A stretch of DNA of 64,000 nt, taken from the NCBI RefSeq assembly GCF_000217995.1, contig NC_015676.1, forward strand, positions 598,103 to 662,102, in the 5' to 3' direction. Each line of letters opens with the position of its first letter. Position 1 is the first letter of the stretch. This DNA is from Methanosalsum zhilinae DSM 4017. GTDB taxonomy: Archaea; Halobacteriota; Methanosarcinia; Methanosarcinales; Methanosarcinaceae. The translations under genes were made by a program, and so were the position numbers. Below are positions 1-64,000 of this stretch, in pieces. Below the pieces are notes generated by a model. The model was not told the DNA's origin. It made no database searches and saw only the letters and a program-made list of their open reading frames with translations.

Positions 1-1
1 T

Positions 2-634
2 AAAAACATAACTTATACTATATTATCCATGAATCCCGGTGATTATGATATGGGATCTGCTGCTATTGAATGGAGAGATGGTAATACAGATTATAGAGTA
101 AAATCGAATAATCCAGGTGTAACGATCTACGGTGCAGATCTGGATGTTGACAGATATTTAAGTAAGGATGATATACACCTGGACGAATACCTAGATGTTA
201 ACTTCAATATAATGAATAAAGGAAACGAAAATGCGTACGTCAAGATAAATGATACCGTTCCTGAGGACATGGAGCTGGTGTATGGAGATACTTCCTGGAA
301 TGGTACTGTATCTGCAGGTGAAGAATATAAGTTTTCATATGTTCTAAAGCCTCTTAGTGCCGGTAAATTTGATATTTCATCACTGGAAATTCGCTATTCA
401 GATGCCAGTGGCCATGAAAATACTATTTATTTACAGGAACTTGAGTTCAATGTAAATGATTATCAAAAAGAAGGCCAGATAAAATCTCCGGAGTCAGATC
501 ATCCTGAATCTTTAGCATCTATTGGCCGATGGAATACAATAAGTTTTTTAACTTTATCGTTTATATTTCTTTTAGCTCTGATATCGATGGTACCGATTTG
601 TGGATATATATTCATCAATGAAAGGAAAAAATAA
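2..634 (+). CDS. C-terminal part of a surface protein with a membrane anchor (5' partial)
   Basis: The reading frame is open to the first base of the window, so the gene starts upstream and only its last ~210 residues are visible. They form a beta-rich, CARDB/BatD-like extracellular segment (a conserved-looking stretch on non-uniform 'N..NKGNENAYV' spacing), then one hydrophobic helix near the end (LTLSFIFLLALISMVPICGYIF) and a short basic tail, so the protein is anchored by its C-terminus with the bulk outside the cell. It lies 20 bases before the next membrane protein gene and upstream of the archaellum genes, probably in one transcript. The ATG at 29 is internal and unlikely to be the true start. 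Function unknown; an S-layer or envelope role is inference. Confidence 0.6.
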   Translation, partial: KNITYTILSMNPGDYDMGSAAIEWRDGNTDYRVKSNNPGVTIYGADLDVDRYLSKDDIHLDEYLDVNFNIMNKGNENAYVKINDTVPEDMELVYGDTSWNGTVSAGEEYKFSYVLKPLSAGKFDISSLEIRYSDASGHENTIYLQELEFNVNDYQKEGQIKSPESDHPESLASIGRWNTISFLTLSFIFLLALISMVPICGYIFINERKK

Positions 635-654
635 AACCTCGCGGATTTGGAATC

Positions 655-1077
655 ATGGAAGCAATACTGGCATCAATTTTGATATTTGTTCTTTTTATTG
701 CAGTTACACTACTGGTACTTATTAAGGTATCAACCATTTCAGCACTAATTGTCCTGTTCATTATACCAGTTATTATGGTTTTGATTTTTCCGGATACAAC
801 ACTCAGTTTTCTCTCACATGAACTTATATTATTGCTAAGCGATCAGGTGCAATTAACCAATTTCCATATCCTGCTGTTTATATGGGCAGCGCTGATTTCA
901 GTTATAACTTACACAGAGTTCATTACGTGGTACCTGAAAAGACAGGTGGCTGGATCAAAGCAGAAAGGCAGTGATAATCAGGGCTCTAAAAATTCCAGTG
1001 ATCATCTATCATTCAATTTAAATATAGACAGTGTCACTGATAGAATTAAAACTACCTATGAAAAGTATGTAAAATAA
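655..1077 (+). CDS. small membrane protein, unknown function
   Basis: A 140-residue protein with three hydrophobic stretches in the first ~90 residues (the first starts at residue 4, the second near 28, the third near 70-90), followed by a hydrophilic, Ser/Asn/Lys-rich cytoplasmic-type tail. It follows the anchored surface protein by 20 bases and precedes the ArlCDE gene by 109 bases of AT-rich sequence that has a possible TATA-like element (around 1151-1162). I do not recognise a family. Its position beside archaellum genes makes an envelope or archaellum-associated role possible, but that is inference. Confidence 0.5.
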   Translation: MEAILASILIFVLFIAVTLLVLIKVSTISALIVLFIIPVIMVLIFPDTTLSFLSHELILLLSDQVQLTNFHILLFIWAALISVITYTEFITWYLKRQVAGSKQKGSDNQGSKNSSDHLSFNLNIDSVTDRIKTTYEKYVK

Positions 1078-1186
1078 TTTATTTAAATCAAATGAAAATA
1101 TATTTAACTGATATTTGTATAATCAGTATTTATCATAATTATAATTCTTATTTAATATATTACAACAATATTTTTGCAGTGGGACC

Positions 1187-2452
1187 ATGGTTAATCTGAA
1201 AGATAAATTAAGTTCATTGAAATCAATTGTCAGCAAAGACGATGCCTCATCATCACCATCACAATCTGCAAACAATGATCCATTTGGATCAGACACAGAT
1301 CCTTTTGCTTCAGGTCCTCCAGGATTTGATTCTGTGCCAGATCTAACAAATGGAGGTGGGGGTGCTCCAGATTTTGAAGGCTTACCGGACTTTAATCAAT
1401 TCCCACCATCAGCTCCTGGTGCTAATGGTTTTGGTGCTGAATCTTCAGGCACACCGGGTCAGCAGGCAAATAGTTCAAACCCCAAACAGGTTGAGGAAAA
1501 TAAGGATCGTATCAATTCTCTTGAAAAGAAGCTTTCCAAATTTGAAATGAGCTTCAATATGATGGAAAGGGAAAATAAGGAAATTAAAGAGACTGTAACC
1601 AAAATAGATCAGAGTGTAATTGAACTATTATCCCTATATGAGATTGTATCCAATCAGGTAAATCCGTTTGTTGGTGAAAATGAAAGTGGAAGAGACACTA
1701 TTGAGAGATTTGACAAGGCTGAGAAAAGAATAAATGAAGTTGGTGATATGACCGTCTCTCTTAAGAATGATGTAGCTTCTCTTCAAAACCAGCTGGAAAA
1801 TATGGGAATGACTCAGGATACTGAGGACAAAATTTCTGAGATAGAGGAAAAACTGGATGCCTTCTCTCAGGCTCTGGAAATGCTGAATGAGAATTTTGAA
1901 AACATCTCTTCCCAGCTGGACAGTTTCAATGAAAGGACTGAACAGAATGAAATAATCATTTCAGATCTCCAGGATGCCAATTCTGTTATCATCGAAAGAC
2001 TGGATAAGCTGGAAATCTCTAACAACGGATCCATTCAGGACCAACCCTTAAATGAACCTGAAAACGATGAAAAATCAAAGGATGCAAATGTTACTCCTCT
2101 TGTTAAGCTGGAAACAATCAAATCGGATCCTACCAGGGTTATTGTATTGCTTAACTGGATTGAGTTTCTTATAGAAAAAGTTGGCAGAAACAATTTAATG
2201 GATGCACTTGATTACTATATTGATATTGGATGGATCAATGAAGATGTCAGACTGGAGATACTTGCATATGCCAGGGGTATAGATTATAATGTTGAAAAGA
2301 CCACATGGCGTTTACTTCCGGAAGATCATACCAAGTCACTGCTTTTTATCGAAAGATTGAGCGGCAGAAAGATCGATAAGAATATGCTCAGCACACTTGA
2401 TCGCGAGATGACCAAGGTAAAACATGGGCTAGAGGAAATGTATGGAATTTGA
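1187..2452 (+). CDS. arlCDE: archaellum accessory protein ArlCDE (FlaC/D/E fusion)
   Basis: This 421-residue cytosolic protein belongs to the archaellum motor-associated FlaC/D/E family. In other euryarchaea FlaC/D/E form the cytosolic collar under the motor and link it to the chemotaxis machinery through CheF. The sequence shows a Pro/Gly/Ser/Asp-rich N-terminal linker (about 20-100), a long coiled coil (about 100-290, FlaC-like), and a C-terminal FlaD/E domain (about 305-421) that begins at TPLVKLETIKSDPTRVIVLL and contains WIEFLIEKVG, DYYIDIGWI and a WRLLPEDH motif. The FlaC- and FlaD/E-type parts are fused, as in other methanogens. The motor genes arlF, G, H, I and J are not in the window. 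The last codons overlap a small downstream reading frame. Confidence 0.85.
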   Translation: MVNLKDKLSSLKSIVSKDDASSSPSQSANNDPFGSDTDPFASGPPGFDSVPDLTNGGGGAPDFEGLPDFNQFPPSAPGANGFGAESSGTPGQQANSSNPKQVEENKDRINSLEKKLSKFEMSFNMMERENKEIKETVTKIDQSVIELLSLYEIVSNQVNPFVGENESGRDTIERFDKAEKRINEVGDMTVSLKNDVASLQNQLENMGMTQDTEDKISEIEEKLDAFSQALEMLNENFENISSQLDSFNERTEQNEIIISDLQDANSVIIERLDKLEISNNGSIQDQPLNEPENDEKSKDANVTPLVKLETIKSDPTRVIVLLNWIEFLIEKVGRNNLMDALDYYIDIGWINEDVRLEILAYARGIDYNVEKTTWRLLPEDHTKSLLFIERLSGRKIDKNMLSTLDREMTKVKHGLEEMYGI

Positions 2453-2579
2453 TTTCCTTTTACCTTTAGAAGCTTCAAAACTGAGCCTACGGTACTTTAA
2501 GCACGTACTTACCGGTGACAATTTTAGTAAAGGATTCTTCCCTCAGATATGTGAAAATTATCAACAATCCTTTAGATAA
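2442..2579 (+). CDS. possible 45-residue protein overlapping the end of arlCDE
   Basis: An ATG inside the last codons of arlCDE (spacing suggestive of translational coupling, with GAGGAAATG just upstream) opens a 45-residue frame ending in TAA. The translation begins MEFDFLLPLEASKLSLRY and contains a balanced mix of aromatic and charged residues rather than low-complexity AT-rich noise. It may be a real small protein or the remnant start of a lost archaellum gene. It is short enough to occur by chance, and I recognise no family. Confidence 0.3.
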   Translation: MEFDFLLPLEASKLSLRYFKHVLTGDNFSKGFFPQICENYQQSFR

Positions 2580-2628
2580 ATCGCCGTTTTTGTATGTGTA
2601 AAATGAGATTTTTTTTGAATTTTTCCAT

Positions 2629-3543
2629 TTAGTTGAAAAGGCGATGATCAAAAACATTCTGTGTGAATATATCGTAGTTCTTTCCGTCAGCAGTTATAAC
2701 AATGTGGCCATGGAAGTCATTGCGCAGGATTACTGAATTCGTCTGGCGCAATCTATCCAGGGTATGTGGGTGAGGGCTGATGTACTCTTCATGCGGTCCT
2801 TCCTGAATTATGCTGTATCTGGAGTTTACTGCATCCAGAAAAGGCTTGCAGCATGCATTTTTTGATCCATACTGGCCTACTTTAAGGAAATCCACATCCA
2901 GATCATAACCGGAATCAAGTAATTCTTTTTCAGTTTCAAAGTCTGCATTGCCCATAAATAAAAATGAAATCTCGTTGTACGTCATTTTAATTATAACAGA
3001 ATCCCTGGCAATATCCCCGGTCAGATCATCCGGATTGAGTATCTCTACTACAACATCGGGATGAAAGTCTATAATATCTCCTTTCTTTATAACTGTGGTA
3101 TTTGTATTGGTAACTTCAAGCATGTGCATTAAAGTTTCATAGGATTCTGTTGTATCTGAGTTACCATTATCCATGTATTGCTCTACTAAAAGCTTTGATA
3201 AAATACCTATCATACCTCCAATATGCTCTTTTTCCTGATTTGTAGCTATCATATAATCCAGTTTTGTAATATCGTTCATGTAGAGGTATGGTATGATATT
3301 AGTTCCAAGCCTGTTCTCTCCTGCATCAATTAGCATGTTTTTGTTTTGGATCGATATGAGAACGGCATTTCCCAACCCGGCATCAATAAAATGAACTTTA
3401 AGGTTCGTGTCATTGTAATCAATAACTTCTTCAGGAGGAATTGGCCTCATATCGTGCGGCTCGTACATATATCCTGCAACAGATACTACCAGTATTGCAA
3501 CAACAAAAGTAGATATAAAAACTATCAGTATGTTAGCATTCAA
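2629..3543 (-). CDS. ComEC/Rec2-like metallo-beta-lactamase-fold protein lacking the metal ligands
   Basis: A 304-residue protein with one N-terminal transmembrane or signal helix (about 5-24) and then a fold matching the hydrolase domain of ComEC/competence-like proteins: VHFIDAGLGNAVLI near the start, LIDAGENRLG, and a DFLKVGQYGSKNA segment. In active relatives the HxHxDH motif carries the zinc ligands. Here the equivalent stretch reads TNQEKEHIGG, keeping only the last His, and the later HHGS motif reads QYGS. The protein is therefore probably secreted or membrane-tethered and not a metal-dependent hydrolase. Translation seems to start at TTG 3543, five bases after a GGTGAT site. It sits on the opposite strand to the flanking archaellum genes. 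Confidence 0.7.
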   Translation of the reverse strand: MNANILIVFISTFVVAILVVSVAGYMYEPHDMRPIPPEEVIDYNDTNLKVHFIDAGLGNAVLISIQNKNMLIDAGENRLGTNIIPYLYMNDITKLDYMIATNQEKEHIGGMIGILSKLLVEQYMDNGNSDTTESYETLMHMLEVTNTNTTVIKKGDIIDFHPDVVVEILNPDDLTGDIARDSVIIKMTYNEISFLFMGNADFETEKELLDSGYDLDVDFLKVGQYGSKNACCKPFLDAVNSRYSIIQEGPHEEYISPHPHTLDRLRQTNSVILRNDFHGHIVITADGKNYDIFTQNVFDHRLFN

Positions 3544-3625
3544 ATTATCACCGGTATATGTACCACCCTGTTTTATCTCTGCTTCTCATGTAAAGTTATT
3601 TATGTAATTTAGTCAGACTCCGGTT

Positions 3626-3988
3626 TCAGGGCATTCTGTCTATTATATTGCTCAACTTATCAACTTCCCTGTAGAATAAGGTTGAGACCTTAAGCAGGTT
3701 TGCTGCTACCAATCCTTTATTTGTTATCTTATATCCGCCATGCTTGATCTTGACTGCCAGTTCATTGCGTAAAAATACGGTTTTAATTTTACTTCCAATA
3801 CTTCCCCTCTCAGCGAATGGATCTGTATATTTTCTGATCTCTGAGAACTCAGTTGACCTGTCTTTATTTGCTTCCAGTACCTTTAAGATCAATCGGTATT
3901 GAATATCTCCAATTCCCTGGTTTATGCCCAATGACTGATAGAATCTGGCAACCTCATATTCATAATCAGGATTGATGTCATCTGTCAT
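3626..3988 (-). CDS. small winged-helix-like protein, unknown function
   Basis: A 120-residue soluble protein whose N-terminal half is helical and whose centre (GSIGSKIKTVFLRNELAV, then KHGGYKITNKG) resembles a winged-helix fold with a beta hairpin; this structural reading is inference. The gene starts inside the 3' end of the upstream membrane protein gene (11-base overlap, with a GGAGG site just before the ATG), so the two are translationally coupled and probably act together. No catalytic motif is visible and I do not recognise a named family. Confidence 0.5.
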   Translation of the reverse strand: MTDDINPDYEYEVARFYQSLGINQGIGDIQYRLILKVLEANKDRSTEFSEIRKYTDPFAERGSIGSKIKTVFLRNELAVKIKHGGYKITNKGLVAANLLKVSTLFYREVDKLSNIIDRMP

Positions 3989-4787
3989 TAATTTCCTCCA
4001 GGGATGAATCCTTTATGTCCAGATCTTCCAGATCATCGAAATCCAGATCGGTGTCATCATATTCAAAATTTTCACTTTTATCATTTAAAAACTCTGGTGG
4101 GAAATATGCAAGAAACGCAAGGATAACTCCTATAAATACAAATGTGCGGGCGAAAAGCTGCATTGGATCTATCATTACGATAAAGTCGATCAATATGAAA
4201 TCCAGTACAAATGAAATTGCAACAAGCGGTAACGCTTTTTTGTAGATTATTCCCAGAGCGATCCTTTGCAGAACCATCAATAGAAATAGCCCCAGTATCA
4301 TTGCAGTCGGGATTATGAAGAGTACTGTCAGGTACAGGTGGATTGCAAAATCACTGTTCACAGTGATCAATGAACCCCAGTCAAGTACTGCAGGACCAAC
4401 CACGCCACATGAATGCAGTATTGATAAGTAGATAATTCCCATAACAGCAAACATAATTGAAACTATACGAGTAATTCTTTTGTTTCCGGAGAGTATGAAC
4501 ACAATAAAATATATTATAGGTACACTTAAAAACGCAAAGAAGAACGAAGCTATCTGATAGAACAGCAGGTCCATTGCAGCATTTGCCTGATATGCTGCAA
4601 ACATCCGGATTGTAGTTGGAATGTAGATCAGACCAACAATTATCCAGAATGAAATAAGTGCCCACAGAGCAGGTTTTGCTTTTTCATCATATTCCGGTGA
4701 CTTCTTCACTAACAGCCATGCAAGTGTTAATGAAGAAACTGCTATTGCAAAACATATTGCTGTATTTAGTAAAAGACCGGGTGCCAT
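3978..4787 (-). CDS. polytopic membrane protein, unknown function
   Basis: A 269-residue protein with about seven hydrophobic helices spread from residue 5 to 230, followed by an acidic cytoplasmic tail rich in Asp and Glu (DDTDLDFDDLEDLDIKD). The start at 4787 follows a good AAAGGGGAT ribosome site. It overlaps the next gene by 11 bases, and the pair is transcribed away from the flagellin promoter, which lies on the other side of about 200 bases of AT-rich intergenic sequence. No family recognised. The location inside an archaellum locus suggests but does not prove a surface-structure role. Confidence 0.55.
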   Translation of the reverse strand: MAPGLLLNTAICFAIAVSSLTLAWLLVKKSPEYDEKAKPALWALISFWIIVGLIYIPTTIRMFAAYQANAAMDLLFYQIASFFFAFLSVPIIYFIVFILSGNKRITRIVSIMFAVMGIIYLSILHSCGVVGPAVLDWGSLITVNSDFAIHLYLTVLFIIPTAMILGLFLLMVLQRIALGIIYKKALPLVAISFVLDFILIDFIVMIDPMQLFARTFVFIGVILAFLAYFPPEFLNDKSENFEYDDTDLDFDDLEDLDIKDSSLEEINDR

Positions 4788-4982
4788 TTTTTATATCCCC
4801 TTTAAATTACAGTAGAATTAATTTAAACGAATACCTGCATTCGTAAGATCCACTATTTGAGATCAGCAATGTAATCACTATCAGTTAAATCATTTTTATA
4901 CAATTACAATCAGTAATCATTTTATCCATTATAAAGTTTTAGAATTTGTTCCCGAAATTTGTTAAAATAATCAAACCAGAGC

Positions 4983-4991
4983 CTTTATATA
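4983..4991 (+). promoter_or_regulatory. TATA box of the first flagellin gene
   Basis: CTTTATATA preceded by a purine-rich BRE-like CAGAGC. The expected start of transcription is about 25 bases downstream, near 5012, which gives a leader of about 65 bases before the ATG at 5077. The leader contains repeated CATTATAAT/CATCATTAT motifs (5018-5046). Confidence 0.6.
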
Positions 4992-5076
4992 GCATTTATC
5001 AAATATCAAATGTAATTATCATTATAATCTCATCATTATCATAATGAGAAAAACGCGATTAGGGAGAAACAATCCT

Positions 5077-5799
5077 ATGAAAGCAAATAGAAACTTACAT
5101 TTGAAAGAAGATACGAGTGCACAGGTAGGTATCGGTACGCTTATTATCTTCATTGCAATGGTGCTCGTTGCAGCCGTTGCAGCCGCAGTACTGATCCAGA
5201 CCTCCGGTGTGCTTCAACAGAGAGCACAGCAGACAGGAGCTGAAGCAACTCATGAAGTGTCATCCAACCTGGATGTCAAACATGTTGAAGGTATCAGGGG
5301 AAACGACAGTAGTGGTGATTTAACCAACACATTTGATCTGTTGAAACTACAACTGGGCCTTCAGGCTGGTAGCTCTCCTGTTGATATCAAACAGCTGATC
5401 ATCACAATCTCTGACGGCCGGCAGACAAACACACTTGAGTACACTGAAAATACAAGCAATCAGTGGGATGATCAGTTAGCATATGTGATGGAGAATAACA
5501 TCACAGAACGGTTTACTGTCCAGCAGATACGTGATGAAGATGACTCATTTACAGCAGAGCAGCCTGTAATGAATACTGGTGACCTGATCAATCTGTACAT
5601 AGGAACTGCAACTGATCAGACTGATGATCTAAAAAGATTTAATTCAAAGTTAGAAACCATTGATAATTCTGGACTTGAACTTGACGCAAGGACATCAGTT
5701 GATATTATTCTGACACCTGAAGCAGGTGCTACATCCCAGGTCAGTTTCGTGACTCCTTCAACCTATGGAGTAAATGAAATTTCAAGACTTTATCCATGA
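5077..5799 (+). CDS. arlB1: archaellin (archaeal flagellin) 1
   Basis: The 240-residue structural subunit of the archaellum filament. It has the class III signal peptide of archaellins: a short charged leader ([15 protein letters not shown]) cut by the prepilin-type peptidase just before QVGIGTL, then the conserved hydrophobic helix ([19 protein letters not shown]). The C-terminus ends in the family's VTPSTYGVN...LYP. The ATG at 5077 is preferred over the upstream in-frame ATG at 5044 because GGGAGA lies 11 bases before it and all four paralogues share MKANRN or equivalent. It is the first of four tandem copies and follows a strong TATA box, so it is probably the most highly expressed together with copy 2. 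Confidence 0.92.
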
Positions 5800-5833
5800 A
5801 CTTAATTTTATACAATTTCAGGAGAGATATGCT

Positions 5834-6583
5834 ATGAAAGCAAATAGAAACATACAACTTACTAAAGACACAGAGGGTCAGGTTGGTATTGGTACTCTTA
5901 TAGTCTTTATTGCAATGGTGCTTGTCGCAGCCGTTGCCGCAGCAGTACTGATCCAGACCTCCGGTGTGCTTCAGCAGAGAGCACAGCAGACAGGTTCAGA
6001 GGCAACCCAGGAAGTATCATCTAATCTGGATATAAAGAACATTGAAGGTATCAGATCTAATGGTACCAGTGGCTTATCACCAAATATTGATCTTCTAAGG
6101 TTACAGGTTGGACTACAGGCTGGAAGTTCTCCTGTTGATATCAATCAGGTTATTGCAACAATAACCGATGGTCGTCAAACAAACACTCTGAGTTATATCC
6201 AGCAGGCAGATGATTCTTCTCTGTATGATAATAATGACTGGAAGAAGGCTTTAGAAGAAATGCTGGGAAATGAAACCTATGCTCGAAACTATTTTACAGT
6301 ACAGGAAATCCGTGATGAAGATCAATCATTCTACCAGGACAACCCTGTAATGAATACTGGAGATTTAATCAACATATACATTTCAACTGCCAGTATTGAT
6401 GATAATCAGGTAAATCATTCAATAACCGGGGTTGATAGTTCCCTTAAAAATACTGGTATGATTCTGGAACCCAGAACCAGTGTTGAAATTGTAATGACTC
6501 CTGAAGCTGGAGCAACCACAATTGCATCATTTGTCACACCTTCCACGTATGGTGTGAACACTATAGTTAAATTGTATCCGTGA
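5834..6583 (+). CDS. arlB2: archaellin 2
   Basis: A 249-residue archaellin paralogue. The leader [15 protein letters not shown] is followed by the processing site before [10 protein letters not shown] and the same hydrophobic assembly helix; the centre differs from copy 1 and the C-terminus ends [15 protein letters not shown]. The ATG at 5834 is preceded by AGGAGAG at a good distance, so the longer frame opening upstream inside copy 1 is not used. Only 34 bases separate it from copy 1, so the two are co-transcribed, and a strong hairpin follows the stop codon. The near-identical first ~60 codons across copies suggest recent duplication or gene conversion. Confidence 0.92.
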
Positions 6584-6588
6584 ATTGA

Positions 6589-6617
6589 GATTTAGTTTCC
6601 TGACGGGAAACTAAATC
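6589..6617 (+). terminator. hairpin after archaellin 2
   Basis: A perfect 12-base-pair inverted repeat (GATTTAGTTTCC / GGAAACTAAATC, loop of 5) starts six bases after the stop codon and is followed by a T-rich run. It may terminate most transcripts after the first two flagellins, or protect their 3' end, while the third flagellin has its own upstream AT-rich promoter region (AATATATATATT at 6660-6671). Confidence 0.65.
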
Positions 6618-6736
6618 CTGATTTTTATTTTTAATTTTTGAATTGTTAAAAGAATCAAACAATATATATATTAGATAAATCATAGAAAATTTACTGGATT
6701 TTATATCCTTTAATAATTTATTTAGGAGATATGTCA

Positions 6737-7477
6737 ATGAAAGCAAATAGAAACTTACATCTGAAAGAAGATACAGGTGCACAGGTAGGTATCGGTACAC
6801 TCATTATCTTCATTGCAATGGTGCTTGTCGCAGCCGTTGCCGCAGCAGTACTGATCCAGACCTCTGGTGTACTGCAGCAGAGAGCACAGCAGACAGGAGC
6901 CGAAGCAACCCAGGAAGTATCATCCAATCTGGATATAAAGAGTATTGAAGGAATTAGGGCAAATGCAACCGGAGATTCCCAGAATTTATCCGACACAGTT
7001 GATCTACTAAGGCTACAAATAGGCCTTCAGGCCGGTAGTTCACCAGTTGATATGAATCAGGTTGTAGTTACAATAAGTGATGGTAGTCAAACAAATACAC
7101 TGAGATATATTGAAGAGTCACTAATTAAAACTGAGCCAGAGAATATACAAATGATAATGAAAAACAATTCAACTGAATTCTTTGCTCTGAAGGAAATCCG
7201 CGATGAAGATGGTTCATTTAATCAGAACAATCCTGTAATGAATACTGGAGATCTTATTAACATGTATATCTCAACAGCTAGTTCTGCTGTCGCCAGTAGT
7301 TATGGTTTATCAATTGATGATGCAAATGTTGATGAACTTAAAAACTCTAATATGAGATTGTCTCCAAGGACACATGTTGAGATTGTGTTGACTCCAGAAG
7401 CTGGTGCTCTTACACAGGCAACCTTTGTTACTCCGTCTACATACGGTGTTAACAATATAGTCAAACTGTATCCGTAA
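6737..7477 (+). CDS. arlB3: archaellin 3
   Basis: A 246-residue archaellin. Its leader is [15 protein letters not shown], with cleavage expected before QVGIGTL, and it carries the same assembly helix and the C-terminal [15 protein letters not shown]. The ATG at 6737 lies six bases after AGGAGAT, whereas the ATG at 6731 would touch that site. It is separated from copy 2 by a terminator hairpin and a 150-base AT-rich gap with its own TATA-like element, so it can be expressed separately. It is probably a minor or alternative filament subunit; that is inference. Confidence 0.92.
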   Translation: MKANRNLHLKEDTGAQVGIGTLIIFIAMVLVAAVAAAVLIQTSGVLQQRAQQTGAEATQEVSSNLDIKSIEGIRANATGDSQNLSDTVDLLRLQIGLQAGSSPVDMNQVVVTISDGSQTNTLRYIEESLIKTEPENIQMIMKNNSTEFFALKEIRDEDGSFNQNNPVMNTGDLINMYISTASSAVASSYGLSIDDANVDELKNSNMRLSPRTHVEIVLTPEAGALTQATFVTPSTYGVNNIVKLYP

Positions 7478-7490
7478 AGTTTTAAATTTT

Positions 7491-7512
7491 TGTTTCCATT
7501 TTTTTGGAAACA
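7491..7512 (+). terminator. hairpin after archaellin 3
   Basis: TGTTTCC and GGAAACA form a seven-base-pair stem around an eight-base T-rich loop, followed by TCCTTCTTTTATTTATTT. It lies 14 bases after the stop codon and shares the GTTTCC/GGAAAC stem sequence with the hairpin after archaellin 2. Confidence 0.5.
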
Positions 7513-7612
7513 TCCTTCTTTTATTTATTTGATTGATTTTTGATCTTTTAATTGAAAATTTGTCTACAAACAGGGTTTATTCTGCATCAATGTCAAAATA
7601 TTTTTCATAAAG

Positions 7613-7620
7613 TTTATATT
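7613..7620 (+). promoter_or_regulatory. TATA box of archaellin 4
   Basis: GTTTATATT about 45 bases before the ATG at 7661. Transcription would begin around 7645, leaving a leader of about 15 bases. This gives the fourth flagellin its own promoter. Confidence 0.45.
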
Positions 7621-7660
7621 CTATCTTAACCAGTTTAATTTATAACATCAGCAATTGAGG

Positions 7661-8452
7661 ATGGATGGCTTGAAACAAAGGAGCAGGTCCGCTTTTAAAA
7701 ACGATACTGGTGCTCAGATCGGCATCGGGACTCTTATTATATTTATTGCAATGATACTTATTGCGTCTGTAGCTGCTGCTGTAATGATCCAGACTGCAGG
7801 GGTTCTCAGGGAGCAGGCTGCCCAGACCGGGACACATGCATCCCATGAGGTATCTTCCAATGTTATGATCCGAAACATAGAGGGACACAGGGCTAACAGT
7901 ACATCAGAAGGTATTTCGAGTACTGTTGATCTTCTAAAGATCAATGTTGGGCTTCATGTTGGTACCAGGGAACTGGATGTAGGACAGACAATTATTACAG
8001 TTTCCGATGGTTCAAATACAAACACTCTTGTCTATGCAGGCAATGATGCTATCTATGGTACTGCAATGGATAACTTTGGTGCAAGCGCCAGTTTGAATCT
8101 GGAACGCCTTATAAATTCAACAACAGAAATACATGGCGTTAATGAAAACAATTCAAAAATATTTTTTACTGCCAATAAATTTAGGGATGAAGATGGCTCA
8201 TTTACTCAGAACAACCCCCTGATGAACAAAGGAGATCTGATATCCTTCTATGTCTCAACAGTATCAGATGAAGCATCCAGCTACAATAGTCTCTATGGCT
8301 ATGAGACTGAGCTTAAAAGCTCGGGACTTGAAATTGAACCTCGGACCAGAATGCAGGTTGTCATATCATCAGAATATGGACCTGATGTGTTCTTAAATTT
8401 TTACACGCCTTCTTCATATGGTGTTAATAGAATCGTAGGACTGTATCCATAA
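7661..8452 (+). CDS. arlB4: archaellin 4 (divergent paralogue)
   Basis: A 263-residue archaellin, clearly more divergent than the other three. The leader is MDGLKQRSRSAFKNDTGA, cut before QIGIGTL, followed by the helix IIFIAMILIASVAAAVMIQ. The C-terminus keeps YTPSSYGVNRIVGLYP. A longer centre (extra residues around 125-170) and His-rich substitutions set it apart. The start could be TTG 7655 instead, since GAGG directly abuts ATG 7661. Divergence plus a separate promoter suggests a specialised subunit, for example basal hook-like or minor archaellin; this is inference. Confidence 0.88.
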   Translation: MDGLKQRSRSAFKNDTGAQIGIGTLIIFIAMILIASVAAAVMIQTAGVLREQAAQTGTHASHEVSSNVMIRNIEGHRANSTSEGISSTVDLLKINVGLHVGTRELDVGQTIITVSDGSNTNTLVYAGNDAIYGTAMDNFGASASLNLERLINSTTEIHGVNENNSKIFFTANKFRDEDGSFTQNNPLMNKGDLISFYVSTVSDEASSYNSLYGYETELKSSGLEIEPRTRMQVVISSEYGPDVFLNFYTPSSYGVNRIVGLYP

Positions 8453-8488
8453 CTTTAATAAATGAATAATTTATATATCCCATGAAGC

Positions 8489-9286
8489 ATGTATCCAAAA
8501 AAACGTATATTTCTGATAATAATTTTGATCTTGCTCCTTGCATCTGGTTTATTTTCGGGTGCTCTAGCAAATGAAATTGCTGAGGAGATGGACATTTCAG
8601 CAGATGCTCATTCCAGTGCATCATATTCCAATTATATTGACATAGAACGAGATCAGATTTTATTTGATATTAAGGAAGAATATACCGGAGAATATGCTGA
8701 GAATCTGAGAAGATCTATAGACCTGAATGGTGATGGATACATCAATGAAACTGAGATCGATACTTTTAAAGATAACTATCTTGAAATAAGGACTGATGAG
8801 TTCAGGGAATACATTATAATCAATGATGGAAATACTGATCTCAGGCTGGTTTCTGTGACCATGGAGCTGGATGGTGCAGAGGGCAATATCAGTGACAGTA
8901 GTAATGTATCTGTCATGACAACTATAAACTATGAACTCACTTCTCCCCTATCTGCTGGTGAGCACAGGATATGGATACTGGGACACCCCCTTATTGAAGA
9001 AAAAGAAATAACTTTTCCAGAAAATACTGAAATTATAAACTATCAGGGGCTGGATGAATCTCAGGTGATTACTGATGGGGAAAGAGATGTTCTCAAAGGT
9101 AAAAGCGGAATAAGCTCCTTTTCAATAAATGACCAGCCTTCATTTGAATATGCTACCCGCATTACTATTCATAAAAAAGCCTTTTATGAACATTCATATT
9201 TCCTCCCCCTTCTAGGCCTGATCCAGCTTATGCTCATAATTCTTGCAGCCTACTCGATCAGAAAAGAAAAAAAGAAGGATAATTGA
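8489..9286 (+). CDS. exported protein with one EF-hand and a C-terminal membrane helix
   Basis: A 265-residue protein with an N-terminal signal sequence (IFLIIILILLLASGLFSGALA, about 7-27), an extracellular body and a C-terminal helix (about 236-256) followed by a basic KEKKKDN stop-transfer tail. Residues about 78-89 (DLNGDGYINETE) match the EF-hand or dockerin calcium loop at every ligand position. A TATA-like element (AATTTATATATC, about 8467) sits so close that the message would be nearly leaderless. It follows the flagellins by 36 bases and precedes a lipoprotein gene, so a calcium-stabilised envelope protein linked to the archaellum anchor is possible but unproven. Confidence 0.6.
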   Translation: MYPKKRIFLIIILILLLASGLFSGALANEIAEEMDISADAHSSASYSNYIDIERDQILFDIKEEYTGEYAENLRRSIDLNGDGYINETEIDTFKDNYLEIRTDEFREYIIINDGNTDLRLVSVTMELDGAEGNISDSSNVSVMTTINYELTSPLSAGEHRIWILGHPLIEEKEITFPENTEIINYQGLDESQVITDGERDVLKGKSGISSFSINDQPSFEYATRITIHKKAFYEHSYFLPLLGLIQLMLIILAAYSIRKEKKKDN

Positions 9287-9310
9287 AACTCATTATTTAC
9301 AGGTGCCTGA

Positions 9311-10297
9311 ATGAATAACCGAAACTTCATTATTATTGTTTCAATCATTTTATTTTCACTCATGTCGGTGGGTTGTATTGGTTCTGATTCCAATGCTGAA
9401 GGTGACGTGGAACAGAAAGTCAGGGACTTTTTAAATGCTGCTAATGAAGGCGATTTCCAGAAAGCTTTTATGATGGCAGGAGGTCGTGACTTTTCTCCAG
9501 AGGCAAGTATTGGAACTACCCGACTTCTTGCACCAGCAAGCATTGAAGTTGAAATGAGAAACAATGGATTTGTCAGAGGGGGAATAGATAATGTTGAGAT
9601 CATAGAGGTCGAAGTAGAAGAGACTATAGCAGTGGCTACTGCTCAATGTACTCTTCTGCAGTTTAATGCAGTAGGCAGGCAAACCGGGGAAATTGAAAAG
9701 GAAATATACTTCAAACTTCAAAGATATGGTTCCGGATGGATCATAACACGGGTATCCTTTGATGGTCCGATGTTCATAACCCAGGAAGAAATTGATGCTG
9801 TTGTAATTGAAAGGACACCAATTGACACGATTGCAGAAAATGCAGCTGTCATCTTTGGACTTTCTGTAACGATGTTTGTTGCAGGAGTATATCTGAACCG
9901 AAAAGAGAAGGGATCCAGATCAAAACAACCTTCTTTTAATACTGCCAATGCAACTCCTGTCCAGAAGGAAGCCGTTAAAAAATTCATCCGGATAATACCC
10001 TCAAAGAACAATAATGTCGGGAAAGAATCATCTATTGATGTCTGGATCAAAAACTTTTCAAATCAACCGTATTCAAATGTGATGATTGCAGCAAAGATTT
10101 CCCCTACAATTGCTATTATGAATCCGGTTCTAAATTTTGGGACAATTCAGCCAGGCGAAACTGTAAAACGAAGCTGGAAGATAAAACCAAAAGTTTCTGG
10201 CTGGAATTCTATTGAAGAAACCAGGGTCGTGTTTGAGTATACAGGCTCAAAATATATATCAGTCATTGATGATCCGGTTTGGGTTCAGACCAGTTGA
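9311..10297 (+). CDS. predicted lipoprotein with a second membrane segment
   Basis: A 328-residue protein starting with a signal peptide and lipobox (LMSVGC, Cys about 22). An extracellular alpha/beta domain follows (about 30-160; it looks like the small DUF4878/NTF2-type lipoprotein domain), then one hydrophobic helix (about 175-195), a basic linker and a C-terminal beta domain (about 215-328) resembling CARDB/BatD-like repeats. If residue 22 is lipidated outside and the helix spans the membrane, the C-terminal domain would be cytoplasmic; alternatively the helix is not membrane-spanning. It lies 24 bases after the EF-hand protein gene and 11 before the next. Function unknown. Confidence 0.55.
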   Translation: MNNRNFIIIVSIILFSLMSVGCIGSDSNAEGDVEQKVRDFLNAANEGDFQKAFMMAGGRDFSPEASIGTTRLLAPASIEVEMRNNGFVRGGIDNVEIIEVEVEETIAVATAQCTLLQFNAVGRQTGEIEKEIYFKLQRYGSGWIITRVSFDGPMFITQEEIDAVVIERTPIDTIAENAAVIFGLSVTMFVAGVYLNRKEKGSRSKQPSFNTANATPVQKEAVKKFIRIIPSKNNNVGKESSIDVWIKNFSNQPYSNVMIAAKISPTIAIMNPVLNFGTIQPGETVKRSWKIKPKVSGWNSIEETRVVFEYTGSKYISVIDDPVWVQTS

Positions 10298-10308
10298 TAC
10301 CTTAAGGG

Positions 10309-11801
10309 ATGCCAGATTACACGGATGAGGATCATATGGGGCGGATAAATAAAAATAATGATATTTTAAAAAAGATCAATGATCTGGCTATATCCCAATT
10401 TGATGAGATTGAATATGAATCTGCCAGTATTGAAACGGATCATTCAAAGGATGAAGCAACAACCAGGGATATATCTAAAAAGAAAACCTGTTCATGCAGT
10501 AGCAAAATGAGCAGAAAGGAAAAAATTGCTATTGAGGATATTTTCAGTGATGAAATAGATGCTAAAAATAAAGAGACGAATCCGGAAAATAATTCCTGTC
10601 CTTTGAAAGAAACAAAGGAAAAAAAGGCAAGTTCAGATATCTCTTTTCCGGTTAAAGAAACTGAAATTTCTGGTATCTCTGAAAAAACTAAACAGGAAAA
10701 GATCACAAACACAAATTCTTTAAAAGATGGCAATAGGCAAAAAATAGCTCTGATATATAACAAAGATCATGAAGCTCATTCTTCTGTCTGTCTTGGAATG
10801 GAAAGCCCTGAAAGACCTCAACGACTGACTAATGCTTACTGGTATCTTAAAAAAACCGTATATTTGAAGATGATAAATTCGAACTTTTTACCCGTTTTGA
10901 GATGGCGAATGAAAGAGACCTTTTACGTGTCCATACATCTTCATATGTTGATTTTATCCGCTCATATGCATCAAAGGGTGGTGGATTTCTGGGAGATAGC
11001 ACATATATCACTCCACAGTCATATGAAATTGCACGAATGGCTGCTGGTGGTGCTATTAAGGCAGCTGAACTTGTAATTGATGAAAACTATCTGTGCTCGT
11101 TTGCACTTATACGTCCCCCTGGTCATCATGCAGGTTCTGATAAATACAGCGGATTCTGTCTGTTCAACAATGCTGCAGTTCTGGCAAGATATCTCCAGCA
11201 GGTCAAAGGATTAAATAAGATCCTGATTCTTGACTGGGATGCACATGCCGGAAACGGGACAATGGATATCTTCTATAGTGATCCAACGGTTATGACTGTA
11301 TCTATACACCGGGAACCAGCTGATTATTATCCCCGCACAGGATTCACCGGTCAGACTGGTGAAGGTGCAGGAAAAGGTTTTACTGCAAATATTGAAATGC
11401 CCCAGGGATCCGGTGATGAGGAATACATAATGGCTTTTGAAGAAGTGATCATGCCACTTATCAACAGGTTCTCCCCGGATTTTGTTATATGCTGCTGTGG
11501 CTTTGATGGTTATTATCAGGAAAAGAACAATAAACTGAAGCTCACAGCAGAGGGCTATTATCAGATTGGAAGAATTCTCAGAAATGATCTGGCAGTTGAT
11601 TTTGTTCTACTTCTGGAAGGTGGTTATCACAGATTCAATGGACAGCTTTGTCATAGTATTCTTTCATCTTTACTTGGCAGAAAAAATCCAATAGATGAAA
11701 CTGATATATTTTCCCGGTATGAGCTGGGTATTCAGAAGAAAATATATCAAAAAGCACAGAAAAACATAGCAGATGTGAAAGAGCTATTCTCAATAAAATA
11801 A
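10309..11801 (+). pseudogene. histone-deacetylase-family protein with a -1 frameshift
   Basis: A charged, poorly conserved N-terminal region of ~150 residues leads into the start of a class II/acetoin-utilisation-type deacetylase domain (IALIYNKDHEAHSSVCLGMESPERPQRL, written here in two parts: IALIYNKDHEAHS and MESPERPQRL). The frame is then lost at a run of seven A (10849-10855); the domain resumes in the -1 frame as FEDDKFELFTRFEMANERDLLRVH and runs to 11801. The zinc and catalytic residues are intact in the second frame: RPPGHHAG, DWDAHAGNG, GFDGYY and LEGGY. The gap could be a true mutation, a sequencing error in the homopolymer, or frameshifting in translation. A second start, ATG 10336, has a better ribosome site (GAGGATCAT) than 10309. 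Confidence 0.75.
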
Positions 11802-11898
11802 GTCACAAAATATTATAATGAAAGTTGGTGTTGTTGTTAGTAGCAGAAGAATCAGTACGTACCTGGATTGACGAAAATAAGATAGATGGTAAAGTACT

Positions 11899-12783
11899 AT
11901 GAAAGAACTTGCAAAATCTGAAAACGGAATAACATTCTACAGGCTGGAGCACCCTGCAGAAATAGATAAGTTCAGAATAGGCGAATATGTATATTTTAAA
12001 AAACATCTCGGGATGTCTGATTATGTTGCCAATTTCAAAAGCTGGCTAAGAAGAAAAAACATTCTGCTAATCGTTGCAGTTTTTAAAGGTACTATCATTG
12101 GCTGGGTAATGAACGAAAGGTGGAACGACTGCTCGAAAGATGCTGGCCCTGTATCGGTTCTGCGTGGTATTGAAGTACATCCCAATATAAAGCGAAAAGG
12201 AATCGGTAAGGTACTTTTTCTCTTATCTTCCATGATACTTGTTGGATACATAATAACAAAACCGGTTAATGAGAATGCAAAACGCTTTTTCAGCTCCCTC
12301 AGATTCAGCTCAACGCAGGAAGATAGTCCCATTGAACTAAGTAATCACCCGGGGTATATGGCTCTTAATGTTGGCACTGGTAATTTAATAAGGCCAATTG
12401 ATGGAATAACTGTATTTACAAAAAATATTTCCCAGTGTACCAATGAACTTTTTGTGGATGAAATGGCTGAGATAAAAAAAGAGGAAGCTATGCGCAAAAA
12501 ACATGTCTCTTCTGAAAATAACAATGCTTGCGATGGGAAAAATTTAAGAACCGGATCTGACAGCAATGAAAAAAACTCAGGGGCAGAAGAGATGAAAAAA
12601 ACTGTGATTTCTGGCCAGAATACTGGTGGAAAATATCTAGGGATGCAGAAGATGAAATCTCCCTGCCAGTGCGGAACACTGTATGCAAAAAAATATCTGG
12701 TAAAAGGGGGGCGAAAAGGTATTTCTATTATCTGTTCTAACTGCAAAAAGGAACGTTATTTTCTTCCTCTAAAAAATAAATGA
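11899..12783 (+). CDS. GNAT-family acetyltransferase with C-terminal zinc-ribbon-like domain
   Basis: A 294-residue protein. Residues about 50-130 carry the acetyl-CoA-binding core of GNAT enzymes: a beta strand ILLIVAVFKGTIIGWV, then RGIEVHPNIKRKGIGKVLF (the Q/RxxGxG/A-type pyrophosphate loop, here KRKGIG), and an NENAKRFFSSLRF helix typical of the family's end. A Lys/Glu-rich linker follows, then a C-terminal CxC...CxxC knuckle (CQCG and CSNC, about 255-282). The substrate is unknown. It follows the deacetylase-like gene by 97 bases, which raises the idea of an acetylation/deacetylation pair; that is inference. A short frame ending at the start codon (about 11825-11902) looks like decayed coding sequence. 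Confidence 0.6.
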   Translation: MKELAKSENGITFYRLEHPAEIDKFRIGEYVYFKKHLGMSDYVANFKSWLRRKNILLIVAVFKGTIIGWVMNERWNDCSKDAGPVSVLRGIEVHPNIKRKGIGKVLFLLSSMILVGYIITKPVNENAKRFFSSLRFSSTQEDSPIELSNHPGYMALNVGTGNLIRPIDGITVFTKNISQCTNELFVDEMAEIKKEEAMRKKHVSSENNNACDGKNLRTGSDSNEKNSGAEEMKKTVISGQNTGGKYLGMQKMKSPCQCGTLYAKKYLVKGGRKGISIICSNCKKERYFLPLKNK

Positions 12784-12895
12784 TTTTATCTTAACTAGCA
12801 GAAGACTCCTTACTTGGAACTTAATAACAGATGGAAGATGAATGCGTAACTATTCCGAACCTAAAACTCAAACATTGTTAATAATATACATTTGA

Positions 12896-13386
12896 ATGCT
12901 AAAAGCTTACAAATATAGAATGTATCCTACAAAAGAGAAACAATAGATGTTCTTTTAACATTTCGGTGCAAGTAAGTTCATCTACAATTGGGCTTTGAAC
13001 AAAAATTGAGACCTATGAACAGGAAGGTAAACCCATTTCAAGGATCGACCTGAATAAAGACATATCTATTCTAAAACAGGATTATGAATGGTAAAGAATG
13101 TTAATTCAATCATTACAGAAAGCCACTCTTAATCTTGAAAATGCTTTTAAAAAATTTCAGAGAAAAAAGGATTTTCACAATTCAAGTCTCGAAAACATCC
13201 AAAGCAGAGCTTTTATGTTCCTTCGAATTGTAAGATAGATTATGAAAACAATAGAGTGAAACTTCCTAAATTTGGATGGATAAAAACTATTTTACACCAT
13301 AAACTCGGAATGGATACTTAAAAACAGCTACGGTATCCAAAACGTCTACAGGTAAGTTCCATATAATTATTCTTTTAGAATCTCAT
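12896..13386 (+). pseudogene. decayed TnpB (IS200/IS605-type OrfB) fragment
   Basis: Translation in shifting frames gives recognisable TnpB sequence: MLKAYKYRMYPTKEKQ at the start, FGASKFIYNWALN soon after, then LQKATLNLENAFKKF, VKLPKFGWIK, and TVSKTSTGKFHIIILLES at the end. Several stop codons and at least two frameshifts interrupt it, and the nuclease core and zinc finger of the C-terminal half are missing. No TnpA gene or intact ends are visible. The fragment stops at about 13386, where a truncated antiporter gene on the other strand begins. Confidence 0.8.
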
Positions 13387-13528
13387 TGTCTGGCTCGACA
13401 AGATATATTCCCAGGATAACACCAGTAGCTATCCCACCCAGAATCGCTGATAATCCCATTCTTTCACTTAACTCAGCAAATACCTTTGCCAGGAAGATAA
13501 TGACTAACAGGTAAAGGAGTATCTCCAT
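13367..13528 (-). pseudogene. truncated N-terminus of a Kef/NapA-type cation/proton antiporter
   Basis: Fifty-three residues in a good frame with a GAGGAA ribosome site before the ATG. MEILLYLLVIIFLAKVFAEL and the following SERMGLSAILGGIATGVILG match the first two helices of CPA2 antiporters (usual form ...ERLGLPAVLGEILAGIILGP). The frame then runs into the TnpB remnant and stops at 13367. The remaining ~350 residues of a normal antiporter are absent. It could conceivably be kept as a small membrane protein, but truncation by the mobile element is the simpler reading. Confidence 0.65.
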
Positions 13529-13651
13529 AGAATTTTCCTCTTTATACAGGATAACTGAATGAGTGTTTTTGAGAATATTCTGTTTTAAATCAATTATTTG
13601 TCACTCCAGGTATTAATACCTGATATAGTGTCATTTACAGCCCAAAAATAA

Positions 13652-13661
13652 TATTTATATA
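13652..13661 (+). promoter_or_regulatory. TATA box of the cheF operon
   Basis: TATTTATATA preceded by an A-rich BRE-like CCCAAAAATA. Transcription would start near 13687, leaving a leader of about 65 bases before cheF. No other promoter-like element was seen between the seven tightly spaced genes that follow until about 19262. Confidence 0.55.
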
Positions 13662-13750
13662 CGGACAAACGTTTCTTCTGGACAATATGAGAAGATATTT
13701 AAAGTTTTAACTAAGATTAGAAACAAAGTTACAAACACGAGGATATCTAT

Positions 13751-14344
13751 ATGGCAGAAGAGCAGGGCATTGCCAAAGTTGATCTAAGCTACATAACAAA
13801 AGCTGTAATGATGGGTAATTCATTATATTCCAATGATTGGCAGAAGGGAGTTCTTTACCTTACAAATATGAATCTGTGGTTTTCGATGGGTCAGCAGGGA
13901 TGGTCCACGATTCCACTTAAAAACATAACTATGATAGGACGAGAGGTGACTGATGCTCTCAGGGCAAAAGCTCAGAAAGCCACAGGAACCTCAAATGTAC
14001 TGATCATTGATTATATGCATCCTTCAAGTATCAGTCAGGGATCCAGTGCATCGTCGATTGCGTTACTGGCAGGTCCTGAGCCTGTAATTAATACTCTGAA
14101 AGCATATCTTCTTCCAATGTGTGGTCAGGCTCCCAGAGCAAGGTCACTTAATGAGATCGATAAAAAACTGTTATATATGTTCTATACCGGAGTAACTGAA
14201 CTCCAGAAAATAAATTTCCTGATAGGTGCGGATATGGATACACTGACCAATAGTTTTGAGAACTTAAAGGAACAGCAGCTATGTGATTCATCAGGCAGCT
14301 TAACTACCAGGGGAATGCAGAAGATCAAGGAGATGATGGGATGA
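13751..14344 (+). CDS. cheF: taxis adaptor CheF
   Basis: A 197-residue cytosolic protein of the archaeal CheF family (DUF439). CheF links CheY, CheC2 and CheD to the FlaC/D/E collar of the archaellum and is needed for taxis in halophiles (established for the family). The N-terminal half is a beta-rich, PH-like domain (GVLYLTNMNLWFSM... then IPLKNITMIGREV); the C-terminal part has the family's helical hallmark, KLLYMFYTGVTELQKINFLIG followed by a short wHTH-like end, written as YMFYTGVTELQKINFLIG here. It is shorter than haloarchaeal CheF. It heads a block of unknown genes rather than lying in the che operon itself, which connects that block to motility. Confidence 0.75.
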   Translation: MAEEQGIAKVDLSYITKAVMMGNSLYSNDWQKGVLYLTNMNLWFSMGQQGWSTIPLKNITMIGREVTDALRAKAQKATGTSNVLIIDYMHPSSISQGSSASSIALLAGPEPVINTLKAYLLPMCGQAPRARSLNEIDKKLLYMFYTGVTELQKINFLIGADMDTLTNSFENLKEQQLCDSSGSLTTRGMQKIKEMMG

Positions 14345-14393
14345 AATATACTTTTTTGATTACACAAATGCAGGAGATGATACTATAACCGAT

Positions 14394-15344
14394 ATGCCTC
14401 CTGGTCCCCCGCCATTTGAGGATATATCATCATCTGGTCCGCCTCCTATGGAAGGTGCTGGATTTGCCCAGTCCATGGGTGCATTTGGAAACATGCTGAA
14501 AATACAGGAATCGATCAGTGAACTGCTTCCAGAATCCAAAGTACCGTGGAATGAGTCCCGTAAATTTCTCAAAGCAAATACTATAGAGAATATAAAATCC
14601 ACACCTCTTTATAAGTTTCACAGAGATCTGTTCAAAAAGATCGGATTGGGAGATATTCAGCTCATTGGTTATGCTCCGATGCATTATATTTTTGGAGTAC
14701 CTGATTGTCCAGTCTGTAATCTTTATCCGGCGCTCAATAATCAGAAAGTATGTGCTGCAACAACTGATGCTCTTTACAGGTTCTTCGCTGAAGACCTTGA
14801 ACTGGAGTGTTCCGTTGAAGAGATCGAGTGTACAAAAGACGGTGGTCAGATATGCAAATTCAAAGTTGATCTTCAGCCCATTTCTGCATATCAGATTATG
14901 CTGGACGAAACAGACAGGAAGATCTTGAATGGTCAGGATTTGAAAAATATTGGTTCTGATGAGCTGGACAGAAGAAAAGAAATACTCACAGTCTATAAAC
15001 TTCTTGAAAACGGGCAGCTATCCGAAATTGGCAGGACCTATATGCAGTTTGCTGGCAATATGCCAGTACAGGAAAAGATTTTCGATCCGCCGTGGAAGGC
15101 TCGAGAGGAGCTGGCATCCATTGCAAAGGAAAAAGGAACCTTTGGTGCTGCTTTTGGATCTATGAAAGAGAAAATGCAGGCATCAGGTGATAAAAATGGA
15201 AGAGATGCAACTGTCACTCCCAGAGTCAAACCGGTAGATGCTGATAAGAAAGAACACATTCCGGAAAAGAATAAACCTGATTCAGGTAAATCTGAAAGTT
15301 TTGCAGAGCTTCTCTCAAAAATGAAAAAAAATAAAAAGGAATGA
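14394..15344 (+). CDS. V4R-domain protein
   Basis: A 316-residue soluble protein. After a Pro/Gly-rich N-terminus (1-20), residues about 65-160 form a V4R (4-vinyl reductase) domain: YKFHRDLFKKIG, then CPVCNLYP, a TDALYRFFAEDLELECSVEE segment and CKFKVDL. The Cys residues at about 105, 108, 120, 139, 146 and 154 fit the metal- or ligand-binding role known for V4R domains in BchJ- and DmpR-type sensors. A helical wHTH-like segment (about 165-215) follows, then a Lys/Glu-rich tail. The AGGAG upstream is about 15 bases from the ATG, which is a long spacing. It probably senses a small hydrophobic molecule or carries a metal centre and passes this to its operon partners; inference. Confidence 0.65.
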   Translation: MPPGPPPFEDISSSGPPPMEGAGFAQSMGAFGNMLKIQESISELLPESKVPWNESRKFLKANTIENIKSTPLYKFHRDLFKKIGLGDIQLIGYAPMHYIFGVPDCPVCNLYPALNNQKVCAATTDALYRFFAEDLELECSVEEIECTKDGGQICKFKVDLQPISAYQIMLDETDRKILNGQDLKNIGSDELDRRKEILTVYKLLENGQLSEIGRTYMQFAGNMPVQEKIFDPPWKAREELASIAKEKGTFGAAFGSMKEKMQASGDKNGRDATVTPRVKPVDADKKEHIPEKNKPDSGKSESFAELLSKMKKNKKE

Positions 15345-15345
15345 T

Positions 15346-15681
15346 ATGATGGGTAATGTTTCTTCAGAAGAATTCTATGAGTCAATATCTGATTTTAAGG
15401 GTGAAAATGTGCATGTGGTCACTTCCACTTCACGCTATAGAGGACTTTGTGATCAGATTGATCGGGCAGGATTAAACATTCTTCTCAAGAATGTAGTTGA
15501 AAGGCGTGAAGATGGCTGGATCGAGATCAGTGACATGATGCTGATAAAAGGCGACTCCATTGAATCGCTTTTTCTGGAAAAATCATTTCCCTTTGAATCC
15601 CATGAAGCAATCATACTGTCTGTAGAAGATGGAGAACTTACAGATAATGGAAATAAGGATCATATTGACCATATAGAGTGA
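15346..15681 (+). CDS. small protein of the cheF block, possible beta-barrel fold
   Basis: A 111-residue protein. The centre (VHVVTSTSRYRGLCDQIDRAG then LNILLKNVVERREDGW, ISDMMLIKGDSIESLF) resembles the strand pattern of an Sm-like beta barrel: a first strand with RYRG, then LxLxNVVE, then the LIKGDSI strand. This fold call is inference from pattern. The gene begins one base after the V4R gene stop and its end overlaps the region before the ATPase gene, so it is tightly coupled to both. A possible role is as an RNA- or protein-binding adaptor. Confidence 0.5.
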   Translation: MMGNVSSEEFYESISDFKGENVHVVTSTSRYRGLCDQIDRAGLNILLKNVVERREDGWIEISDMMLIKGDSIESLFLEKSFPFESHEAIILSVEDGELTDNGNKDHIDHIE

Positions 15682-15686
15682 TAATT

Positions 15687-16772
15687 ATGAATATTGAGAG
15701 GATACCAACAGGAATCACCGGGCTTGACAGGGTTATTGAAGGTGGTGTTCTGAACAATTCGACTCTTCTTGTAGTCGGGTCAAGCGGTACCGGAAAATCC
15801 ACCTTTTCAATGCAATACATAATGTATGGGCTGGAAAGAGGAGAGAATGCACTCTACATAAGTATGGAAGAACCACCAGAGCAAATAATGCGGGAAGCAA
15901 AAATGCTCGGTTTTGATATGGATAGGTACTATAACAAGGAATTGTTCTTTTTCCATTCCAAAGGTGAAGATTTCAGAATGCTGGTAGAAGAACAGCTTCC
16001 TGCACTTGTGGAAGCAAATCAGGAATATGATGTGAGGACAAGGGTTGTGATAGATCCCCTGACTCCCCTGATATGGTCAGTACAGGATAAACAGGAACAG
16101 AGGGATCTGATAACTAAATTGTTTTATACTTTAAAACAGATCGGCCCGGTTCTTGTAACCACAGAGGAACATGCATCACCTGGTGAAACAATGGGCGAGG
16201 ATGTTCTTATTCCAGTATATCTGTCAGATGGAGCAGTTCATCTGACCTACAGGCCTATTGGAGGTGCATTCAACCGTGCACTTGAAATAATCAAGATGAG
16301 AGCAACACGACACGGTGAAGAGGTCTATCCGTATATCTTTGTAAGAGGCTTGGGTGTGGTTGTAAGGACAACTCCTATGGTATCTTCTGATGATATTAAC
16401 AAATATGATGATGTATTTGATCGGGCTATCCGCACAGCTTATGATATGGGAGCGTCTGATACCCTTCAGCAGAAAATCAGGACCATAAAGGAAAACTGGT
16501 CATATACATTTTCTCCAAAAGAAACTCTCCAGTTATTATTTGAGATGCATGATCTCACAGATACGGTCAGAACCAGGAAGAAGAAGGATCTTGATAATGG
16601 CGCATCTTCGGACAATGTGGCTGATGAGGAAATGACTGGTGTTATGGAAGGAACAGAAAGCACCGGTAATGAGGATACAGCTGCAGAAATAAATGATGCT
16701 TCAGAAACGAGAAAGGCAGATTCATTGATCGATATAGATGATCTAAGTGAACTGGAAGAGATTGTGAAGTAA
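15687..16772 (+). CDS. KaiC/RAD55-type ATPase of the cheF block
   Basis: A 361-residue single-domain P-loop ATPase of the KaiC/RAD55 superfamily, the family that also contains ArlH. It shows Walker A GSSGTGKST (about 31-39), the paired catalytic acids in SMEEPPEQ (about 60-66), Walker B VVIDPLTPLIW (about 120-130) and the family's final MRATRHGEEVYPY and GLGVVV strands. Unlike ArlH, it has an ordinary active-looking catalytic glutamate pair. The remainder (about 280-361) is an acidic, Glu/Asp/Ser-rich tail suited to protein contacts. The ATG at 15687 is preferred over GTG 15678 because GAGTGAT precedes it. It sits between the Sm-like gene and a Roadblock-like gene, a partnership common for KaiC-type signalling ATPases. 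Confidence 0.8.
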   Translation: MNIERIPTGITGLDRVIEGGVLNNSTLLVVGSSGTGKSTFSMQYIMYGLERGENALYISMEEPPEQIMREAKMLGFDMDRYYNKELFFFHSKGEDFRMLVEEQLPALVEANQEYDVRTRVVIDPLTPLIWSVQDKQEQRDLITKLFYTLKQIGPVLVTTEEHASPGETMGEDVLIPVYLSDGAVHLTYRPIGGAFNRALEIIKMRATRHGEEVYPYIFVRGLGVVVRTTPMVSSDDINKYDDVFDRAIRTAYDMGASDTLQQKIRTIKENWSYTFSPKETLQLLFEMHDLTDTVRTRKKKDLDNGASSDNVADEEMTGVMEGTESTGNEDTAAEINDASETRKADSLIDIDDLSELEEIVK

Positions 16773-16777
16773 GAGAT

Positions 16778-17560
16778 GTGATTGGAGTGTCCATCAAAAA
16801 GACAAAGGAAGACCTTGAGGATGTCTCACTCCTCAAATTCGCACTTACCCGCCAGCTTCAGAGAATGTATGAGACCACTGATGTAGATGTTATTATGTTT
16901 TCAGGGGTTGATGGAAAGATATATGCTTCATACATTCCCGATTCAGTTGGTTCTAAGATATTTGAACTGACCACACTTATCAGCAATAATATGCTCCATA
17001 TAGCAAAGCAGCTTGATATGGGTTTGAAGCAATCTGTTGTTGAATATGACACCGGTACCACTGCCATATTTTCCTCGGTTGGCAAAGGGGCTCTTCTTAT
17101 TTCACTGTTTACCAGAAGAACAGACCTTGCAGAGAACATGAATAAGATCGAAATAACCAGGAAGGTCATGCAGCACGTTTTTGAACAGCGACCCATGACA
17201 TCAGATCAGCTGGCTGAATATCCTTCGCAGGTAGCTGATGAACTGCGAATCTTGAGTAAGAGCGTATTTGATGAAATGTACACTCATTCATCTGAATACA
17301 AAAAGAATATGGAAATACTTGCGGATATCAAGGATAAAATTGCAACTGTTATGGGTAAAACGGAAGTTGATCAGGTACTTGCAATGGCTTTCTATGAAGT
17401 TGCATCCTCACCTAAATGGATGACTGAAGATCTCTGGATAATGCTGGTTGAAATGATCATAAATCAGCAGATAAGGCCCCTACATGGGGACTATATAGCA
17501 GATATTTGTGAAACTGAATGGATTCCCGATATCAGGCACAAGCTCGAAGCGTTTATGTGA
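16778..17560 (+). CDS. Roadblock/LC7-like protein of the cheF block
   Basis: A 260-residue soluble protein. Residues about 25-120 have the Roadblock/LC7 (longin-like) pattern: helix LLKFALTRQLQRMY, strand VDVIMFSGVDGKIYASY, strand TTAIFSSVGKGALLISLF, then a helix ending in RKVMQHVFEQRP. Such domains partner small GTPases or KaiC-type ATPases and often regulate them. The C-terminal half (about 140-260) is helical and of no recognised family. It begins with GTG at 16778, five bases after the ATPase gene, so the two are coupled. Fold call is pattern-based; the family name is moderately sure. Confidence 0.6.
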   Translation: MIGVSIKKTKEDLEDVSLLKFALTRQLQRMYETTDVDVIMFSGVDGKIYASYIPDSVGSKIFELTTLISNNMLHIAKQLDMGLKQSVVEYDTGTTAIFSSVGKGALLISLFTRRTDLAENMNKIEITRKVMQHVFEQRPMTSDQLAEYPSQVADELRILSKSVFDEMYTHSSEYKKNMEILADIKDKIATVMGKTEVDQVLAMAFYEVASSPKWMTEDLWIMLVEMIINQQIRPLHGDYIADICETEWIPDIRHKLEAFM

Positions 17561-17584
17561 TAGAAATAAACTGGTGGTGATATA

Positions 17585-19261
17585 TTGGAGAACGTGCAGG
17601 AAAAATCTGAAAACGAGACACCCTTTAATGATGATTTAGATGGGATGAATAATATATCTGAAAATATAAACGCCACCAGTGAAAATGATATTTCAGCCTG
17701 TGATAAGGATGACTCTTACATTCAAGAGGCAGAGAGTTCATCTGATTCTATAGATGCTGAAAATACTCCGCAAAACTATCCAATAGTTGCTAATACACTT
17801 CCCCGGAAAATGTATGATTCAGAATCAGAAGAAATGGAAGGTATTAATGAAGAGGAATGCACTGAAATTGATATTTATAGTAACAATAACAATACAGACC
17901 CTTGCAGGACCGATCATTCACATATGGATGAACTAAAGAAGGAGATAACAGAACTGCAATCACAGGTCGAAGATATCAGAACTTTTTTTGAAAATGACTT
18001 TGAATCATCTCTTAGAAATATATCCAGGCTGGAAAAAGACCTGGAGTCAAAGGCAGATGATGAGGAACTTAAAAAGATTAAAGATGAGTTTCATATATTT
18101 TCAAAGCGTCTTAAGAAAGTAGCAAAGGAAGCGGATGCTGCAAGCGAAGAGGTTCTGGATGCAGCTAAGATCCCTCCTGATGTACTGGAGATTGCGTACT
18201 CCAAGACCCTGAACAATATTTTTGATGAGATCGTTAAGACCTTTGGTGAACGTGATGCTACTGAAATTGTATCAAATGTAATCGGAAAGGTAAGATCTTC
18301 AAGTGCAGGAGTAGACTTTTTCCGCTTTGAAAGTGGAAGGTTTACAGTATATAAATTAGCTGAGGCTATAGAGACCCGACTTGTTTCCCCCAAACAAATC
18401 CATGGAACGTATGTAGAGCTGTTCAGCCGTTTGATGGAGTATATCCCCGGATATGAGGCAAGAGACTTCAAGGCATTTGTTGAAACGGGAAGCATGGAAT
18501 ATGTTATCGAGAAGGTAAGGCTTCATGAAAATATTTATTACGACCTCATGGCAGAAATGGAGGAATTAAATCAGAGGATATCCGGTCTTTCTGATAAGGT
18601 GGACTCTGTCTGCCAGAAACAGGTGGAACTGGAAAATGCACATGATGATATACTGAGCAAAACTCCATCCCAGGGCTTTCCGGCTGTAGAAGATGTTAGA
18701 AAACTGGCTGATGCTGTAAATACTCATACAAAACTGATCAAAAAATTAAATGATAACATAAATAATGTTCAAAGCAACCTTCAATCAAATACAGAGGAAA
18801 TAGAGGGACGCCTTCAAGACTTTTCTGTAAAGATAGAGGATAATTCAAATGATGATATTGATCATGATGAGGTGGAAGATAGATTAACTCATTTCAATGA
18901 ATCATTTAGTAAAAAATTTGAAGAGCTTGAAACCAGGTTAATTTCGGACATTAATGAAATCCGATCTTCTGAAAAGAATGAATCTGAAATATCTTACCTG
19001 ATGGATGAGATCTCAAAACTTAGAGAGGAGGTCAATTCATTCAAAGAACATTCCATTGCTGATAGAAATCATGAGATTCTTGAGATTGTCCGCAAAGAGG
19101 ACGGTGCTACTCTCAAACAGATCCAGAAAAAACTTGGATCAAAAAATATTTCTGTGGATAAAGAAGAACTGACCAAGATATTGAATGATTTACAGGAGAG
19201 AGGAAATATCGTTTCCAGCAAAAAGGGAAGGTATATTTATTATTCATTGAAAAAAAATTGA
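17585..19261 (+). CDS. long coiled-coil protein with a C-terminal winged helix
   Basis: A 558-residue protein. An acidic, Ser/Asn-rich N-terminus (1-110) leads to a coiled coil (about 110-180), a compact helical domain (about 195-310, from PPDVLEIAYSKTLNNIFDEIV to an ETGSMEYVIEKVRLHENIYY segment), a second coiled coil (about 320-490) and a winged-helix end (about 500-558: ILEIVRKEDGATLKQIQKKLG then NDLQERGNIVSSKKGRYIYY). Translation starts at TTG 17585 after GGTGGTGAT. The coiled-coil length is like that of archaellum collar proteins or cytoskeletal scaffolds. The wHTH could bind DNA or act as a protein-interaction module. No family is named. Confidence 0.6.
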   Translation: MENVQEKSENETPFNDDLDGMNNISENINATSENDISACDKDDSYIQEAESSSDSIDAENTPQNYPIVANTLPRKMYDSESEEMEGINEEECTEIDIYSNNNNTDPCRTDHSHMDELKKEITELQSQVEDIRTFFENDFESSLRNISRLEKDLESKADDEELKKIKDEFHIFSKRLKKVAKEADAASEEVLDAAKIPPDVLEIAYSKTLNNIFDEIVKTFGERDATEIVSNVIGKVRSSSAGVDFFRFESGRFTVYKLAEAIETRLVSPKQIHGTYVELFSRLMEYIPGYEARDFKAFVETGSMEYVIEKVRLHENIYYDLMAEMEELNQRISGLSDKVDSVCQKQVELENAHDDILSKTPSQGFPAVEDVRKLADAVNTHTKLIKKLNDNINNVQSNLQSNTEEIEGRLQDFSVKIEDNSNDDIDHDEVEDRLTHFNESFSKKFEELETRLISDINEIRSSEKNESEISYLMDEISKLREEVNSFKEHSIADRNHEILEIVRKEDGATLKQIQKKLGSKNISVDKEELTKILNDLQERGNIVSSKKGRYIYYSLKKN

Positions 19262-19389
19262 AGTATAATCCGGGATGGCTCCAATGGACAATCAATATGG
19301 TATGTTTGAAGTACAGCATATGATTGGAAATACCTGTAAATGTACTGTTAATATTCTATAAAGAATAAAAAGAAAACCGAGCTGATTTC

Positions 19390-19977
19390 GTGGTCAACAT
19401 TGACAATAGTAAACTTCGCACAAGGCTGTTGAAATATTTTTCAAAATATAATGTACAGTCAATCAATGTTCACAGTCTTGCCAGTGAGCCATCTGTAGAT
19501 GAGTGCTGCAATGATATTGAAGAAATTACCAGGTATCTGATAGTACCCATTGAAACTAATATAAAGAAAGAACTGGCCCAGCTGTTCAAAGAATGTGAAA
19601 ATCCAGAAATTCCTTATTTTGAAGTTGTCATGGATATTATGCAGTTTATGAATGATTTTGTAGGAGATCCACATACTGTTGAGATGATGTTTGGCCGGAT
19701 CAATAATGAAGTGGCCAGGAAAAAAATGGAACTTGATGAAAAGAAGTTCTATCCCAATGAAGAATGGACTGCTGAAGTTGCCGATGCAGCCATCCAAAAA
19801 CTTCGAAGTTCAGGAACTGAAAGGGATTATGAGTTGATGATAGATAAAATAGTTCAGACTCTGGTCCATTCAGGAAATAAAAACGAACTTAAAAATGCAA
19901 GAATGAAGCTTAATGACATTATCAAAAAGCACAGTAACCATGAACTGCGCCAGCTTGATGAGCAACTCTTTGGATAA
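19390..19977 (+). CDS. helical protein of unknown function, last of the cheF block
   Basis: A 195-residue soluble, mostly helical protein that begins with GTG at 19390. It contains FMNDFVGDPHTVEMMFGRIN and a basic C-terminal part (KNELKNARMKLNDIIKKHS). No catalytic motif or known domain is visible. A gap of 128 bases after the coiled-coil gene, holding a possible 28-residue frame (19275-19361), separates it from the rest of the block, so it may be co-transcribed or have its own promoter. Membership in the functional module is inferred from direction and distance. Confidence 0.45.
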   Translation: MVNIDNSKLRTRLLKYFSKYNVQSINVHSLASEPSVDECCNDIEEITRYLIVPIETNIKKELAQLFKECENPEIPYFEVVMDIMQFMNDFVGDPHTVEMMFGRINNEVARKKMELDEKKFYPNEEWTAEVADAAIQKLRSSGTERDYELMIDKIVQTLVHSGNKNELKNARMKLNDIIKKHSNHELRQLDEQLFG

Positions 19978-20086
19978 ATTGGTTTAATATATTTGCACTT
20001 TTAATGAGTTCTTTAAATTCTATTTAACCCACCTCTCAAACTGTAAATGAGACAACAGCATTTATATTTTTGAAAACAGTTCAATC

Positions 20087-21466
20087 TTAAAATCTAATTA
20101 CGTAACTCGTTCCATTGGAATTATTTATATCTAGAGTTCCCTGCAATTGCTGTACAAGCATGTTGATTAATTTGAGGCCAAGAGATTTTGAAGTTTCAAC
20201 ATCAAAATTATCTGGAATTCCAACACCGTCGTCAGCTATTTTCAATAAATATTTTTCATCTTCAACTTTTTTAAAGTTGATATTGATTGATCCCTCGTTC
20301 CTGCTAGAAAAAGCATACTTTATAGAATTGGTTATGATTTCATTGATTATTAATGCAAGGGGGAGTAGTGTATCCATATCCAGGTTTACTGAATCTGATT
20401 TAATATTCAACTTAATAGCTTCATTTACATTATGTGCTTCAAAAACTGATGTACTTAATTTTTTAATATAATCAGATATTTCGATATTATCTATTCCTCC
20501 AGATTCATATAATATGTTATGTGCAATTAACATTGACTTTACTCGATTTCGACTATCAGTAAAATTAGCTCTTATAGATTCGTCATCGATCTCTCTAGCC
20601 TGCATATTTAATAAACTTTCAATCACCTGAAGATTATTTTTCACCCTATGATAGACCTCTGTTAGAAGTATCTCTTTCTTTTTCATTTCCTCTAATATTT
20701 TACTTGCTGTGATGTCAAACATAAAACCCTGTATTTTATTAGATTCCATGGACTTAAAATCAACATCAAAAACGTTTCTTATCCAAACAAGAGTCCCATT
20801 TTTTTTGTAAAATCGATAATCTATGAGACGGGATTCCCGATATTCTATACATTCTTTGAAATATTGTTTAACTCTATCAAGGTCATCGGGGTGGACATGA
20901 TTTTGCCAGAATTTTCGATCATTCCATTCAATAAGGGGATACCCAAAAAACTCTTTAGCCTGTGGAGAAATATAAGTCAACTGCTCTTCAAAAACATCAT
21001 ATATCCATAAAATAGCATGTGTAGATTCTGTCAAGCTTTTGTACTTCTGTTGACTTGATTTTAAATTATCTTCATATTTTTTCAAATCAGTTATATTTTC
21101 ATGGTAAACCATGATTAGATCATTATTTTTACAGTTGATTGCAGTAAATCTGACTGCGTGTAATATGAACCAGCGTTCTTCATTAGGAGAATTACATGGG
21201 TACTCCATTGCAAAATCATCGAGTTGCCCTTTAATTAGGTCCATTATTCCATCAAAAGCTTGTTTGGCATATTCATCACCTTCAATCATCGCTTTCTTTG
21301 TTACTTCCAGATAATTTGATCCAATATCACTATTTTTCAAAGATGAATTATTATTATCCTTAGCAAATTTATCCCATTGTTTATTATAAGATACGATGTT
21401 TCCATTCAAATCTAACATTGCTATATTTATTTCAGGGGTGCTAATTACATTTTGCTTAATTTTCAT
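20087..21466 (-). CDS. PAS-domain sensor histidine kinase (HisKA_2 type), cytosolic
   Basis: A 459-residue kinase without membrane helices. It has two PAS-like domains: about 8-120 (ending MVYHENITDLKKYEDNLK) and about 125-255 (AILWIYDVFEEQLTYISPQ ... WIRNVFDVDF), then a HisKA_2 domain with phosphoacceptor YHRVKNNLQVIESLL (about 272-286) and an HATPase_c domain with NEIITNSIKYAF (N box), DDGVGIPD and SLGLKLI (G boxes). This is the archaeal HWE-related class that often partners single-domain receivers. The signal sensed is unknown; PAS domains bind heme, flavin or small molecules. The ATG 21466 was preferred to GTG 21475. It sits between the cheF block and the chemotaxis receptor on the opposite strand. 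Confidence 0.8.
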   Translation of the reverse strand: MKIKQNVISTPEINIAMLDLNGNIVSYNKQWDKFAKDNNNSSLKNSDIGSNYLEVTKKAMIEGDEYAKQAFDGIMDLIKGQLDDFAMEYPCNSPNEERWFILHAVRFTAINCKNNDLIMVYHENITDLKKYEDNLKSSQQKYKSLTESTHAILWIYDVFEEQLTYISPQAKEFFGYPLIEWNDRKFWQNHVHPDDLDRVKQYFKECIEYRESRLIDYRFYKKNGTLVWIRNVFDVDFKSMESNKIQGFMFDITASKILEEMKKKEILLTEVYHRVKNNLQVIESLLNMQAREIDDESIRANFTDSRNRVKSMLIAHNILYESGGIDNIEISDYIKKLSTSVFEAHNVNEAIKLNIKSDSVNLDMDTLLPLALIINEIITNSIKYAFSSRNEGSININFKKVEDEKYLLKIADDGVGIPDNFDVETSKSLGLKLINMLVQQLQGTLDINNSNGTSYVIRF

Positions 21467-21670
21467 ATTATACACACAAACTTATTTCACAATGCATAGG
21501 GCTATATTGCATAAAAGTAAGGCATTTATATTTATTCATTATTTTTGAACGTTTTTATTTCGGCAATCAAAAATAGTTTAATCTGGTTAATGTGGTGCAT
21601 TTATTGTTTCAGAACCAAATATTCTTTTTTTGATTTTGGTCTATTCATTTGATTATCCGAGCTGATCTCA

Positions 21671-21808
21671 ATGGCGAAAAAAGAAGATTCAGAACAAAAT
21701 GAGAAAGTTATTATATTAAAAAATTCTGAATATATACGAACATATGTCCACATCATTATAATGATGAGATTACATGTGGAGCACTTAATACATTTGACAA
21801 CATGCTAA
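21671..21808 (+). CDS. possible short protein, 45 residues, may be a remnant
   Basis: ATG with GAGCTGATCTC upstream opens a 45-residue frame (MAKKEDSEQNEKVIILKNSE...). The beginning has the charged composition of small archaeal proteins such as DUF3467-type polypeptides, but the second half passes through the palindrome at 21751-21766 and looks non-coding. It may be the 5' end of a lost gene. Confidence 0.2.
   Translation: MAKKEDSEQNEKVIILKNSEYIRTYVHIIIMMRLHVEHLIHLTTC
21747..21780. promoter_or_regulatory. nested inverted repeat upstream of the chemoreceptor gene
   Basis: A perfect 16-base palindrome CATCATTATAATGATG (21751-21766) lies inside a second inverted pair TCCACAT (21747-21753) and ATGTGGA (21774-21780). 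It is about 160 bases upstream of the receptor start. Candidate operator or structured RNA element; function not known. Confidence 0.35.
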
Positions 21809-21937
21809 AGAAATAAATTTCCGTAATTCTTATATCTTTATCTAAAAAGTTTGTAACCCGTATTTACACAATACTCAGATAAAATATTAAAATAGTTATT
21901 ATAAACTTATTTAATCAAGAATTTAGGATGAATAGTT

Positions 21938-24073
21938 ATGATAGATTTTGATACGATTAAAGAAAAAACGAATATAGATCTGCGGTCTGTTAAAATCAAA
22001 ACAACCGCTTATGTAGTGATTGCATTGGTAATTATTTTTGCAATCTCAGGTATAGTAATTATAAATGCTGTTACAGATATGCAAACAGAATTAGCATATG
22101 GTGATGTGAGAAATGAAGCACAAATTTATGCAAATCAAATAGATTCTGATTTAAATCAATATATGACAACCGCTGTCACACTTTCAGGTATGTTAACTCA
22201 ATATGAAAGTAATGACAGAAATGAAATTAGCAATGTATTGCGCCAAACTTTAATCAACAATCCTAATTTCGAAGGAGTTTATGTAGCATTTGAGCCGAAT
22301 GCGTTTGACGGACTTGATGATGAGTATGTTAATGCTGAAGGACACGATGGCACTGGTAGATTTATACCTTACTGGTATCGCGATGGAAATACAATAGATC
22401 TTGAGCCATTAGTTGATTATGACACCGAAGTTTACTATCAATTACCTAAGACACTGGAACAAAATGTGGTAACTGAACCTTATATGTATCAGGGTGTATT
22501 ATTATCCAGTTTTGTATCTCCCATAATGGTTAATGGCCAATTTATTGGAATTGCAGGCACTGATGTGAACCTTATGTACCTTGATGACCTGATGGATGGG
22601 GTTACACTATTTGATACTGGTTATGCAGTATTGTTGAGTAACGATGGAGTCATAATTACTCATCCAATTGACAAAGATTTAATGGGCAATAATAATATTG
22701 GTGATTTTGAAGGGGAAGTATTTACTCAGATACAAAGAGATGTTAACAACGGTGTTTCCGGCCAGCTTAATGCAATAAGTCCTGTTACTGGTGAAAATGT
22801 AGTTTATTCTTACGAACCAATAGAGACCGGGGATTATGCAGTATTAACTGTAGTACCAGAAAATGAAATATTAGCTGGTGTTTATTCACTTCAGATACAG
22901 ATTATTACTATTTTTATAATTGCGGTTGGCTTGATGGGTATATTGAGCTATTTTGCTGTTGGTTCAATAGCAAACCCAATGCGTGCAGCTGCAACACGGG
23001 CTGAAAAGATATCCAAAGGTGATCTTACCGGTGAAGTTGACAATAAATTCTTTGGTCGCAAGGATGAGGTTGGAACACTTGCATCTTCTTTCCATGAGAT
23101 GATGGAAAACTTGAATTCACTTGTAAGAGGTATCAAAACAAGTGCTGATGATACTGCTTCAAAGGCTCAGGAGATGTCTGCCACCTCCGAACAGACAACT
23201 GCCTCTGCAAACCAGATTGCTGATACTGTTTCTGAGATATCTAAAGGTGCACAGACCCAGTCTGCAAAGATTGAGGAAGTTGCCCGGGCAATGAATGATA
23301 TGAACCAGAGTGTTCAGGACGTGGCTGAGAATGCACAGAGGGCATCTGAAAAATCTGAAAATACTGCAATACAGATCCAGAATATTGGTGAATCTTCTCA
23401 GGAACTGCTCAGAAAGATGAGTGGAATCCAGAAGTCTTCTGATGATACTTCTGAGGTTGTTTCTCAGCTTGACCAGAAGTCCACTGAGATCGGTAAGATC
23501 GTCAATCTGATCACAAGTATTGCAGATCAGACCAATCTTCTTGCACTCAATGCTGCCATTGAGGCTGCAAGGGCAGGTGAGCATGGACGTGGATTTGCTG
23601 TTGTTGCAGATGAGGTCAAGAAACTTGCAGATGAATCCGGTTCTGCTGCAAAACAGATTGAGGAACTGATTGCTGAAATTCAGGGTAGTACTCAAAACGC
23701 AGTAAATTCAATGAATAAAAGTAAAACTGAAATCAAAAATGGGGCTGAATCTCTGGATGAAACTGTAAAATCAATCAGTGATATTGTAAGTGATGTAACT
23801 GAGATTTCCAGGATGGTGCAGGAAATCGCAGCCGCTGCCCAGGAACAGTCTGCATCTATCGAAGAAGTTACAGCTTCTGTGGAAGAGGTCTCTTCTATAT
23901 CTCAGGAATCTGCTGCAGGAACCCAGGAAGCTTCAGCTGCAGTTGAAGAACAGACTGCTTCAATGCAGGAGATATCCAATGCAGCCCAGCAGCTGGCTGA
24001 AATGGCTGATAAACTTCAGAAAGATGTTGAATATTTCAAAGTCAACGCATCTGAAGATAAAAAGGAAGAATGA
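21938..24073 (+). CDS. methyl-accepting chemotaxis protein with extracellular dCache domain
   Basis: A 711-residue transmembrane chemoreceptor. TM1 is about 22-45, the external double Cache domain runs about 50-300 (includes [25 protein letters not shown] and [17 protein letters not shown]), TM2 is about 318-340, HAMP about 340-395 ([20 protein letters not shown]), and the cytoplasmic coiled coil about 400-700 has the invariant tip [20 protein letters not shown] and [13 protein letters not shown]. Several Glu/Gln-pair sites fit CheR methylation and CheB/CheD modification. It heads the chemotaxis gene set, 48 bases before cheW. The ligand is unknown, but the same Cache type occurs in the sensor kinase at 56551-59037 next to dimethylamine genes. 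It is the only receptor gene in the window. Confidence 0.92.
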
Positions 24074-24121
24074 AAGAGGGTTAGTATCAACAACCCTTTT
24101 ATTTATTTTCGGAGGAATTGA

Positions 24122-24628
24122 ATGGCTCAGGACACATCTAAAATAGAAGAGAGTGAATCCGGTGATGATCTGCTCCAGCTGGTTGTATTCCAGCTTGGCG
24201 GAGAGGAGTTCGGTGTTGATATCATGCAGGTACAGGAGATCATTCGCATGCCTGATACGACCCGTATTCCCCGGGCACCTGATTATGTAAAAGGCGTCAT
24301 TAATCTTCGTGGAAAGATAATCGTTGTTATCAACCTTGATACCAAGTTTGGGATCGAGTCCAAGGAACTGGACGAGGATTCCAGGATTATTATTATTGAA
24401 GTAGGAAACAATATCATAGGCATGGTTGTCGACTCTGTGAGCGAGGTAACCCGTCTTCCAGCTTCAAATGTTGAGAAGGCACCTGAGATTATTACATCCA
24501 AGATCAAAGCAGAGTATATTATGGGCGTTGGTAAGCTTGATGAACGGCTACTCATACTGCTTGATCTTGAGAAAGTGCTAGGGGACGAGGAAGTTGCTGA
24601 AGTTTCTGAAATAAAAAAATATGTTTAA
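24122..24628 (+). CDS. cheW: chemotaxis coupling protein CheW
   Basis: A 168-residue cytosolic scaffold that couples the receptor to CheA. The CheW fold is clear: LLQLVVFQLGGEEFGVDIMQ, VQEIIRMPDTTRIPRAPDYV, GVINLRGKIIVVINL, a basic and Gly-rich turn, and IIGMVVDSVSEVTRLPASNV. GGAGGAATTG precedes the ATG. It lies 48 bases after the receptor gene and 30 bases before cheY, and CheA at 26204-28210 carries the matching P5 CheW-like domain. Confidence 0.93.
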   Translation: MAQDTSKIEESESGDDLLQLVVFQLGGEEFGVDIMQVQEIIRMPDTTRIPRAPDYVKGVINLRGKIIVVINLDTKFGIESKELDEDSRIIIIEVGNNIIGMVVDSVSEVTRLPASNVEKAPEIITSKIKAEYIMGVGKLDERLLILLDLEKVLGDEEVAEVSEIKKYV

Positions 24629-24658
24629 AGGCTATTTAGATGAAATGGAGAGATTTCT

Positions 24659-25015
24659 ATGGCAAAAATAATGATTGTAGATGATGCAGCATTTATGAGA
24701 ATGGTGATCAAGGATATTCTCACAAAAAACGGACATGAGGTTGTTGGCGAAGCTGTTGACGGTCTGGATGCTGTCAACAAGTACGGGGAATTGAAACCTG
24801 AACTGGTGTTTCTGGATATAGTAATGCCAAATATGGAAGGAATTGATGCATTGAAGAAAATCATTGAGATGGATAATAATGCAAAGGTTGTGATGTGTTC
24901 TTCCATTGGTCAGCAGTCTGTTGTCACAGAAGCGATCAAAGTTGGGGCCCAGGACTTTATAGTTAAACCATTCGATGCTTCAAAGGTTCTTGAAGTTGTA
25001 AACAAAGTGATCTGA
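24659..25015 (+). CDS. cheY: chemotaxis response regulator CheY
   Basis: A 118-residue single receiver domain. It has the acid pair at 8-9 (VDD), the phosphoacceptor Asp 53 in FLDIVMPNMEG, Ser/Thr of the switch in MCSSIGQ (about 83-85) and the invariant Lys in DFIVKPF (about 103). Phosphorylated CheY carries the signal from CheA to the archaellum switch through CheF. It follows cheW and precedes cheB by 13 bases. Archaeal CheY is bacterial-like, and this one keeps all catalytic residues. Confidence 0.93.
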   Translation: MAKIMIVDDAAFMRMVIKDILTKNGHEVVGEAVDGLDAVNKYGELKPELVFLDIVMPNMEGIDALKKIIEMDNNAKVVMCSSIGQQSVVTEAIKVGAQDFIVKPFDASKVLEVVNKVI

Positions 25016-25028
25016 ATAATGGATATAT

Positions 25029-26156
25029 ATGACAATAAATGTTATTGTTGTTGATGATTCCGCTTTCATGCGCAGGGTTATCTCGGATATCCTGAATAAA
25101 GATCCTGAAATAAATGTTGTAGCTACTGCCAGAAATGGCAGGGATGCGATAGAGAAGATTGAAAAGCTGCGCCCTGATGTTGTCACACTGGATGTTGAGA
25201 TGCCTGTACTTAATGGTCTTGATGCACTTGGATATATAATGAGCGAGTGTCCAACACCGGTTGTGATGCTCAGTTCAGTTGATGAAAGGGCAGCAGAAAT
25301 TACACTGACAGCATTTGAGTATGGTGCAATAGATTTTATACAGAAACCATCTGGACGTATCAACCCAGATATTTCTGCGGTAGGTGATGAAATATGTTCC
25401 AAAGTAAAGACAGCAGCATACGTTGATGTGAATAAGCTTGACTTTATGGAAGAACATGTTCGAAACAATTTCAGGAAACAGAAATCAGAAGGTACACAGA
25501 GGGATCAAAAGTCTGAAAATTTGTCATTCTCTCTACAAAAACCACATATTAACAAAAAGATCCTTGCAATTGGCTCTTCTACAGGAGGGCCACGCGCACT
25601 GGAACAGATCATCCCCCGGCTTCCTGCAGACTTTCCTGCTGCAGTGCTGGTAGTACAGCACATGCCTGCTGGTTTTACCGCTTCATTTTCAAAGAGGCTT
25701 GATTTACATTCGATGCTCAGCGTAAGAGAAGCAAAGAATGGAGATATTGTAAAAGAAGGCGAAGTTCTGGTTGCACCTGGTGATTTTCATATGGAGATCA
25801 CAGAGCAGAAAATAAATGGTGCTATCCAGGGTATAGTAAGACTGAATAAAAATCCCCGGGAAAAAGGTGTAAGACCAGCAGTAAATTATCTTTTCAGGTC
25901 CATTGCTCCAATATATGGTTCAAATATTGTTACACTAATACTGACAGGAATGGGTAGTGATGGCCTTGAAGGAGTTGAAGCAATTAAAAAGATGGGTGGA
26001 AGGTCTGTAGTTGAGGATGAACTAACCTGTGTGGTGTATGGTATGCCAAAGGCGATTGCGGACAGAGGTCTTGCAGATAACATAATCCCTCTGGATAATA
26101 TTGCAGATGAAATAGTTCAGATGTTTAATAAAGAATTAAGGGGCAGTCGGAATTGA
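25029..26156 (+). CDS. cheB: chemotaxis methylesterase CheB
   Basis: A 375-residue two-domain protein: an N-terminal receiver (about 4-125, VDDSAFMRRV, phosphoacceptor Asp in VVTLDVEMPVLNG, Lys in IDFIQKPSG) and a C-terminal methylesterase domain (about 180-375) with the Ser-His-Asp triad in AIGSSTGGPRALEQ, VVQHMPAGFT and ILTGMGSDGLEG. It removes methyl groups from receptor glutamates, and phosphorylation by CheA activates it. Both catalytic domains look complete. It is adjacent to cheY and cheA within one transcription unit. Confidence 0.93.
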   Translation: MTINVIVVDDSAFMRRVISDILNKDPEINVVATARNGRDAIEKIEKLRPDVVTLDVEMPVLNGLDALGYIMSECPTPVVMLSSVDERAAEITLTAFEYGAIDFIQKPSGRINPDISAVGDEICSKVKTAAYVDVNKLDFMEEHVRNNFRKQKSEGTQRDQKSENLSFSLQKPHINKKILAIGSSTGGPRALEQIIPRLPADFPAAVLVVQHMPAGFTASFSKRLDLHSMLSVREAKNGDIVKEGEVLVAPGDFHMEITEQKINGAIQGIVRLNKNPREKGVRPAVNYLFRSIAPIYGSNIVTLILTGMGSDGLEGVEAIKKMGGRSVVEDELTCVVYGMPKAIADRGLADNIIPLDNIADEIVQMFNKELRGSRN

Positions 26157-26203
26157 ATGTAGACCAAATTTATGTTACATTTCCTTAACAGGAGAAATAA
26201 TCT

Positions 26204-28210
26204 ATGAGTATGTCTGAATACAGTGAAATCTTCAAGACAGAATCTGATGAACACCTTCAACAGCTGAATCAGAATCTTCTGGAACTTGAACAGGATTTCA
26301 GTAATATTGATAATATTAATGTAATGTTTCGTGCAGCGCATACACTTAAAGGTATGTCTGCTACTATGGGTTATACAAGAATTGCCGACCTTACTCATGA
26401 AATGGAAAACCTGATGGATCGGATAAGAGGACGGGAACTGGAACTTAACCGGGAGATAATAGATCTTCTTTTTCAATGTCTTGACTGCCTTGAAATGTTG
26501 ATAGAAAATGTAGATAACGATGAAACAATTGATACCTCTGATCTGATCTCCAGAATAAAATCTGCAGCTTCCGGAGCAGTAAATGTTGATCTAATCCAGG
26601 ATGAGGGTTTGGAAGATGATTCCATAGCTATTGATGAGATTGATATTCATGATCTGGAACTGTCAGATGATGACCATAAACGAATCAATAAACTGAATAA
26701 TGAAGGGCATGGTGTTATAATTGCTACAATATGCCTGGATAATTCCTGTCTTTTAAAAGCTGCCAGATCTGCTCTTGTTTTGCGCTCAATATCAAATATT
26801 GGTGAGGTTATCAAAACAATTCCTTCGGTTGAAGAACTGGAGGATGAGAAGTTTGATACAGATTTTAAAGTTATATTTGCAACCAGTGAAAATAAAGATA
26901 GAATATCTGAAAATGTAACAAAAATCTCTGAAGTAAAAAAAGTAACTCTTTTTGATCTTAATTACGCAGCTTTGACAGGCTCAGAAAATCCCGGGTGTAA
27001 AGATCTTGAAACCAGTGGTTCTGCAGAAGTTTCATCTGCAACCAGACGTGATGGCATAAAAACTGTTCAGAGTGTAAGAGTAAGTATTGAAAGACTTGAT
27101 AACCTGATGAACCTTGTCGGAGAACTTATAATCAACAAAAGCAGGCTTAACCAGCTTGCAACTGAAATTGAAACAAAAAATCTGGATGAGGCCCTTGCAA
27201 ACCTTGATCGTCTGACCAATGATATACAGGTGGAAATCATGGATGCGAGGATGGTTCCAATTGACCAGATTTTCAAAAGATTTCCAAGAATGGTCAGGGA
27301 TCTGGCAAAATCTCAAAATAAAAAGATCAATTTTGTAACTGAAGGAAATGAGATCGAGCTTGATAGGACTGTTCTTGACGAGATCGGTGATCCCATGGTT
27401 CATCTGCTACGAAATGCAGTGGACCATGGAATTGAAGATATGCAAACACGGATATCAAAAGGCAAATCTGAAACCGGATCTATAACTCTGAAAGCATCAA
27501 GACAGAGAAACAACATAATAATAGAGGTAAATGATGATGGAAAGGGGATGGATCCTGAAAATATAAGAAAAGTTGCTGTGGAAAAGGGGATTATAAGTAG
27601 ATCTGATGCAGGTAATCTTACAGATCGTGAATCTCTCTATCTTATTTTTGAAGCAGGGTTTAGTGAAGCCAAGCAGATAACTGATATCTCTGGAAGAGGT
27701 GTAGGGATGGATGTTGTCAGGACCAAAATAGAAGGCCTTGGCGGACTGGTTGAGGTTGAGTCAACTGTTGAAAAGGGAAGTAGTATCAAATTGAGGCTAC
27801 CTCTAACTGTTGCAATCATTCAATCTCTTCTGGTCCGGGTTTCGGATGAAAAATATGCCATCCCAATAAATAACATTGTCCGTGATGAAGTTATTAAATC
27901 AAGTGACATAAAAACTATTAAAGGTGAAAAAGTGGCAGTTCTTCGGGGAGAAGTATTGCCTATTGTCTGGCTTCATGATCTTCTGGATATTCCAGTAGAG
28001 GATGCATCCAGAGACAATCTTCTTGTGGTAGTTGTTGAAAAAATGGGGGATAGCGTGGGACTGGTGGTTGACAGACTACTTGGCCAGCAGGAAGTAATAA
28101 TAAAAAATCTTGATAATAAATTGTTAAAAGATGTAAGGGGCTTTTCAGGAGCTACTATTCTGGGCGATGGCCAGGTAGCATTAATTCTTGATATATCGAC
28201 ACTGATCTAA
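26204..28210 (+). CDS. cheA: chemotaxis histidine kinase CheA
   Basis: A 668-residue kinase with domains in order: P1 HPt with phosphoacceptor His 46 (FRAAHTLKGM), a linker and archaeal-type P2 (about 160-250), P3 dimerisation (VSIERLDNLMNLVGELIINK, about 287-350), P4 HATPase (LLRNAVDHGIEDMQTRI N box, DDGKGMD, GFSEAKQITDISGRGVGMDV G boxes) and P5 CheW-like (SVRVSDEKYAIPINNIV, ending LDISTLI). It autophosphorylates and feeds CheY and CheB under receptor control. All key motifs are present. It follows cheB by 47 bases, with AGGAG before the ATG. Confidence 0.94.
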   Translation: MSMSEYSEIFKTESDEHLQQLNQNLLELEQDFSNIDNINVMFRAAHTLKGMSATMGYTRIADLTHEMENLMDRIRGRELELNREIIDLLFQCLDCLEMLIENVDNDETIDTSDLISRIKSAASGAVNVDLIQDEGLEDDSIAIDEIDIHDLELSDDDHKRINKLNNEGHGVIIATICLDNSCLLKAARSALVLRSISNIGEVIKTIPSVEELEDEKFDTDFKVIFATSENKDRISENVTKISEVKKVTLFDLNYAALTGSENPGCKDLETSGSAEVSSATRRDGIKTVQSVRVSIERLDNLMNLVGELIINKSRLNQLATEIETKNLDEALANLDRLTNDIQVEIMDARMVPIDQIFKRFPRMVRDLAKSQNKKINFVTEGNEIELDRTVLDEIGDPMVHLLRNAVDHGIEDMQTRISKGKSETGSITLKASRQRNNIIIEVNDDGKGMDPENIRKVAVEKGIISRSDAGNLTDRESLYLIFEAGFSEAKQITDISGRGVGMDVVRTKIEGLGGLVEVESTVEKGSSIKLRLPLTVAIIQSLLVRVSDEKYAIPINNIVRDEVIKSSDIKTIKGEKVAVLRGEVLPIVWLHDLLDIPVEDASRDNLLVVVVEKMGDSVGLVVDRLLGQQEVIIKNLDNKLLKDVRGFSGATILGDGQVALILDISTLI

Positions 28211-28227
28211 ATTATATGAGGTTAAAA

Positions 28228-28842
28228 ATGACTGAACTGGATGAACTTACAAAAGGCGCTCTTCAGGAAGCTGGAAATATTGGAATGGGCCATCTGGCTA
28301 CTTCACTTTCAAAGATAGTTAATCGTGATGTTAAAATAGATGTGCCCCGGGTTGAGCTGCTGTCCATGCAGGATATACTTGGAAATGAATCCGATGAAAA
28401 AAATAAAAGTGTTGCAGGAATACATCTTCAGATAACAGGTGATGCTGCAGGCGGACTTCTTATATTGCTTCCAAAATATTCTGCTCTGTCTTTCTCAGAC
28501 CTTCTCATGAAAAAGCCAATTGGTACAACTACAAAGGTAGAGGAGATGCATCAGAAAAAACTCGAGGAGATGGGACTTCGGCTTTGCAAGGCATATATGA
28601 AAGCTGTCAATGAATTTATCGGGATTGAGTTGAATGTTGGAAAGCCTGTAGTAGAGGTTAATATGGCCGGAGTTGATGATTTTATCACCAGGCAGATTGA
28701 GGATCTGGCTGATGAGTTCATAGTTGTTAAAAATGAATGTTTTATACCCTCTACAAATTCAAGGCACGAATTCAATATGCTGTTTGAACCCGATGCAGCG
28801 GAAATAATCATGACTGCCGTGATGAAAAAAATGATGGGATAA
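28228..28842 (+). CDS. cheC1: CheC-family protein 1
   Basis: A 204-residue CheC/CheX-type CheY phosphatase. The first active-site helix keeps Glu and Asn (LQEAGNIGMG), but in the second the Asn is lost (KLEEMGLRLCK), so at most one of the two CheC sites is intact. The start ATG 28228 lies after a GAGG site, so the longer frame from 28216 is not preferred. It is one of three CheC paralogues here. In archaea CheC2 binds CheD and CheF (established for the haloarchaea), so the three copies may have divided catalytic and scaffolding jobs; inference. Confidence 0.85.
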   Translation: MTELDELTKGALQEAGNIGMGHLATSLSKIVNRDVKIDVPRVELLSMQDILGNESDEKNKSVAGIHLQITGDAAGGLLILLPKYSALSFSDLLMKKPIGTTTKVEEMHQKKLEEMGLRLCKAYMKAVNEFIGIELNVGKPVVEVNMAGVDDFITRQIEDLADEFIVVKNECFIPSTNSRHEFNMLFEPDAAEIIMTAVMKKMMG

Positions 28843-28867
28843 ACGTTAGTATTATGATGGTGAGGGT

Positions 28868-29695
28868 ATGGATAATAAGGTAAAGTCCCTATGTGCGGAA
28901 GATGATGCTGAATTTACAGCTCTTAAAAAAGTAATAAATCGAAAAATCGGCTTCAACTGCGATCAGTACAAGATATCTCATTTTAAAAGGCGTATAGATA
29001 TAAGATTGAGAGCCACAAAATGCAGTGGATATTCAAACTATGCAGAATATTTGAAGAACAATCCTAAAGAAGTTGATGCGCTCACCGACACCCTCACAGT
29101 CAATGTAACTGAGTTCTTCAGGAATCAGGAAACATATCAGGCGCTTGAAGATGAGGTTTTGCCTGCTATCATCAGCTCAAAAAGGAACAAATCTATAAAT
29201 ATATGGAGTGCAGGCTGCTCAATTGGTGTTGAAGCTTATTCGGTTGCAATGCTGCTTCATAAATTTCTAGGGAATGATTTTAGAAGGTACAGGATCAAGA
29301 TAATTGGTACAGACATAGATAAAAAAAGTCTCAAAAAAGCTGAAGATGGTATATATGGTGCATCCGAGATAAAAAATTTGACTGATGTTTTTCTTGGCAA
29401 ATATTTCATCTGTGGTGAGAATGAATACCAGGTAATTGATGAAATAAAAAATATGACCACATTTCAGCACCATGATCTGATATCCGGGGAGGACTTCAGG
29501 GATTTTGATCTGATTTTGTGTCGCAATGTAACTATTTATTTTGAAAGGGATCTTCAGGAAAAGCTTTACTCAAAATTTTATAATGCTCTTAATAAGGATG
29601 GTTTTTTTGTAATCGGAAAGACCGAAACGCTTGTTGGACCTTCAAAGGATCTCTTTGTTCCCTTTAATATTAAAGAACGAATATATTCCAGATAA
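28868..29695 (+). CDS. cheR: chemotaxis methyltransferase CheR
   Basis: A 275-residue SAM-dependent enzyme that methylates receptor glutamates. It has the N-terminal helical domain (about 15-80), NVTEFFRNQETY, the SAM motif IWSAGCSIGVEAYS, and ILCRNVTIYF and GFFVIGKTETL of the Rossmann part. The C-terminus lacks the receptor-tethering beta-subdomain extension found in some bacteria; this is usual for compact forms. It is placed between cheC1 and cheC2 with short gaps. Confidence 0.92.
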   Translation: MDNKVKSLCAEDDAEFTALKKVINRKIGFNCDQYKISHFKRRIDIRLRATKCSGYSNYAEYLKNNPKEVDALTDTLTVNVTEFFRNQETYQALEDEVLPAIISSKRNKSINIWSAGCSIGVEAYSVAMLLHKFLGNDFRRYRIKIIGTDIDKKSLKKAEDGIYGASEIKNLTDVFLGKYFICGENEYQVIDEIKNMTTFQHHDLISGEDFRDFDLILCRNVTIYFERDLQEKLYSKFYNALNKDGFFVIGKTETLVGPSKDLFVPFNIKERIYSR

Positions 29696-29718
29696 AATGA
29701 TCATTATGACATAAATGG

Positions 29719-30345
29719 ATGGATTATAAATTGAATGAAATTAATCAGCTAACTGAATTTCAGCATGATGCACTACGAGAGATTGCAAACATTGGATTTG
29801 GAAACGCTGCAACATCCTTATCCAAGCTGGTAAACAATGAGGTCAGTATAAATATACCTGCACTTAAAATGCAGCTGATCGAAAAGGTACCGGGTATTGT
29901 TGGTGGAGAGGAGTCTCTTGTATATGGTATTGTAATGCAGATATACGGAGATCTGAACGGTTATATAATGATGCTTCTTCCAACTGAAAGTGTAAAATCG
30001 ATATCTTCAATACTTTTGAATTATGAAAATGGTGACCTTTTAAGTGAGATGAACATGTCTATGATGCAGGAAGTAGGGCATATTCTGGGTGGTACATATG
30101 TCAGTTCACTTTCTGATTTTTTTAATATGAAGATATCAGTGTCTCCACCTTATGCCACATATGATATGGCAGCCGCTATTATCGATCTTGCATTGATCGA
30201 AATGAGTCGCGATCTTGAGTATGCACTTGTATTTGATAGTGAAATGATGGTTAAAAATGATATCATAAATGGAAAAATATTCACTATGTTCGATACTGAT
30301 TCACTTGATCAAATAATGAACAGAATCGATAAAATGGTTATGTGA
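29719..30345 (+). CDS. cheC2: CheC-family protein 2
   Basis: A 208-residue CheC. The first catalytic helix is intact (DALREIANIGFGNAATSL, with Asp, Glu and Asn of the D/S-x3-E-x2-N motif), and the second has His where Asn should be (QEVGHILGG). This is therefore the copy most likely to be active as a CheY phosphatase through site 1. It shares the whole-length CheC layout with its two paralogues and lies directly before cheD, the usual CheC partner. Confidence 0.85.
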   Translation: MDYKLNEINQLTEFQHDALREIANIGFGNAATSLSKLVNNEVSINIPALKMQLIEKVPGIVGGEESLVYGIVMQIYGDLNGYIMMLLPTESVKSISSILLNYENGDLLSEMNMSMMQEVGHILGGTYVSSLSDFFNMKISVSPPYATYDMAAAIIDLALIEMSRDLEYALVFDSEMMVKNDIINGKIFTMFDTDSLDQIMNRIDKMVM

Positions 30346-30402
30346 TCTGATTTACTATACAACCCTCAACAGTCATAACATGAAAAATGGAAGAATAAAG
30401 GT

Positions 30403-30879
30403 ATGGAAACGATAACTATCGGAATGGCTGATTATGCGGTAGGTAGATCACCGATAAATCTCACGACAATGGGATTGGGATCATGTGTCGGTATTACTCT
30501 TTACGATCCCAGGAACAGGATAGGAGGGCTTGTACATATTATGTTGCCGACAGTGGAACAGGCACGTTCCCGGGATAATCTTGCAAAATTTGCAGATACT
30601 GGTATAGTCCAGCTGATGGAAAGCATGATAGAAAAGGGTGCTCTAAAATCCAGGCTCCAGGCTAAAATAGCAGGTGGTGCCAGTATGTTTTCCTCAGGTA
30701 ATGGAAGCTTAAAAATCGGAGAACGAAACGTGGCAGCAACAAAAGAGGTAATGGAATCCCTCAGGATACCAATTGTAGCAGAAGATACAGGAAAGAACTA
30801 TGGCAGAACCATAAAACTGGATACTGTCACAGGTATGCTTACGATAAAAAGTGCACTTAAAGGTACAAAGGTAATTTAA
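30403..30879 (+). CDS. cheD: receptor glutamine deamidase CheD
   Basis: A 158-residue protein with the Cys-His-Thr site of CheD: LGSCVGITLYDP (catalytic Cys about 28), GGLVHIMLP (His about 45) and AKIAGGASMF. It deamidates Gln on receptors and binds CheC. The start has AAAGG six bases upstream. It is flanked by cheC2 and cheC3, with 12 bases between cheD and cheC3, so it can be translated together with CheC3. Confidence 0.92.
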   Translation: METITIGMADYAVGRSPINLTTMGLGSCVGITLYDPRNRIGGLVHIMLPTVEQARSRDNLAKFADTGIVQLMESMIEKGALKSRLQAKIAGGASMFSSGNGSLKIGERNVAATKEVMESLRIPIVAEDTGKNYGRTIKLDTVTGMLTIKSALKGTKVI

Positions 30880-30891
30880 AGGAGATTAATT

Positions 30892-31551
30892 ATGAGTGAA
30901 ACTTCCCAGGAAAATTTACAGGACTCATTTTATATTGATGCACTAAAGGAAATTGCAGGTATTGGTATGGGAAATGCAACCACTTCTTTATCACTTTTAG
31001 TTGATAAGAGAGTACAGCTAAATCTCGCCAATGCATATGCTCTAAACACTGATCAGATGGTAAATTCAATTCCTGATTCTGTAACTATGGTGGGGATAGT
31101 TTCAAAGCTCGAAGGGGATGTTCAGGGTTGTTCAGTTATCTTCATGGAACTAAATAATGCAATAGTTCTGAGTGAACTTCTTCTAGATGATATACCGGAT
31201 GCAGATGTTGAATTAAGTGAATCTTCACTTACTGAAGCAGGCAGCATCCTGACAGGATCTTATTTCAATTCATTTTCACAGTTTCTGGGTTTGAGTGTAA
31301 GACATTCTTCACCTTTTACGGTCTCAGGTACGATTGGAGAAATTTTTGAAGCCCTTTCAAATCAATTTTCACATAGTGCAGAAATTTCCCTGATTGATGG
31401 AAAGACGATGATACTTGAAACAATGTTCATGGTAAATTCCACAGGATATCAAAAAGGCCTGAATACCCTGTACTGTGATATGTTCATATTTTTAGATCCA
31501 GAATCTGTTAGTGTAATAACCAGATCAATAGATCATATGCTTAAAAACTGA
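30892..31551 (+). CDS. cheC3: CheC-family protein 3, catalytically degenerate
   Basis: A 219-residue CheC paralogue. Both active-site helices have lost the Asn (LKEIAGIGMGNATTSL and LTEAGSILTGSYFNS), although the Glu residues remain, so phosphatase activity is unlikely. The fold and length match CheC, so it may act as a scaffold, for example linking CheD or CheF to the collar. That is inference. It is the last recognised che gene; 74 bases follow before an unknown gene. Confidence 0.8.
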   Translation: MSETSQENLQDSFYIDALKEIAGIGMGNATTSLSLLVDKRVQLNLANAYALNTDQMVNSIPDSVTMVGIVSKLEGDVQGCSVIFMELNNAIVLSELLLDDIPDADVELSESSLTEAGSILTGSYFNSFSQFLGLSVRHSSPFTVSGTIGEIFEALSNQFSHSAEISLIDGKTMILETMFMVNSTGYQKGLNTLYCDMFIFLDPESVSVITRSIDHMLKN

Positions 31552-31625
31552 ATTTCGAATAATATCAATATATTACAGGTGATCTGCCTATTATAAGAGA
31601 ATCATGTGAATCCGGGATGATTTGA

Positions 31626-32102
31626 ATGGATAACATCTGGACACAGTTTATAGTAAAAAAATCATCACATGATGATATCGATGACAAATCTTTCATTGAA
31701 CAGCTGAAAAAATTCAACCGTTATGACTGTTGCCGGGATGAAGGTACTGTATTCAAGGATGAAAGTACTGACAAATTACATAATGATACCTGTCAGGTGA
31801 GTAATAGATCTACTGTATTCAGTGAAAATGAAGATATAGTTATGAGCTGGCATTGCCGAAGTCATCGTGGGTTTGAACAGGACTTATTTGATCAGCCGGA
31901 TGATACTGTTCATCTTATAAAGAAAAGTGATGGGATGCTCATACTTCGTTATCTGATTTCAGGAGATAATGAAAGTTGTCAAGAAGATATAGAAGTGAGT
32001 TCTCTATCTGAAGCTGAGCAACTCATAGAGGAGGACAATGAAACCACTATGAAATTGTATCCTGAAAACCCTGAACTTTTATGGGTACAGGAGGGCAGGT
32101 AA
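31626..32102 (+). CDS. unknown protein following the che genes
   Basis: A 158-residue acidic, soluble protein with six Cys residues (CC near 34, C near 56, 76, 116), no membrane helix and no recognised motif. The ATG follows GGGATGATTTGA. It is 74 bases downstream of cheC3, in the same direction, and 115 bases before a pair of unknown paralogues. Expression with the chemotaxis genes is likely, but the role is unknown. Cys content and Asp/Glu richness could suggest metal binding; this is speculative. Confidence 0.5.
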   Translation: MDNIWTQFIVKKSSHDDIDDKSFIEQLKKFNRYDCCRDEGTVFKDESTDKLHNDTCQVSNRSTVFSENEDIVMSWHCRSHRGFEQDLFDQPDDTVHLIKKSDGMLILRYLISGDNESCQEDIEVSSLSEAEQLIEEDNETTMKLYPENPELLWVQEGR

Positions 32103-32217
32103 GGAATCTTTGACATAAACATGTGTAAGAATAACAAGATTAATATTTGGAGAAAATAGTTGTAGAGTTATATTTACAGATAAAATTTATATATATTTTA
32201 ACAGGAGGCCCCAAGAT

Positions 32218-32847
32218 ATGATGGATATTGCATTATACTCGCTTGTTGATGATATGGTAAGTAAAGCGGGTACAGAAGGTGTTGTTGAATACTGGCTCAG
32301 AGTAGGAGAGTCTTATGCAGAACGAATGGGTAAGGAAGCATATGTAGGCTGGCCTGCATTCAATGTTGCCATGAAAGAAGGACGAACTGCCCTAACTATG
32401 GAAGGGGATGTGAATGTTCTTACTGATCTGGCAATTACTGACAGGGATGGAGATGTTATTGGATATGTATATGCACTCAAAACATGTCCTATGGCTCCAA
32501 CAATGAACCGATATATACAAAAGATTGGCCCGCTTCCTGAATCTGATGGTGATGTATCTGACAGTTTCAATGTAAGGATACAGGATTCTGCTGTATGTAA
32601 TTACTGTATTACACATCAGAAGTTTAGAGAAGTTGCGTCCAATAATATAACTGTGGCAAAACAGGAACTTGAATGCCTACAGCTTGCGAATAAGGGAAGG
32701 CTTGGTGAAGTGAAGATGCTGCCTGAGAATCTTTCCCGAATCAATGTAGACGAAAGGCACATAAAAAGTATCTTAAGAAGCGCCTCCTGTGTATATGCAC
32801 TGGTTATAAAGGGAAAAACCATCTCTGATGGAGAACTTGGACTATAA
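32218..32847 (+). CDS. unknown protein A, paralogue of the next gene
   Basis: A 209-residue soluble protein preceded by AGGAGG and ATG. It is homologous along its whole length to the next gene: both have an N-terminal ALYSLVDDMVSKAGTEGV-like helix, a CPxxxxxxxYIxxxG centre (here CPMAPTMNRYIQKIG), a Cys-His pair in CNYCITHQKF and a final CVYAL strand. A Cys/His set in a helical scaffold could hold a metal or cofactor, for instance heme. This is inference. The two genes are separated by 11 bases and probably make a heterodimer. Confidence 0.6.
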   Translation: MMDIALYSLVDDMVSKAGTEGVVEYWLRVGESYAERMGKEAYVGWPAFNVAMKEGRTALTMEGDVNVLTDLAITDRDGDVIGYVYALKTCPMAPTMNRYIQKIGPLPESDGDVSDSFNVRIQDSAVCNYCITHQKFREVASNNITVAKQELECLQLANKGRLGEVKMLPENLSRINVDERHIKSILRSASCVYALVIKGKTISDGELGL

Positions 32848-32858
32848 AGGTGATAATT

Positions 32859-33464
32859 ATGGCAGAAGAAATCAATTCTAATCCATTTATCGATGTATCG
32901 GTATTTCTTTTCTTTGAGGACATCGCAGATAAGCAGGGTGTTGAGGGATTTACGAACTATATGATCAGTCAGGCTGAATCACTTGCAAAAGCTGTTCCTG
33001 AGGAAGAATATGAAACATGGGATGACTTTGCAAATGCTGTATCTGCAGGCGAATCGGTTTTTTCTTCATTTGAAGGAATAAAACAGATAAGTTCAAACGG
33101 ATTTGTAACAGAGATCTGTCCATTCTCGAATGCAATACGTGAATATATTAAGAGACTGGGAAACTTTAATAAGGTGCATCAGGAAGCAACAGATCACTAT
33201 AATAACACAGTACAGCCATCTGCGGCATTCAGTGCCTGCATGATGCATCAGACGTACAGACAGGAAGTTGCAAAGAGAATTAAAATCGGTGGCAAACCTC
33301 TTAATTATGCTCAGATTGCTGCCAAGGCATATACTGGCCATGTTGCCATGCCTCCGGAGGCCTGGAAGAAGGTACTTCTGTCAAAAGCAGGTGTTTCTGA
33401 AACCCAGGGGTATATGGAAATGCGTGAAAATGCATGTCTGTATGTACTTTATGCAGAAGAATAA
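32859..33464 (+). CDS. unknown protein B, paralogue of the previous gene
   Basis: A 201-residue soluble protein, starting at ATG 32859 with AAGGTGAT upstream (GTG 32850 is possible). It has FLFFEDIADKQGVEGF near the start, CPFSNAIREYIKRLG in the centre, CMMHQTYRQEV instead of the partner's CNYCITHQKF and CLYVL near the end. The conserved Cys in CP(F/M), the CxxHQ site and the terminal C(L/V)Y are shared, which points to a common cofactor site. There is no membrane segment. It ends the operon-like run that begins with the chemoreceptor. Confidence 0.6.
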   Translation: MAEEINSNPFIDVSVFLFFEDIADKQGVEGFTNYMISQAESLAKAVPEEEYETWDDFANAVSAGESVFSSFEGIKQISSNGFVTEICPFSNAIREYIKRLGNFNKVHQEATDHYNNTVQPSAAFSACMMHQTYRQEVAKRIKIGGKPLNYAQIAAKAYTGHVAMPPEAWKKVLLSKAGVSETQGYMEMRENACLYVLYAEE

Positions 33465-33746
33465 CTGCAATCTATAATATTTTCTTCTCCCTTTTTAATA
33501 TCCGGGCTGGAAAGTAAAGATATTTGATTTATATCTCTTTACTCCTATTTCTGTAATTTTATTTGAGAATATTGTATGACTTTTCAGCATATGTTCCTTT
33601 TAAATAAACTGGTTCTATATAAACTAACACCATAATATTAATAAAATAAGTTGTTGTATATGATATAATTTAATTTGTAATTATCAATCAGGTAGATTTA
33701 TCTTTATATTAAGATACTTGATGTCAAAAATTACAGAGGGCTAAAA

Positions 33747-35483
33747 ATGAAAGTTAAAATAACAGAAACTGTTCTAAGAGATGCACATCAGTCGCTGCTG
33801 GCAACCAGAATGCGCACGACTGATATGCTGCCAGTGGTTGACAAACTGGACGAGGTCGGATATTTTTCTCTTGAAATGTGGGGAGGTGCAACATTTGATA
33901 CATGTATTCGCTACCTGAATGAGGATCCATGGGAACGTCTCAGAGAACTCAAAAGCAGAATGAAAAATACACCAGCCCAGATGCTGCTTAGAGGACAGAA
34001 CCTTGTGGGTTATCGCCATTATTCTGATGATGTGGTCGATAAATTTGTCACCAAAGCCCATGAAAACGGAATAGATATATTCCGTATATTCGATGCTGTA
34101 AATGATATAAGGAACATGCAAAAAGCCATTGAAGTCGCAAAAAGAGAAGGTGCACACGTACAGGGAACTATCTGTTATACGATCAGTCCTGTACATACAA
34201 TTGACAAATATGTGGAATTTGCAAAAGAACTTGAGCAGATGGATTGCGATTCACTGTGCATAAAGGATATGGCAGGACTTCTTTCTCCAAATAATGCCAG
34301 AATGCTGATAGAGGCGCTTAAAAAAGAGACCTCGTTACCTGTAGCACTACATTGCCACTGTACTTCGGGAATGGCACCTATGAGCTATATGGCTGCCTGT
34401 GAGGCAGGAGTGGATATACTGGATACTGCACTTTCACCCCTCTCGTGGGGCACTTCTCAGCCACCTTCAGAATCCACTGTATCCGGATTGGAAGGAACTC
34501 CTTATGATACAGGGCTTGATCTTAAATTAATGACCGAGGCTGCACAGTATTTCAGAAAACTGAAGTCAAAATATCAGTGCATTCTTGATCCAATTTCTGA
34601 ACAGATAGATACAAATGTTTTGCTGTATCAGATCCCTGGAGGAATGCTCTCAAATCTTGTATCTCAGCTCAAAGAACAGAATGCTCTTGATAAATATGAG
34701 GATGTTCTGGAAGAGATGCCAAGAGTACGAGCGGAACTTGGTTACCCTCCTCTGGTGACTCCAACAAGCCAGATTGTTGGTACACAGGCTGTCCTGAATG
34801 TTCTTATGGGAGAAAGGTATAAGGTCATTCCAAAGGAAGTCAAAGATTATGTACGTGGACTTTATGGACGCCCTCCCAAGCCAATAAGTGAAGATATGGT
34901 TGCAAGGATAATTGAAGATGAGGAGCCAATTACAGTTCGGCCTGCAGACTTACTGGAACCTGAATATGGAAAAATGAAAAAAGAGGCTGAGGATCTTGGA
35001 CTCATTAAAAAGGAAGAAGATATTCTGACCTACATACTCTATCCTGCAATTGCTCCCAAATTTCTGAGAGGAGAAGCATCTGAAGAGGCCCTTACTCCGG
35101 TCAAATCATGTGAAACCCAGAAACTTCCACAGGAAATCTATTCTGGCCCAGTTGAGTTTAAGGTGGAAGTTGAAGGTGATGTATTCAATGTGAAAGTGGA
35201 ACCAAAAGATGGAAGTGTTAAAATATCTGAGTCAGGATCCACTGAAAAACCTAAACCTGATACATCATTAGAGGGAAGTGTTACATGCAATATGCAGGGA
35301 ATGGTTCTCTCTGTTGATGTAAAAGTGGGTGATCAGGTCAATCCAGGTGATACACTATGTGTGATTGAAGCTATGAAGATGGAGAACTCTGTAAGTGCAA
35401 ACCATGGCGGTGTTGTTAAGGAGATATTTGTATCGGATGGAGATGCAGTCAGTACCGGCGATGTACTGATGGTGATTGAATAA
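33747..35483 (+). CDS. pycB: pyruvate carboxylase subunit B (carboxyltransferase with biotin carrier)
   Basis: A 578-residue protein. Residues about 1-300 are the TIM-barrel carboxyltransferase (ITETVLRDAHQSLLATRMRT, with DAVNDIRNMQKAI and CHCTSGM for metal and substrate binding), followed by the PYC/OADA domain and a C-terminal biotinyl domain (IEAMKMENSV, biotin on the central Lys). With PycA it makes oxaloacetate from pyruvate for biosynthesis. A TATA box (about 33702-33710) lies 37 bases upstream of the ATG. pycA follows after 20 bases and birA is nearby. Confidence 0.95.
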   Translation: MKVKITETVLRDAHQSLLATRMRTTDMLPVVDKLDEVGYFSLEMWGGATFDTCIRYLNEDPWERLRELKSRMKNTPAQMLLRGQNLVGYRHYSDDVVDKFVTKAHENGIDIFRIFDAVNDIRNMQKAIEVAKREGAHVQGTICYTISPVHTIDKYVEFAKELEQMDCDSLCIKDMAGLLSPNNARMLIEALKKETSLPVALHCHCTSGMAPMSYMAACEAGVDILDTALSPLSWGTSQPPSESTVSGLEGTPYDTGLDLKLMTEAAQYFRKLKSKYQCILDPISEQIDTNVLLYQIPGGMLSNLVSQLKEQNALDKYEDVLEEMPRVRAELGYPPLVTPTSQIVGTQAVLNVLMGERYKVIPKEVKDYVRGLYGRPPKPISEDMVARIIEDEEPITVRPADLLEPEYGKMKKEAEDLGLIKKEEDILTYILYPAIAPKFLRGEASEEALTPVKSCETQKLPQEIYSGPVEFKVEVEGDVFNVKVEPKDGSVKISESGSTEKPKPDTSLEGSVTCNMQGMVLSVDVKVGDQVNPGDTLCVIEAMKMENSVSANHGGVVKEIFVSDGDAVSTGDVLMVIE

Positions 35484-35503
35484 ACGACAGGGATTGATTG
35501 GTC

Positions 35504-36997
35504 ATGTTTAACAAAGTACTTGTTGCAAACAGAGGTGAAATTGCAATCCGAATTATGCGTGCCTGTAAAGAACTTGGAGTTTCTACAGTTGCAGTATACT
35601 CTGATGCTGACAGCAACGCTCTTTTTACAAAGTATGCAGATGAAGCCTATGCGATAGGACCACCGCCTGCAAGCAGGAGTTATCTCAATATTGACGCAAT
35701 ACTTGAGGTTGCTGAAAAGAGCGGTGCTGAAGGAATACATCCAGGATATGGCTTTCTTTCAGAGAACTCAAAGTTTGCAGAGGCATGCGAAAAGGCAGGA
35801 ATTAATTTCATTGGTCCGCCAAGCAAGGTAATTGAACAGATGGGAAGTAAAATCGCTGCACGTTCAACCATGGAAAAAGCAGGAGTTCCTGTTGTGCCCG
35901 GCAGTGGAGAACCCATTGAAGATATTGATGTAGCTCTTGAGATTGCAGATTCGATAGGATATCCTGTAATGGTCAAGGCTTCTGCCGGAGGTGGGGGGAT
36001 TGGAATGAAGGTAGTAAAGTCCAGAGAGAACTTTAAAGCTGCCGTTAGTGCAATCCAGTCCGTTGCCAGATCAACATTTGGTGACCCTACTGTTTTTGTT
36101 GAAAAATATCTTCCAGAGCCAAGACACATTGAGTTCCAGATACTGGCAGATAAATATGGAAATACTGTTTACGTATCTGACAGGGAATGTTCAATCCAGC
36201 GCAGACATCAGAAGCTCATTGAAGAGGCACCCTCTCCTGTTATGACTCCTGAATTTCGTGAAGAAATGGGCAGTGCAGCTGTAAAGGCAGCAAAAACAAT
36301 AGATTATGAAAATGCCGGAACAGTTGAATTCCTGTATTCACAGGGTGATTTCTACTTCCTTGAAGTAAATACCAGACTACAGGTAGAGCATACAATAACA
36401 GAACTTGTTACAGGAATTGATCTGGCAAAAGATCAGCTGCATATTGCCTGTGGTGAAGAACTTCCTTACAAACAGGAAGATATTAATATAAACGGATGGG
36501 CTATTGAATGCCGTATAAATGCTGAGGATCCGCTAAATGATTTTGCACCGTCACCTGGAAAAATACGCAGATACAGGTCTGCAGGTGGACCCGGTGTCAG
36601 GGTTGACAGTGGGGTTCATGTAGGATACACTATATCCCCATATTATGATTCAATGATCTCAAAGCTTTCTGTGTGGGGACGTGACAGAAATGAAGCTATA
36701 AGCCGAATGCAGCGAGCACTTTATGAATATGTTGTGGTGGGTGTTACAACAAATCTTCCATTCCACAGAGCAGTTCTTTCAAATGATGCATTCAAAAAAG
36801 GTGAACTGACGACTCACTTTATTGAAGATAACAATATTCTGGATGAGGTCAGAAAAATCGTGGATGCAGATTCCAGAGCCAGCAGGACACTGGCGTCAGC
36901 ACTGGATAATTATAATCCGAAGGTAGCTGCGGTTGCTGCGGCGGTAAAATCATATATGGAATCCACTCAGGCACTTGATCAACGCAAAACAAAATGA
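35504..36997 (+). CDS. pycA: pyruvate carboxylase subunit A (biotin carboxylase)
   Basis: A 497-residue ATP-grasp enzyme of the biotin carboxylase family: [20 protein letters not shown] at the start, [17 protein letters not shown], the Gly-rich loop [41 protein letters not shown], and the active-site loop [23 protein letters not shown]. It carboxylates biotin on PycB using bicarbonate and ATP. The ATG at 35504 is preferred over TTG 35498. A hairpin terminator overlaps its stop codon. Confidence 0.95.
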
Positions 36998-37028
36998 ATT
37001 ATTGATTGGCAGTAATTCATTTTTTGTT
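36992..37028 (+). terminator. transcription terminator after pycA
   Basis: AAATGAATTA (36992-37001) and TAATTCATTT (37013-37022) form a 10-base-pair stem with an 11-base loop, followed by TTTTGTTTTCTTTTTTAT. The left arm overlaps the stop codon of pycA. Confidence 0.6.
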
Positions 37029-37151
37029 TTCTTTTTTATATTTATGGCTATAGTTTCACTCTGAAATAGTTTTTATGATCATGTACGTAAAATATACATA
37101 TAGATTGAGAACAATATATAATTGACATTACACTTTGCAGTGGGGATATTA

Positions 37152-38126
37152 TTGAGTGATAAAAAAACTGAAATTATAAGAATTCTTAAAGAATTTGAAG
37201 GCAAGTCAATATCTGGTGAGGAACTTGGTGAAGCTCTGGGTATATCAAGAACAATGGTATGGAAATATATCAAGTCTCTACAAAACGATGGATATCCTAT
37301 AACATCCAGTCAGAAGGTAGGATATAAGCTTGATCATGTTCCTGATATACTTTATCCGGAAAATATTATGTCAGGACTTGAGAATAGACTTATTGGACGA
37401 TCTGTGATATATTATGATGAAGTAGATTCTACAAATAATGCTGCCAAAAGAATAGCAAGGGAATCGGATGATGGTACAGTGGTAATATCCAGAATCCAGA
37501 AAAGTGGGCGAGGCAGGTTGGGAAGGCCCTGGATTTCTCCAGATGGAGGTATATGGCTTTCAATCATTATCAAGCCCAAAATCTCACTTGCACATGCATC
37601 AAGACTGACCATTCTGGCGGGCATTACGGTTACTAAAATAATGAGGGACATGGGCGTTGATGCAGTAATCAAGTGGCCCAATGATGTGCTGATCAATAAA
37701 AAAAAGGTATGTGGAATATTAACGGAATTGAATGCAGAAATCGAACAGATCGAATATGTAATTGTAGGTATTGGAATCAATGCAAACAATGAAATTGGAG
37801 ATTTTACAGAGGAGCTGAGAAAAAATTCCACGACTCTCAAGCAGGAAACCGGAAAACCCGTTAATCGGGTAGAACTGGTTCAGGATATTCTTTCTGAGTT
37901 TGAGCAGCAATATATAAGGTTCAATACACAGCCATTTTCTTCAATACTTGATGAATGGATTGAACTCTCAGACACACTTGGAAAACACGTAACCATAATG
38001 ACTCCTACCAGAATGATATCCGGAAAAGCAATCGCTATTACTGAAAACGGTTCACTGATAGTCAGAAAGGCAGATGGTATATCCGAGGAAGTTATTGGCG
38101 GAAGATGCATGTATGAGATCAGTTAA
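37152..38126 (+). CDS. birA: biotin--protein ligase BirA with N-terminal HTH
   Basis: A 324-residue bifunctional-type enzyme. An N-terminal helix-turn-helix (about 15-60, SISGEELGEALGISRTMVWKYI) is followed by the ligase domain, with DEVDSTNNAAK, the biotin-AMP loop SGRGRLGRPW (about 115-125), KWPNDVLIN and ILTELNAEIE, VGIGINAN. The C-terminal domain ends GGRCMYEIS. It attaches biotin to PycB, whose genes lie directly upstream, and may also regulate them through the HTH. Start TTG 37152 has GGGGAT just upstream and is better than TTG 37122. Confidence 0.92.
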   Translation: MSDKKTEIIRILKEFEGKSISGEELGEALGISRTMVWKYIKSLQNDGYPITSSQKVGYKLDHVPDILYPENIMSGLENRLIGRSVIYYDEVDSTNNAAKRIARESDDGTVVISRIQKSGRGRLGRPWISPDGGIWLSIIIKPKISLAHASRLTILAGITVTKIMRDMGVDAVIKWPNDVLINKKKVCGILTELNAEIEQIEYVIVGIGINANNEIGDFTEELRKNSTTLKQETGKPVNRVELVQDILSEFEQQYIRFNTQPFSSILDEWIELSDTLGKHVTIMTPTRMISGKAIAITENGSLIVRKADGISEEVIGGRCMYEIS

Positions 38127-38706
38127 AACTGAGTTGCTACTCAAATATTTGGTAATAGCTGTAATTTTACTGACTAGTTTAACTGTGGTTTTTAATGTAG
38201 CTGATTTTATAGCTGCTGCTTCTGATGATAATGAAGTGCCTGAAAATGAAGCGCTTATAAATGGAACCGGAATATATCTCCAGACAGGAGAGGAATGGGA
38301 TAGATTTTATCAGGGCTATAGTCTGAGGGTCAAATATGTAAATTTTGATCAAAAGAGTTTATGGATTGAACTGCTTCTAAATGAAACCACTGTTAAAGAG
38401 AAGATAATGTATGAAGGTGAAAAATTTATATATTCTCAAAACTCGGTTGAAATATTCAATATCACAGTTGACAGAATATATTCCGGAGCCGGCGAGGAAC
38501 TCGTAACTTTCAGACCTGTATATCAGTTTAAAGATCCGTCTCTACCGCCTCCCTCACAGGAGCCTGGAAATAATAATGCTTCCGGTGATAACAATGGAAC
38601 AAATAATGATGAAACTCCTGTAGTTAATGGTTTTGGAATTAAAAGTGCTTTAATATCTGTAATAATAGCATCAATTTGTATTATGGGAATTAAATTCAGC
38701 AAATGA
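38113..38706 (+). CDS. exported or membrane-anchored protein, unknown function
   Basis: A 197-residue protein that starts at ATG 38113, 14 bases inside the end of birA. It has an N-terminal membrane helix (about 10-32, LLKYLVIAVILLTSLTVVFN), an external beta-rich domain (about 50-140), a Pro/Asn/Gly-rich linker (GNNNASGDNNGTNNDETP) and a C-terminal helix (about 174-194). The pattern fits proteins of S-layer-bearing methanogens with an S-layer-type domain and C-terminal anchor. No specific function can be assigned. Confidence 0.5.
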   Translation: MRSVKTELLLKYLVIAVILLTSLTVVFNVADFIAAASDDNEVPENEALINGTGIYLQTGEEWDRFYQGYSLRVKYVNFDQKSLWIELLLNETTVKEKIMYEGEKFIYSQNSVEIFNITVDRIYSGAGEELVTFRPVYQFKDPSLPPPSQEPGNNNASGDNNGTNNDETPVVNGFGIKSALISVIIASICIMGIKFSK

Positions 38707-38759
38707 AAAAGCTCAAAAAGGTATAATGTGAAATATTTAAGATATTATATAACTTAAAG

Positions 38760-39677
38760 TTATAACTTAATATCTCCTTTCTCCATCAATACCTTAAGAT
38801 CTTCTAGACTCATCTTACCGCTATTTTCAAACTTTTCTTTAGCTTGAGTATGTTTTTCCTTCATTTTGATTTTGTCTTTCTCAAGTTTTATATTATTTAG
38901 CTGTTCTAAATAGATATCAAGTTCTTTTCTCAAATTTTCGATTGCTTCTTTAAGGGGGTCTATCTTTGATCGGATAGGCTCTGTTGCAGCGTATATTTCT
39001 TTTATCTGAGAATGATATGTATCAGCCTCTTTTCGCAGTTGATCTGCTGTCCTGTAAGCTTCGATCATCTGCACATGGTGATGCTGTGATTCATCGGCAA
39101 GTGTCTGTATTTGAGAGTTTATGTCACTATTCTTGTCATATATCTCTTTGGATGATTCGTAAGTCTCAACAAGTTTTTCATGCAGGTTATCCGCATTTAA
39201 TGCAGCTTCAAGCCTTTGTCCAAGTTCTCTGATCTTATCAAAAAGGTCAATTTCATGCTTTAGAGGTATATCCGCATTAAGGAATGTGTCAAGCTCTTCC
39301 TGATATGCTCGTGACAGTGATTCAACACTGCCTTTTGAAACCTGGTTGAGGTTATCACGTTTATTTTTCAGATTTGTAATAGTATTGGAACGATCGTCAC
39401 TTTCTGTTTTAAGTTCATCCCTTTTTTCTTTCAGTTGAGCTATTTGTTCATTTATAGCATCTCTTTTTTTCTTAAATTCCTGGGCTTTTGATACATTTGT
39501 TCTTACCTGAGAATTCAAATCATCACGTTTCTGTTTTATCTCATCCACGTTTGTGCGATGCATTTTCAGCTCATTGAAAGCAGATCTTAATGAACGTTCA
39601 TTTTGATTGAGTTGAGTTCTGATATCATTAACCTTATTCTTCAACTCTTTTTCGGAGAGAGAGGTGACATTATCCAT
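38760..39677 (-). CDS. coiled-coil protein of the COG1340 type
   Basis: A 305-residue protein that is almost all coiled coil (heptads with Asn/Lys/Glu/Gln throughout and very few Gly or Pro). This matches the widely conserved archaeal COG1340 coiled-coil family, whose members have been misnamed phosphoserine phosphatase. It has no membrane helix. Its ATG overlaps the stop codon of the upstream coiled-coil gene (TGATG), so the two are translationally coupled and probably form a complex. The start ATG 39677 fits GGTGG upstream, while TTG 39680 is an alternative. Confidence 0.75.
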   Translation of the reverse strand: MDNVTSLSEKELKNKVNDIRTQLNQNERSLRSAFNELKMHRTNVDEIKQKRDDLNSQVRTNVSKAQEFKKKRDAINEQIAQLKEKRDELKTESDDRSNTITNLKNKRDNLNQVSKGSVESLSRAYQEELDTFLNADIPLKHEIDLFDKIRELGQRLEAALNADNLHEKLVETYESSKEIYDKNSDINSQIQTLADESQHHHVQMIEAYRTADQLRKEADTYHSQIKEIYAATEPIRSKIDPLKEAIENLRKELDIYLEQLNNIKLEKDKIKMKEKHTQAKEKFENSGKMSLEDLKVLMEKGDIKL

Positions 39678-40327
39678 CAAACCACCAAATTCGTTTCATA
39701 ATTATTGTTCTGTGTTTTCCAGTAAGAAAGAGCTTCCCTGTGACTTTCGATCCTTTTATCGAGCCATTTGTGGCGTGGTAATATTTTATCTCTTTCTTCG
39801 GCCATGATTGCAATATCTTTTTCAATGCTGAATTCTGTACCATCAATGGAACTGAACTCTTTGGTTGCTTCTATAGATTCCTGGACCTTTTTTTTGATGC
39901 TGGTTATGGGACTAGATATGTTTTGATCATTAGATGGAAGCTTTTCAATATTACCAAAAAGAATATCTACTGCTCTTTGTTCATCCTCAATCTTTTTTGA
40001 ATTTCTTGATTTTTTAAAGTTGGTGTATATTTCTGATTTTAGTTTTTTGTCCAGGTCAGGGGTATCCGAAAGGGTATCTTTCAGTAACTGTTCTGCCTGA
40101 TAATATATTTGCTGTCTCTTTTCTTTTAATATCTCACTGCGTTCAATCACAAATTCTTTCTTGCTTTTGGCAGCAGCAATTTTTTCATCAAGAGATTTGA
40201 CCTTTTCATCAAGCTCTTTGAATTCCTGTTCATATTCACTCAGAAATTTGTTGTGTTTCTCAATTACGCCATCAATAAGTCTACTGACATCTAAGATCTC
40301 AGGACAATTTACTCCACACTCGTTCAT
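39677..40327 (-). CDS. coiled-coil protein, partner of the COG1340 protein
   Basis: A 216-residue protein with two coiled-coil halves (about 12-90 and 170-216) and a helical centre. It begins with MNECGVNCPEILDVSRLIDGV, with two Cys near the N-terminus that could bind metal. The stop overlaps the ATG of the next gene by one base. In methanogens a similar pair commonly lies downstream of mcm and DUF424 genes, as it does here; the association is remembered, not searched. A role in structural maintenance or RNA metabolism is possible, but unproven. Confidence 0.6.
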   Translation of the reverse strand: MNECGVNCPEILDVSRLIDGVIEKHNKFLSEYEQEFKELDEKVKSLDEKIAAAKSKKEFVIERSEILKEKRQQIYYQAEQLLKDTLSDTPDLDKKLKSEIYTNFKKSRNSKKIEDEQRAVDILFGNIEKLPSNDQNISSPITSIKKKVQESIEATKEFSSIDGTEFSIEKDIAIMAEERDKILPRHKWLDKRIESHREALSYWKTQNNNYETNLVV

Positions 40328-40380
40328 GTTCCCACCTTTTAAATTGATTATTCTGATATAAATAGTTGTTTACTATGGAT

Positions 40381-40671
40381 TTATATCCTAAAAAGCTGTG
40401 CATGGGGATATCCATCGATGTTAATAACGCATTTTGGATCGATAGCACCGCATTTAATTCCGCATGTTACTGCTCTTTCTCCAAATAGATTGGCTGTTGT
40501 TGCAGATTCAAGAGCAGAAATTATTTCTTTCTCCGAGACGATTTCTCCTCCGTAGAATTCTTCATTTATCTCTACATCAGCAGTTCCGTATTTCAGTTTC
40601 ATTCCTAGCAATTCTTCATCGCATGCAGCAACCAGAACTTCATTCCCTGATTTATGGATTTTAAGATACAT
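40381..40671 (-). CDS. DUF424 protein
   Basis: A 96-residue archaeal DUF424 family protein. It starts MYLKIHKSGNEVLVAACDEE and carries the family's CGIKCGAIDP and YPHAQLFRI end. The family is found across archaea, often beside mcm or translation genes, and has no known activity. I chose ATG 40671; ATG 40680 is in frame but its TCTGGAT site is too close. It lies 27 bases after mcm and is probably co-transcribed with it. The Cys pair (CGIKC) may bind metal. Confidence 0.75.
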   Translation of the reverse strand: MYLKIHKSGNEVLVAACDEELLGMKLKYGTADVEINEEFYGGEIVSEKEIISALESATTANLFGERAVTCGIKCGAIDPKCVINIDGYPHAQLFRI

Positions 40672-40698
40672 GATCAACATATCCAGATGTTATTACTA

Positions 40699-43600
40699 TT
40701 AGACCAGACGTACATGATCTTTTTTCGGTTTTAATAGATCACCTGTACGGCTCATTTTATTTACGAGTTCTTCTACATGCTCCCGGTCAATCTGTTCAAT
40801 TTCAGCTTCAGCATAAACTTCATCCAGGGGAGCCGTACCATTTGCATGCCTATCACCAACTCTTCTGATAATTTCTTTAACAATCTTTATTTTATCTCTC
40901 TGGCTCTTTGTTGTACCGGATTCTATGAAATCTACGTCTAGAGCACCTGTATCAGGATCAACACCAACATGTTTGAGGCATGTAAATACTGTACGTGTGG
41001 TCCTTTGTGCATCATCAAGGGTTACGGTATTGCTAAGTCTGAGTCTTGCACTCGCCTCTGCTAGTCTTACCAGTGCTTCAAGCTGTCTGGCAGTAACTGG
41101 GACCGGAGCATCTTTTCCTTCTCCCATTTTTCTCAGGTCCAGATAAAAGTCAATCAGATGTTTACGTGCATCTTCGCTCATGACCGGGAATATTTTCTTT
41201 CGTGAATATGCTACATATTTTCGCATAATTTCAGGGTCTATTGGAGGAAGAATCTTTTCCATTTGAGATTGCACATCCTCTTCTGTGATTGTAGATCCAA
41301 CCAGTTTGTTCCTTTGCTCGGACAATTCTCCAGCGAAATGGGACTTGAGGATGTGCCTGGCTATTTTGCTGTCCATTTCTTCATTTGGAGTATCCAGCAT
41401 GACAAATATAAGGTCAAATCTTGACATTAATGCTGGCGGCATATTGATCTGCTGAGCAATACCTTCATATCTGTCAAACCTTCCATATTTAGGATTTGCT
41501 GCACCAAGAAGTGCACAGCGCGATTTTAAAGTGGCGATAATTCCTGCCTTGGCGACAGAGATGGTATTTCCGCACCAGATAGCTTTACCGTTCCTGCGGA
41601 CATAAATAACATGGTCTTTTACTTCAACACAATATATTTTGCCTGAATAGTTTTTTTTCTTCACATTCTTTTCATTGTTACTTATGGAGGGGTAGTTTCC
41701 TTCACCATAGGTCAATGATACCATGTATACATTTTCAGAATGCTTCGTTGCTTGGGACAATGAAATCTGATCCAGCTCTTTTTTATGTAATGTTCTGATC
41801 CTGGCAGAATTGCCTGCTTTAAGTGCAATTTCCTGTATGTCGTTTGCAAGTGACAATGAATTAACAAAGATATCATTCGTATGATCCTGATGAGAATAAT
41901 CATCCATGATAATTGAGCTGATAAATATCTCGAGCTGCTTTTTTGAGAGATTCTTCACATAATGTGGTACATTATCCGGGAAATTCTCAAAGTATTTCAG
42001 ATAATCCAGAAGACGCTTTGATCTAATTATGATAGATGAACCATCTTCATCCCATAAGTATCCTATTTTTTGCAAACATTGAGTTATTTTTAAAGAATTA
42101 TAACTGCTGGTAGAATATATCCTAACCTGCAAATCTCCTTTTTGTTCTTCTATTTTTCCTCTTGAATATAGGTAGCCCAGCATCTCAAGCCAGTCATCCA
42201 TTTTAATTACCCACGGTTCCTCTAAACTCTCTGGTGAGTAACATTCATTATTCTGGTCCTTGCATGGTATCATGAAAGAATCGATATGTTCTCCATTCCA
42301 TGATGCATTTTTTCTGAACTTTATTCTGTGATTTTCCGGAAGTTCATCCATACGGCATAGGCCAAAATTGCCCCACTGATCATTGTGCTCAATACTTACA
42401 AACATATTATGGTTTGGAGTAACTGCAAGATCTATCTCTTCAGAACATATGTAATACATATCTCCCTCATATACGGACTCAACATATTGTTCAGGTATAG
42501 TAAATTTGAGATTACCATCCGGTGTAAGTGATGCTACACGTTCATCTTTATGGAGGTCCCTGAACAGCTTCCAGCCATTTTCAGTTAGAATTTCGGTTTT
42601 ATCATCATAACATTGCTGTTCCATGGCTTCATGGAGAGCGCTCTTATCTTCAGAACGCATTTTATCCATCTCATCAACTGCAGCTATTCCCATATCTGCC
42701 ATGACCAGCGCACCTGCTTCCAGTGTCCATCTTCCATCTCCCATTTCATCTCTGACAGCAGCAGCTGTTAGTCCACTGGATGATGCACTTTTACCGGAAG
42801 CAAATACTCCCCTTGGTGCGAGTTTTACCATATACCTGAGTAACTGGCTTTTTGCAATACCAGGATCTCCAACAAACAGAATATGGATATCTCCTCTTAT
42901 ACGTGAGCCATCAGGCAGGTATTTTGCAACCCCGGAAAAAAGTTGCATTGCCAGTGCTTCTTTTATTTCATTGTAGCCGTATATGGATGGTGCAATTGAG
43001 CTGGTTATAAGCTCGTAGATATTGGGACTTTTACTAAGTGCAAGTATTTCTTCTTCATCTTCAGGTGATATTTCCAGTTCATCAAATTCTTTATCCACAT
43101 ACTCAATAGAATTGGAATGTAAGACAAGGTCATAAAAAGGAGACTTTCCATCACGCAGGGTACGCTGGTGTGATCTCAGGATTCCATTTATGATTACTCT
43201 ATCCCCAGGTTTGACTATTCCTGCAAGATCATCCTCAACATCCACATCCAGGCTCTGTGGCTGAGTTCCACCTTTAAGGTTTTCCGGTGATTCCTGGACC
43301 TGAAGTTTCTGAGCATCCACAAAATCAGATTTTTCAATAAGTATTTTAAAGGGTCCTCTTTTGCCACATGACTCATTCTCACATTCATGCGGTTCTGTAA
43401 ATTTTGGGCCTGATTGGGGGACTATTGTGACATGCTCACAGCGCATGCAAAAAAAAGCGGAGTTAATTATTTTTGGACGAACTTCGGTTGCTTTGCGTAT
43501 CATACCCTCTATAGCTACAAATTTTAACAGATGCTTGCTTCTTAGCTCACGGTTTGGTATTTTGTTTGGAACATGTATGAATCTTGCATATAGTTCACTG

Positions 43601-43839
43601 AATGTTTTTTCGATCTGGAATTCCAGAAGTTGCTGGAGTGCATTATTTGAAGCTGGGATAATCTCATCAGGTTGTTCCAGAAGCTGTTCTCCCAGTTTTC
43701 GATCAAAGTTCTCAAGATCAGAAAAATCGATAATTATACTTCTTCTATCAGGATATTCATTTGCAAGCTGTAGTATATCATCCCAGTAATATCTTCTAAA
43801 AAATATTTTTAATTTTTCTACCCATTTATCTTCTGTCAT
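40699..43839 (-). CDS. mcm: MCM replicative helicase containing an intein
   Basis: A 1046-residue precursor, about 700 residues once the 349-residue intein is removed, the usual MCM length. It has an N-terminal OB/zinc region (FCMRCEHV and CENESCG), Walker A GDPGIAKSQ (about 325), the MCM box around AAVDEMDKM, arginine finger MSRFDLIFV and a C-terminal winged helix. It unwinds DNA at archaeal origins. The intein lies between EAMEQQ and TISVAKAGI, so the +1 residue is Thr. Start ATG 43839 is preferred; GTG 43851 also fits. It lies next to DUF424 and two coiled-coil genes. Confidence 0.95.
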   Translation of the reverse strand: MTEDKWVEKLKIFFRRYYWDDILQLANEYPDRRSIIIDFSDLENFDRKLGEQLLEQPDEIIPASNNALQQLLEFQIEKTFSELYARFIHVPNKIPNRELRSKHLLKFVAIEGMIRKATEVRPKIINSAFFCMRCEHVTIVPQSGPKFTEPHECENESCGKRGPFKILIEKSDFVDAQKLQVQESPENLKGGTQPQSLDVDVEDDLAGIVKPGDRVIINGILRSHQRTLRDGKSPFYDLVLHSNSIEYVDKEFDELEISPEDEEEILALSKSPNIYELITSSIAPSIYGYNEIKEALAMQLFSGVAKYLPDGSRIRGDIHILFVGDPGIAKSQLLRYMVKLAPRGVFASGKSASSSGLTAAAVRDEMGDGRWTLEAGALVMADMGIAAVDEMDKMRSEDKSALHEAMEQQCYDDKTEILTENGWKLFRDLHKDERVASLTPDGNLKFTIPEQYVESVYEGDMYYICSEEIDLAVTPNHNMFVSIEHNDQWGNFGLCRMDELPENHRIKFRKNASWNGEHIDSFMIPCKDQNNECYSPESLEEPWVIKMDDWLEMLGYLYSRGKIEEQKGDLQVRIYSTSSYNSLKITQCLQKIGYLWDEDGSSIIIRSKRLLDYLKYFENFPDNVPHYVKNLSKKQLEIFISSIIMDDYSHQDHTNDIFVNSLSLANDIQEIALKAGNSARIRTLHKKELDQISLSQATKHSENVYMVSLTYGEGNYPSISNNEKNVKKKNYSGKIYCVEVKDHVIYVRRNGKAIWCGNTISVAKAGIIATLKSRCALLGAANPKYGRFDRYEGIAQQINMPPALMSRFDLIFVMLDTPNEEMDSKIARHILKSHFAGELSEQRNKLVGSTITEEDVQSQMEKILPPIDPEIMRKYVAYSRKKIFPVMSEDARKHLIDFYLDLRKMGEGKDAPVPVTARQLEALVRLAEASARLRLSNTVTLDDAQRTTRTVFTCLKHVGVDPDTGALDVDFIESGTTKSQRDKIKIVKEIIRRVGDRHANGTAPLDEVYAEAEIEQIDREHVEELVNKMSRTGDLLKPKKDHVRLV
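41566..42612 (-). other. intein in MCM
   Basis: Intein of 349 residues from Cys (CYDDKTEILTENGW, block A) to the terminal Asn of IWCGN, directly before +1 Thr. Block B is AVTPNHNMFV. The penultimate residue is Gly rather than the usual His. The LAGLIDADG endonuclease part is present but degenerate: the first motif reads MLGYLYSRGK, with no acidic residue at the expected place, and the second reads SSIIMDDYS. Homing activity is therefore doubtful while splicing residues at both ends are kept. The extein junction is the conserved sensor/Walker B-side region of MCM. Confidence 0.92.
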
Positions 43840-43943
43840 AGAATTACTCACTTTTATATACAGATCGGTATTCTTGTAATTATCATTAAATGTTTAGTTC
43901 TCAATAGCTTCAATTAATATCAATTTTTTGCAGTAAAGTACCC

Positions 43944-44648
43944 CTAGAGTAATCCCAACTTATACTGGATCGTTCTGAGTATGCCTCTTAGTGTTTGCAC
44001 TTCTCGTGGTGTTAATTTTGCTCTGCCACAAATTCGTCTGATCATCAGAAGCGTTTTGTCGAGCTTATGCTCTGGATAATCTATATTATCTAAAACATTT
44101 CGGATATGATCAATCAGCAATTCCTGGTCAAACCTTTCTGCTATCGGGTAATCCCCTGCTTCAATGCTGCTCATTTCATACAGGACGACTCCCACCGCAT
44201 GTGAAAGGTTCATTACAGGATAATCGTTGGATGTAGGGATACTAAGTATAATATCACACATCTTCAGTTCATCATTGGTAAATCCATTATCTTCGCGTCC
44301 AAAAAGTATCGCTATCTTTGCATTTACTCCATTCATTTTTTCTTTCAGCTGTCGTGGTGTGAATGCCGGAAGTCTGATATGCTCATTGTATTTGGAGCCT
44401 GTGATACCTGTTGTGCCTATCACAATGTTAACATCATCTTCAATGGCATCCTTGAGTGATGTATATGTAGATGCATTTTTGAGCACGTCTTTTGCATGGG
44501 AAGCCATAGCTCTTGCATTACCTCCAATCTTACAGGGGTTAACAATAGCCAGATCCGTAAATCCGAAATTTTTCATGGCTCTTGCAACTGAACCTACATT
44601 TCCCTCATAGAGAGGTTCAACAAGTATTACTCTTATATTTAGAGACAT
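43944..44648 (-). CDS. SpoU/TrmH-family RNA 2'-O-methyltransferase (TrmJ-like)
   Basis: A 234-residue SPOUT methyltransferase, TrmJ/TrmH group 1. It has IRVILVEPLYEGNVGSVARA at the start, MKNFGFTDLAIVNPC, ALFGREDNGFTNDELKMCD (motif 2, seen as LFGREDNGFTN), and IPTSNDYPVMNLSHAVGVVLYE (motif 3). The C-terminal extension (about 165-234) is like that of archaeal TrmJ, which methylates position 32 of tRNA; the exact target here is inference. It sits downstream of the ferredoxin gene and upstream of mcm on the minus strand. Confidence 0.85.
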   Translation of the reverse strand: MSLNIRVILVEPLYEGNVGSVARAMKNFGFTDLAIVNPCKIGGNARAMASHAKDVLKNASTYTSLKDAIEDDVNIVIGTTGITGSKYNEHIRLPAFTPRQLKEKMNGVNAKIAILFGREDNGFTNDELKMCDIILSIPTSNDYPVMNLSHAVGVVLYEMSSIEAGDYPIAERFDQELLIDHIRNVLDNIDYPEHKLDKTLLMIRRICGRAKLTPREVQTLRGILRTIQYKLGLL

Positions 44649-44711
44649 ATTAAACGATAGTCTTTACACTATAACTAATTAAATATTTTTCTATAGTAAA
44701 TGGGAGAACTG

Positions 44712-44909
44712 TCAGTTCTCAAGGGTAATAGCATCTGGTTTACAGACTGTGGTGCACATTTTGCACCCAAGACAATAACTAGGATCTTTCACTACTGCGA
44801 TTTTTTTTCCTTCTACTTCTTCAATTGAGTATATTCTGGGACCTTTTGGACAGGCTCTTCTGCATGCACCACATCCTGTGCATCTGTCTTTATCAATATA
44901 TATTTTCAT
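44712..44909 (-). CDS. 2[4Fe-4S] ferredoxin-like protein
   Basis: A 65-residue protein with two complete cluster motifs, CTGCGACRRACPKG and CLGCKMCTTVCKPD, each Cys-x2-Cys-x2-Cys-x3-Cys. The spacing between them, with an insert of about 20 residues, resembles polyferredoxin or oxidoreductase-linked small ferredoxins. It is likely an electron carrier of the methanogenic redox system. It lies on the minus strand, 64 bases upstream of the methyltransferase gene start, and is transcribed away from the siroheme protein gene. Confidence 0.85.
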   Translation of the reverse strand: MKIYIDKDRCTGCGACRRACPKGPRIYSIEEVEGKKIAVVKDPSYCLGCKMCTTVCKPDAITLEN

Positions 44910-45132
44910 GGTTCCTGTTTCTATACATATTAATGATATAATTATAGTTTTCTACCAAACCGGTTGTATTTAGCAAGAACACGTGAACTTCATCTAGCTT
45001 TTAATAAGAATGAAAGTTACCTTAGCAGAAATGTTATTTAATAATAAGACGTTATTTCTTCTGCTATATATGGACTGTTCAATTGTGAACATATGTTCTA
45101 TAAAGGTAAGCCGGTAAATTAGGAGTGATCGA

Positions 45133-45795
45133 ATGAGTAAAGATATACTTGAGAAGGGAGCTATACTTCAGAGAGATAAGGAAACATATGCAATTGCACC
45201 TCATATCCCAGGCGGTATTGCAAACCCTGAATTATTACATAAAATAGCAGATGTTGCTGAGAAATATAATGCGGCTGCAATAAAGCTTACTTCTGCCCAG
45301 AGAATGGCTATTGTAGGTCTCAGGGAAGAGGACCTGGATGATGCATGGAATGATCTTGGAATGAAACCCGGGGCGGCTATTGGTGTCTGTGTCCGGAGCA
45401 TAAAAATATGTCCTGGTACCACTTTCTGTAAAAGGGGACAACAGGATGCTGTTGGTCTTGGCCTGAAACTTGATGAAAAATATCATGGAATGGAACTTCC
45501 TGGTAAGTTGAAGATGGCTGTATCGGGCTGTATGAATTCCTGTTCTGAACCTGCAATTAAGGATATCGGGATACTTGGTACTCCAAAAGGCTACAACCTG
45601 TTGCTTGGTGGTAGTGCAGGAATAAAGCCAAGAATTGGAGAGATTGTAGCTAAAAATATGTCTGAAGATGAAGTTCTTGCTGCGGTTGATCGCATTATTA
45701 CATTCTATAAGGACCATACAAAAAGACAGCGACTTGGTGAATACATTGACAGTATTGGTATGGATATCTTTAAAGAAAAAGTAGGGCTAAAGTAA
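45133..45795 (+). CDS. small siroheme sulfite/nitrite reductase-like protein (Dsr-LP group I)
   Basis: A 220-residue protein of the small, single-subunit sulfite-reductase-like family of methanogens. The siroheme-[4Fe-4S] ligands are present as CPGTTFC and, 40 residues on, CMNSC (C-x5-C ... C-x3-C), preceded by SAQRMAIVG and followed by the GYNLLLGGSAGIKPRIG element. The physiological role of group I members is not settled; siroheme-dependent reduction of a sulfur or nitrogen compound is inference. A TAGGAGTGATCGA ribosome site precedes the ATG. The neighbouring ferredoxin could be its donor, though it is divergent. Confidence 0.85.
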   Translation: MSKDILEKGAILQRDKETYAIAPHIPGGIANPELLHKIADVAEKYNAAAIKLTSAQRMAIVGLREEDLDDAWNDLGMKPGAAIGVCVRSIKICPGTTFCKRGQQDAVGLGLKLDEKYHGMELPGKLKMAVSGCMNSCSEPAIKDIGILGTPKGYNLLLGGSAGIKPRIGEIVAKNMSEDEVLAAVDRIITFYKDHTKRQRLGEYIDSIGMDIFKEKVGLK

Positions 45796-46133
45796 AACTA
45801 TAAATTGAAATGCTGCCGATATTATATCAGATAATCTTGATTTTTCATGCTGGTTTAGATCATATTGATCATTGATCTGAACCAGATTTCATATTTTTGT
45901 ATTTTTAAATTTTAGGTTTGAACCTACGTATGACTATAACAACTTAGATTTAATTATGTCATTATATCAAACCATCTCCTGTATCAGAAAATGATTAATG
46001 AAAATCTTTAAATATAATAGATTCGTCCAATATGCAAATCAATTTCAGTAGCTTACAGGCATTCAGAATATATTCATTGAAAATAAAAAAATTTGCAATC
46101 ACATTTTTATAAACAACAGGAGGAATCACGAAT
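45796..46133. other. intergenic region before hdrED
   Basis: 338 bases without a gene. CTTTAAATATA (46006-46016) is a likely TATA box for hdrE, giving a leader of about 95 bases. AGGAGG lies about ten bases before the hdrE ATG. Nothing else is clearly recognisable. Confidence 0.5.
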
Positions 46134-46898
46134 ATGGAGTATTTCTCGGGTCTTGCACCTGATATGAAAATTACTTTCGGATGGATGATGACTATCTCTA
46201 CCATAGCTATTTTGATTTTTATCTATGGAATGTATCTTAATCTGAAAAAATGGGGATACGGATCTGAAGGTTATGGAATGGAACCTTCGAATGGAAGTGT
46301 ACTTACGTTTCTCAAGACATTTATTGTTCAGTTGAGTCAGAAGGGCCATGCTCATGCACAACCACTGTGGAAAGTACTTATACTTGATATTCTTCTGCAA
46401 AGAAGGATATGGAGAAAACATCCTGTAAGATGGTTCATGCATATCACAATATTTGTTGGTTGGATGGCACTCTTTGCATTATCTCTTGGCATGTTCCTTG
46501 TAGAACTAATTTATCTTGCAGGCTTTAATATAAGTCCTGAAGCAGTCAGGGAAATGGTACAGTTACCCGCCCACTGGTTCAGTGTGATGCTCACAATAGG
46601 TATATTGATCGCTATTTTCAGAAGAGTATTTGTACCAAAAATCCGGGAATCAACAATCGCCTATGATTCAATTCTGCTCTTTGGTCTTGCATTTGTTGTA
46701 TTCACAGGCTTTCTGGCAAATGGTGCAAGAATTGGAGAATGGTGGGGATTTGGAATTGACTTCCAGTATGCACCTCCGCTGGCACTGTTTCATTCAGTTA
46801 TATCTCTGCTGATATGTATTGCATTTATTCCTTTCAGCAAATATATTCATGTGATAGCAACGCCTCTTGCAATTATAGCAAATAAAGGAGGAGAATAA
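46134..46898 (+). CDS. hdrE: heterodisulfide reductase subunit E (membrane cytochrome b)
   Basis: A 254-residue integral membrane subunit with five or six helices (about 12-34, 90-120, 130-160, 180-200, 220-245) and His residues suitable for b-heme ligation (for example HAHAQPLW, MHITIFVGW, HWFSVMLT and LFHSVISL). It belongs to HdrDE, which reduces the CoM-S-S-CoB heterodisulfide with methanophenazine-derived electrons in Methanosarcinales and moves protons. It sits immediately before hdrD (3 bases), the standard order. Confidence 0.93.
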   Translation: MEYFSGLAPDMKITFGWMMTISTIAILIFIYGMYLNLKKWGYGSEGYGMEPSNGSVLTFLKTFIVQLSQKGHAHAQPLWKVLILDILLQRRIWRKHPVRWFMHITIFVGWMALFALSLGMFLVELIYLAGFNISPEAVREMVQLPAHWFSVMLTIGILIAIFRRVFVPKIRESTIAYDSILLFGLAFVVFTGFLANGARIGEWWGFGIDFQYAPPLALFHSVISLLICIAFIPFSKYIHVIATPLAIIANKGGE

Positions 46899-46901
46899 AA
46901 A

Positions 46902-48191
46902 ATGGCTAAAAAACAACCCTCCGTAACTACAGAAAATCTCACTGCAGTGCAGCTTATGGAATTTGATGCATGTACCCGCTGCGGTCAGTGCGATGAATGG
47001 TGTCCAACTTATGAAGGTTCAGGATATGAACCTGGTGTAGCTCCACGATTTAAAATAAAAAGGTGGAAGGAATACGTTGATAGGTCATATGGGTTTAGAG
47101 CACAGTTATTTGGACCAAAAGAATTTACAGATGAGGAAATCCAAAAATTCAATGATGAACTGTACCAATGTACAACATGCGGTCGCTGTGCCACCAACTG
47201 TGAATCAGGAATGAACCTGGTTGAACTCTGGGAGTCTCTACGGGCCAATCTGGTTAAACGTGGGAATGGTCCTGTAGGAAAGCAGAGTCTTTTCCCAAAA
47301 CTTATAGGCGAATATAAAAACCCCTATATGAAAGAGCAGAGTGCTCGCCTGGACTGGGTACCAGAAGATGTGAAAATTGAAGACAAAGCTGAGATTGTAT
47401 ATTATACTGGATGTACTGCAGGTTACAATCAGCTGGCAAATGCAATTGCTACAGCGCGTATTCTAAACAAACTTGGCATCAAATTCACAATGCTTGGTGA
47501 AGATGAATGGTGCTGTGGTTCTGCACTCATAAGGACCGGTCAGGCACACCTGGGAGATGTTCCAAAAGAACTTGCTCGCCACAATGTGGATGCAATTGCT
47601 GCAAAAGGTGGAAAAAGAGTAGTTATGGCATGTGCGGGATGCTTCCGCGCTGCGAAGATAGACTGGCCAAGACAACTTGGTGAAGATCTTCCATTTGAAG
47701 TTTTACATCTCACTGAATTTCTGGCCGAATTGATCGACCAGGATAAAATCAAATGGGAAGAATCTCTTGATAAAACCATTACCTACCATGATCCCTGCCA
47801 CCTTGGAAGGCATGTTGGTGTATTTGATGCACCAAGAAAGGTGCTTGAAAGTATTCCTGGTGTCAAATTTGTAGAAATGGAAATGGTCAAGAACTTCCAG
47901 CGTTGCTGCGGCGCTGGTGGCGGTGTCAAGGCGGGATTGCCTGAGCTGGCACTGAGTGTTGGAACTGCTAGGGTTAAGGATGCGCTGGAAACAGATGCAG
48001 ATATATTGTCAAGTGCATGTCCATTCTGTAAGAGAAACCTTTCAGACGGTCAAAAAGAACTCAGTGCAGAGATCGAGGTAGAGGATGTGATTGTGCTGGT
48101 TGCCAGAGCACTTGGCCTTAGTGCTGAACCAGAGCCTGAGAAATCCGAAGAGAAACCCCAGAATACGGATAAGAAGTCAGAAGAGGCTTGA
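46902..48191 (+). CDS. hdrD: heterodisulfide reductase subunit D (catalytic)
   Basis: A 429-residue peripheral subunit. It has two [4Fe-4S] motifs near the N-terminus ([12 protein letters not shown] about 26-38 and [14 protein letters not shown] about 88-100) and two CCG domains: [11 protein letters not shown] through [11 protein letters not shown], and CHLGRHVGV through [11 protein letters not shown], which bind the non-cubane clusters where the heterodisulfide is reduced. The C-terminal 25 residues are an acidic Glu/Lys/Pro tail, longer than in many homologues. hdrE precedes it. This is the terminal step of methanogenic respiration. Confidence 0.94.
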
Positions 48192-48296
48192 GTAATTCTG
48201 CCTCATTCTGTTTTTATTAACTGGAGTTTAAAATTCATTTCATTTTTATTTTTTTTCGATAGATAAACTTAAAAGTAACATAACAGTTTACTATTC

Positions 48297-48935
48297 ATGC
48301 CAGTCTCCTATGAACTGTTTGGCAGATTTTTTGTATATCTGACAGTAGCTGTTTTTTCTATTACTTCTGTCACACTGCTGATAGGCATTTATAGCTTTAA
48401 AAGAAATACAATGGTATTTCCAAACCTGATACTGTTTGTGTTATATCTGTTCTATGCTCCTGCCAAATGGATTTGCCGTGTATTATCCATCAAGGAGGTT
48501 ATTGTTGATGAAATTCTTGTAGAAGTCAGAAATGCTGTAATGCTGGAGAAATTTAAAAAAACAGACAATAAAAAAGCTGTAATACTCCCTCAGTGTATGA
48601 GACATCCTTCATGCAAGGCAAGATGTGACCCCATTGTTGGATATCTGTGCACTGAATGTGGACTGTGTGATATTGCCAGAATATGCCAGGCAGCCAGAAA
48701 ATATAATTTTAAGGTTTTTGTAATACCTGGAGACAGTTTTGTAAAAAAAATTATGGAATCATACAGACCTAACGCATGTATCGGGGTAGCGTGCTTTCAG
48801 GAACTAACAGAGTCTATGCAGGCGGTTTCAAAACATATACCTGTGCAAGGTGTCTTCCTTGTTAAAGATGGTTGTTATATGACGACCGTGAATGTAGAGG
48901 AAGTAGTGAATAAAATGGAGATATGTGATGTATAG
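48297..48935 (+). CDS. DUF116 protein 1
   Basis: A 212-residue protein with an N-terminal membrane helix (about 12-35) and a DUF116 domain: LPQCMRHPSCKARCDPIVGYLC, CTECGLCDIARIC and CIGVACFQELTESM, rich in conserved Cys likely to bind iron-sulfur or zinc. The function of the family is unknown. It follows hdrD by 106 bases. It overlaps the next gene by 8 bases, and the two are paralogues, so a heterodimer is likely (inference). Confidence 0.75.
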   Translation: MPVSYELFGRFFVYLTVAVFSITSVTLLIGIYSFKRNTMVFPNLILFVLYLFYAPAKWICRVLSIKEVIVDEILVEVRNAVMLEKFKKTDNKKAVILPQCMRHPSCKARCDPIVGYLCTECGLCDIARICQAARKYNFKVFVIPGDSFVKKIMESYRPNACIGVACFQELTESMQAVSKHIPVQGVFLVKDGCYMTTVNVEEVVNKMEICDV

Positions 48936-49548
48936 TCTGATTGGAATATTGCTGTTTGTAGTTATTGGATTATCAGTTATACTTTCTTTTGTAGCTCTTT
49001 TAGCAAGCAGGATGAGCCTTAATCGTAATGTACGGCTGGCAGGTTTTTTTGCAAATATACTTGATTTCTTCTATCTCCCAATAAAGGCGTTTTTTCATAG
49101 ATGCAATGATATAAATAAATTGGATATGTGGATGGTATCTCTTAAAAACATGGCCAACTATTCAGGGTTTAAAAAAGCTAAAAATCGTCTTATTCTTGCT
49201 CCCCACTGTATGAGGTCTCTGGATTGTCCGGCATCTTCCACACAGTTTGGTATCACATGCACAGAATGTGGAAAATGTGTTTTCAGTGACATGAAAAAGG
49301 ATGCAAAAAAATTTAACTATAAACTGTATATTGTTGCAGGTTCTTCCTACATACGCCATATTGTGAAAATGGAAGCTGCAGATGCTGCACTACTTGTTGC
49401 CTGTCACTATGAGCTAAATAAGGTAATGATCTCTTTGAAAAGCAAGAATATTATTACATATGCCTTTCCAATGGAGAATGATGGCTGTTATGCAACAGAG
49501 GTTGATTACGAAAAATTCAGGAATTTATTGAAAGATTTGAATGAGTGA
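48928..49548 (+). CDS. DUF116 protein 2
   Basis: A 206-residue paralogue of the preceding protein: an N-terminal membrane helix (about 2-27), APHCMRSLDCPASSTQFGITC, CTECGKCVFSDM and ALLVACHYELNKVM, keeping the Cys pattern of DUF116. The ATG 48928 follows GGAG by eight bases. The stop codon lies inside the last ten bases of the RNase P RNA gene, which runs the other way. The family is widespread in anaerobic archaea and bacteria with no defined activity. Confidence 0.75.
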   Translation: MYSLIGILLFVVIGLSVILSFVALLASRMSLNRNVRLAGFFANILDFFYLPIKAFFHRCNDINKLDMWMVSLKNMANYSGFKKAKNRLILAPHCMRSLDCPASSTQFGITCTECGKCVFSDMKKDAKKFNYKLYIVAGSSYIRHIVKMEAADAALLVACHYELNKVMISLKSKNIITYAFPMENDGCYATEVDYEKFRNLLKDLNE

Positions 49549-49927
49549 GGAGAGTAAGCTCCCTTCTGTTGTTGCAAATATCCTGCATTTCTTGAAAATG
49601 CAGAATGACTCTTTAAGGAGTACTTGCAATGGCGGCATTCAGCTTAGCGTCAATAAATGGGAAGAGCAACATATTTGCTCTTCACCGACTTGCACCCACG
49701 AGGATTCGCCGTTCCATCCAGGATGCATGCGACCTCAGCCTTTCGGCATCATAGCATTAACATGCACTGGTATCGTTTCTGTGCCAGCATGCACTGTTTG
49801 CATGGTTAACATTATCTGTTAACTGCCCGAGCTCTCGCCCGGCACCCTTTACAGGTGCTCGTGTTTAGCGGTGGGGAGACTTTCCTCAGGTTATATGAAC
49901 CCGGCAGCCGTCCTTCCTCTCTCATTC
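49539..49927 (-). ncRNA. rnpB: RNase P RNA, archaeal type A
   Basis: On the minus strand the sequence begins GAATGAGAGAGGAAGG and contains the universal element GAGGAAAGTCTCCCCAC, then about 230 bases of helices, and ends ACAACAGAAGGGAGCTTAC (the P4-pairing 3' conserved element ACAGAANGGGAGCTTA). The ends pair as helix P1 (GAATGAG with CTCATTC, continuing after an A-A mismatch as GAGGA with TCCTC). P4 pairs CTCCC with GGGAG. It removes 5' leaders from tRNA precursors. The exact ends are inferred from P1. A TATA box (minus strand) lies about 25-30 bases upstream. Frames read across it are not genes. Confidence 0.92.
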
Positions 49928-49947
49928 GTTTTCTGTAATTAGAATAT

Positions 49948-49970
49948 ATCTTTATATATATATAAATTGT
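49948..49970 (-). promoter_or_regulatory. promoter of rnpB
   Basis: On the minus strand TTTATATATATATAAAG (plus 49951-49967 approximately) is a strong archaeal TATA element about 25 bases before the expected 5' end of RNase P RNA at 49927. Confidence 0.55.
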
Positions 49971-50133
49971 GATTATATTGATTATGGCATCGATAAAATT
50001 AATAGCTTGATGATATATGGTTGAATCCTTTCCCGAATCCGATAAATTAATATGCAACAACCGATTATTCTGGTAAAATAATTTAAAAAATGCCTATCTG
50101 ATAATGAATATCTGATATTAATGAGGTAACAAT

Positions 50134-51273
50134 TTGAATACTGAACTGTTTGATCTTAAAGTAGGATATGTCAAATTAAAAAATCCGATAGCACTTGCTC
50201 CAATGGGAGGAGTTACAGACAGTAGCTTTGTGAACAATCATGCAAAAGAAGCCGGTCTTGTGACAATTGGTGGATACAATATTGATGAAAGTACAAAAAA
50301 AGCTGCAGATCATATGCTACTCCGTGGCAGAAAAGAATTTGTGCTGCAAAATCCATTGATGGACATTGAAGAAGAAATATCCAGAATAAAATGTGACTGT
50401 GCTGTATCAGTCAATGTCAGAAGTTCTACGTTAACTCCATTGATGGAACTGGCACAGACCATCAAAGATAAAGGCTGTATACTTGAGATTGATGCTCATT
50501 GTAGACAGAAGGAAATTATTGATGCAGGTGCAGGAGAAACGCTTTTACATAATATTCAGGAACTTGTCAGGTGGATCAAAAGAATTAAGGAAACTGGTGT
50601 TGTTCTTTCTGTAAAGATTAGGACGGGTATTGTAGATGACATATCACTTGTAAAGCAGATCGAAAGGGCAGGAGCTGATATTGTCCATGTTGATGCAATG
50701 ATTGCAGGAAACGGTGCTGATCTTGATGCTATACGTAAGATACGCGATTCAACAAGTCTATTTCTCATAGGGAATAATTCAATAACCGATTTTTTATATG
50801 CAAAAGATATGTTTTCCCGGGGTGCTGATGTGGTCTCTGTTGCAAGAGGAGTTCTGGACAATCCATCTCTTATAAGAGAACTTGTTCAAGAAATATCCAG
50901 TTATCAAGGACAATGTGGATGGTACAATGCCCCAAAACATCTCTGCTCTGGAAAAGGTGATCTAAGAGGATTGGCTTTCTGCTGTGTACCTATAAAACCT
51001 TGTGCTCTTATACATAAAATAAAACAGATTGGATTTTCACCCCAGGAATTTACAGATATTAAGAATAAATTTGCAAAAGGTACAATGCTGGAATATGGGG
51101 ATAGTACCTGTTTTGGAAGTCTGGTATGGTGCTGCAAAATCACAAAGCCCTGTTTTTTAAGGGATGGTGTCCTTGAAATGCTTCAGGTAAGTGATCAGGA
51201 ATACATGCTTCTCAAAAAAGAATTGGCAGATTTTATATTAGAGAACTCAAAAGTTGCTACAGATGAAAACTGA
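50134..51273 (+). CDS. methanogenesis marker protein 9 (dihydrouridine-synthase-like)
   Basis: A 379-residue protein with a TIM-barrel core like dihydrouridine synthase (LAPMGGVTDSSF, SVNVRSSTL, SVKIRTGIVD, VHVDAMIAGNG, FLIGNNSITDFLYAKDMFSRGADVVSVARGVL) and a Cys-rich C-terminal part (CSGKG, FCCVPIKPC, WCCKITKPC) characteristic of methanogenesis marker 9 proteins. The barrel suggests a flavoprotein; the Cys clusters suggest metal or iron-sulfur binding. The exact reaction is unknown. TTG 50134 follows GAGGTAAC. The end overlaps the next gene by 11 bases. The assignment to the marker family is from recall. Confidence 0.8.
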   Translation: MNTELFDLKVGYVKLKNPIALAPMGGVTDSSFVNNHAKEAGLVTIGGYNIDESTKKAADHMLLRGRKEFVLQNPLMDIEEEISRIKCDCAVSVNVRSSTLTPLMELAQTIKDKGCILEIDAHCRQKEIIDAGAGETLLHNIQELVRWIKRIKETGVVLSVKIRTGIVDDISLVKQIERAGADIVHVDAMIAGNGADLDAIRKIRDSTSLFLIGNNSITDFLYAKDMFSRGADVVSVARGVLDNPSLIRELVQEISSYQGQCGWYNAPKHLCSGKGDLRGLAFCCVPIKPCALIHKIKQIGFSPQEFTDIKNKFAKGTMLEYGDSTCFGSLVWCCKITKPCFLRDGVLEMLQVSDQEYMLLKKELADFILENSKVATDEN

Positions 51274-52243
51274 AATAATCGGGGATCGGCTATATCTTCC
51301 AGAAAATATAACTCCGGAAAAGATCTATTCATATATTGCACAATGTGCTCAGCTTGCGATGTTACTTGAAGTTTCTGCATCCCCCAAGCCCGGGAATGTA
51401 GATCGCAATCACAACTATGAAGATACCAGGTATGAACATTTTCTAGCATCAGCAGTATCAGTCCATCCTTTAGTAGAAACCGCTTCAAAGGGTAAGGGAT
51501 CTGCTGGCAGATACATCAGATCTGCAGTTTATGAAAGTTCATTGTGGCAAAGAGGCGGTAACACTCATTTTGGAGCTTTTGTATTACTGATACCCCTCTC
51601 TATGGCAGCAGGTGAAATATTCGAGAGCAGACATCATTTTACTATCAATGAACTTATTTCAAGTGCCTATTCAATAGTCAAAAATACAGATGTAAATGAT
51701 GCAATTGACTTTTATAGTGCATTTCGCATGGGCAAAGTGAAGGTAACTTCTATAGATAAATATGATCTTAATGATGACAGATCGATAGATGCACTCAAAA
51801 AGGACAGATCAACTCTGTTTGATCTGATGATTATCTCTAGAAACCGGGACATTATCGCTGATGAGTGGTCGAATGGATTTAAGAGATGTGGTTATTGTGC
51901 CAGTCTTATCATGGATGCACTTCAAAGATATCCTGAAGTTCTCAATGATGACAAAATCGACATAAATAATGTAGTTGTATATGCTTTTTTAAAAATACTG
52001 TCTGAAAATACTGATACCTTCATTCAGACAAAATTTGATAAAGAAACCGCAGATGCAGTATCGAGAACTGCAAAAAGTATTATTGAGATGATCGATTCTG
52101 ATGGTCTTACTTTTGGGATGGTACTTCCATATATAGAGCGTTTTGATAATGACCTGATCGACAAAAAAATAAATCCGGGTTCAACGGCAGATATTGTTAT
52201 TGCCGGATTGTTCATTGCTCTTATTGGAGGTCTTAGATATTGA
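51263..52243 (+). CDS. CitG-like triphosphoribosyl-dephospho-CoA synthase family protein
   Basis: A 326-residue protein with the CitG/MdcB fold: CAQLAMLLEVSASPKPGNVD (nucleotide-binding motif with the PKPGNVDR signature), HFLASAVSV, GGNTHFGAFVLLIPLSMAA and RCGYCASLIM. In methanogens such proteins have no citrate lyase partner and probably act in cofactor biosynthesis; related orfs occur in H4MPT gene clusters of methylotrophs. Start ATG 51263 overlaps the marker-9 gene and the stop overlaps the next TTG start. The three genes therefore form a coupled set. Confidence 0.7.
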   Translation: MKTEIIGDRLYLPENITPEKIYSYIAQCAQLAMLLEVSASPKPGNVDRNHNYEDTRYEHFLASAVSVHPLVETASKGKGSAGRYIRSAVYESSLWQRGGNTHFGAFVLLIPLSMAAGEIFESRHHFTINELISSAYSIVKNTDVNDAIDFYSAFRMGKVKVTSIDKYDLNDDRSIDALKKDRSTLFDLMIISRNRDIIADEWSNGFKRCGYCASLIMDALQRYPEVLNDDKIDINNVVVYAFLKILSENTDTFIQTKFDKETADAVSRTAKSIIEMIDSDGLTFGMVLPYIERFDNDLIDKKINPGSTADIVIAGLFIALIGGLRY

Positions 52244-52857
52244 AATCAAGTATGCACAATCCCCATTTGGCTCCTGAAAAATATGGTATAATGGATGGTA
52301 TTTCCGAATGCATTGTAACAACCATCTCTTCTAAGGGACCAAATGCTGCTCCAATGGGTATTATAAAAAATTCAAACGGTATTAAGATACGTGTATTCAA
52401 AGGTTCAAAAACATATGGAAATATTATGAATTTTCCATTTCTGGCAGCAAACGTTGTTTATGATCCTAAAATATATACAATGACCACATTTTCCAATCTT
52501 GAAAGATCACAATTCGATACAATTGTTTATGAAGATGTGGAGTTTCCGGTATTAAAAGATGGGATTAGCTGGATGTTATTTGAGTGTAATAATCTGCAGA
52601 AATCTTCCCAGTCCCTGGTTGCTGATTTAATTCCTGTTAAAGCAAAATTGAGTCATATTGATGCTGTAAGGGCACCAAATAGAGGATTTAATTCTGTCCT
52701 TGAGGCCTGCATACATGCTACAAGGTATCAACTCACCGGTTCTCAAAAATATCTGGATCTCATGCAATATCATGCTGAGATCATACGCAAATGTGGAGGG
52801 AAAACCGAAAAAGAAGCACTTGACCAGTTATACAGATTTATGAAAACTAATAAATGA
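52240..52857 (+). CDS. DUF447 protein, FMN-binding-like
   Basis: A 205-residue protein that begins at TTG 52240 overlapping the previous stop (TTGA). KYGIMDGISECIVTTISSKG, AAPMGIIKNSNGIKIRVFKGSKTYGNIM and AVRAPNRGFNSVLEACIHATR fit the DUF447 family, whose split-barrel fold binds flavin in homologues. It is found in methanogens and in methylotrophic bacteria within H4MPT-related clusters, so a role in C1-cofactor biosynthesis is likely but is inference. It ends the three-gene unit. Confidence 0.75.
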   Translation: MKSSMHNPHLAPEKYGIMDGISECIVTTISSKGPNAAPMGIIKNSNGIKIRVFKGSKTYGNIMNFPFLAANVVYDPKIYTMTTFSNLERSQFDTIVYEDVEFPVLKDGISWMLFECNNLQKSSQSLVADLIPVKAKLSHIDAVRAPNRGFNSVLEACIHATRYQLTGSQKYLDLMQYHAEIIRKCGGKTEKEALDQLYRFMKTNK

Positions 52858-53331
52858 ATAATCAAATTATACGCCGCAAACACTGATCTGCAATGAGATT
52901 GTGCTTATCTGGAATTGATTATTTTGAGCTTTAAATACTGTTAAATTTCTTATGGCAGTTGAATCTAGTTACAATATTTATAGATTTCCATTATCAACTA
53001 TGCAATATAATCATGATTATCCGGAATATGGTATATCATCCCGGGATAGTTAATGCCACAGTTATTGATGAAAAAATGATCTGTGATCAAAATACATGAT
53101 GCTTGAATGGGCTTTTGATCATTGATTAAAGATATGTATATGTGTACATAAAAAATTGTGGGATATAGCTTTGATACTGTTATGCATACAAAACACGTTT
53201 ATAGTTCTCCGCGGCTCTGTTCAAAACCATAATTTATATATATCTTCAAAAAGCATGTGAAATATTGAAAGTATCGATACCTATGATACTTTTGATTTAT
53301 TACTGTTTAAAAGAACATAGTAGGTAGGAAA
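52858..53331 (+). promoter_or_regulatory. leader and promoter region of mtbCB with an inverted repeat
   Basis: 474 bases with no gene. AATTTATATATATC (53230-53243) is a strong TATA box. About 25 bases on is the expected start (near 53268). The leader then contains a perfect eight-base inverted repeat, AAAGTATC (53268-53275) and GATACTTT (53285-53292), with GTATCGATAC overlapping the left arm, followed by GGTAGG before the mtbC ATG. The position at the start of the message is that of a repressor site or a leader hairpin. Upstream sequence (52858-53200) shows nothing clear. Confidence 0.5.
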
Positions 53332-53979
53332 ATGAGCAAGGAAGAATTAATTAAAGAACTATCAGATGCCATTATCTCATGCAAAAAGGATAATGTGCTC
53401 GCAGCGGTTGAAAAGGCAAAGGACGCAGGTATGGAGCCAGCTGAAATAATAGAAAAAGGTCTTGCAGCTGGAATGAACGAAGTAGGAGTTCTTTTTGAAA
53501 GAGGAAAGCTGTTCTTGCCTCATGTAATGATGGCAGCAGATGCAATGGCCGAGGGTGTCAAATTACTTGAGAAAGATCTTGGAGCAGGAGCTACTGAAAA
53601 GAAAAAGGCTGTTATAGTCAATGGTACAGTTGAAGGAGATGTACATGACATTGGTAAGTCAATTGTTTCCACAATGCTCCAGTCAGCTGGATTTGAAGTA
53701 CATGACATTGGACGTGACATGCCAACAAAATCATTCATTGACAAGATAAAAGAAGTCGATGCTGTTGTTGTAGGACTTTCTGCTCTTATGACAACTACAA
53801 TGCAGGGACAGAAAGAGGTCATTGAGGCACTCAAGGAAGAAGGACTTCGTGACAAAGTTAAAGTAATGGTTGGTGGCGCTCCAGTGACACAGGCATGGGC
53901 TGACAAGATTGGTGCAGATATTTATGCTGAAAACGCCAGTGAAGCTGTAAAGCAGGTAAAAGAAATATTGAGTGTTTAA
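53332..53979 (+). CDS. mtbC: dimethylamine corrinoid protein MtbC
   Basis: A 215-residue corrinoid protein that carries a methyl group from MtbB to the MtbA methyltransferase. Residues about 1-85 form the helical cap domain and about 90-215 the B12-binding Rossmann fold with [17 protein letters not shown], the DxHxxG motif whose His (98-99) ligates cobalt, and later [12 protein letters not shown] and [10 protein letters not shown]. It ends directly before mtbB, 16 bases away. The neighbour and sequence support dimethylamine rather than trimethylamine (MttC) specificity, though the corrinoid family alone cannot decide this. Confidence 0.9.
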
Positions 53980-53995
53980 ATGGGGGCATAATATA

Positions 53996-55396
53996 ATGGC
54001 AACAGAATATGATCTAAGAATGGGTGATGGTAAACGTGTTTACCATAGTAAGAATCAGATAATGGATGATCTTGAAGCAGGTTCAGCGGATGCTGCTGAT
54101 CTTGGTGAGATATCTGCACTTAGCGGTGATGAACTTGAGAAACTTGCAGAGATCATCATGACCAAATCACGTATGGTAGGAGTTGAACCAGGTAAAGAAG
54201 TTCCTGTAACCCACGATATTGGTACCCTTCGTATAGATGGTGATCAGGGTAACAGTGGTGTTGGTATCCCATCCAGCCGTATGATTGGATGTATGATGCA
54301 CGAGCGTGCATTTGGTGCAGATACTATGGAACTTGGTCATATAGACTACAGTTTCAAGCCAGTAAAACCTGTAATTGCTCAGGAATGTCAGGCAATGGAA
54401 GTATGTCAGCAGAACATGATCGTTCCACTTCTCTATGGTGCTATGCCCAATATGGGACTTTATTACACCCCAGATGGCCCATTTGAGAATCCAGGTGACC
54501 TGATGAAAGCATTCAAGATTGCAGAAGCTCAGGAATCCATTGAAAAATCTGCAGATCACCTTACCCGTGACATGATATGGATTATTCAGCATATGATGAA
54601 ATCCTCATCAGACGGTGTAAACTTTGATACGACCGGTGCTGCAGGTGACGGTGACATGTTTGCAACACTACATGCAGTTGAAGCACTGAGAAAAGAATTC
54701 CCTGAAATGTATATTGAATTGGGAATGGCCGGAGAATGTGTACTTGGAATGCATGGCGGTCTTGAGTACGATGGCAAGACCCTAGCAGGTCTCTGGCCAC
54801 ACCAGCAGGCCCCATTGGTCACAAAAGCCGGAGCAAACGTATTCGGTCCTGTTGTAAACACAAACACAAGTATGAGTTTCTCATGGAACCTTGCCCGCGC
54901 AGTAACTTTCATAAAAGCTGCAGTTGAAGCATCTGATATTCCATGTCATGTAGACATGGGAATGGGTGTTGGAGGTATCCCAATGCTGGAAACACCACCA
55001 ATCGATGCAGTTTCACGTGCTAGCAAGGCAATGGTAGAAGTTGCAGGCGTCGACGGCATATAGATAGGAGTCGGCGACCCAATGGGTATGCCGATTTCCC
55101 ACATAATGACCTCCGGAATGAGCGGTATCAGAGCAGCAGGGGATCTTGTTGCAAGGATGCAGTTTTCCAAGAACATGAGAATTGGTGAAGCAAAGAAATA
55201 TGTAGCAGACAAACTTGGCGTTACACCACTTGATCTGAGTGATGAATTTGCAATGAGAGAGATCAGAGAGGATCTCGGAATTGGTGTAATCACATCTGTA
55301 ACCGGTGCTCCAAAGGGAATTGCAGCAAAAATGAATATTGAGAAAGCACTCGATATCAAAATCAATTCCTGTGAGAAATTCAGAAATCAGGTCTAA
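53996..55396 (+). CDS. mtbB: dimethylamine methyltransferase MtbB with in-frame UAG (pyrrolysine)
   Basis: A 466-residue enzyme that moves the methyl group of dimethylamine to MtbC. A UAG at 55061-55063 (codon 356) interrupts an otherwise continuous MtbB frame: VDGI before it, then [13 protein letters not shown] after, exactly the site of pyrrolysine in MtbB. It is not a stop, since the frame continues with family-typical sequence to 55396 (FRNQV). Conserved parts include [16 protein letters not shown] and MNPYGHGGL-like [21 protein letters not shown] precedes the ATG. Reading requires PylS and tRNA-Pyl elsewhere in the genome. Confidence 0.95.
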
Positions 55397-55658
55397 TCCT
55401 GTTTTCTTTTTTTATTCTTATCGCCGGCCAGTATTTGTATCACAAAAATTAACCGGTGATAATTTATTTTTTTAATATCTTATTTGAATTAACTGATAAC
55501 AATTAATTTATACTTATTAAAATGTTAATTTGATATTAATATATAGTAATTATCATTATATTGCAATCTATCTGTAACTATTATCTATAATTTGAATACA
55601 GATAAGCATCAATTGATAGTAATGAATAATTTTTATTAATAATTTGCAGATAGATTTT

Positions 55659-56054
55659 TTACTGTATTTTGCCCTTTTCCATTTTATGTTTATGCAGTGC
55701 GACCTCTATGGAAGTACGCAATTCTGACTCTTTAAATGGTTTCAGTATGTATCCGTAAGGTTCTGTTTTTTTTGCTCTTTCCAGTATTTCCTCATCTGAA
55801 TATGCTGTCAGATAGATCACAGGAATGTCAAATTTATCTCTGATCTGGCTTGCCGCTTCCACACCGTCCATTTCTCCTTTTAATCTGATATCCATGAGGA
55901 CCAGGTCTGGAAATGTGATCTCCGCTTTTTCTATTGCCTCTTTTCCGGTGGATGCTATTCCAGGGACGATATATCCGATGTTCCTGAGTTTTTTTTTAAT
56001 ATTTAGAGCAATAATATTTTCATCTTCAACAATCAGAATTTTGGTTTTATCCAT
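55659..56054 (-). CDS. single-domain response regulator 1
   Basis: A 131-residue receiver domain (REC) with [15 protein letters not shown], the phosphoacceptor Asp in [14 protein letters not shown] (about 55), the Thr/Ser in YLTAYSDEE (about 85) and the Lys in ILKPF. No output domain follows. Single RECs partner HisKA_2 kinases and are common in methanogens. A 110-base stretch is identical to the next response regulator gene. ATG 56054 is preferred over GTG 56063. Runs convergent with mtbB. Confidence 0.85.
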
Positions 56055-56140
56055 ATTTTGCACCTATCTGTATCCCTTTTGATATTGTTTATAAAAATCT
56101 TTTCCTTTGAAATTCACATAATTTATTTCTGGTCTTATCT

Positions 56141-56530
56141 TCAATCATTCTTTTTTCCATAATGTTTGTAAAAAGCCATCTTTATATTTGTCCGAAGATC
56201 ATTTTCAGTGAAAGGTTTCAGTATGTATCCGTAAGGTTCTGTTTTTTTTGCTCTTTCCAGTATTTCCTCATCTGAATATGCTGTCAGATAGATCACAGGA
56301 ATGTCAAATTTATCTCTGATCTGACTGGCTGCTTCCACTCCGTCGATTTGTCCTTTTAGGCGTATATCCATCAGGATGAGGTCTGGCATAGTTGAATATG
56401 TTTTACTGACTGCTTCCTCTCCACTGGAAACAATTGCTGTAACGGTATATCCCATTTTTTCCAGCTTATCTTTGATTCTTAAACCTATTATATTCTCATC
56501 TTCAGCCACAATAATTTTATTTCTATCCAT
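56141..56530 (-). CDS. single-domain response regulator 2
   Basis: A 129-residue receiver domain, paralogue of the preceding gene: [34 protein letters not shown] with the phosphoacceptor Asp, and [12 protein letters not shown]. The middle of the protein is identical to that of response regulator 1. ATG 56530 has AAGGA six bases upstream; the GTG at 56548 is possible. It starts 20 bases after the sensor kinase gene stop and is probably its direct partner. Confidence 0.85.
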
Positions 56531-56550
56531 TGACATTCCTTTTTTCACCT

Positions 56551-59037
56551 TTAAAATCTTATTTCGAATCTAGCTCCTGCTGAATTATCAAGTTTGATAT
56601 TTCCACCAATCTGATTTACAAGAGTTGTTACTAGCTGAAGACCAAGGGATTCGGTGTTTTGAATATCTATGTTTTGAGGAATTCCCTTTCCAGTGTCATG
56701 CACAATAAGAACATGATTATTCTCATTTTTATCGAAATACAGTACTATATTGATCATGCCATCATCAATATCTGAAAATGCATGCTTTAAGGAGTTTGAG
56801 ATCAATTCGTTTATGATTATTCCCAGTGGAATGGCAGTATCCATCTCCAGGAAAATATCTTCAAGTTCAAGATTCAATTTTATATTATCTGTATTAACTC
56901 TGTATGACTGAAAAAGACTATATGTAAGGTTTTGGATGTAGTCTGTAAAATTGACATATTCTATGTCCTTTGACTGATGCAGCTCTTCATGAATAAGAGC
57001 CATTGATACAACTCTGTTCTGGCTGTTCTGGAATGCTTCTATTACTTTTGGGTCAGTGAAGTTATCTGCTTCCAGATCAAGAAGACTGGAAATCACCTGA
57101 AGATTATTCTTTATTCGGTGGTGAATTTCCTTCTTTCGTATTTCTTCTGCATGAAGTAAAGCTTCTTGAGCCTTTTTTCTATCAGTTATATCAAATATTA
57201 TTCCCTGAAGTTGAATCAGCTTTCCTTCTGGAGAGCATTTGATGAAAGTTCTTTCATCAATCCACCTGATGTCACCATCTTTTGTCAAAATTCGATATTC
57301 ATTTGTGAATTCAGTAAGTCTGCTCTTACAGCTTTTTGATAGCTGGGACCTGACTCTTGTGATATCATCTGGGTGCAGAATGTCTCCGTATGTTAATTTA
57401 CCGGATTCAAAGTCTTTTTTAGAATATCCAAATTGTGAAATATTATCCGAGACAAATTCAACAGGCCAGTTATTTTCAGGATTCCACTTGAAAACAATAA
57501 CCGGGCTTCTGTCAATTATCTTCTCCATCTCTTCTTTGAGCTTATTTGATCTTTCCAATTGCTGTGCATAATTTTGAAGGGAGATTTCTGCCATTTCCCT
57601 TTCCATGGTCATCCTTCTAAGTGAAAGCCTTGCTTCTTCGATTCCATCGGTTAGTTTTTTAAAATCACCATTTCCCTCTACCCGGATGCCTCTTTTGAAG
57701 TTGTTTTTCTGAAAAGCAACAAGTACCGCATTTGAATCATCAATAATGTTGTTAAGTTCAATTGCAAAACAGTCGAGTGTGTTTCCAAGCTGTTTAAATT
57801 CTCCCTGAACATCCATCTGTACCCTTGATCCAAGTTTTCCATCTGCCAGTGCATTTGTCACTCTAACAGTTTCTCTGATCGGAGATATCACTGCATCCAG
57901 TATTTCATTTAATCCATCGGGAATTTCTTTAAAATCTGGATCTACATTGTTATCTGCTCTTGTATCCAGTTTTCCTCTAACTACATCATCTGCTACGCGT
58001 CTAAAACCAGAAACAATCTGGTCAATGGAATCTGTGAAAGAATTTGCGATTATATATGCTATGATACTCATAAATATAATCGCAATGGAGGAAATCAATA
58101 GCATCCTGTTTCTTAGATCAGTTACACCTGCAAGCATTTCATCTAATGGTACTGTCAGTATGAATGAAAAATTGCCAGTTTCAACAGGTTCATAGAACAT
58201 AATCACTTCTTTACCAGTTGTTGGATCTATTGTTTCTATATATCCACCCTTTCCCTGCCGGATGTCATCTGCCATTTCTGAAATCTCTGGAATATCGAAA
58301 TCATATAATGTCCTGCTACCAATCCATTCTTTATTTTCGGGATGTGAAAGCAATGTAGCTGTCTTATCTGTCATTATTGCATAACCACTGTCAAATATCC
58401 GGATCGAGCTGACAACATCATCTATGTACTCCAGAGAAACATCCACTCCTCCAATTCCTATGAACTCATAATCTTTGAATATCGGGGTAACGAAACTGAC
58501 GATAAATGCACCTTCATAGTAGTATGCTTCAGTGATAACCTCATCCTGTAGCTGTTTTGGAAGCTGATAATAATCTGCAGTTTCATAATCTATCAGTGGA
58601 TCCAGTCTGACAGGTCCATTGATTTTGTTCCAGTAGGGGATGAATCTTCCTGTTGAATCATGGCCTGTTGTATTGATGAATTCATTATCCTTCCCATCAA
58701 ATGCATCGGGTTCATAGCAGACATAAGTGCCTATTAAACTTGGATTTTCAATTAGCAGATTTTCCAATATTGAATTCACCTCATCACGGCTGGACGATTT
58801 ATAAACACTCATAGAATGGGCAATGGTACTGCCAATAGCTTGATGGGAACTCATGTCAGAATCAAACTGGTTTGCATAATTATTTGCAGTCTCTATTGAT
58901 TGCATGTATGCAAGGTTAGCTTCCTGTGAGGTCACAGTCGATATAATTATCGCAGTTGATATTGTCATTATCAGAATGATACCAACTACAATATACAGAA
59001 CCAGTTTTAACTTTAAATTCAAATTTTTGTCCAGCAT
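56551..59037 (-). CDS. membrane sensor histidine kinase with dCache and PAS domains
   Basis: A 828-residue HisKA_2-class kinase. TM1 is about 12-34; an external double Cache domain (about 35-300) includes [26 protein letters not shown] and [17 protein letters not shown], clearly related to the chemoreceptor at 21938. TM2 is about 312-332, followed by HAMP-like linker, PAS (about 510-630, ending [13 protein letters not shown]), the HisKA_2 site [20 protein letters not shown] (about 660) and HATPase with [20 protein letters not shown] and SLGLQLV. Two response regulators follow. It is convergent with mtbCB and could sense a methylated amine or related compound; this is inference. Confidence 0.9.
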
Positions 59038-59388
59038 GAGATCAACGTTTTAATTATTAATAAATAGTTTTTGTAATGATTGATAGCAGATGAAATCCGA
59101 TGCAATTGGCATTTTATAATTATTATCTTATATGTGGTCTGGAATGAACTACAGATATTAACATATATATACGATATGATTTGATATCATATCCTATCAT
59201 TGTTCAGAAAATTTATTTTCTCATAGCAGGAGTGCTATATCATAATGTATTTCTCTATGAAAAAGCGAATAGATCATGACAACAGTATTTACAGAATACA
59301 ATTATATGATGTCTATTGAATATATTTGTTACAGATATTGACCTCTATATGTACCTCTTAATTAAATCTATTCTTCAGGAAGAATTTG
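59038..59388. other. intergenic region upstream of the sensor kinase
   Basis: 351 AT-rich bases. On the minus strand a TATA element (plus 59162-59172) would drive the kinase, with a leader of about 100 bases. Directly behind it is a perfect inverted repeat GATATGAT (59173-59180) and ATCATATC (59186-59193). The ribosome site of the deaminase gene (CAGGAAGAA) ends the region. Confidence 0.4.
59173..59193. promoter_or_regulatory. inverted repeat adjacent to the sensor kinase promoter
   Basis: GATATGAT / ATCATATC, eight base pairs with a five-base spacer, lying on the upstream side of the predicted minus-strand TATA box. The place suits a regulator-binding site. Confidence 0.35.
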
Positions 59389-59853
59389 ATGAATGAATTT
59401 ATGAAAATGGCAGTTAAAGAAGCAAGGGAAGGGATGAATAAAAATCATGGTGGACCCTTTGGTTGTGTTATTGTAAAAAAAGGCATTTTAGTTGCCAGGA
59501 CTCATAACCGGGTACTGGAAACAAATGATCCAACTGCACATGCAGAGATACTTGCCATAAGGGAAGCTTCAGCAATTTTAAAAAGCTTTGATCTATCCGA
59601 TTGTGAAATATATTCCACATCTCAACCATGTCCTATGTGTTACTCTGCTATTCACTGGGCCAGGATTAAAAAACTATACTTTGGCACTACAAAAGATGAT
59701 GTCTCAGCTATTGGTTTTGATGATAGTTTCATCTATGATGTCATCAAAGGTAATGCTGTTGTTCAGCAGTTTGATGCTATAAATATTGACAGGGATGAGT
59801 GCCAGGGCCTTTTGAATGAATGGATAGAAAAACCTGATAAAAAAATGTATTGA
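59389..59853 (+). CDS. guanine/cytosine deaminase-family protein
   Basis: A 154-residue member of the CMP/dCMP deaminase (CDA) superfamily, closest by pattern to guanine deaminase GuaD. The zinc site is complete: PTAHAEILAIREA (His and catalytic Glu) and PCPMCYSAIHWARI (Cys pair). It has GGPFGCVIVKKG near the N-terminus, as in GuaD, and a C-terminal tail (FDAINIDRDECQG) that fits GuaD length (about 155). The substrate is not certain; tRNA-editing TadA is less likely because the tail differs. ATG 59389 follows AGGAAGAATTTG. Confidence 0.8.
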   Translation: MNEFMKMAVKEAREGMNKNHGGPFGCVIVKKGILVARTHNRVLETNDPTAHAEILAIREASAILKSFDLSDCEIYSTSQPCPMCYSAIHWARIKKLYFGTTKDDVSAIGFDDSFIYDVIKGNAVVQQFDAINIDRDECQGLLNEWIEKPDKKMY

Positions 59854-59889
59854 AGAAGGAATTTAATATTATTAGTAAATGGAGCAGAT

Positions 59890-60660
59890 TTATACTGCAG
59901 TCCATCCTCCATCAACACATATATGCTGTCCTGTTACATAGCTGGAACCCTCAGATGCAAGATATATTAACAGGCCGTTTAGTTCACCCGGTTTACCGAT
60001 TCTTTTCATTGGACACCTTGACTGGATAAAATTCTGGAATGCTTCGTCTGAAATGAGGTCTTCTGTCATTTCAGATTCAAAAAACCCCGGTCCTATGGCA
60101 TTGACAGTGATGCCATGTTTTGCCCATTCAGCTGCCAGTGCTTTTGTAAGATTAACTTCGCCACCCTTTGATGCATGATATGGGGATACATTATATTGTG
60201 TATTTCCAGCTACTCCATATATTGAAGTTATGTTAATGATTCTTCCGTAATTATGTTCTTTCATCTTTCTGGCAACGTGTTTTGCAAAGAAAAATACACC
60301 TCTGAGATTGGTATTGAGCACTTTATCCCATTCATCACCGGTTATGTCCTCAGCAGGAGAAAAAGAAGCAGTTCCTGCATTATTTACCAGAATATCTACT
60401 TTCCCAAATTCCTTGACAGTACTTTCAACTACATTTATTACTTCATCTTCATTCAATACATCACATTTTACAGGAAGACATTTCACACCCGTCTCTTCCA
60501 GTTTTTCTTTAACTTCTTCCAATCTTTCAATCCTTCGTGCTGCAATAGTAATATTTGCTCCGGCATTAGCCAGCGCTTCAGCAAACTGCACTCCCAACCC
60601 GCTGGATGCACCTGTTACAATTGCAACTTTACCACTTAGATCAAACAAATCGCTTACCAT
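59890..60660 (-). CDS. short-chain dehydrogenase/reductase
   Basis: A 256-residue classical SDR. It has the cofactor motif TGASSGLG (about 16-23), acidic and basic residues at the end of the second strand (ARRIERLEE, favouring NADP), DVLNEDEV, NNAG (about 93), catalytic Ser in NITSIYG (about 145) and Tyr/Lys in YHASKGG (about 162-166). The C-terminus VTGQHICVDGG is typical of FabG/gluconate dehydrogenase-like SDRs. Substrate unknown. It ends convergent to the deaminase gene (37-base gap). Confidence 0.85.
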   Translation of the reverse strand: MVSDLFDLSGKVAIVTGASSGLGVQFAEALANAGANITIAARRIERLEEVKEKLEETGVKCLPVKCDVLNEDEVINVVESTVKEFGKVDILVNNAGTASFSPAEDITGDEWDKVLNTNLRGVFFFAKHVARKMKEHNYGRIINITSIYGVAGNTQYNVSPYHASKGGEVNLTKALAAEWAKHGITVNAIGPGFFESEMTEDLISDEAFQNFIQSRCPMKRIGKPGELNGLLIYLASEGSSYVTGQHICVDGGWTAV

Positions 60661-61207
60661 TATTCTTGCCCCCGTACTCTAAGTTGTTGATATTTTTTTA
60701 TTTCTACCAATAGCTGGAAAACACTATCCAGTAGATAATTGGGTGGAACGTAAAAGTTTTCACAATATTTGTATGTCAAGAAATATTAATGCAATATTTC
60801 ATGAATTCAATCTTGCCTTCAACTATTATTCCCCGTATTATAAAGTAGAATTTTTACATATATAGCTATCCGTAGCTTACAGGTCGATTATTGTGACTTT
60901 CCTGGTGATAGTATAATAGTGTATAATTGTATATTACGTTTATACCAATTTCATAACTTTTAAGATAAACATATATTTACAGTTAGGTGAAACTCCCATC
61001 AAATCTTCGATTTAATTCGATGCTAAAGACACCGGGGTTTTACGCTTTGACTATGAGGATTTTGCTTAGCTTGCCGTAAAGTAATCTCTGCACAAAAAAC
61101 ACATATACTATCCCATTGTAAAAAGGTCCAGAATACTTTATCCAGCAAAATGTTTATCTAAAGTACATTGTTTACTTTTAATTTTTAATGATAAAAAGGA
61201 CTGTCCA
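60661..61207. other. intergenic region with a possible mobile-element end
   Basis: 547 bases without a gene. 60990-61085 is richer in G+C than its surroundings and contains a short hairpin (ATCAAATC / GATTTAAT-type around 60998-61015) and CACCGGGGTTTTACGC. That pattern resembles the 3' end of IS200/IS605-type elements, but no transposase is present. Elsewhere the region is AT-rich (for example TATAATTGTATATTACG). Confidence 0.25.
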
Positions 61208-62518
61208 ATGATGAATAAAAGAGATGACCTGGTTCATATTTTACATGATACTCGCTTAAACATGGTTTTATCATGGACTATTGTACTGGTACTGATGCTC
61301 TTAGCAATTGTAAATTTTTTTAATGGTCGTTATGCATGGACAATTTTGATCATCTCTGTAGTAATTATAATTATCTTACCAGGATTATTCTTTTGCAAAC
61401 CATCGGTGATGCCGTCCTGGTTCCTATTGCTTCTTGTATTGATCCCTATTATTGGAAGTACAACAGCCTACCATTTTTTCCTGACAGGAATCCCTGTGTA
61501 TATTTCAGTTGCTACGATCTCACTTTTAATTGTAGCTGAAATAAACTGGTTCACTTCAGTGAGAATGAATCCAAAGTTTGCAATTTTACTCGTGATAATT
61601 ACAACACTTGCTGTTACAGGTATGTGGTATTTCCTGAGATGGATGCTGGACATAACTATTGGGACTACATTTCTTCTTGATGGCCGTCCAGTGGATGTGA
61701 TCAATGCTGCAGTAATGTATGAATTCATTTATGCACTGATTGCTGGTATTATTGCAGGCATTCTGTTTGGATGGTATTTCAAATCCATGGTAAAGAAAGG
61801 ACCTTCCAGCGTCATGTTTCCAGATAGGGATATGGATGTATATCAGGAATACACCTATTCAAAGCCTCCGAAGGTTATTAGAAAATTACTGGGCTTATCG
61901 ATCCAGAAACAAAAGATGATAACCAGGCTTTTACAGGCATGTCTTGTAATATTGTTCATAATTGGTGTGATTTCAAGGGATCTGCATATATTGCTAAATG
62001 CAGTTCTAGCATTGTTCATCACTTTTTTGCCTGCATTGATGAAACATAGATATAATCTTCATCTTGATCCATCACTAACTTTGTGGATAACTCTTGCAGT
62101 ATTCCTTGATGCTCTTGGTACCTTTGGATTATATGAAGCCATTGCCAGATGGGATCACCTGACCCATGCTGTATCATCAAGTATAATTGCAGCTGCAGGA
62201 TATGTAATTGTAAGGGCTATTGATATCTATAATCCGGAAATCCATATACCTCCAAGAATGATGTTTGTATTCATCCTCCTGTTTATCCTTTCAGCAGGCG
62301 TGATCTGGGAGATCCTGGAATTCATAACTGACGAACTGGCATTGATGATTGGAATAGATGCTGTTCTTGTACAGTATGGTATTCATGATACAATGGGTGA
62401 TATGCTATTCAATTTGATAGGAGCAATTATAGTGGCCTTCTGGGGAACCTTCTATCTAAATGATATATCCTACAGAATCGCAGAAATATTTGAGCAAAGA
62501 TCAGATAACAAAAAATAA
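61208..62518 (+). CDS. polytopic membrane protein with YjdF/DUF2238-like C-terminal half
   Basis: A 436-residue protein with about 11 transmembrane helices. The N-terminal half (about 15-200) has no recognised family. The C-terminal half (about 240-430) has the DUF2238/YjdF features WDHLTHAVSS, VIWEILEF and HDTMGDMLFNLIGA, which carry conserved polar residues in membrane helices. The activity of the family is unknown. It starts after AAAAGGACTGTCCA with ATG 61208, or ATG 61211 three bases later. It stands alone between two large AT-rich gaps. Confidence 0.65.
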   Translation: MMNKRDDLVHILHDTRLNMVLSWTIVLVLMLLAIVNFFNGRYAWTILIISVVIIIILPGLFFCKPSVMPSWFLLLLVLIPIIGSTTAYHFFLTGIPVYISVATISLLIVAEINWFTSVRMNPKFAILLVIITTLAVTGMWYFLRWMLDITIGTTFLLDGRPVDVINAAVMYEFIYALIAGIIAGILFGWYFKSMVKKGPSSVMFPDRDMDVYQEYTYSKPPKVIRKLLGLSIQKQKMITRLLQACLVILFIIGVISRDLHILLNAVLALFITFLPALMKHRYNLHLDPSLTLWITLAVFLDALGTFGLYEAIARWDHLTHAVSSSIIAAAGYVIVRAIDIYNPEIHIPPRMMFVFILLFILSAGVIWEILEFITDELALMIGIDAVLVQYGIHDTMGDMLFNLIGAIIVAFWGTFYLNDISYRIAEIFEQRSDNKK

Positions 62519-62868
62519 AAGGTTATTCCCTTTTAAATCCAGATACTGTGAATATTTTTGGTAAAAATAGAGTTTTGATTATTTACTGAATAAACCGCAT
62601 AAACTAAATCTATGTCAGAGGAATAGATGCCTGACTTGATTAAATTAATATCATGATCTATATTTGATGCGTAACTTGATATGTGTTCTAAAAATAGTGA
62701 CACAATCTAAAGGCAAAAGTTGAATTGGATATTTTATAAGATATTCAGATATTGTAGCATTTGAAATTACTAATATCTGTGTTCCTACAAATGTTTATGC
62801 TTAATGGGCTTATGCTGGAGAATACAGTTTAATTAAGTTTATATATACATTTTCTGATATAGTATTGG
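62519..62868 (+). promoter_or_regulatory. AT-rich gap with the potassium channel promoter
   Basis: 350 bases without a gene. GTTTATATATA (62838-62848) lies about 25-30 bases before the ATG at 62869, so the channel mRNA should be leaderless or nearly so. Nothing else is clear in the gap. Confidence 0.45.
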
Positions 62869-63759
62869 ATGTATACTCATCTAAAGAAGAGTATCTATAA
62901 AATTATAGAGCCGGAAGCTGAACAGAACAAACCAGGTCATTTTTTCAATTTATTTATAATCATACTTATTACTTTAAATGTAATTGCAGTTATCCTAGAG
63001 TCTGTTAAATGGCTTGCAGTCCCTTATGGGACTTTTTTTTTAAATTTTGAACTTATTTCTGTCCTGATATTCACAGTTGAATATTTATTTCGGGTATGGA
63101 CATGTACTGAAAATCCAAAGTTTTCTCATCCTGTCAAGGGAAGAATAAAATATGCATTTTCATTTCTTGCCCTGACAGACTTGATCGCAATATTGCCATA
63201 TTATCTGCCTCTTTTGTTCCCTGTAGATATGAGATTTGTTAGAGCTTTCAGGCTACTTAGAATATTCAGATTGCTAAAACTGGCCCGGTACACCTGTGCC
63301 CTGGGCATACTGTCACGGGGAGTTACCAGGCACAAGGATGTTTTTGGGATCATTTTTTTCATATTGATTCTTCTTTTAATTATTTCATCAAGTATCATGT
63401 ATTTCTTTGAAAGTACGGCTCAACCCCATCTTTTTTCCAGTATACCCATGACTATGTGGTGGGCAATAGCGACTGTAACAACTGTAGGTTACGGAGATGT
63501 TTATCCTGTCACTATGATGGGTAAGCTGTTTGGGTCAATTATAGCTCTCATTGCAATCGGTATTTTTGCTCTGCCTGCAGGGGTTCTTGCATCAGCTTTT
63601 ATGGAAGAGTTCAATCATATGAAGAATTGTTCTAAGCCATTAAACCAAGAAAACGCAAAAGAAATTCTGGATAAATTGGAATACATGGTTAAACTTCGCA
63701 ATGAGAATATCTTAAACGATAAAGAAATAGTTGATATCATAAGAAGGACCCTTAAATAA
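62869..63759 (+). CDS. voltage-gated-type potassium channel (six-helix Kch/KvAP family)
   Basis: A 296-residue channel subunit. S1 is about 27-48, S2 about 60-80, S3 about 95-115 (FSFLALTDLIAILPYYLPLL), S4 about 120-140 with repeated Arg every third residue (MRFVRAFRLLRIFRLLKLARY), S5 about 160-185, the pore helix with the selectivity filter TVTTVGYGDV (about 207-215), and S6 about 225-245. A cytoplasmic coiled tail (about 255-296) could aid tetramer assembly. It probably conducts K+ for osmotic or membrane-potential control. Expressed from its own leaderless-type promoter. Confidence 0.92.
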   Translation: MYTHLKKSIYKIIEPEAEQNKPGHFFNLFIIILITLNVIAVILESVKWLAVPYGTFFLNFELISVLIFTVEYLFRVWTCTENPKFSHPVKGRIKYAFSFLALTDLIAILPYYLPLLFPVDMRFVRAFRLLRIFRLLKLARYTCALGILSRGVTRHKDVFGIIFFILILLLIISSSIMYFFESTAQPHLFSSIPMTMWWAIATVTTVGYGDVYPVTMMGKLFGSIIALIAIGIFALPAGVLASAFMEEFNHMKNCSKPLNQENAKEILDKLEYMVKLRNENILNDKEIVDIIRRTLK

Positions 63760-63891
63760 GGCTTTATTCTCAATTAGAAACAACTACTTTTGATAAAGAA
63801 TATTTGTTCTTATCTCAGTTACGGTTAAAATTAAATCAAAGAGAGCAACAACTTTATTTATAAACAGATTCCATAATTTTTGGTGAATATT

Positions 63892-64000
63892 ATGACACAA
63901 AATTTCTATGATAACATGGAAGTCATCAATTCTTTTGAAAAAGATGGGTTCAAGATCGAAGTGCTTGAATATCAGAAATTAAAGGGAAGCAAGCATCACA
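63892..64000 (+). CDS. start of an unknown protein (3' partial)
   Basis: ATG 63892 opens a frame that runs off the window, giving 36 residues (MTQNFYDNMEVINSFEKDGF...). A TATA-like ACTTTATTTATAA (63851-63863) and GGTGAATATT ribosome-like site precede it. The N-terminus lacks a signal peptide. I cannot name the family from this length. Confidence 0.55.
   Translation, partial: MTQNFYDNMEVINSFEKDGFKIEVLEYQKLKGSKHH

Follow-up and report, generated by a model that had tools for sequence, protein, structure and literature searches.

To our knowledge, the route from chemotaxis signalling to the archaellum motor is known only for canonical CheF. This protein pairs two PH-like domains with a CheY-P-binding domain at its C-terminus (PMC9126983). 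The motor itself includes a KaiC-family protein, ArlH, and KaiC-like ATPases are also encoded beside type IV pilus genes of archaea; the same paper separately mentions that pilus loci encode Roadblock proteins (arCOG02603) (PMC4858521). In methanogens, V4R domains occur in the redox regulator MsvR, whose DNA binding responds to redox state, clearly under the control of C206 (PMC3729527). Here, we describe an operon from Methanosalsum zhilinae DSM 4017 in which relatives of these proteins are encoded together beside archaellin genes.

Genomic setting

The window (the whole 64,000-nt stretch of DNA that was analysed) corresponds to C1:598103-662102 of the complete 2.14 Mb M. zhilinae genome and contains archaellins, a second ArlCE, a seven-gene module (M1–M7) and a che cluster. 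The module comprises seven co-directional genes (+) at 13751–19977, and all of the open reading frames reported there in an earlier note, made from the sequence alone, are present. Gaps within M1–M6 are no longer than 50 bases and M6 and M7 are 128 bases apart; with the GTG at 15678 as its start, M4 shares 4 bases with the end of M3, and the same −4 overlap occurs in most relatives. About 90 bases 5′ of M1, a TATA-box-like TTTATATA (13654–13661, +), read directly from the sequence, is a possible candidate for the operon promoter. The long gap 5′ of M1 (12890–13360) resembles, by eye only, a decayed remnant of the IS200/605 TnpB type (KAYKYRMYPTKEKQ, LKLPKFGWIKT).

Four archaellin genes precede the module (5044–8452, +), the first matching PF01917 with an E value of 7.5e-32 and the others being assigned from similar ORFs. 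The second ArlCE paralogue (1187–2452, +; PF05377 and PF04659) is 61% identical to the ArlCE of the motor operon (ArlCE, ArlF, ArlG, ArlH, ArlI, ArlJ), which is located outside the window near 1.78 Mb in the same genome. ArlI of this operon (L130:6441-9935, −) is 1165 aa in length and aligns with its relatives in tblastn as two separated pieces, suggesting an intein. A receiver protein and a fusion of an inactive KaiC with a receiver (L130:14174-15697, −) adjoin the motor operon; the fusion is similarly placed in four of the five module relatives checked, is absent there in G097 and also adjoins alaS, and it was dropped as a candidate partner of the module. A second archaellin locus (L131:5528-13177) encodes CARDB-like membrane proteins and an 884-aa protein with an ArlCE-like end, the second ArlCE being the gene at 1187–2452 of the window.

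Between the archaellins and the module, at nearly all loci, sit a histone-deacetylase-like enzyme and a GNAT acetyltransferase (10902–12783, +), a pair that might possibly exert acetylation control. On the 3′ side, an MCP gene and a che cluster (W, Y, B, A, C, R, C2, D, C3) occupy 21938–31551 (+), with no cheF inside; its last part (28216–31551) encodes three CheC-like paralogues and CheD. A 1050-aa MCM helicase that appears to bear an intein is encoded at 40699–43851 (−).

Component proteins

M1 (13751–14344, +; 197 aa) had been taken for CheF at the head of the module. The homology holds, as hhalign profile–profile comparison with canonical CheF gave 96.6% and the best PDB profile match is CheF 7ovp (E value of 0.063), aligned over the C-terminal domain; 7od9 is the other CheF entry among the PDB matches. 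PF04283 matches all 14 orthologues tested, all weakly (best 4e-4), and M1 itself scores 14.2 bits, below the Pfam cut-off of 25. The identification needs qualification in size and architecture: in M1 a single PH-like domain, where canonical CheF has two, precedes a winged-helix CheF C-terminal domain, and our reading of the alignments is that the dimer-joining strand of canonical CheF is shortened. By sequence, M1 is classified as a reduced, half-size CheF. Because M1 lacks one PH domain and the long dimer-joining strand, its binding of CheY-P is not assured. GRAM, KIF9 and similar weak Pfam matches in the module proteins were judged to be chance or uninformative.

The V4R assignment of M2 (14394–15344, +; 316 aa) is upheld by matches to PF02830 in 14 of 14 orthologues (best 5e-8), the window copy scoring below the cut-off (26.6 versus 31 bits). 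The protein has a Pro-rich start, the V4R domain (residues 103–158) and a conserved C-terminal SFAELL.KMKK peptide, and it also gave an MsvR-type match. Five cysteines are invariant in the alignment (C108, C120, C139, C146 and C154), and the spacing of C120/C146/C154 (26, 8) equals that of the MsvR redox cysteines C206/C232/C240; by analogy, M2 is probably a redox sensor.

M3 (15346–15681, +; 111 aa), previously described as a small barrel-like protein, matches LSM with an E value of 3.8e-4 (20.5 bits, below the cut-off of 23.4) and SmD3 in the PDB with an E value of 0.003, and matches to LSM14, Gemin6 and LSM models occur among its orthologues; these profile matches suggest an Sm/LSM fold.

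M4 (15678–16772, +) matches the KaiC family (PF06745) with an E value of 3.6e-46 and contains one KaiC domain (residues 9–229), a single RecA-like domain and not the tandem pair of circadian KaiC. In the family alignment Walker A, the catalytic Glu (EE) pair and Walker B are all invariant, in agreement with the earlier description of an active-looking ATPase, and an acidic tail ends in a conserved LIEID.L.ELEE motif. M4 is not ArlH: it scores 54.2 bits with the ArlH equivalog (cut-off 215), its clade is separate from ArlH on the tree and it keeps the Glu pair, which is absent from the ArlH sequences examined.

M5 (16778–17560, +; 260 aa) combines a Roadblock/LC7-like domain with a helical C-terminal domain. 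Its sole PDB profile match is 9jue, a Roadblock protein (E value of 2e-4), and hhalign against archaeal Roadblock proteins gave 84.7%; a search of Pfam, including Roadblock/LC7 (PF03259), gave no match. The AlphaFold model (pLDDT of 60.9) falls below 50 in the Roadblock region, with a confidently modelled helical C-terminus, and Foldseek returned nothing usable with it. The Roadblock reading of the earlier note is therefore retained for the N-terminal domain as Roadblock-like at the profile level only, the model being too poor to confirm it. On one Methanosalsum contig M5 is 96% identical.

The proposed coiled-coil/winged-helix character of M6 (17585–19261, +; 558 aa, TTG start) is confirmed by alignments, the model and Foldseek, which reveal a disordered start, coiled coils, a conserved core (residues 195–316) and a C-terminal winged helix. 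Within this order the 122-residue core is found only in module genomes, and the length of M6 in relatives ranges from 481 to 989 aa. PDB profile matches of M6 to coiled coils and unrelated stalk proteins were disregarded. M7 (19390–19977, +; 195 aa) is predicted from its sequence to be helical, and no credible relative of it was found.

Conservation and co-occurrence

The module was compared across 20 related loci, 120 genomes of the order and 393 of the phylum. As far as each contig reaches, the recurring order in the 20 loci is archaellin–g8489–g9311–deacetylase–acetyltransferase–M1–M2–M3–M4–M5–M6, and the order of M2–M6, 3′ of the archaellin genes, is kept in nearly all of them. Since this order is near-constant in 20 loci of other genomes, the arrangement exceeds chance. 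The M2, M5 and M6-core profiles identify the same 21 of the 120 genomes (M2 with three marginal extras), all belonging to Methanosalsum, Methanohalobium, Methanolobus or Methanomethylovorans; a strong M1 match is present in 20 of these 21 carriers, and across the phylum M5 occurs in 27 of 393 genomes, all from the same four genera. The idea that the genes form one module thus stands for M2–M6, which travel together beside archaellins, and has to be relaxed for M7, a facultative member present in 14 of the 120 genomes, not found in Methanohalobium and adjoining M6 in 12 of 20 loci. The link of M7 to the module is thus a loose one.

In Methanosalsum natronophilum (L030), M1 has been relocated in company with a homologue of M3 (51% identity), and the two now adjoin a different archaellin gene and genes of the ArlCE type (L132). 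The complete Methanolobus genome G111 (L044) has kept its Che cluster, but M1 is gone, M2 has no start and the frame of M4 is broken, which implies either that this genome can do without the module or that the assembly is poor. The earlier note had accepted that its idea would fail if the genes after cheF were not conserved together in motile relatives or occurred equally without archaella; M2–M6 withstand this test because they are conserved jointly, lie adjacent to archaellins and are accompanied by ArlH in all 21 carriers. That the module is a genuine, conserved operon with a functional tie to one archaellum and to the Che cluster belonging to it is well supported.

All 21 carriers possess clade-A ArlH together with CheB (ArlH clades were assigned from a tree for a subset and from ArlH scores for the rest). 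Around 31 genomes have clade-A ArlH, comprising the 21 with the module and CheB and ten other Methanosarcinaceae without the module. Five of the ten also lack CheB (G024, G037, G041, G109 and G116). The other five have an additional archaellum, and canonical CheF is encoded in the che cluster of this second system; it was read directly in G014, G019, G049 and G095 and in G091 appears as a match between cheY and cheW, ∼12 kb from the second ArlH. Canonical CheF above the cut-off was found in none of the 21 carriers, in a search that also missed CheF in G014, G019 and G049; the apparent absence in these three Methanococcoides genomes was a search miss, CheF being found by direct comparison. The che clusters inspected in five module relatives contain no CheF, and three Methanolobus genomes encode a different, tandem CheF-like protein (402–413 aa) that scores just above the CheF cut-off. 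Because canonical CheF was not found in any carrier, M1 is probably the adaptor; because the carriers are related, the phyletic pattern may represent only one or two gain or loss events.

The tandem CheF-like protein belongs to an unlinked operon (L232–L239), in which a PAS-DUF835 regulator is followed by the tandem CheF-like protein and a KaiC-like ATPase. The operon occurs in Methanolobus and, with genus names that are inferred, in Methanococcoides and Methanohalophilus, and some of its PAS-DUF835 regulators bear a receiver domain; DUF835 has been described as an inactivated KaiC-like domain (PMC5847659). That CheF-like proteins accompany KaiC ATPases in two operons that are not linked to each other supports a connection in function.

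Proposed role

We propose, with about an even chance of being right, that the operon encodes a taxis adaptor for the archaellum that is specific to this lineage and takes the place of canonical CheF. CheY-P from the dedicated Che cluster would bind the CheF-type C-terminal domain of M1, whose single PH-like domain might dock on a complex built around the M4 ATPase and its Roadblock partner M5. M3 could serve as a small scaffolding part, with the long coiled coils of M6 as a tether, while M2 may add a thiol-redox or ligand input; an ATP-dependent change in M4 would then relay these inputs jointly to the ring of ArlCE and ArlH in the motor. The binding partners, signalling direction, redox input and motor action in this scheme are all inferred. 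The adaptor reading is favoured because M1 matches the part of CheF that binds CheY-P (PMC9126983), because M2, M5 and M6 share 21 genomes in an order kept beside archaellins in 20 loci, and because, among clade-A ArlH genomes, the 21 with the module have CheB, whereas the ten without it either lack CheB or encode canonical CheF in the che cluster of a second archaellum; the Che clusters inspected in five module relatives are without CheF. The relocation of M1 together with the M3 homologue to another archaellin, the tandem CheF-like/KaiC pairing, the Glu pair of M4 and the MsvR-like cysteine spacing of M2 also count in its favour. It is weakened by G111, in which the Che cluster outlasts an eroded module unless that assembly is poor, by the profile-level status of M5, by the reduced architecture of M1, by the small number of evolutionary events that the phyletic pattern may represent and by the three misses of the CheF search. 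The earlier proposal of a second device feeding the archaellum survives in its link to the archaellum, but the module does not look like an addition to a normal CheF pathway, since no canonical CheF was found in the carriers.

A different and rather unlikely explanation is a positioning or polar-organising complex, in which M6 would be the coiled-coil scaffold, M4 and M5 an ATP-driven localization switch that places the archaellum, and M1 the tie to chemotaxis proteins. The long coiled coil of M6, with its variable length, and the Roadblock-like partner would suit such a role, and the composition of the archaeal polar cap is unknown. The module, however, tracks the Che cluster and not the archaellum alone, it is absent from Methanococcoides and Methanohalophilus, which share the archaellum clade, and it includes no MinD/ParA-type gene; nothing in the analysis favours the polar-cap analogue suggested earlier. 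Co-occurrence with the Che cluster is not predicted if the proteins regulate archaellum gene expression, with archaellin transcription or mRNA controlled by the winged helices of M1 and M6, by M2 through its MsvR-like V4R domain and by M3 through its Sm-type fold. The C-terminal winged helix of M6 does resemble DNA-binding repressors, and the V4R and Sm domains point the same way, but in M1 the winged helix belongs to the C-terminal domain of CheF, which is a module for binding CheY, and M2 is missing the DNA-binding domain of MsvR; we regard this role as improbable.

A CheY-independent redox or energy-taxis input, with a redox-sensing M2 driving M4 and M5 and M1 serving only as a motor dock, seems slightly less probable still. 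It would make use of the five invariant cysteines of M2, three of them with MsvR spacing, and accords with proposals that archaeal KaiC-like ATPases are signalling hubs (cited in PMC8978795; PMC5847659), but leaves both the tracking of the Che cluster and the missing canonical CheF unexplained. The least probable explanation is that unrelated housekeeping neighbours have been held together by descent without a joint function: the carriers do belong to four related genera, yet M2, M5 and M6 are present or absent together, M1 and the M3 homologue moved jointly and erosion in G111 was joint.

Returning to the adaptor reading, we tentatively suggest, as a bolder version with a clearly smaller likelihood, that the operon is an energy-consuming taxis switch, in which an ATPase complex of KaiC and Roadblock type would receive the CheY-P signal from the half-size CheF and also read redox state via the V4R protein, replacing a passive CheF; it would then be one case of a wider habit of CheF-like/KaiC pairing in these methanogens. 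A lineage that has apparently swapped CheF for a reduced CheF accompanied by KaiC, a probable redox sensor and a Roadblock-like protein offers a natural experiment on the requirements of the adaptor, and the module supplies testable partners for archaeal KaiC-like ATPases, most of which have no assigned partner.

Comparison with known systems

The earlier note knew of no named system with this composition, and we found none in the open literature that was searched, the Makarova 2017 survey of archaeal KaiC neighbourhoods left aside. The KaiC-like ATPases at archaeal type IV pilus loci similarly lie beside a filament locus with candidate partners, but in the part of that report drawn on here these partners are DEATH-like and KaiB-like and no CheF/V4R/Sm/Roadblock set is described (PMC4858521). 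ArlH shares with M4 the KaiC superfamily and the archaellum link, and differs in the Glu pair, missing in the ArlH sequences examined, and in the acidic tail of M4. MsvR resembles M2 in its V4R cysteines of matching spacing, but contains a DNA-binding domain that M2 does not (PMC3729527). The tandem CheF-like operon also places a CheF-like protein next to a KaiC-like ATPase, but with two CheF-like units per protein, a PAS-DUF835 regulator ahead and no archaellum linkage; the V4R, Sm and Roadblock members are found in the archaellum module only. Canonical CheF (PF04283; 7ovp, 7od9; PMC9126983) shares with M1 a PH-like domain and a winged-helix domain homologous to the CheY-P-binding tail. It is encoded inside the che cluster and has two PH-like domains and a long dimer strand, whereas M1, which falls below the Pfam cut-off, is encoded beside archaellins and retains a single PH-like domain and a shortened strand.
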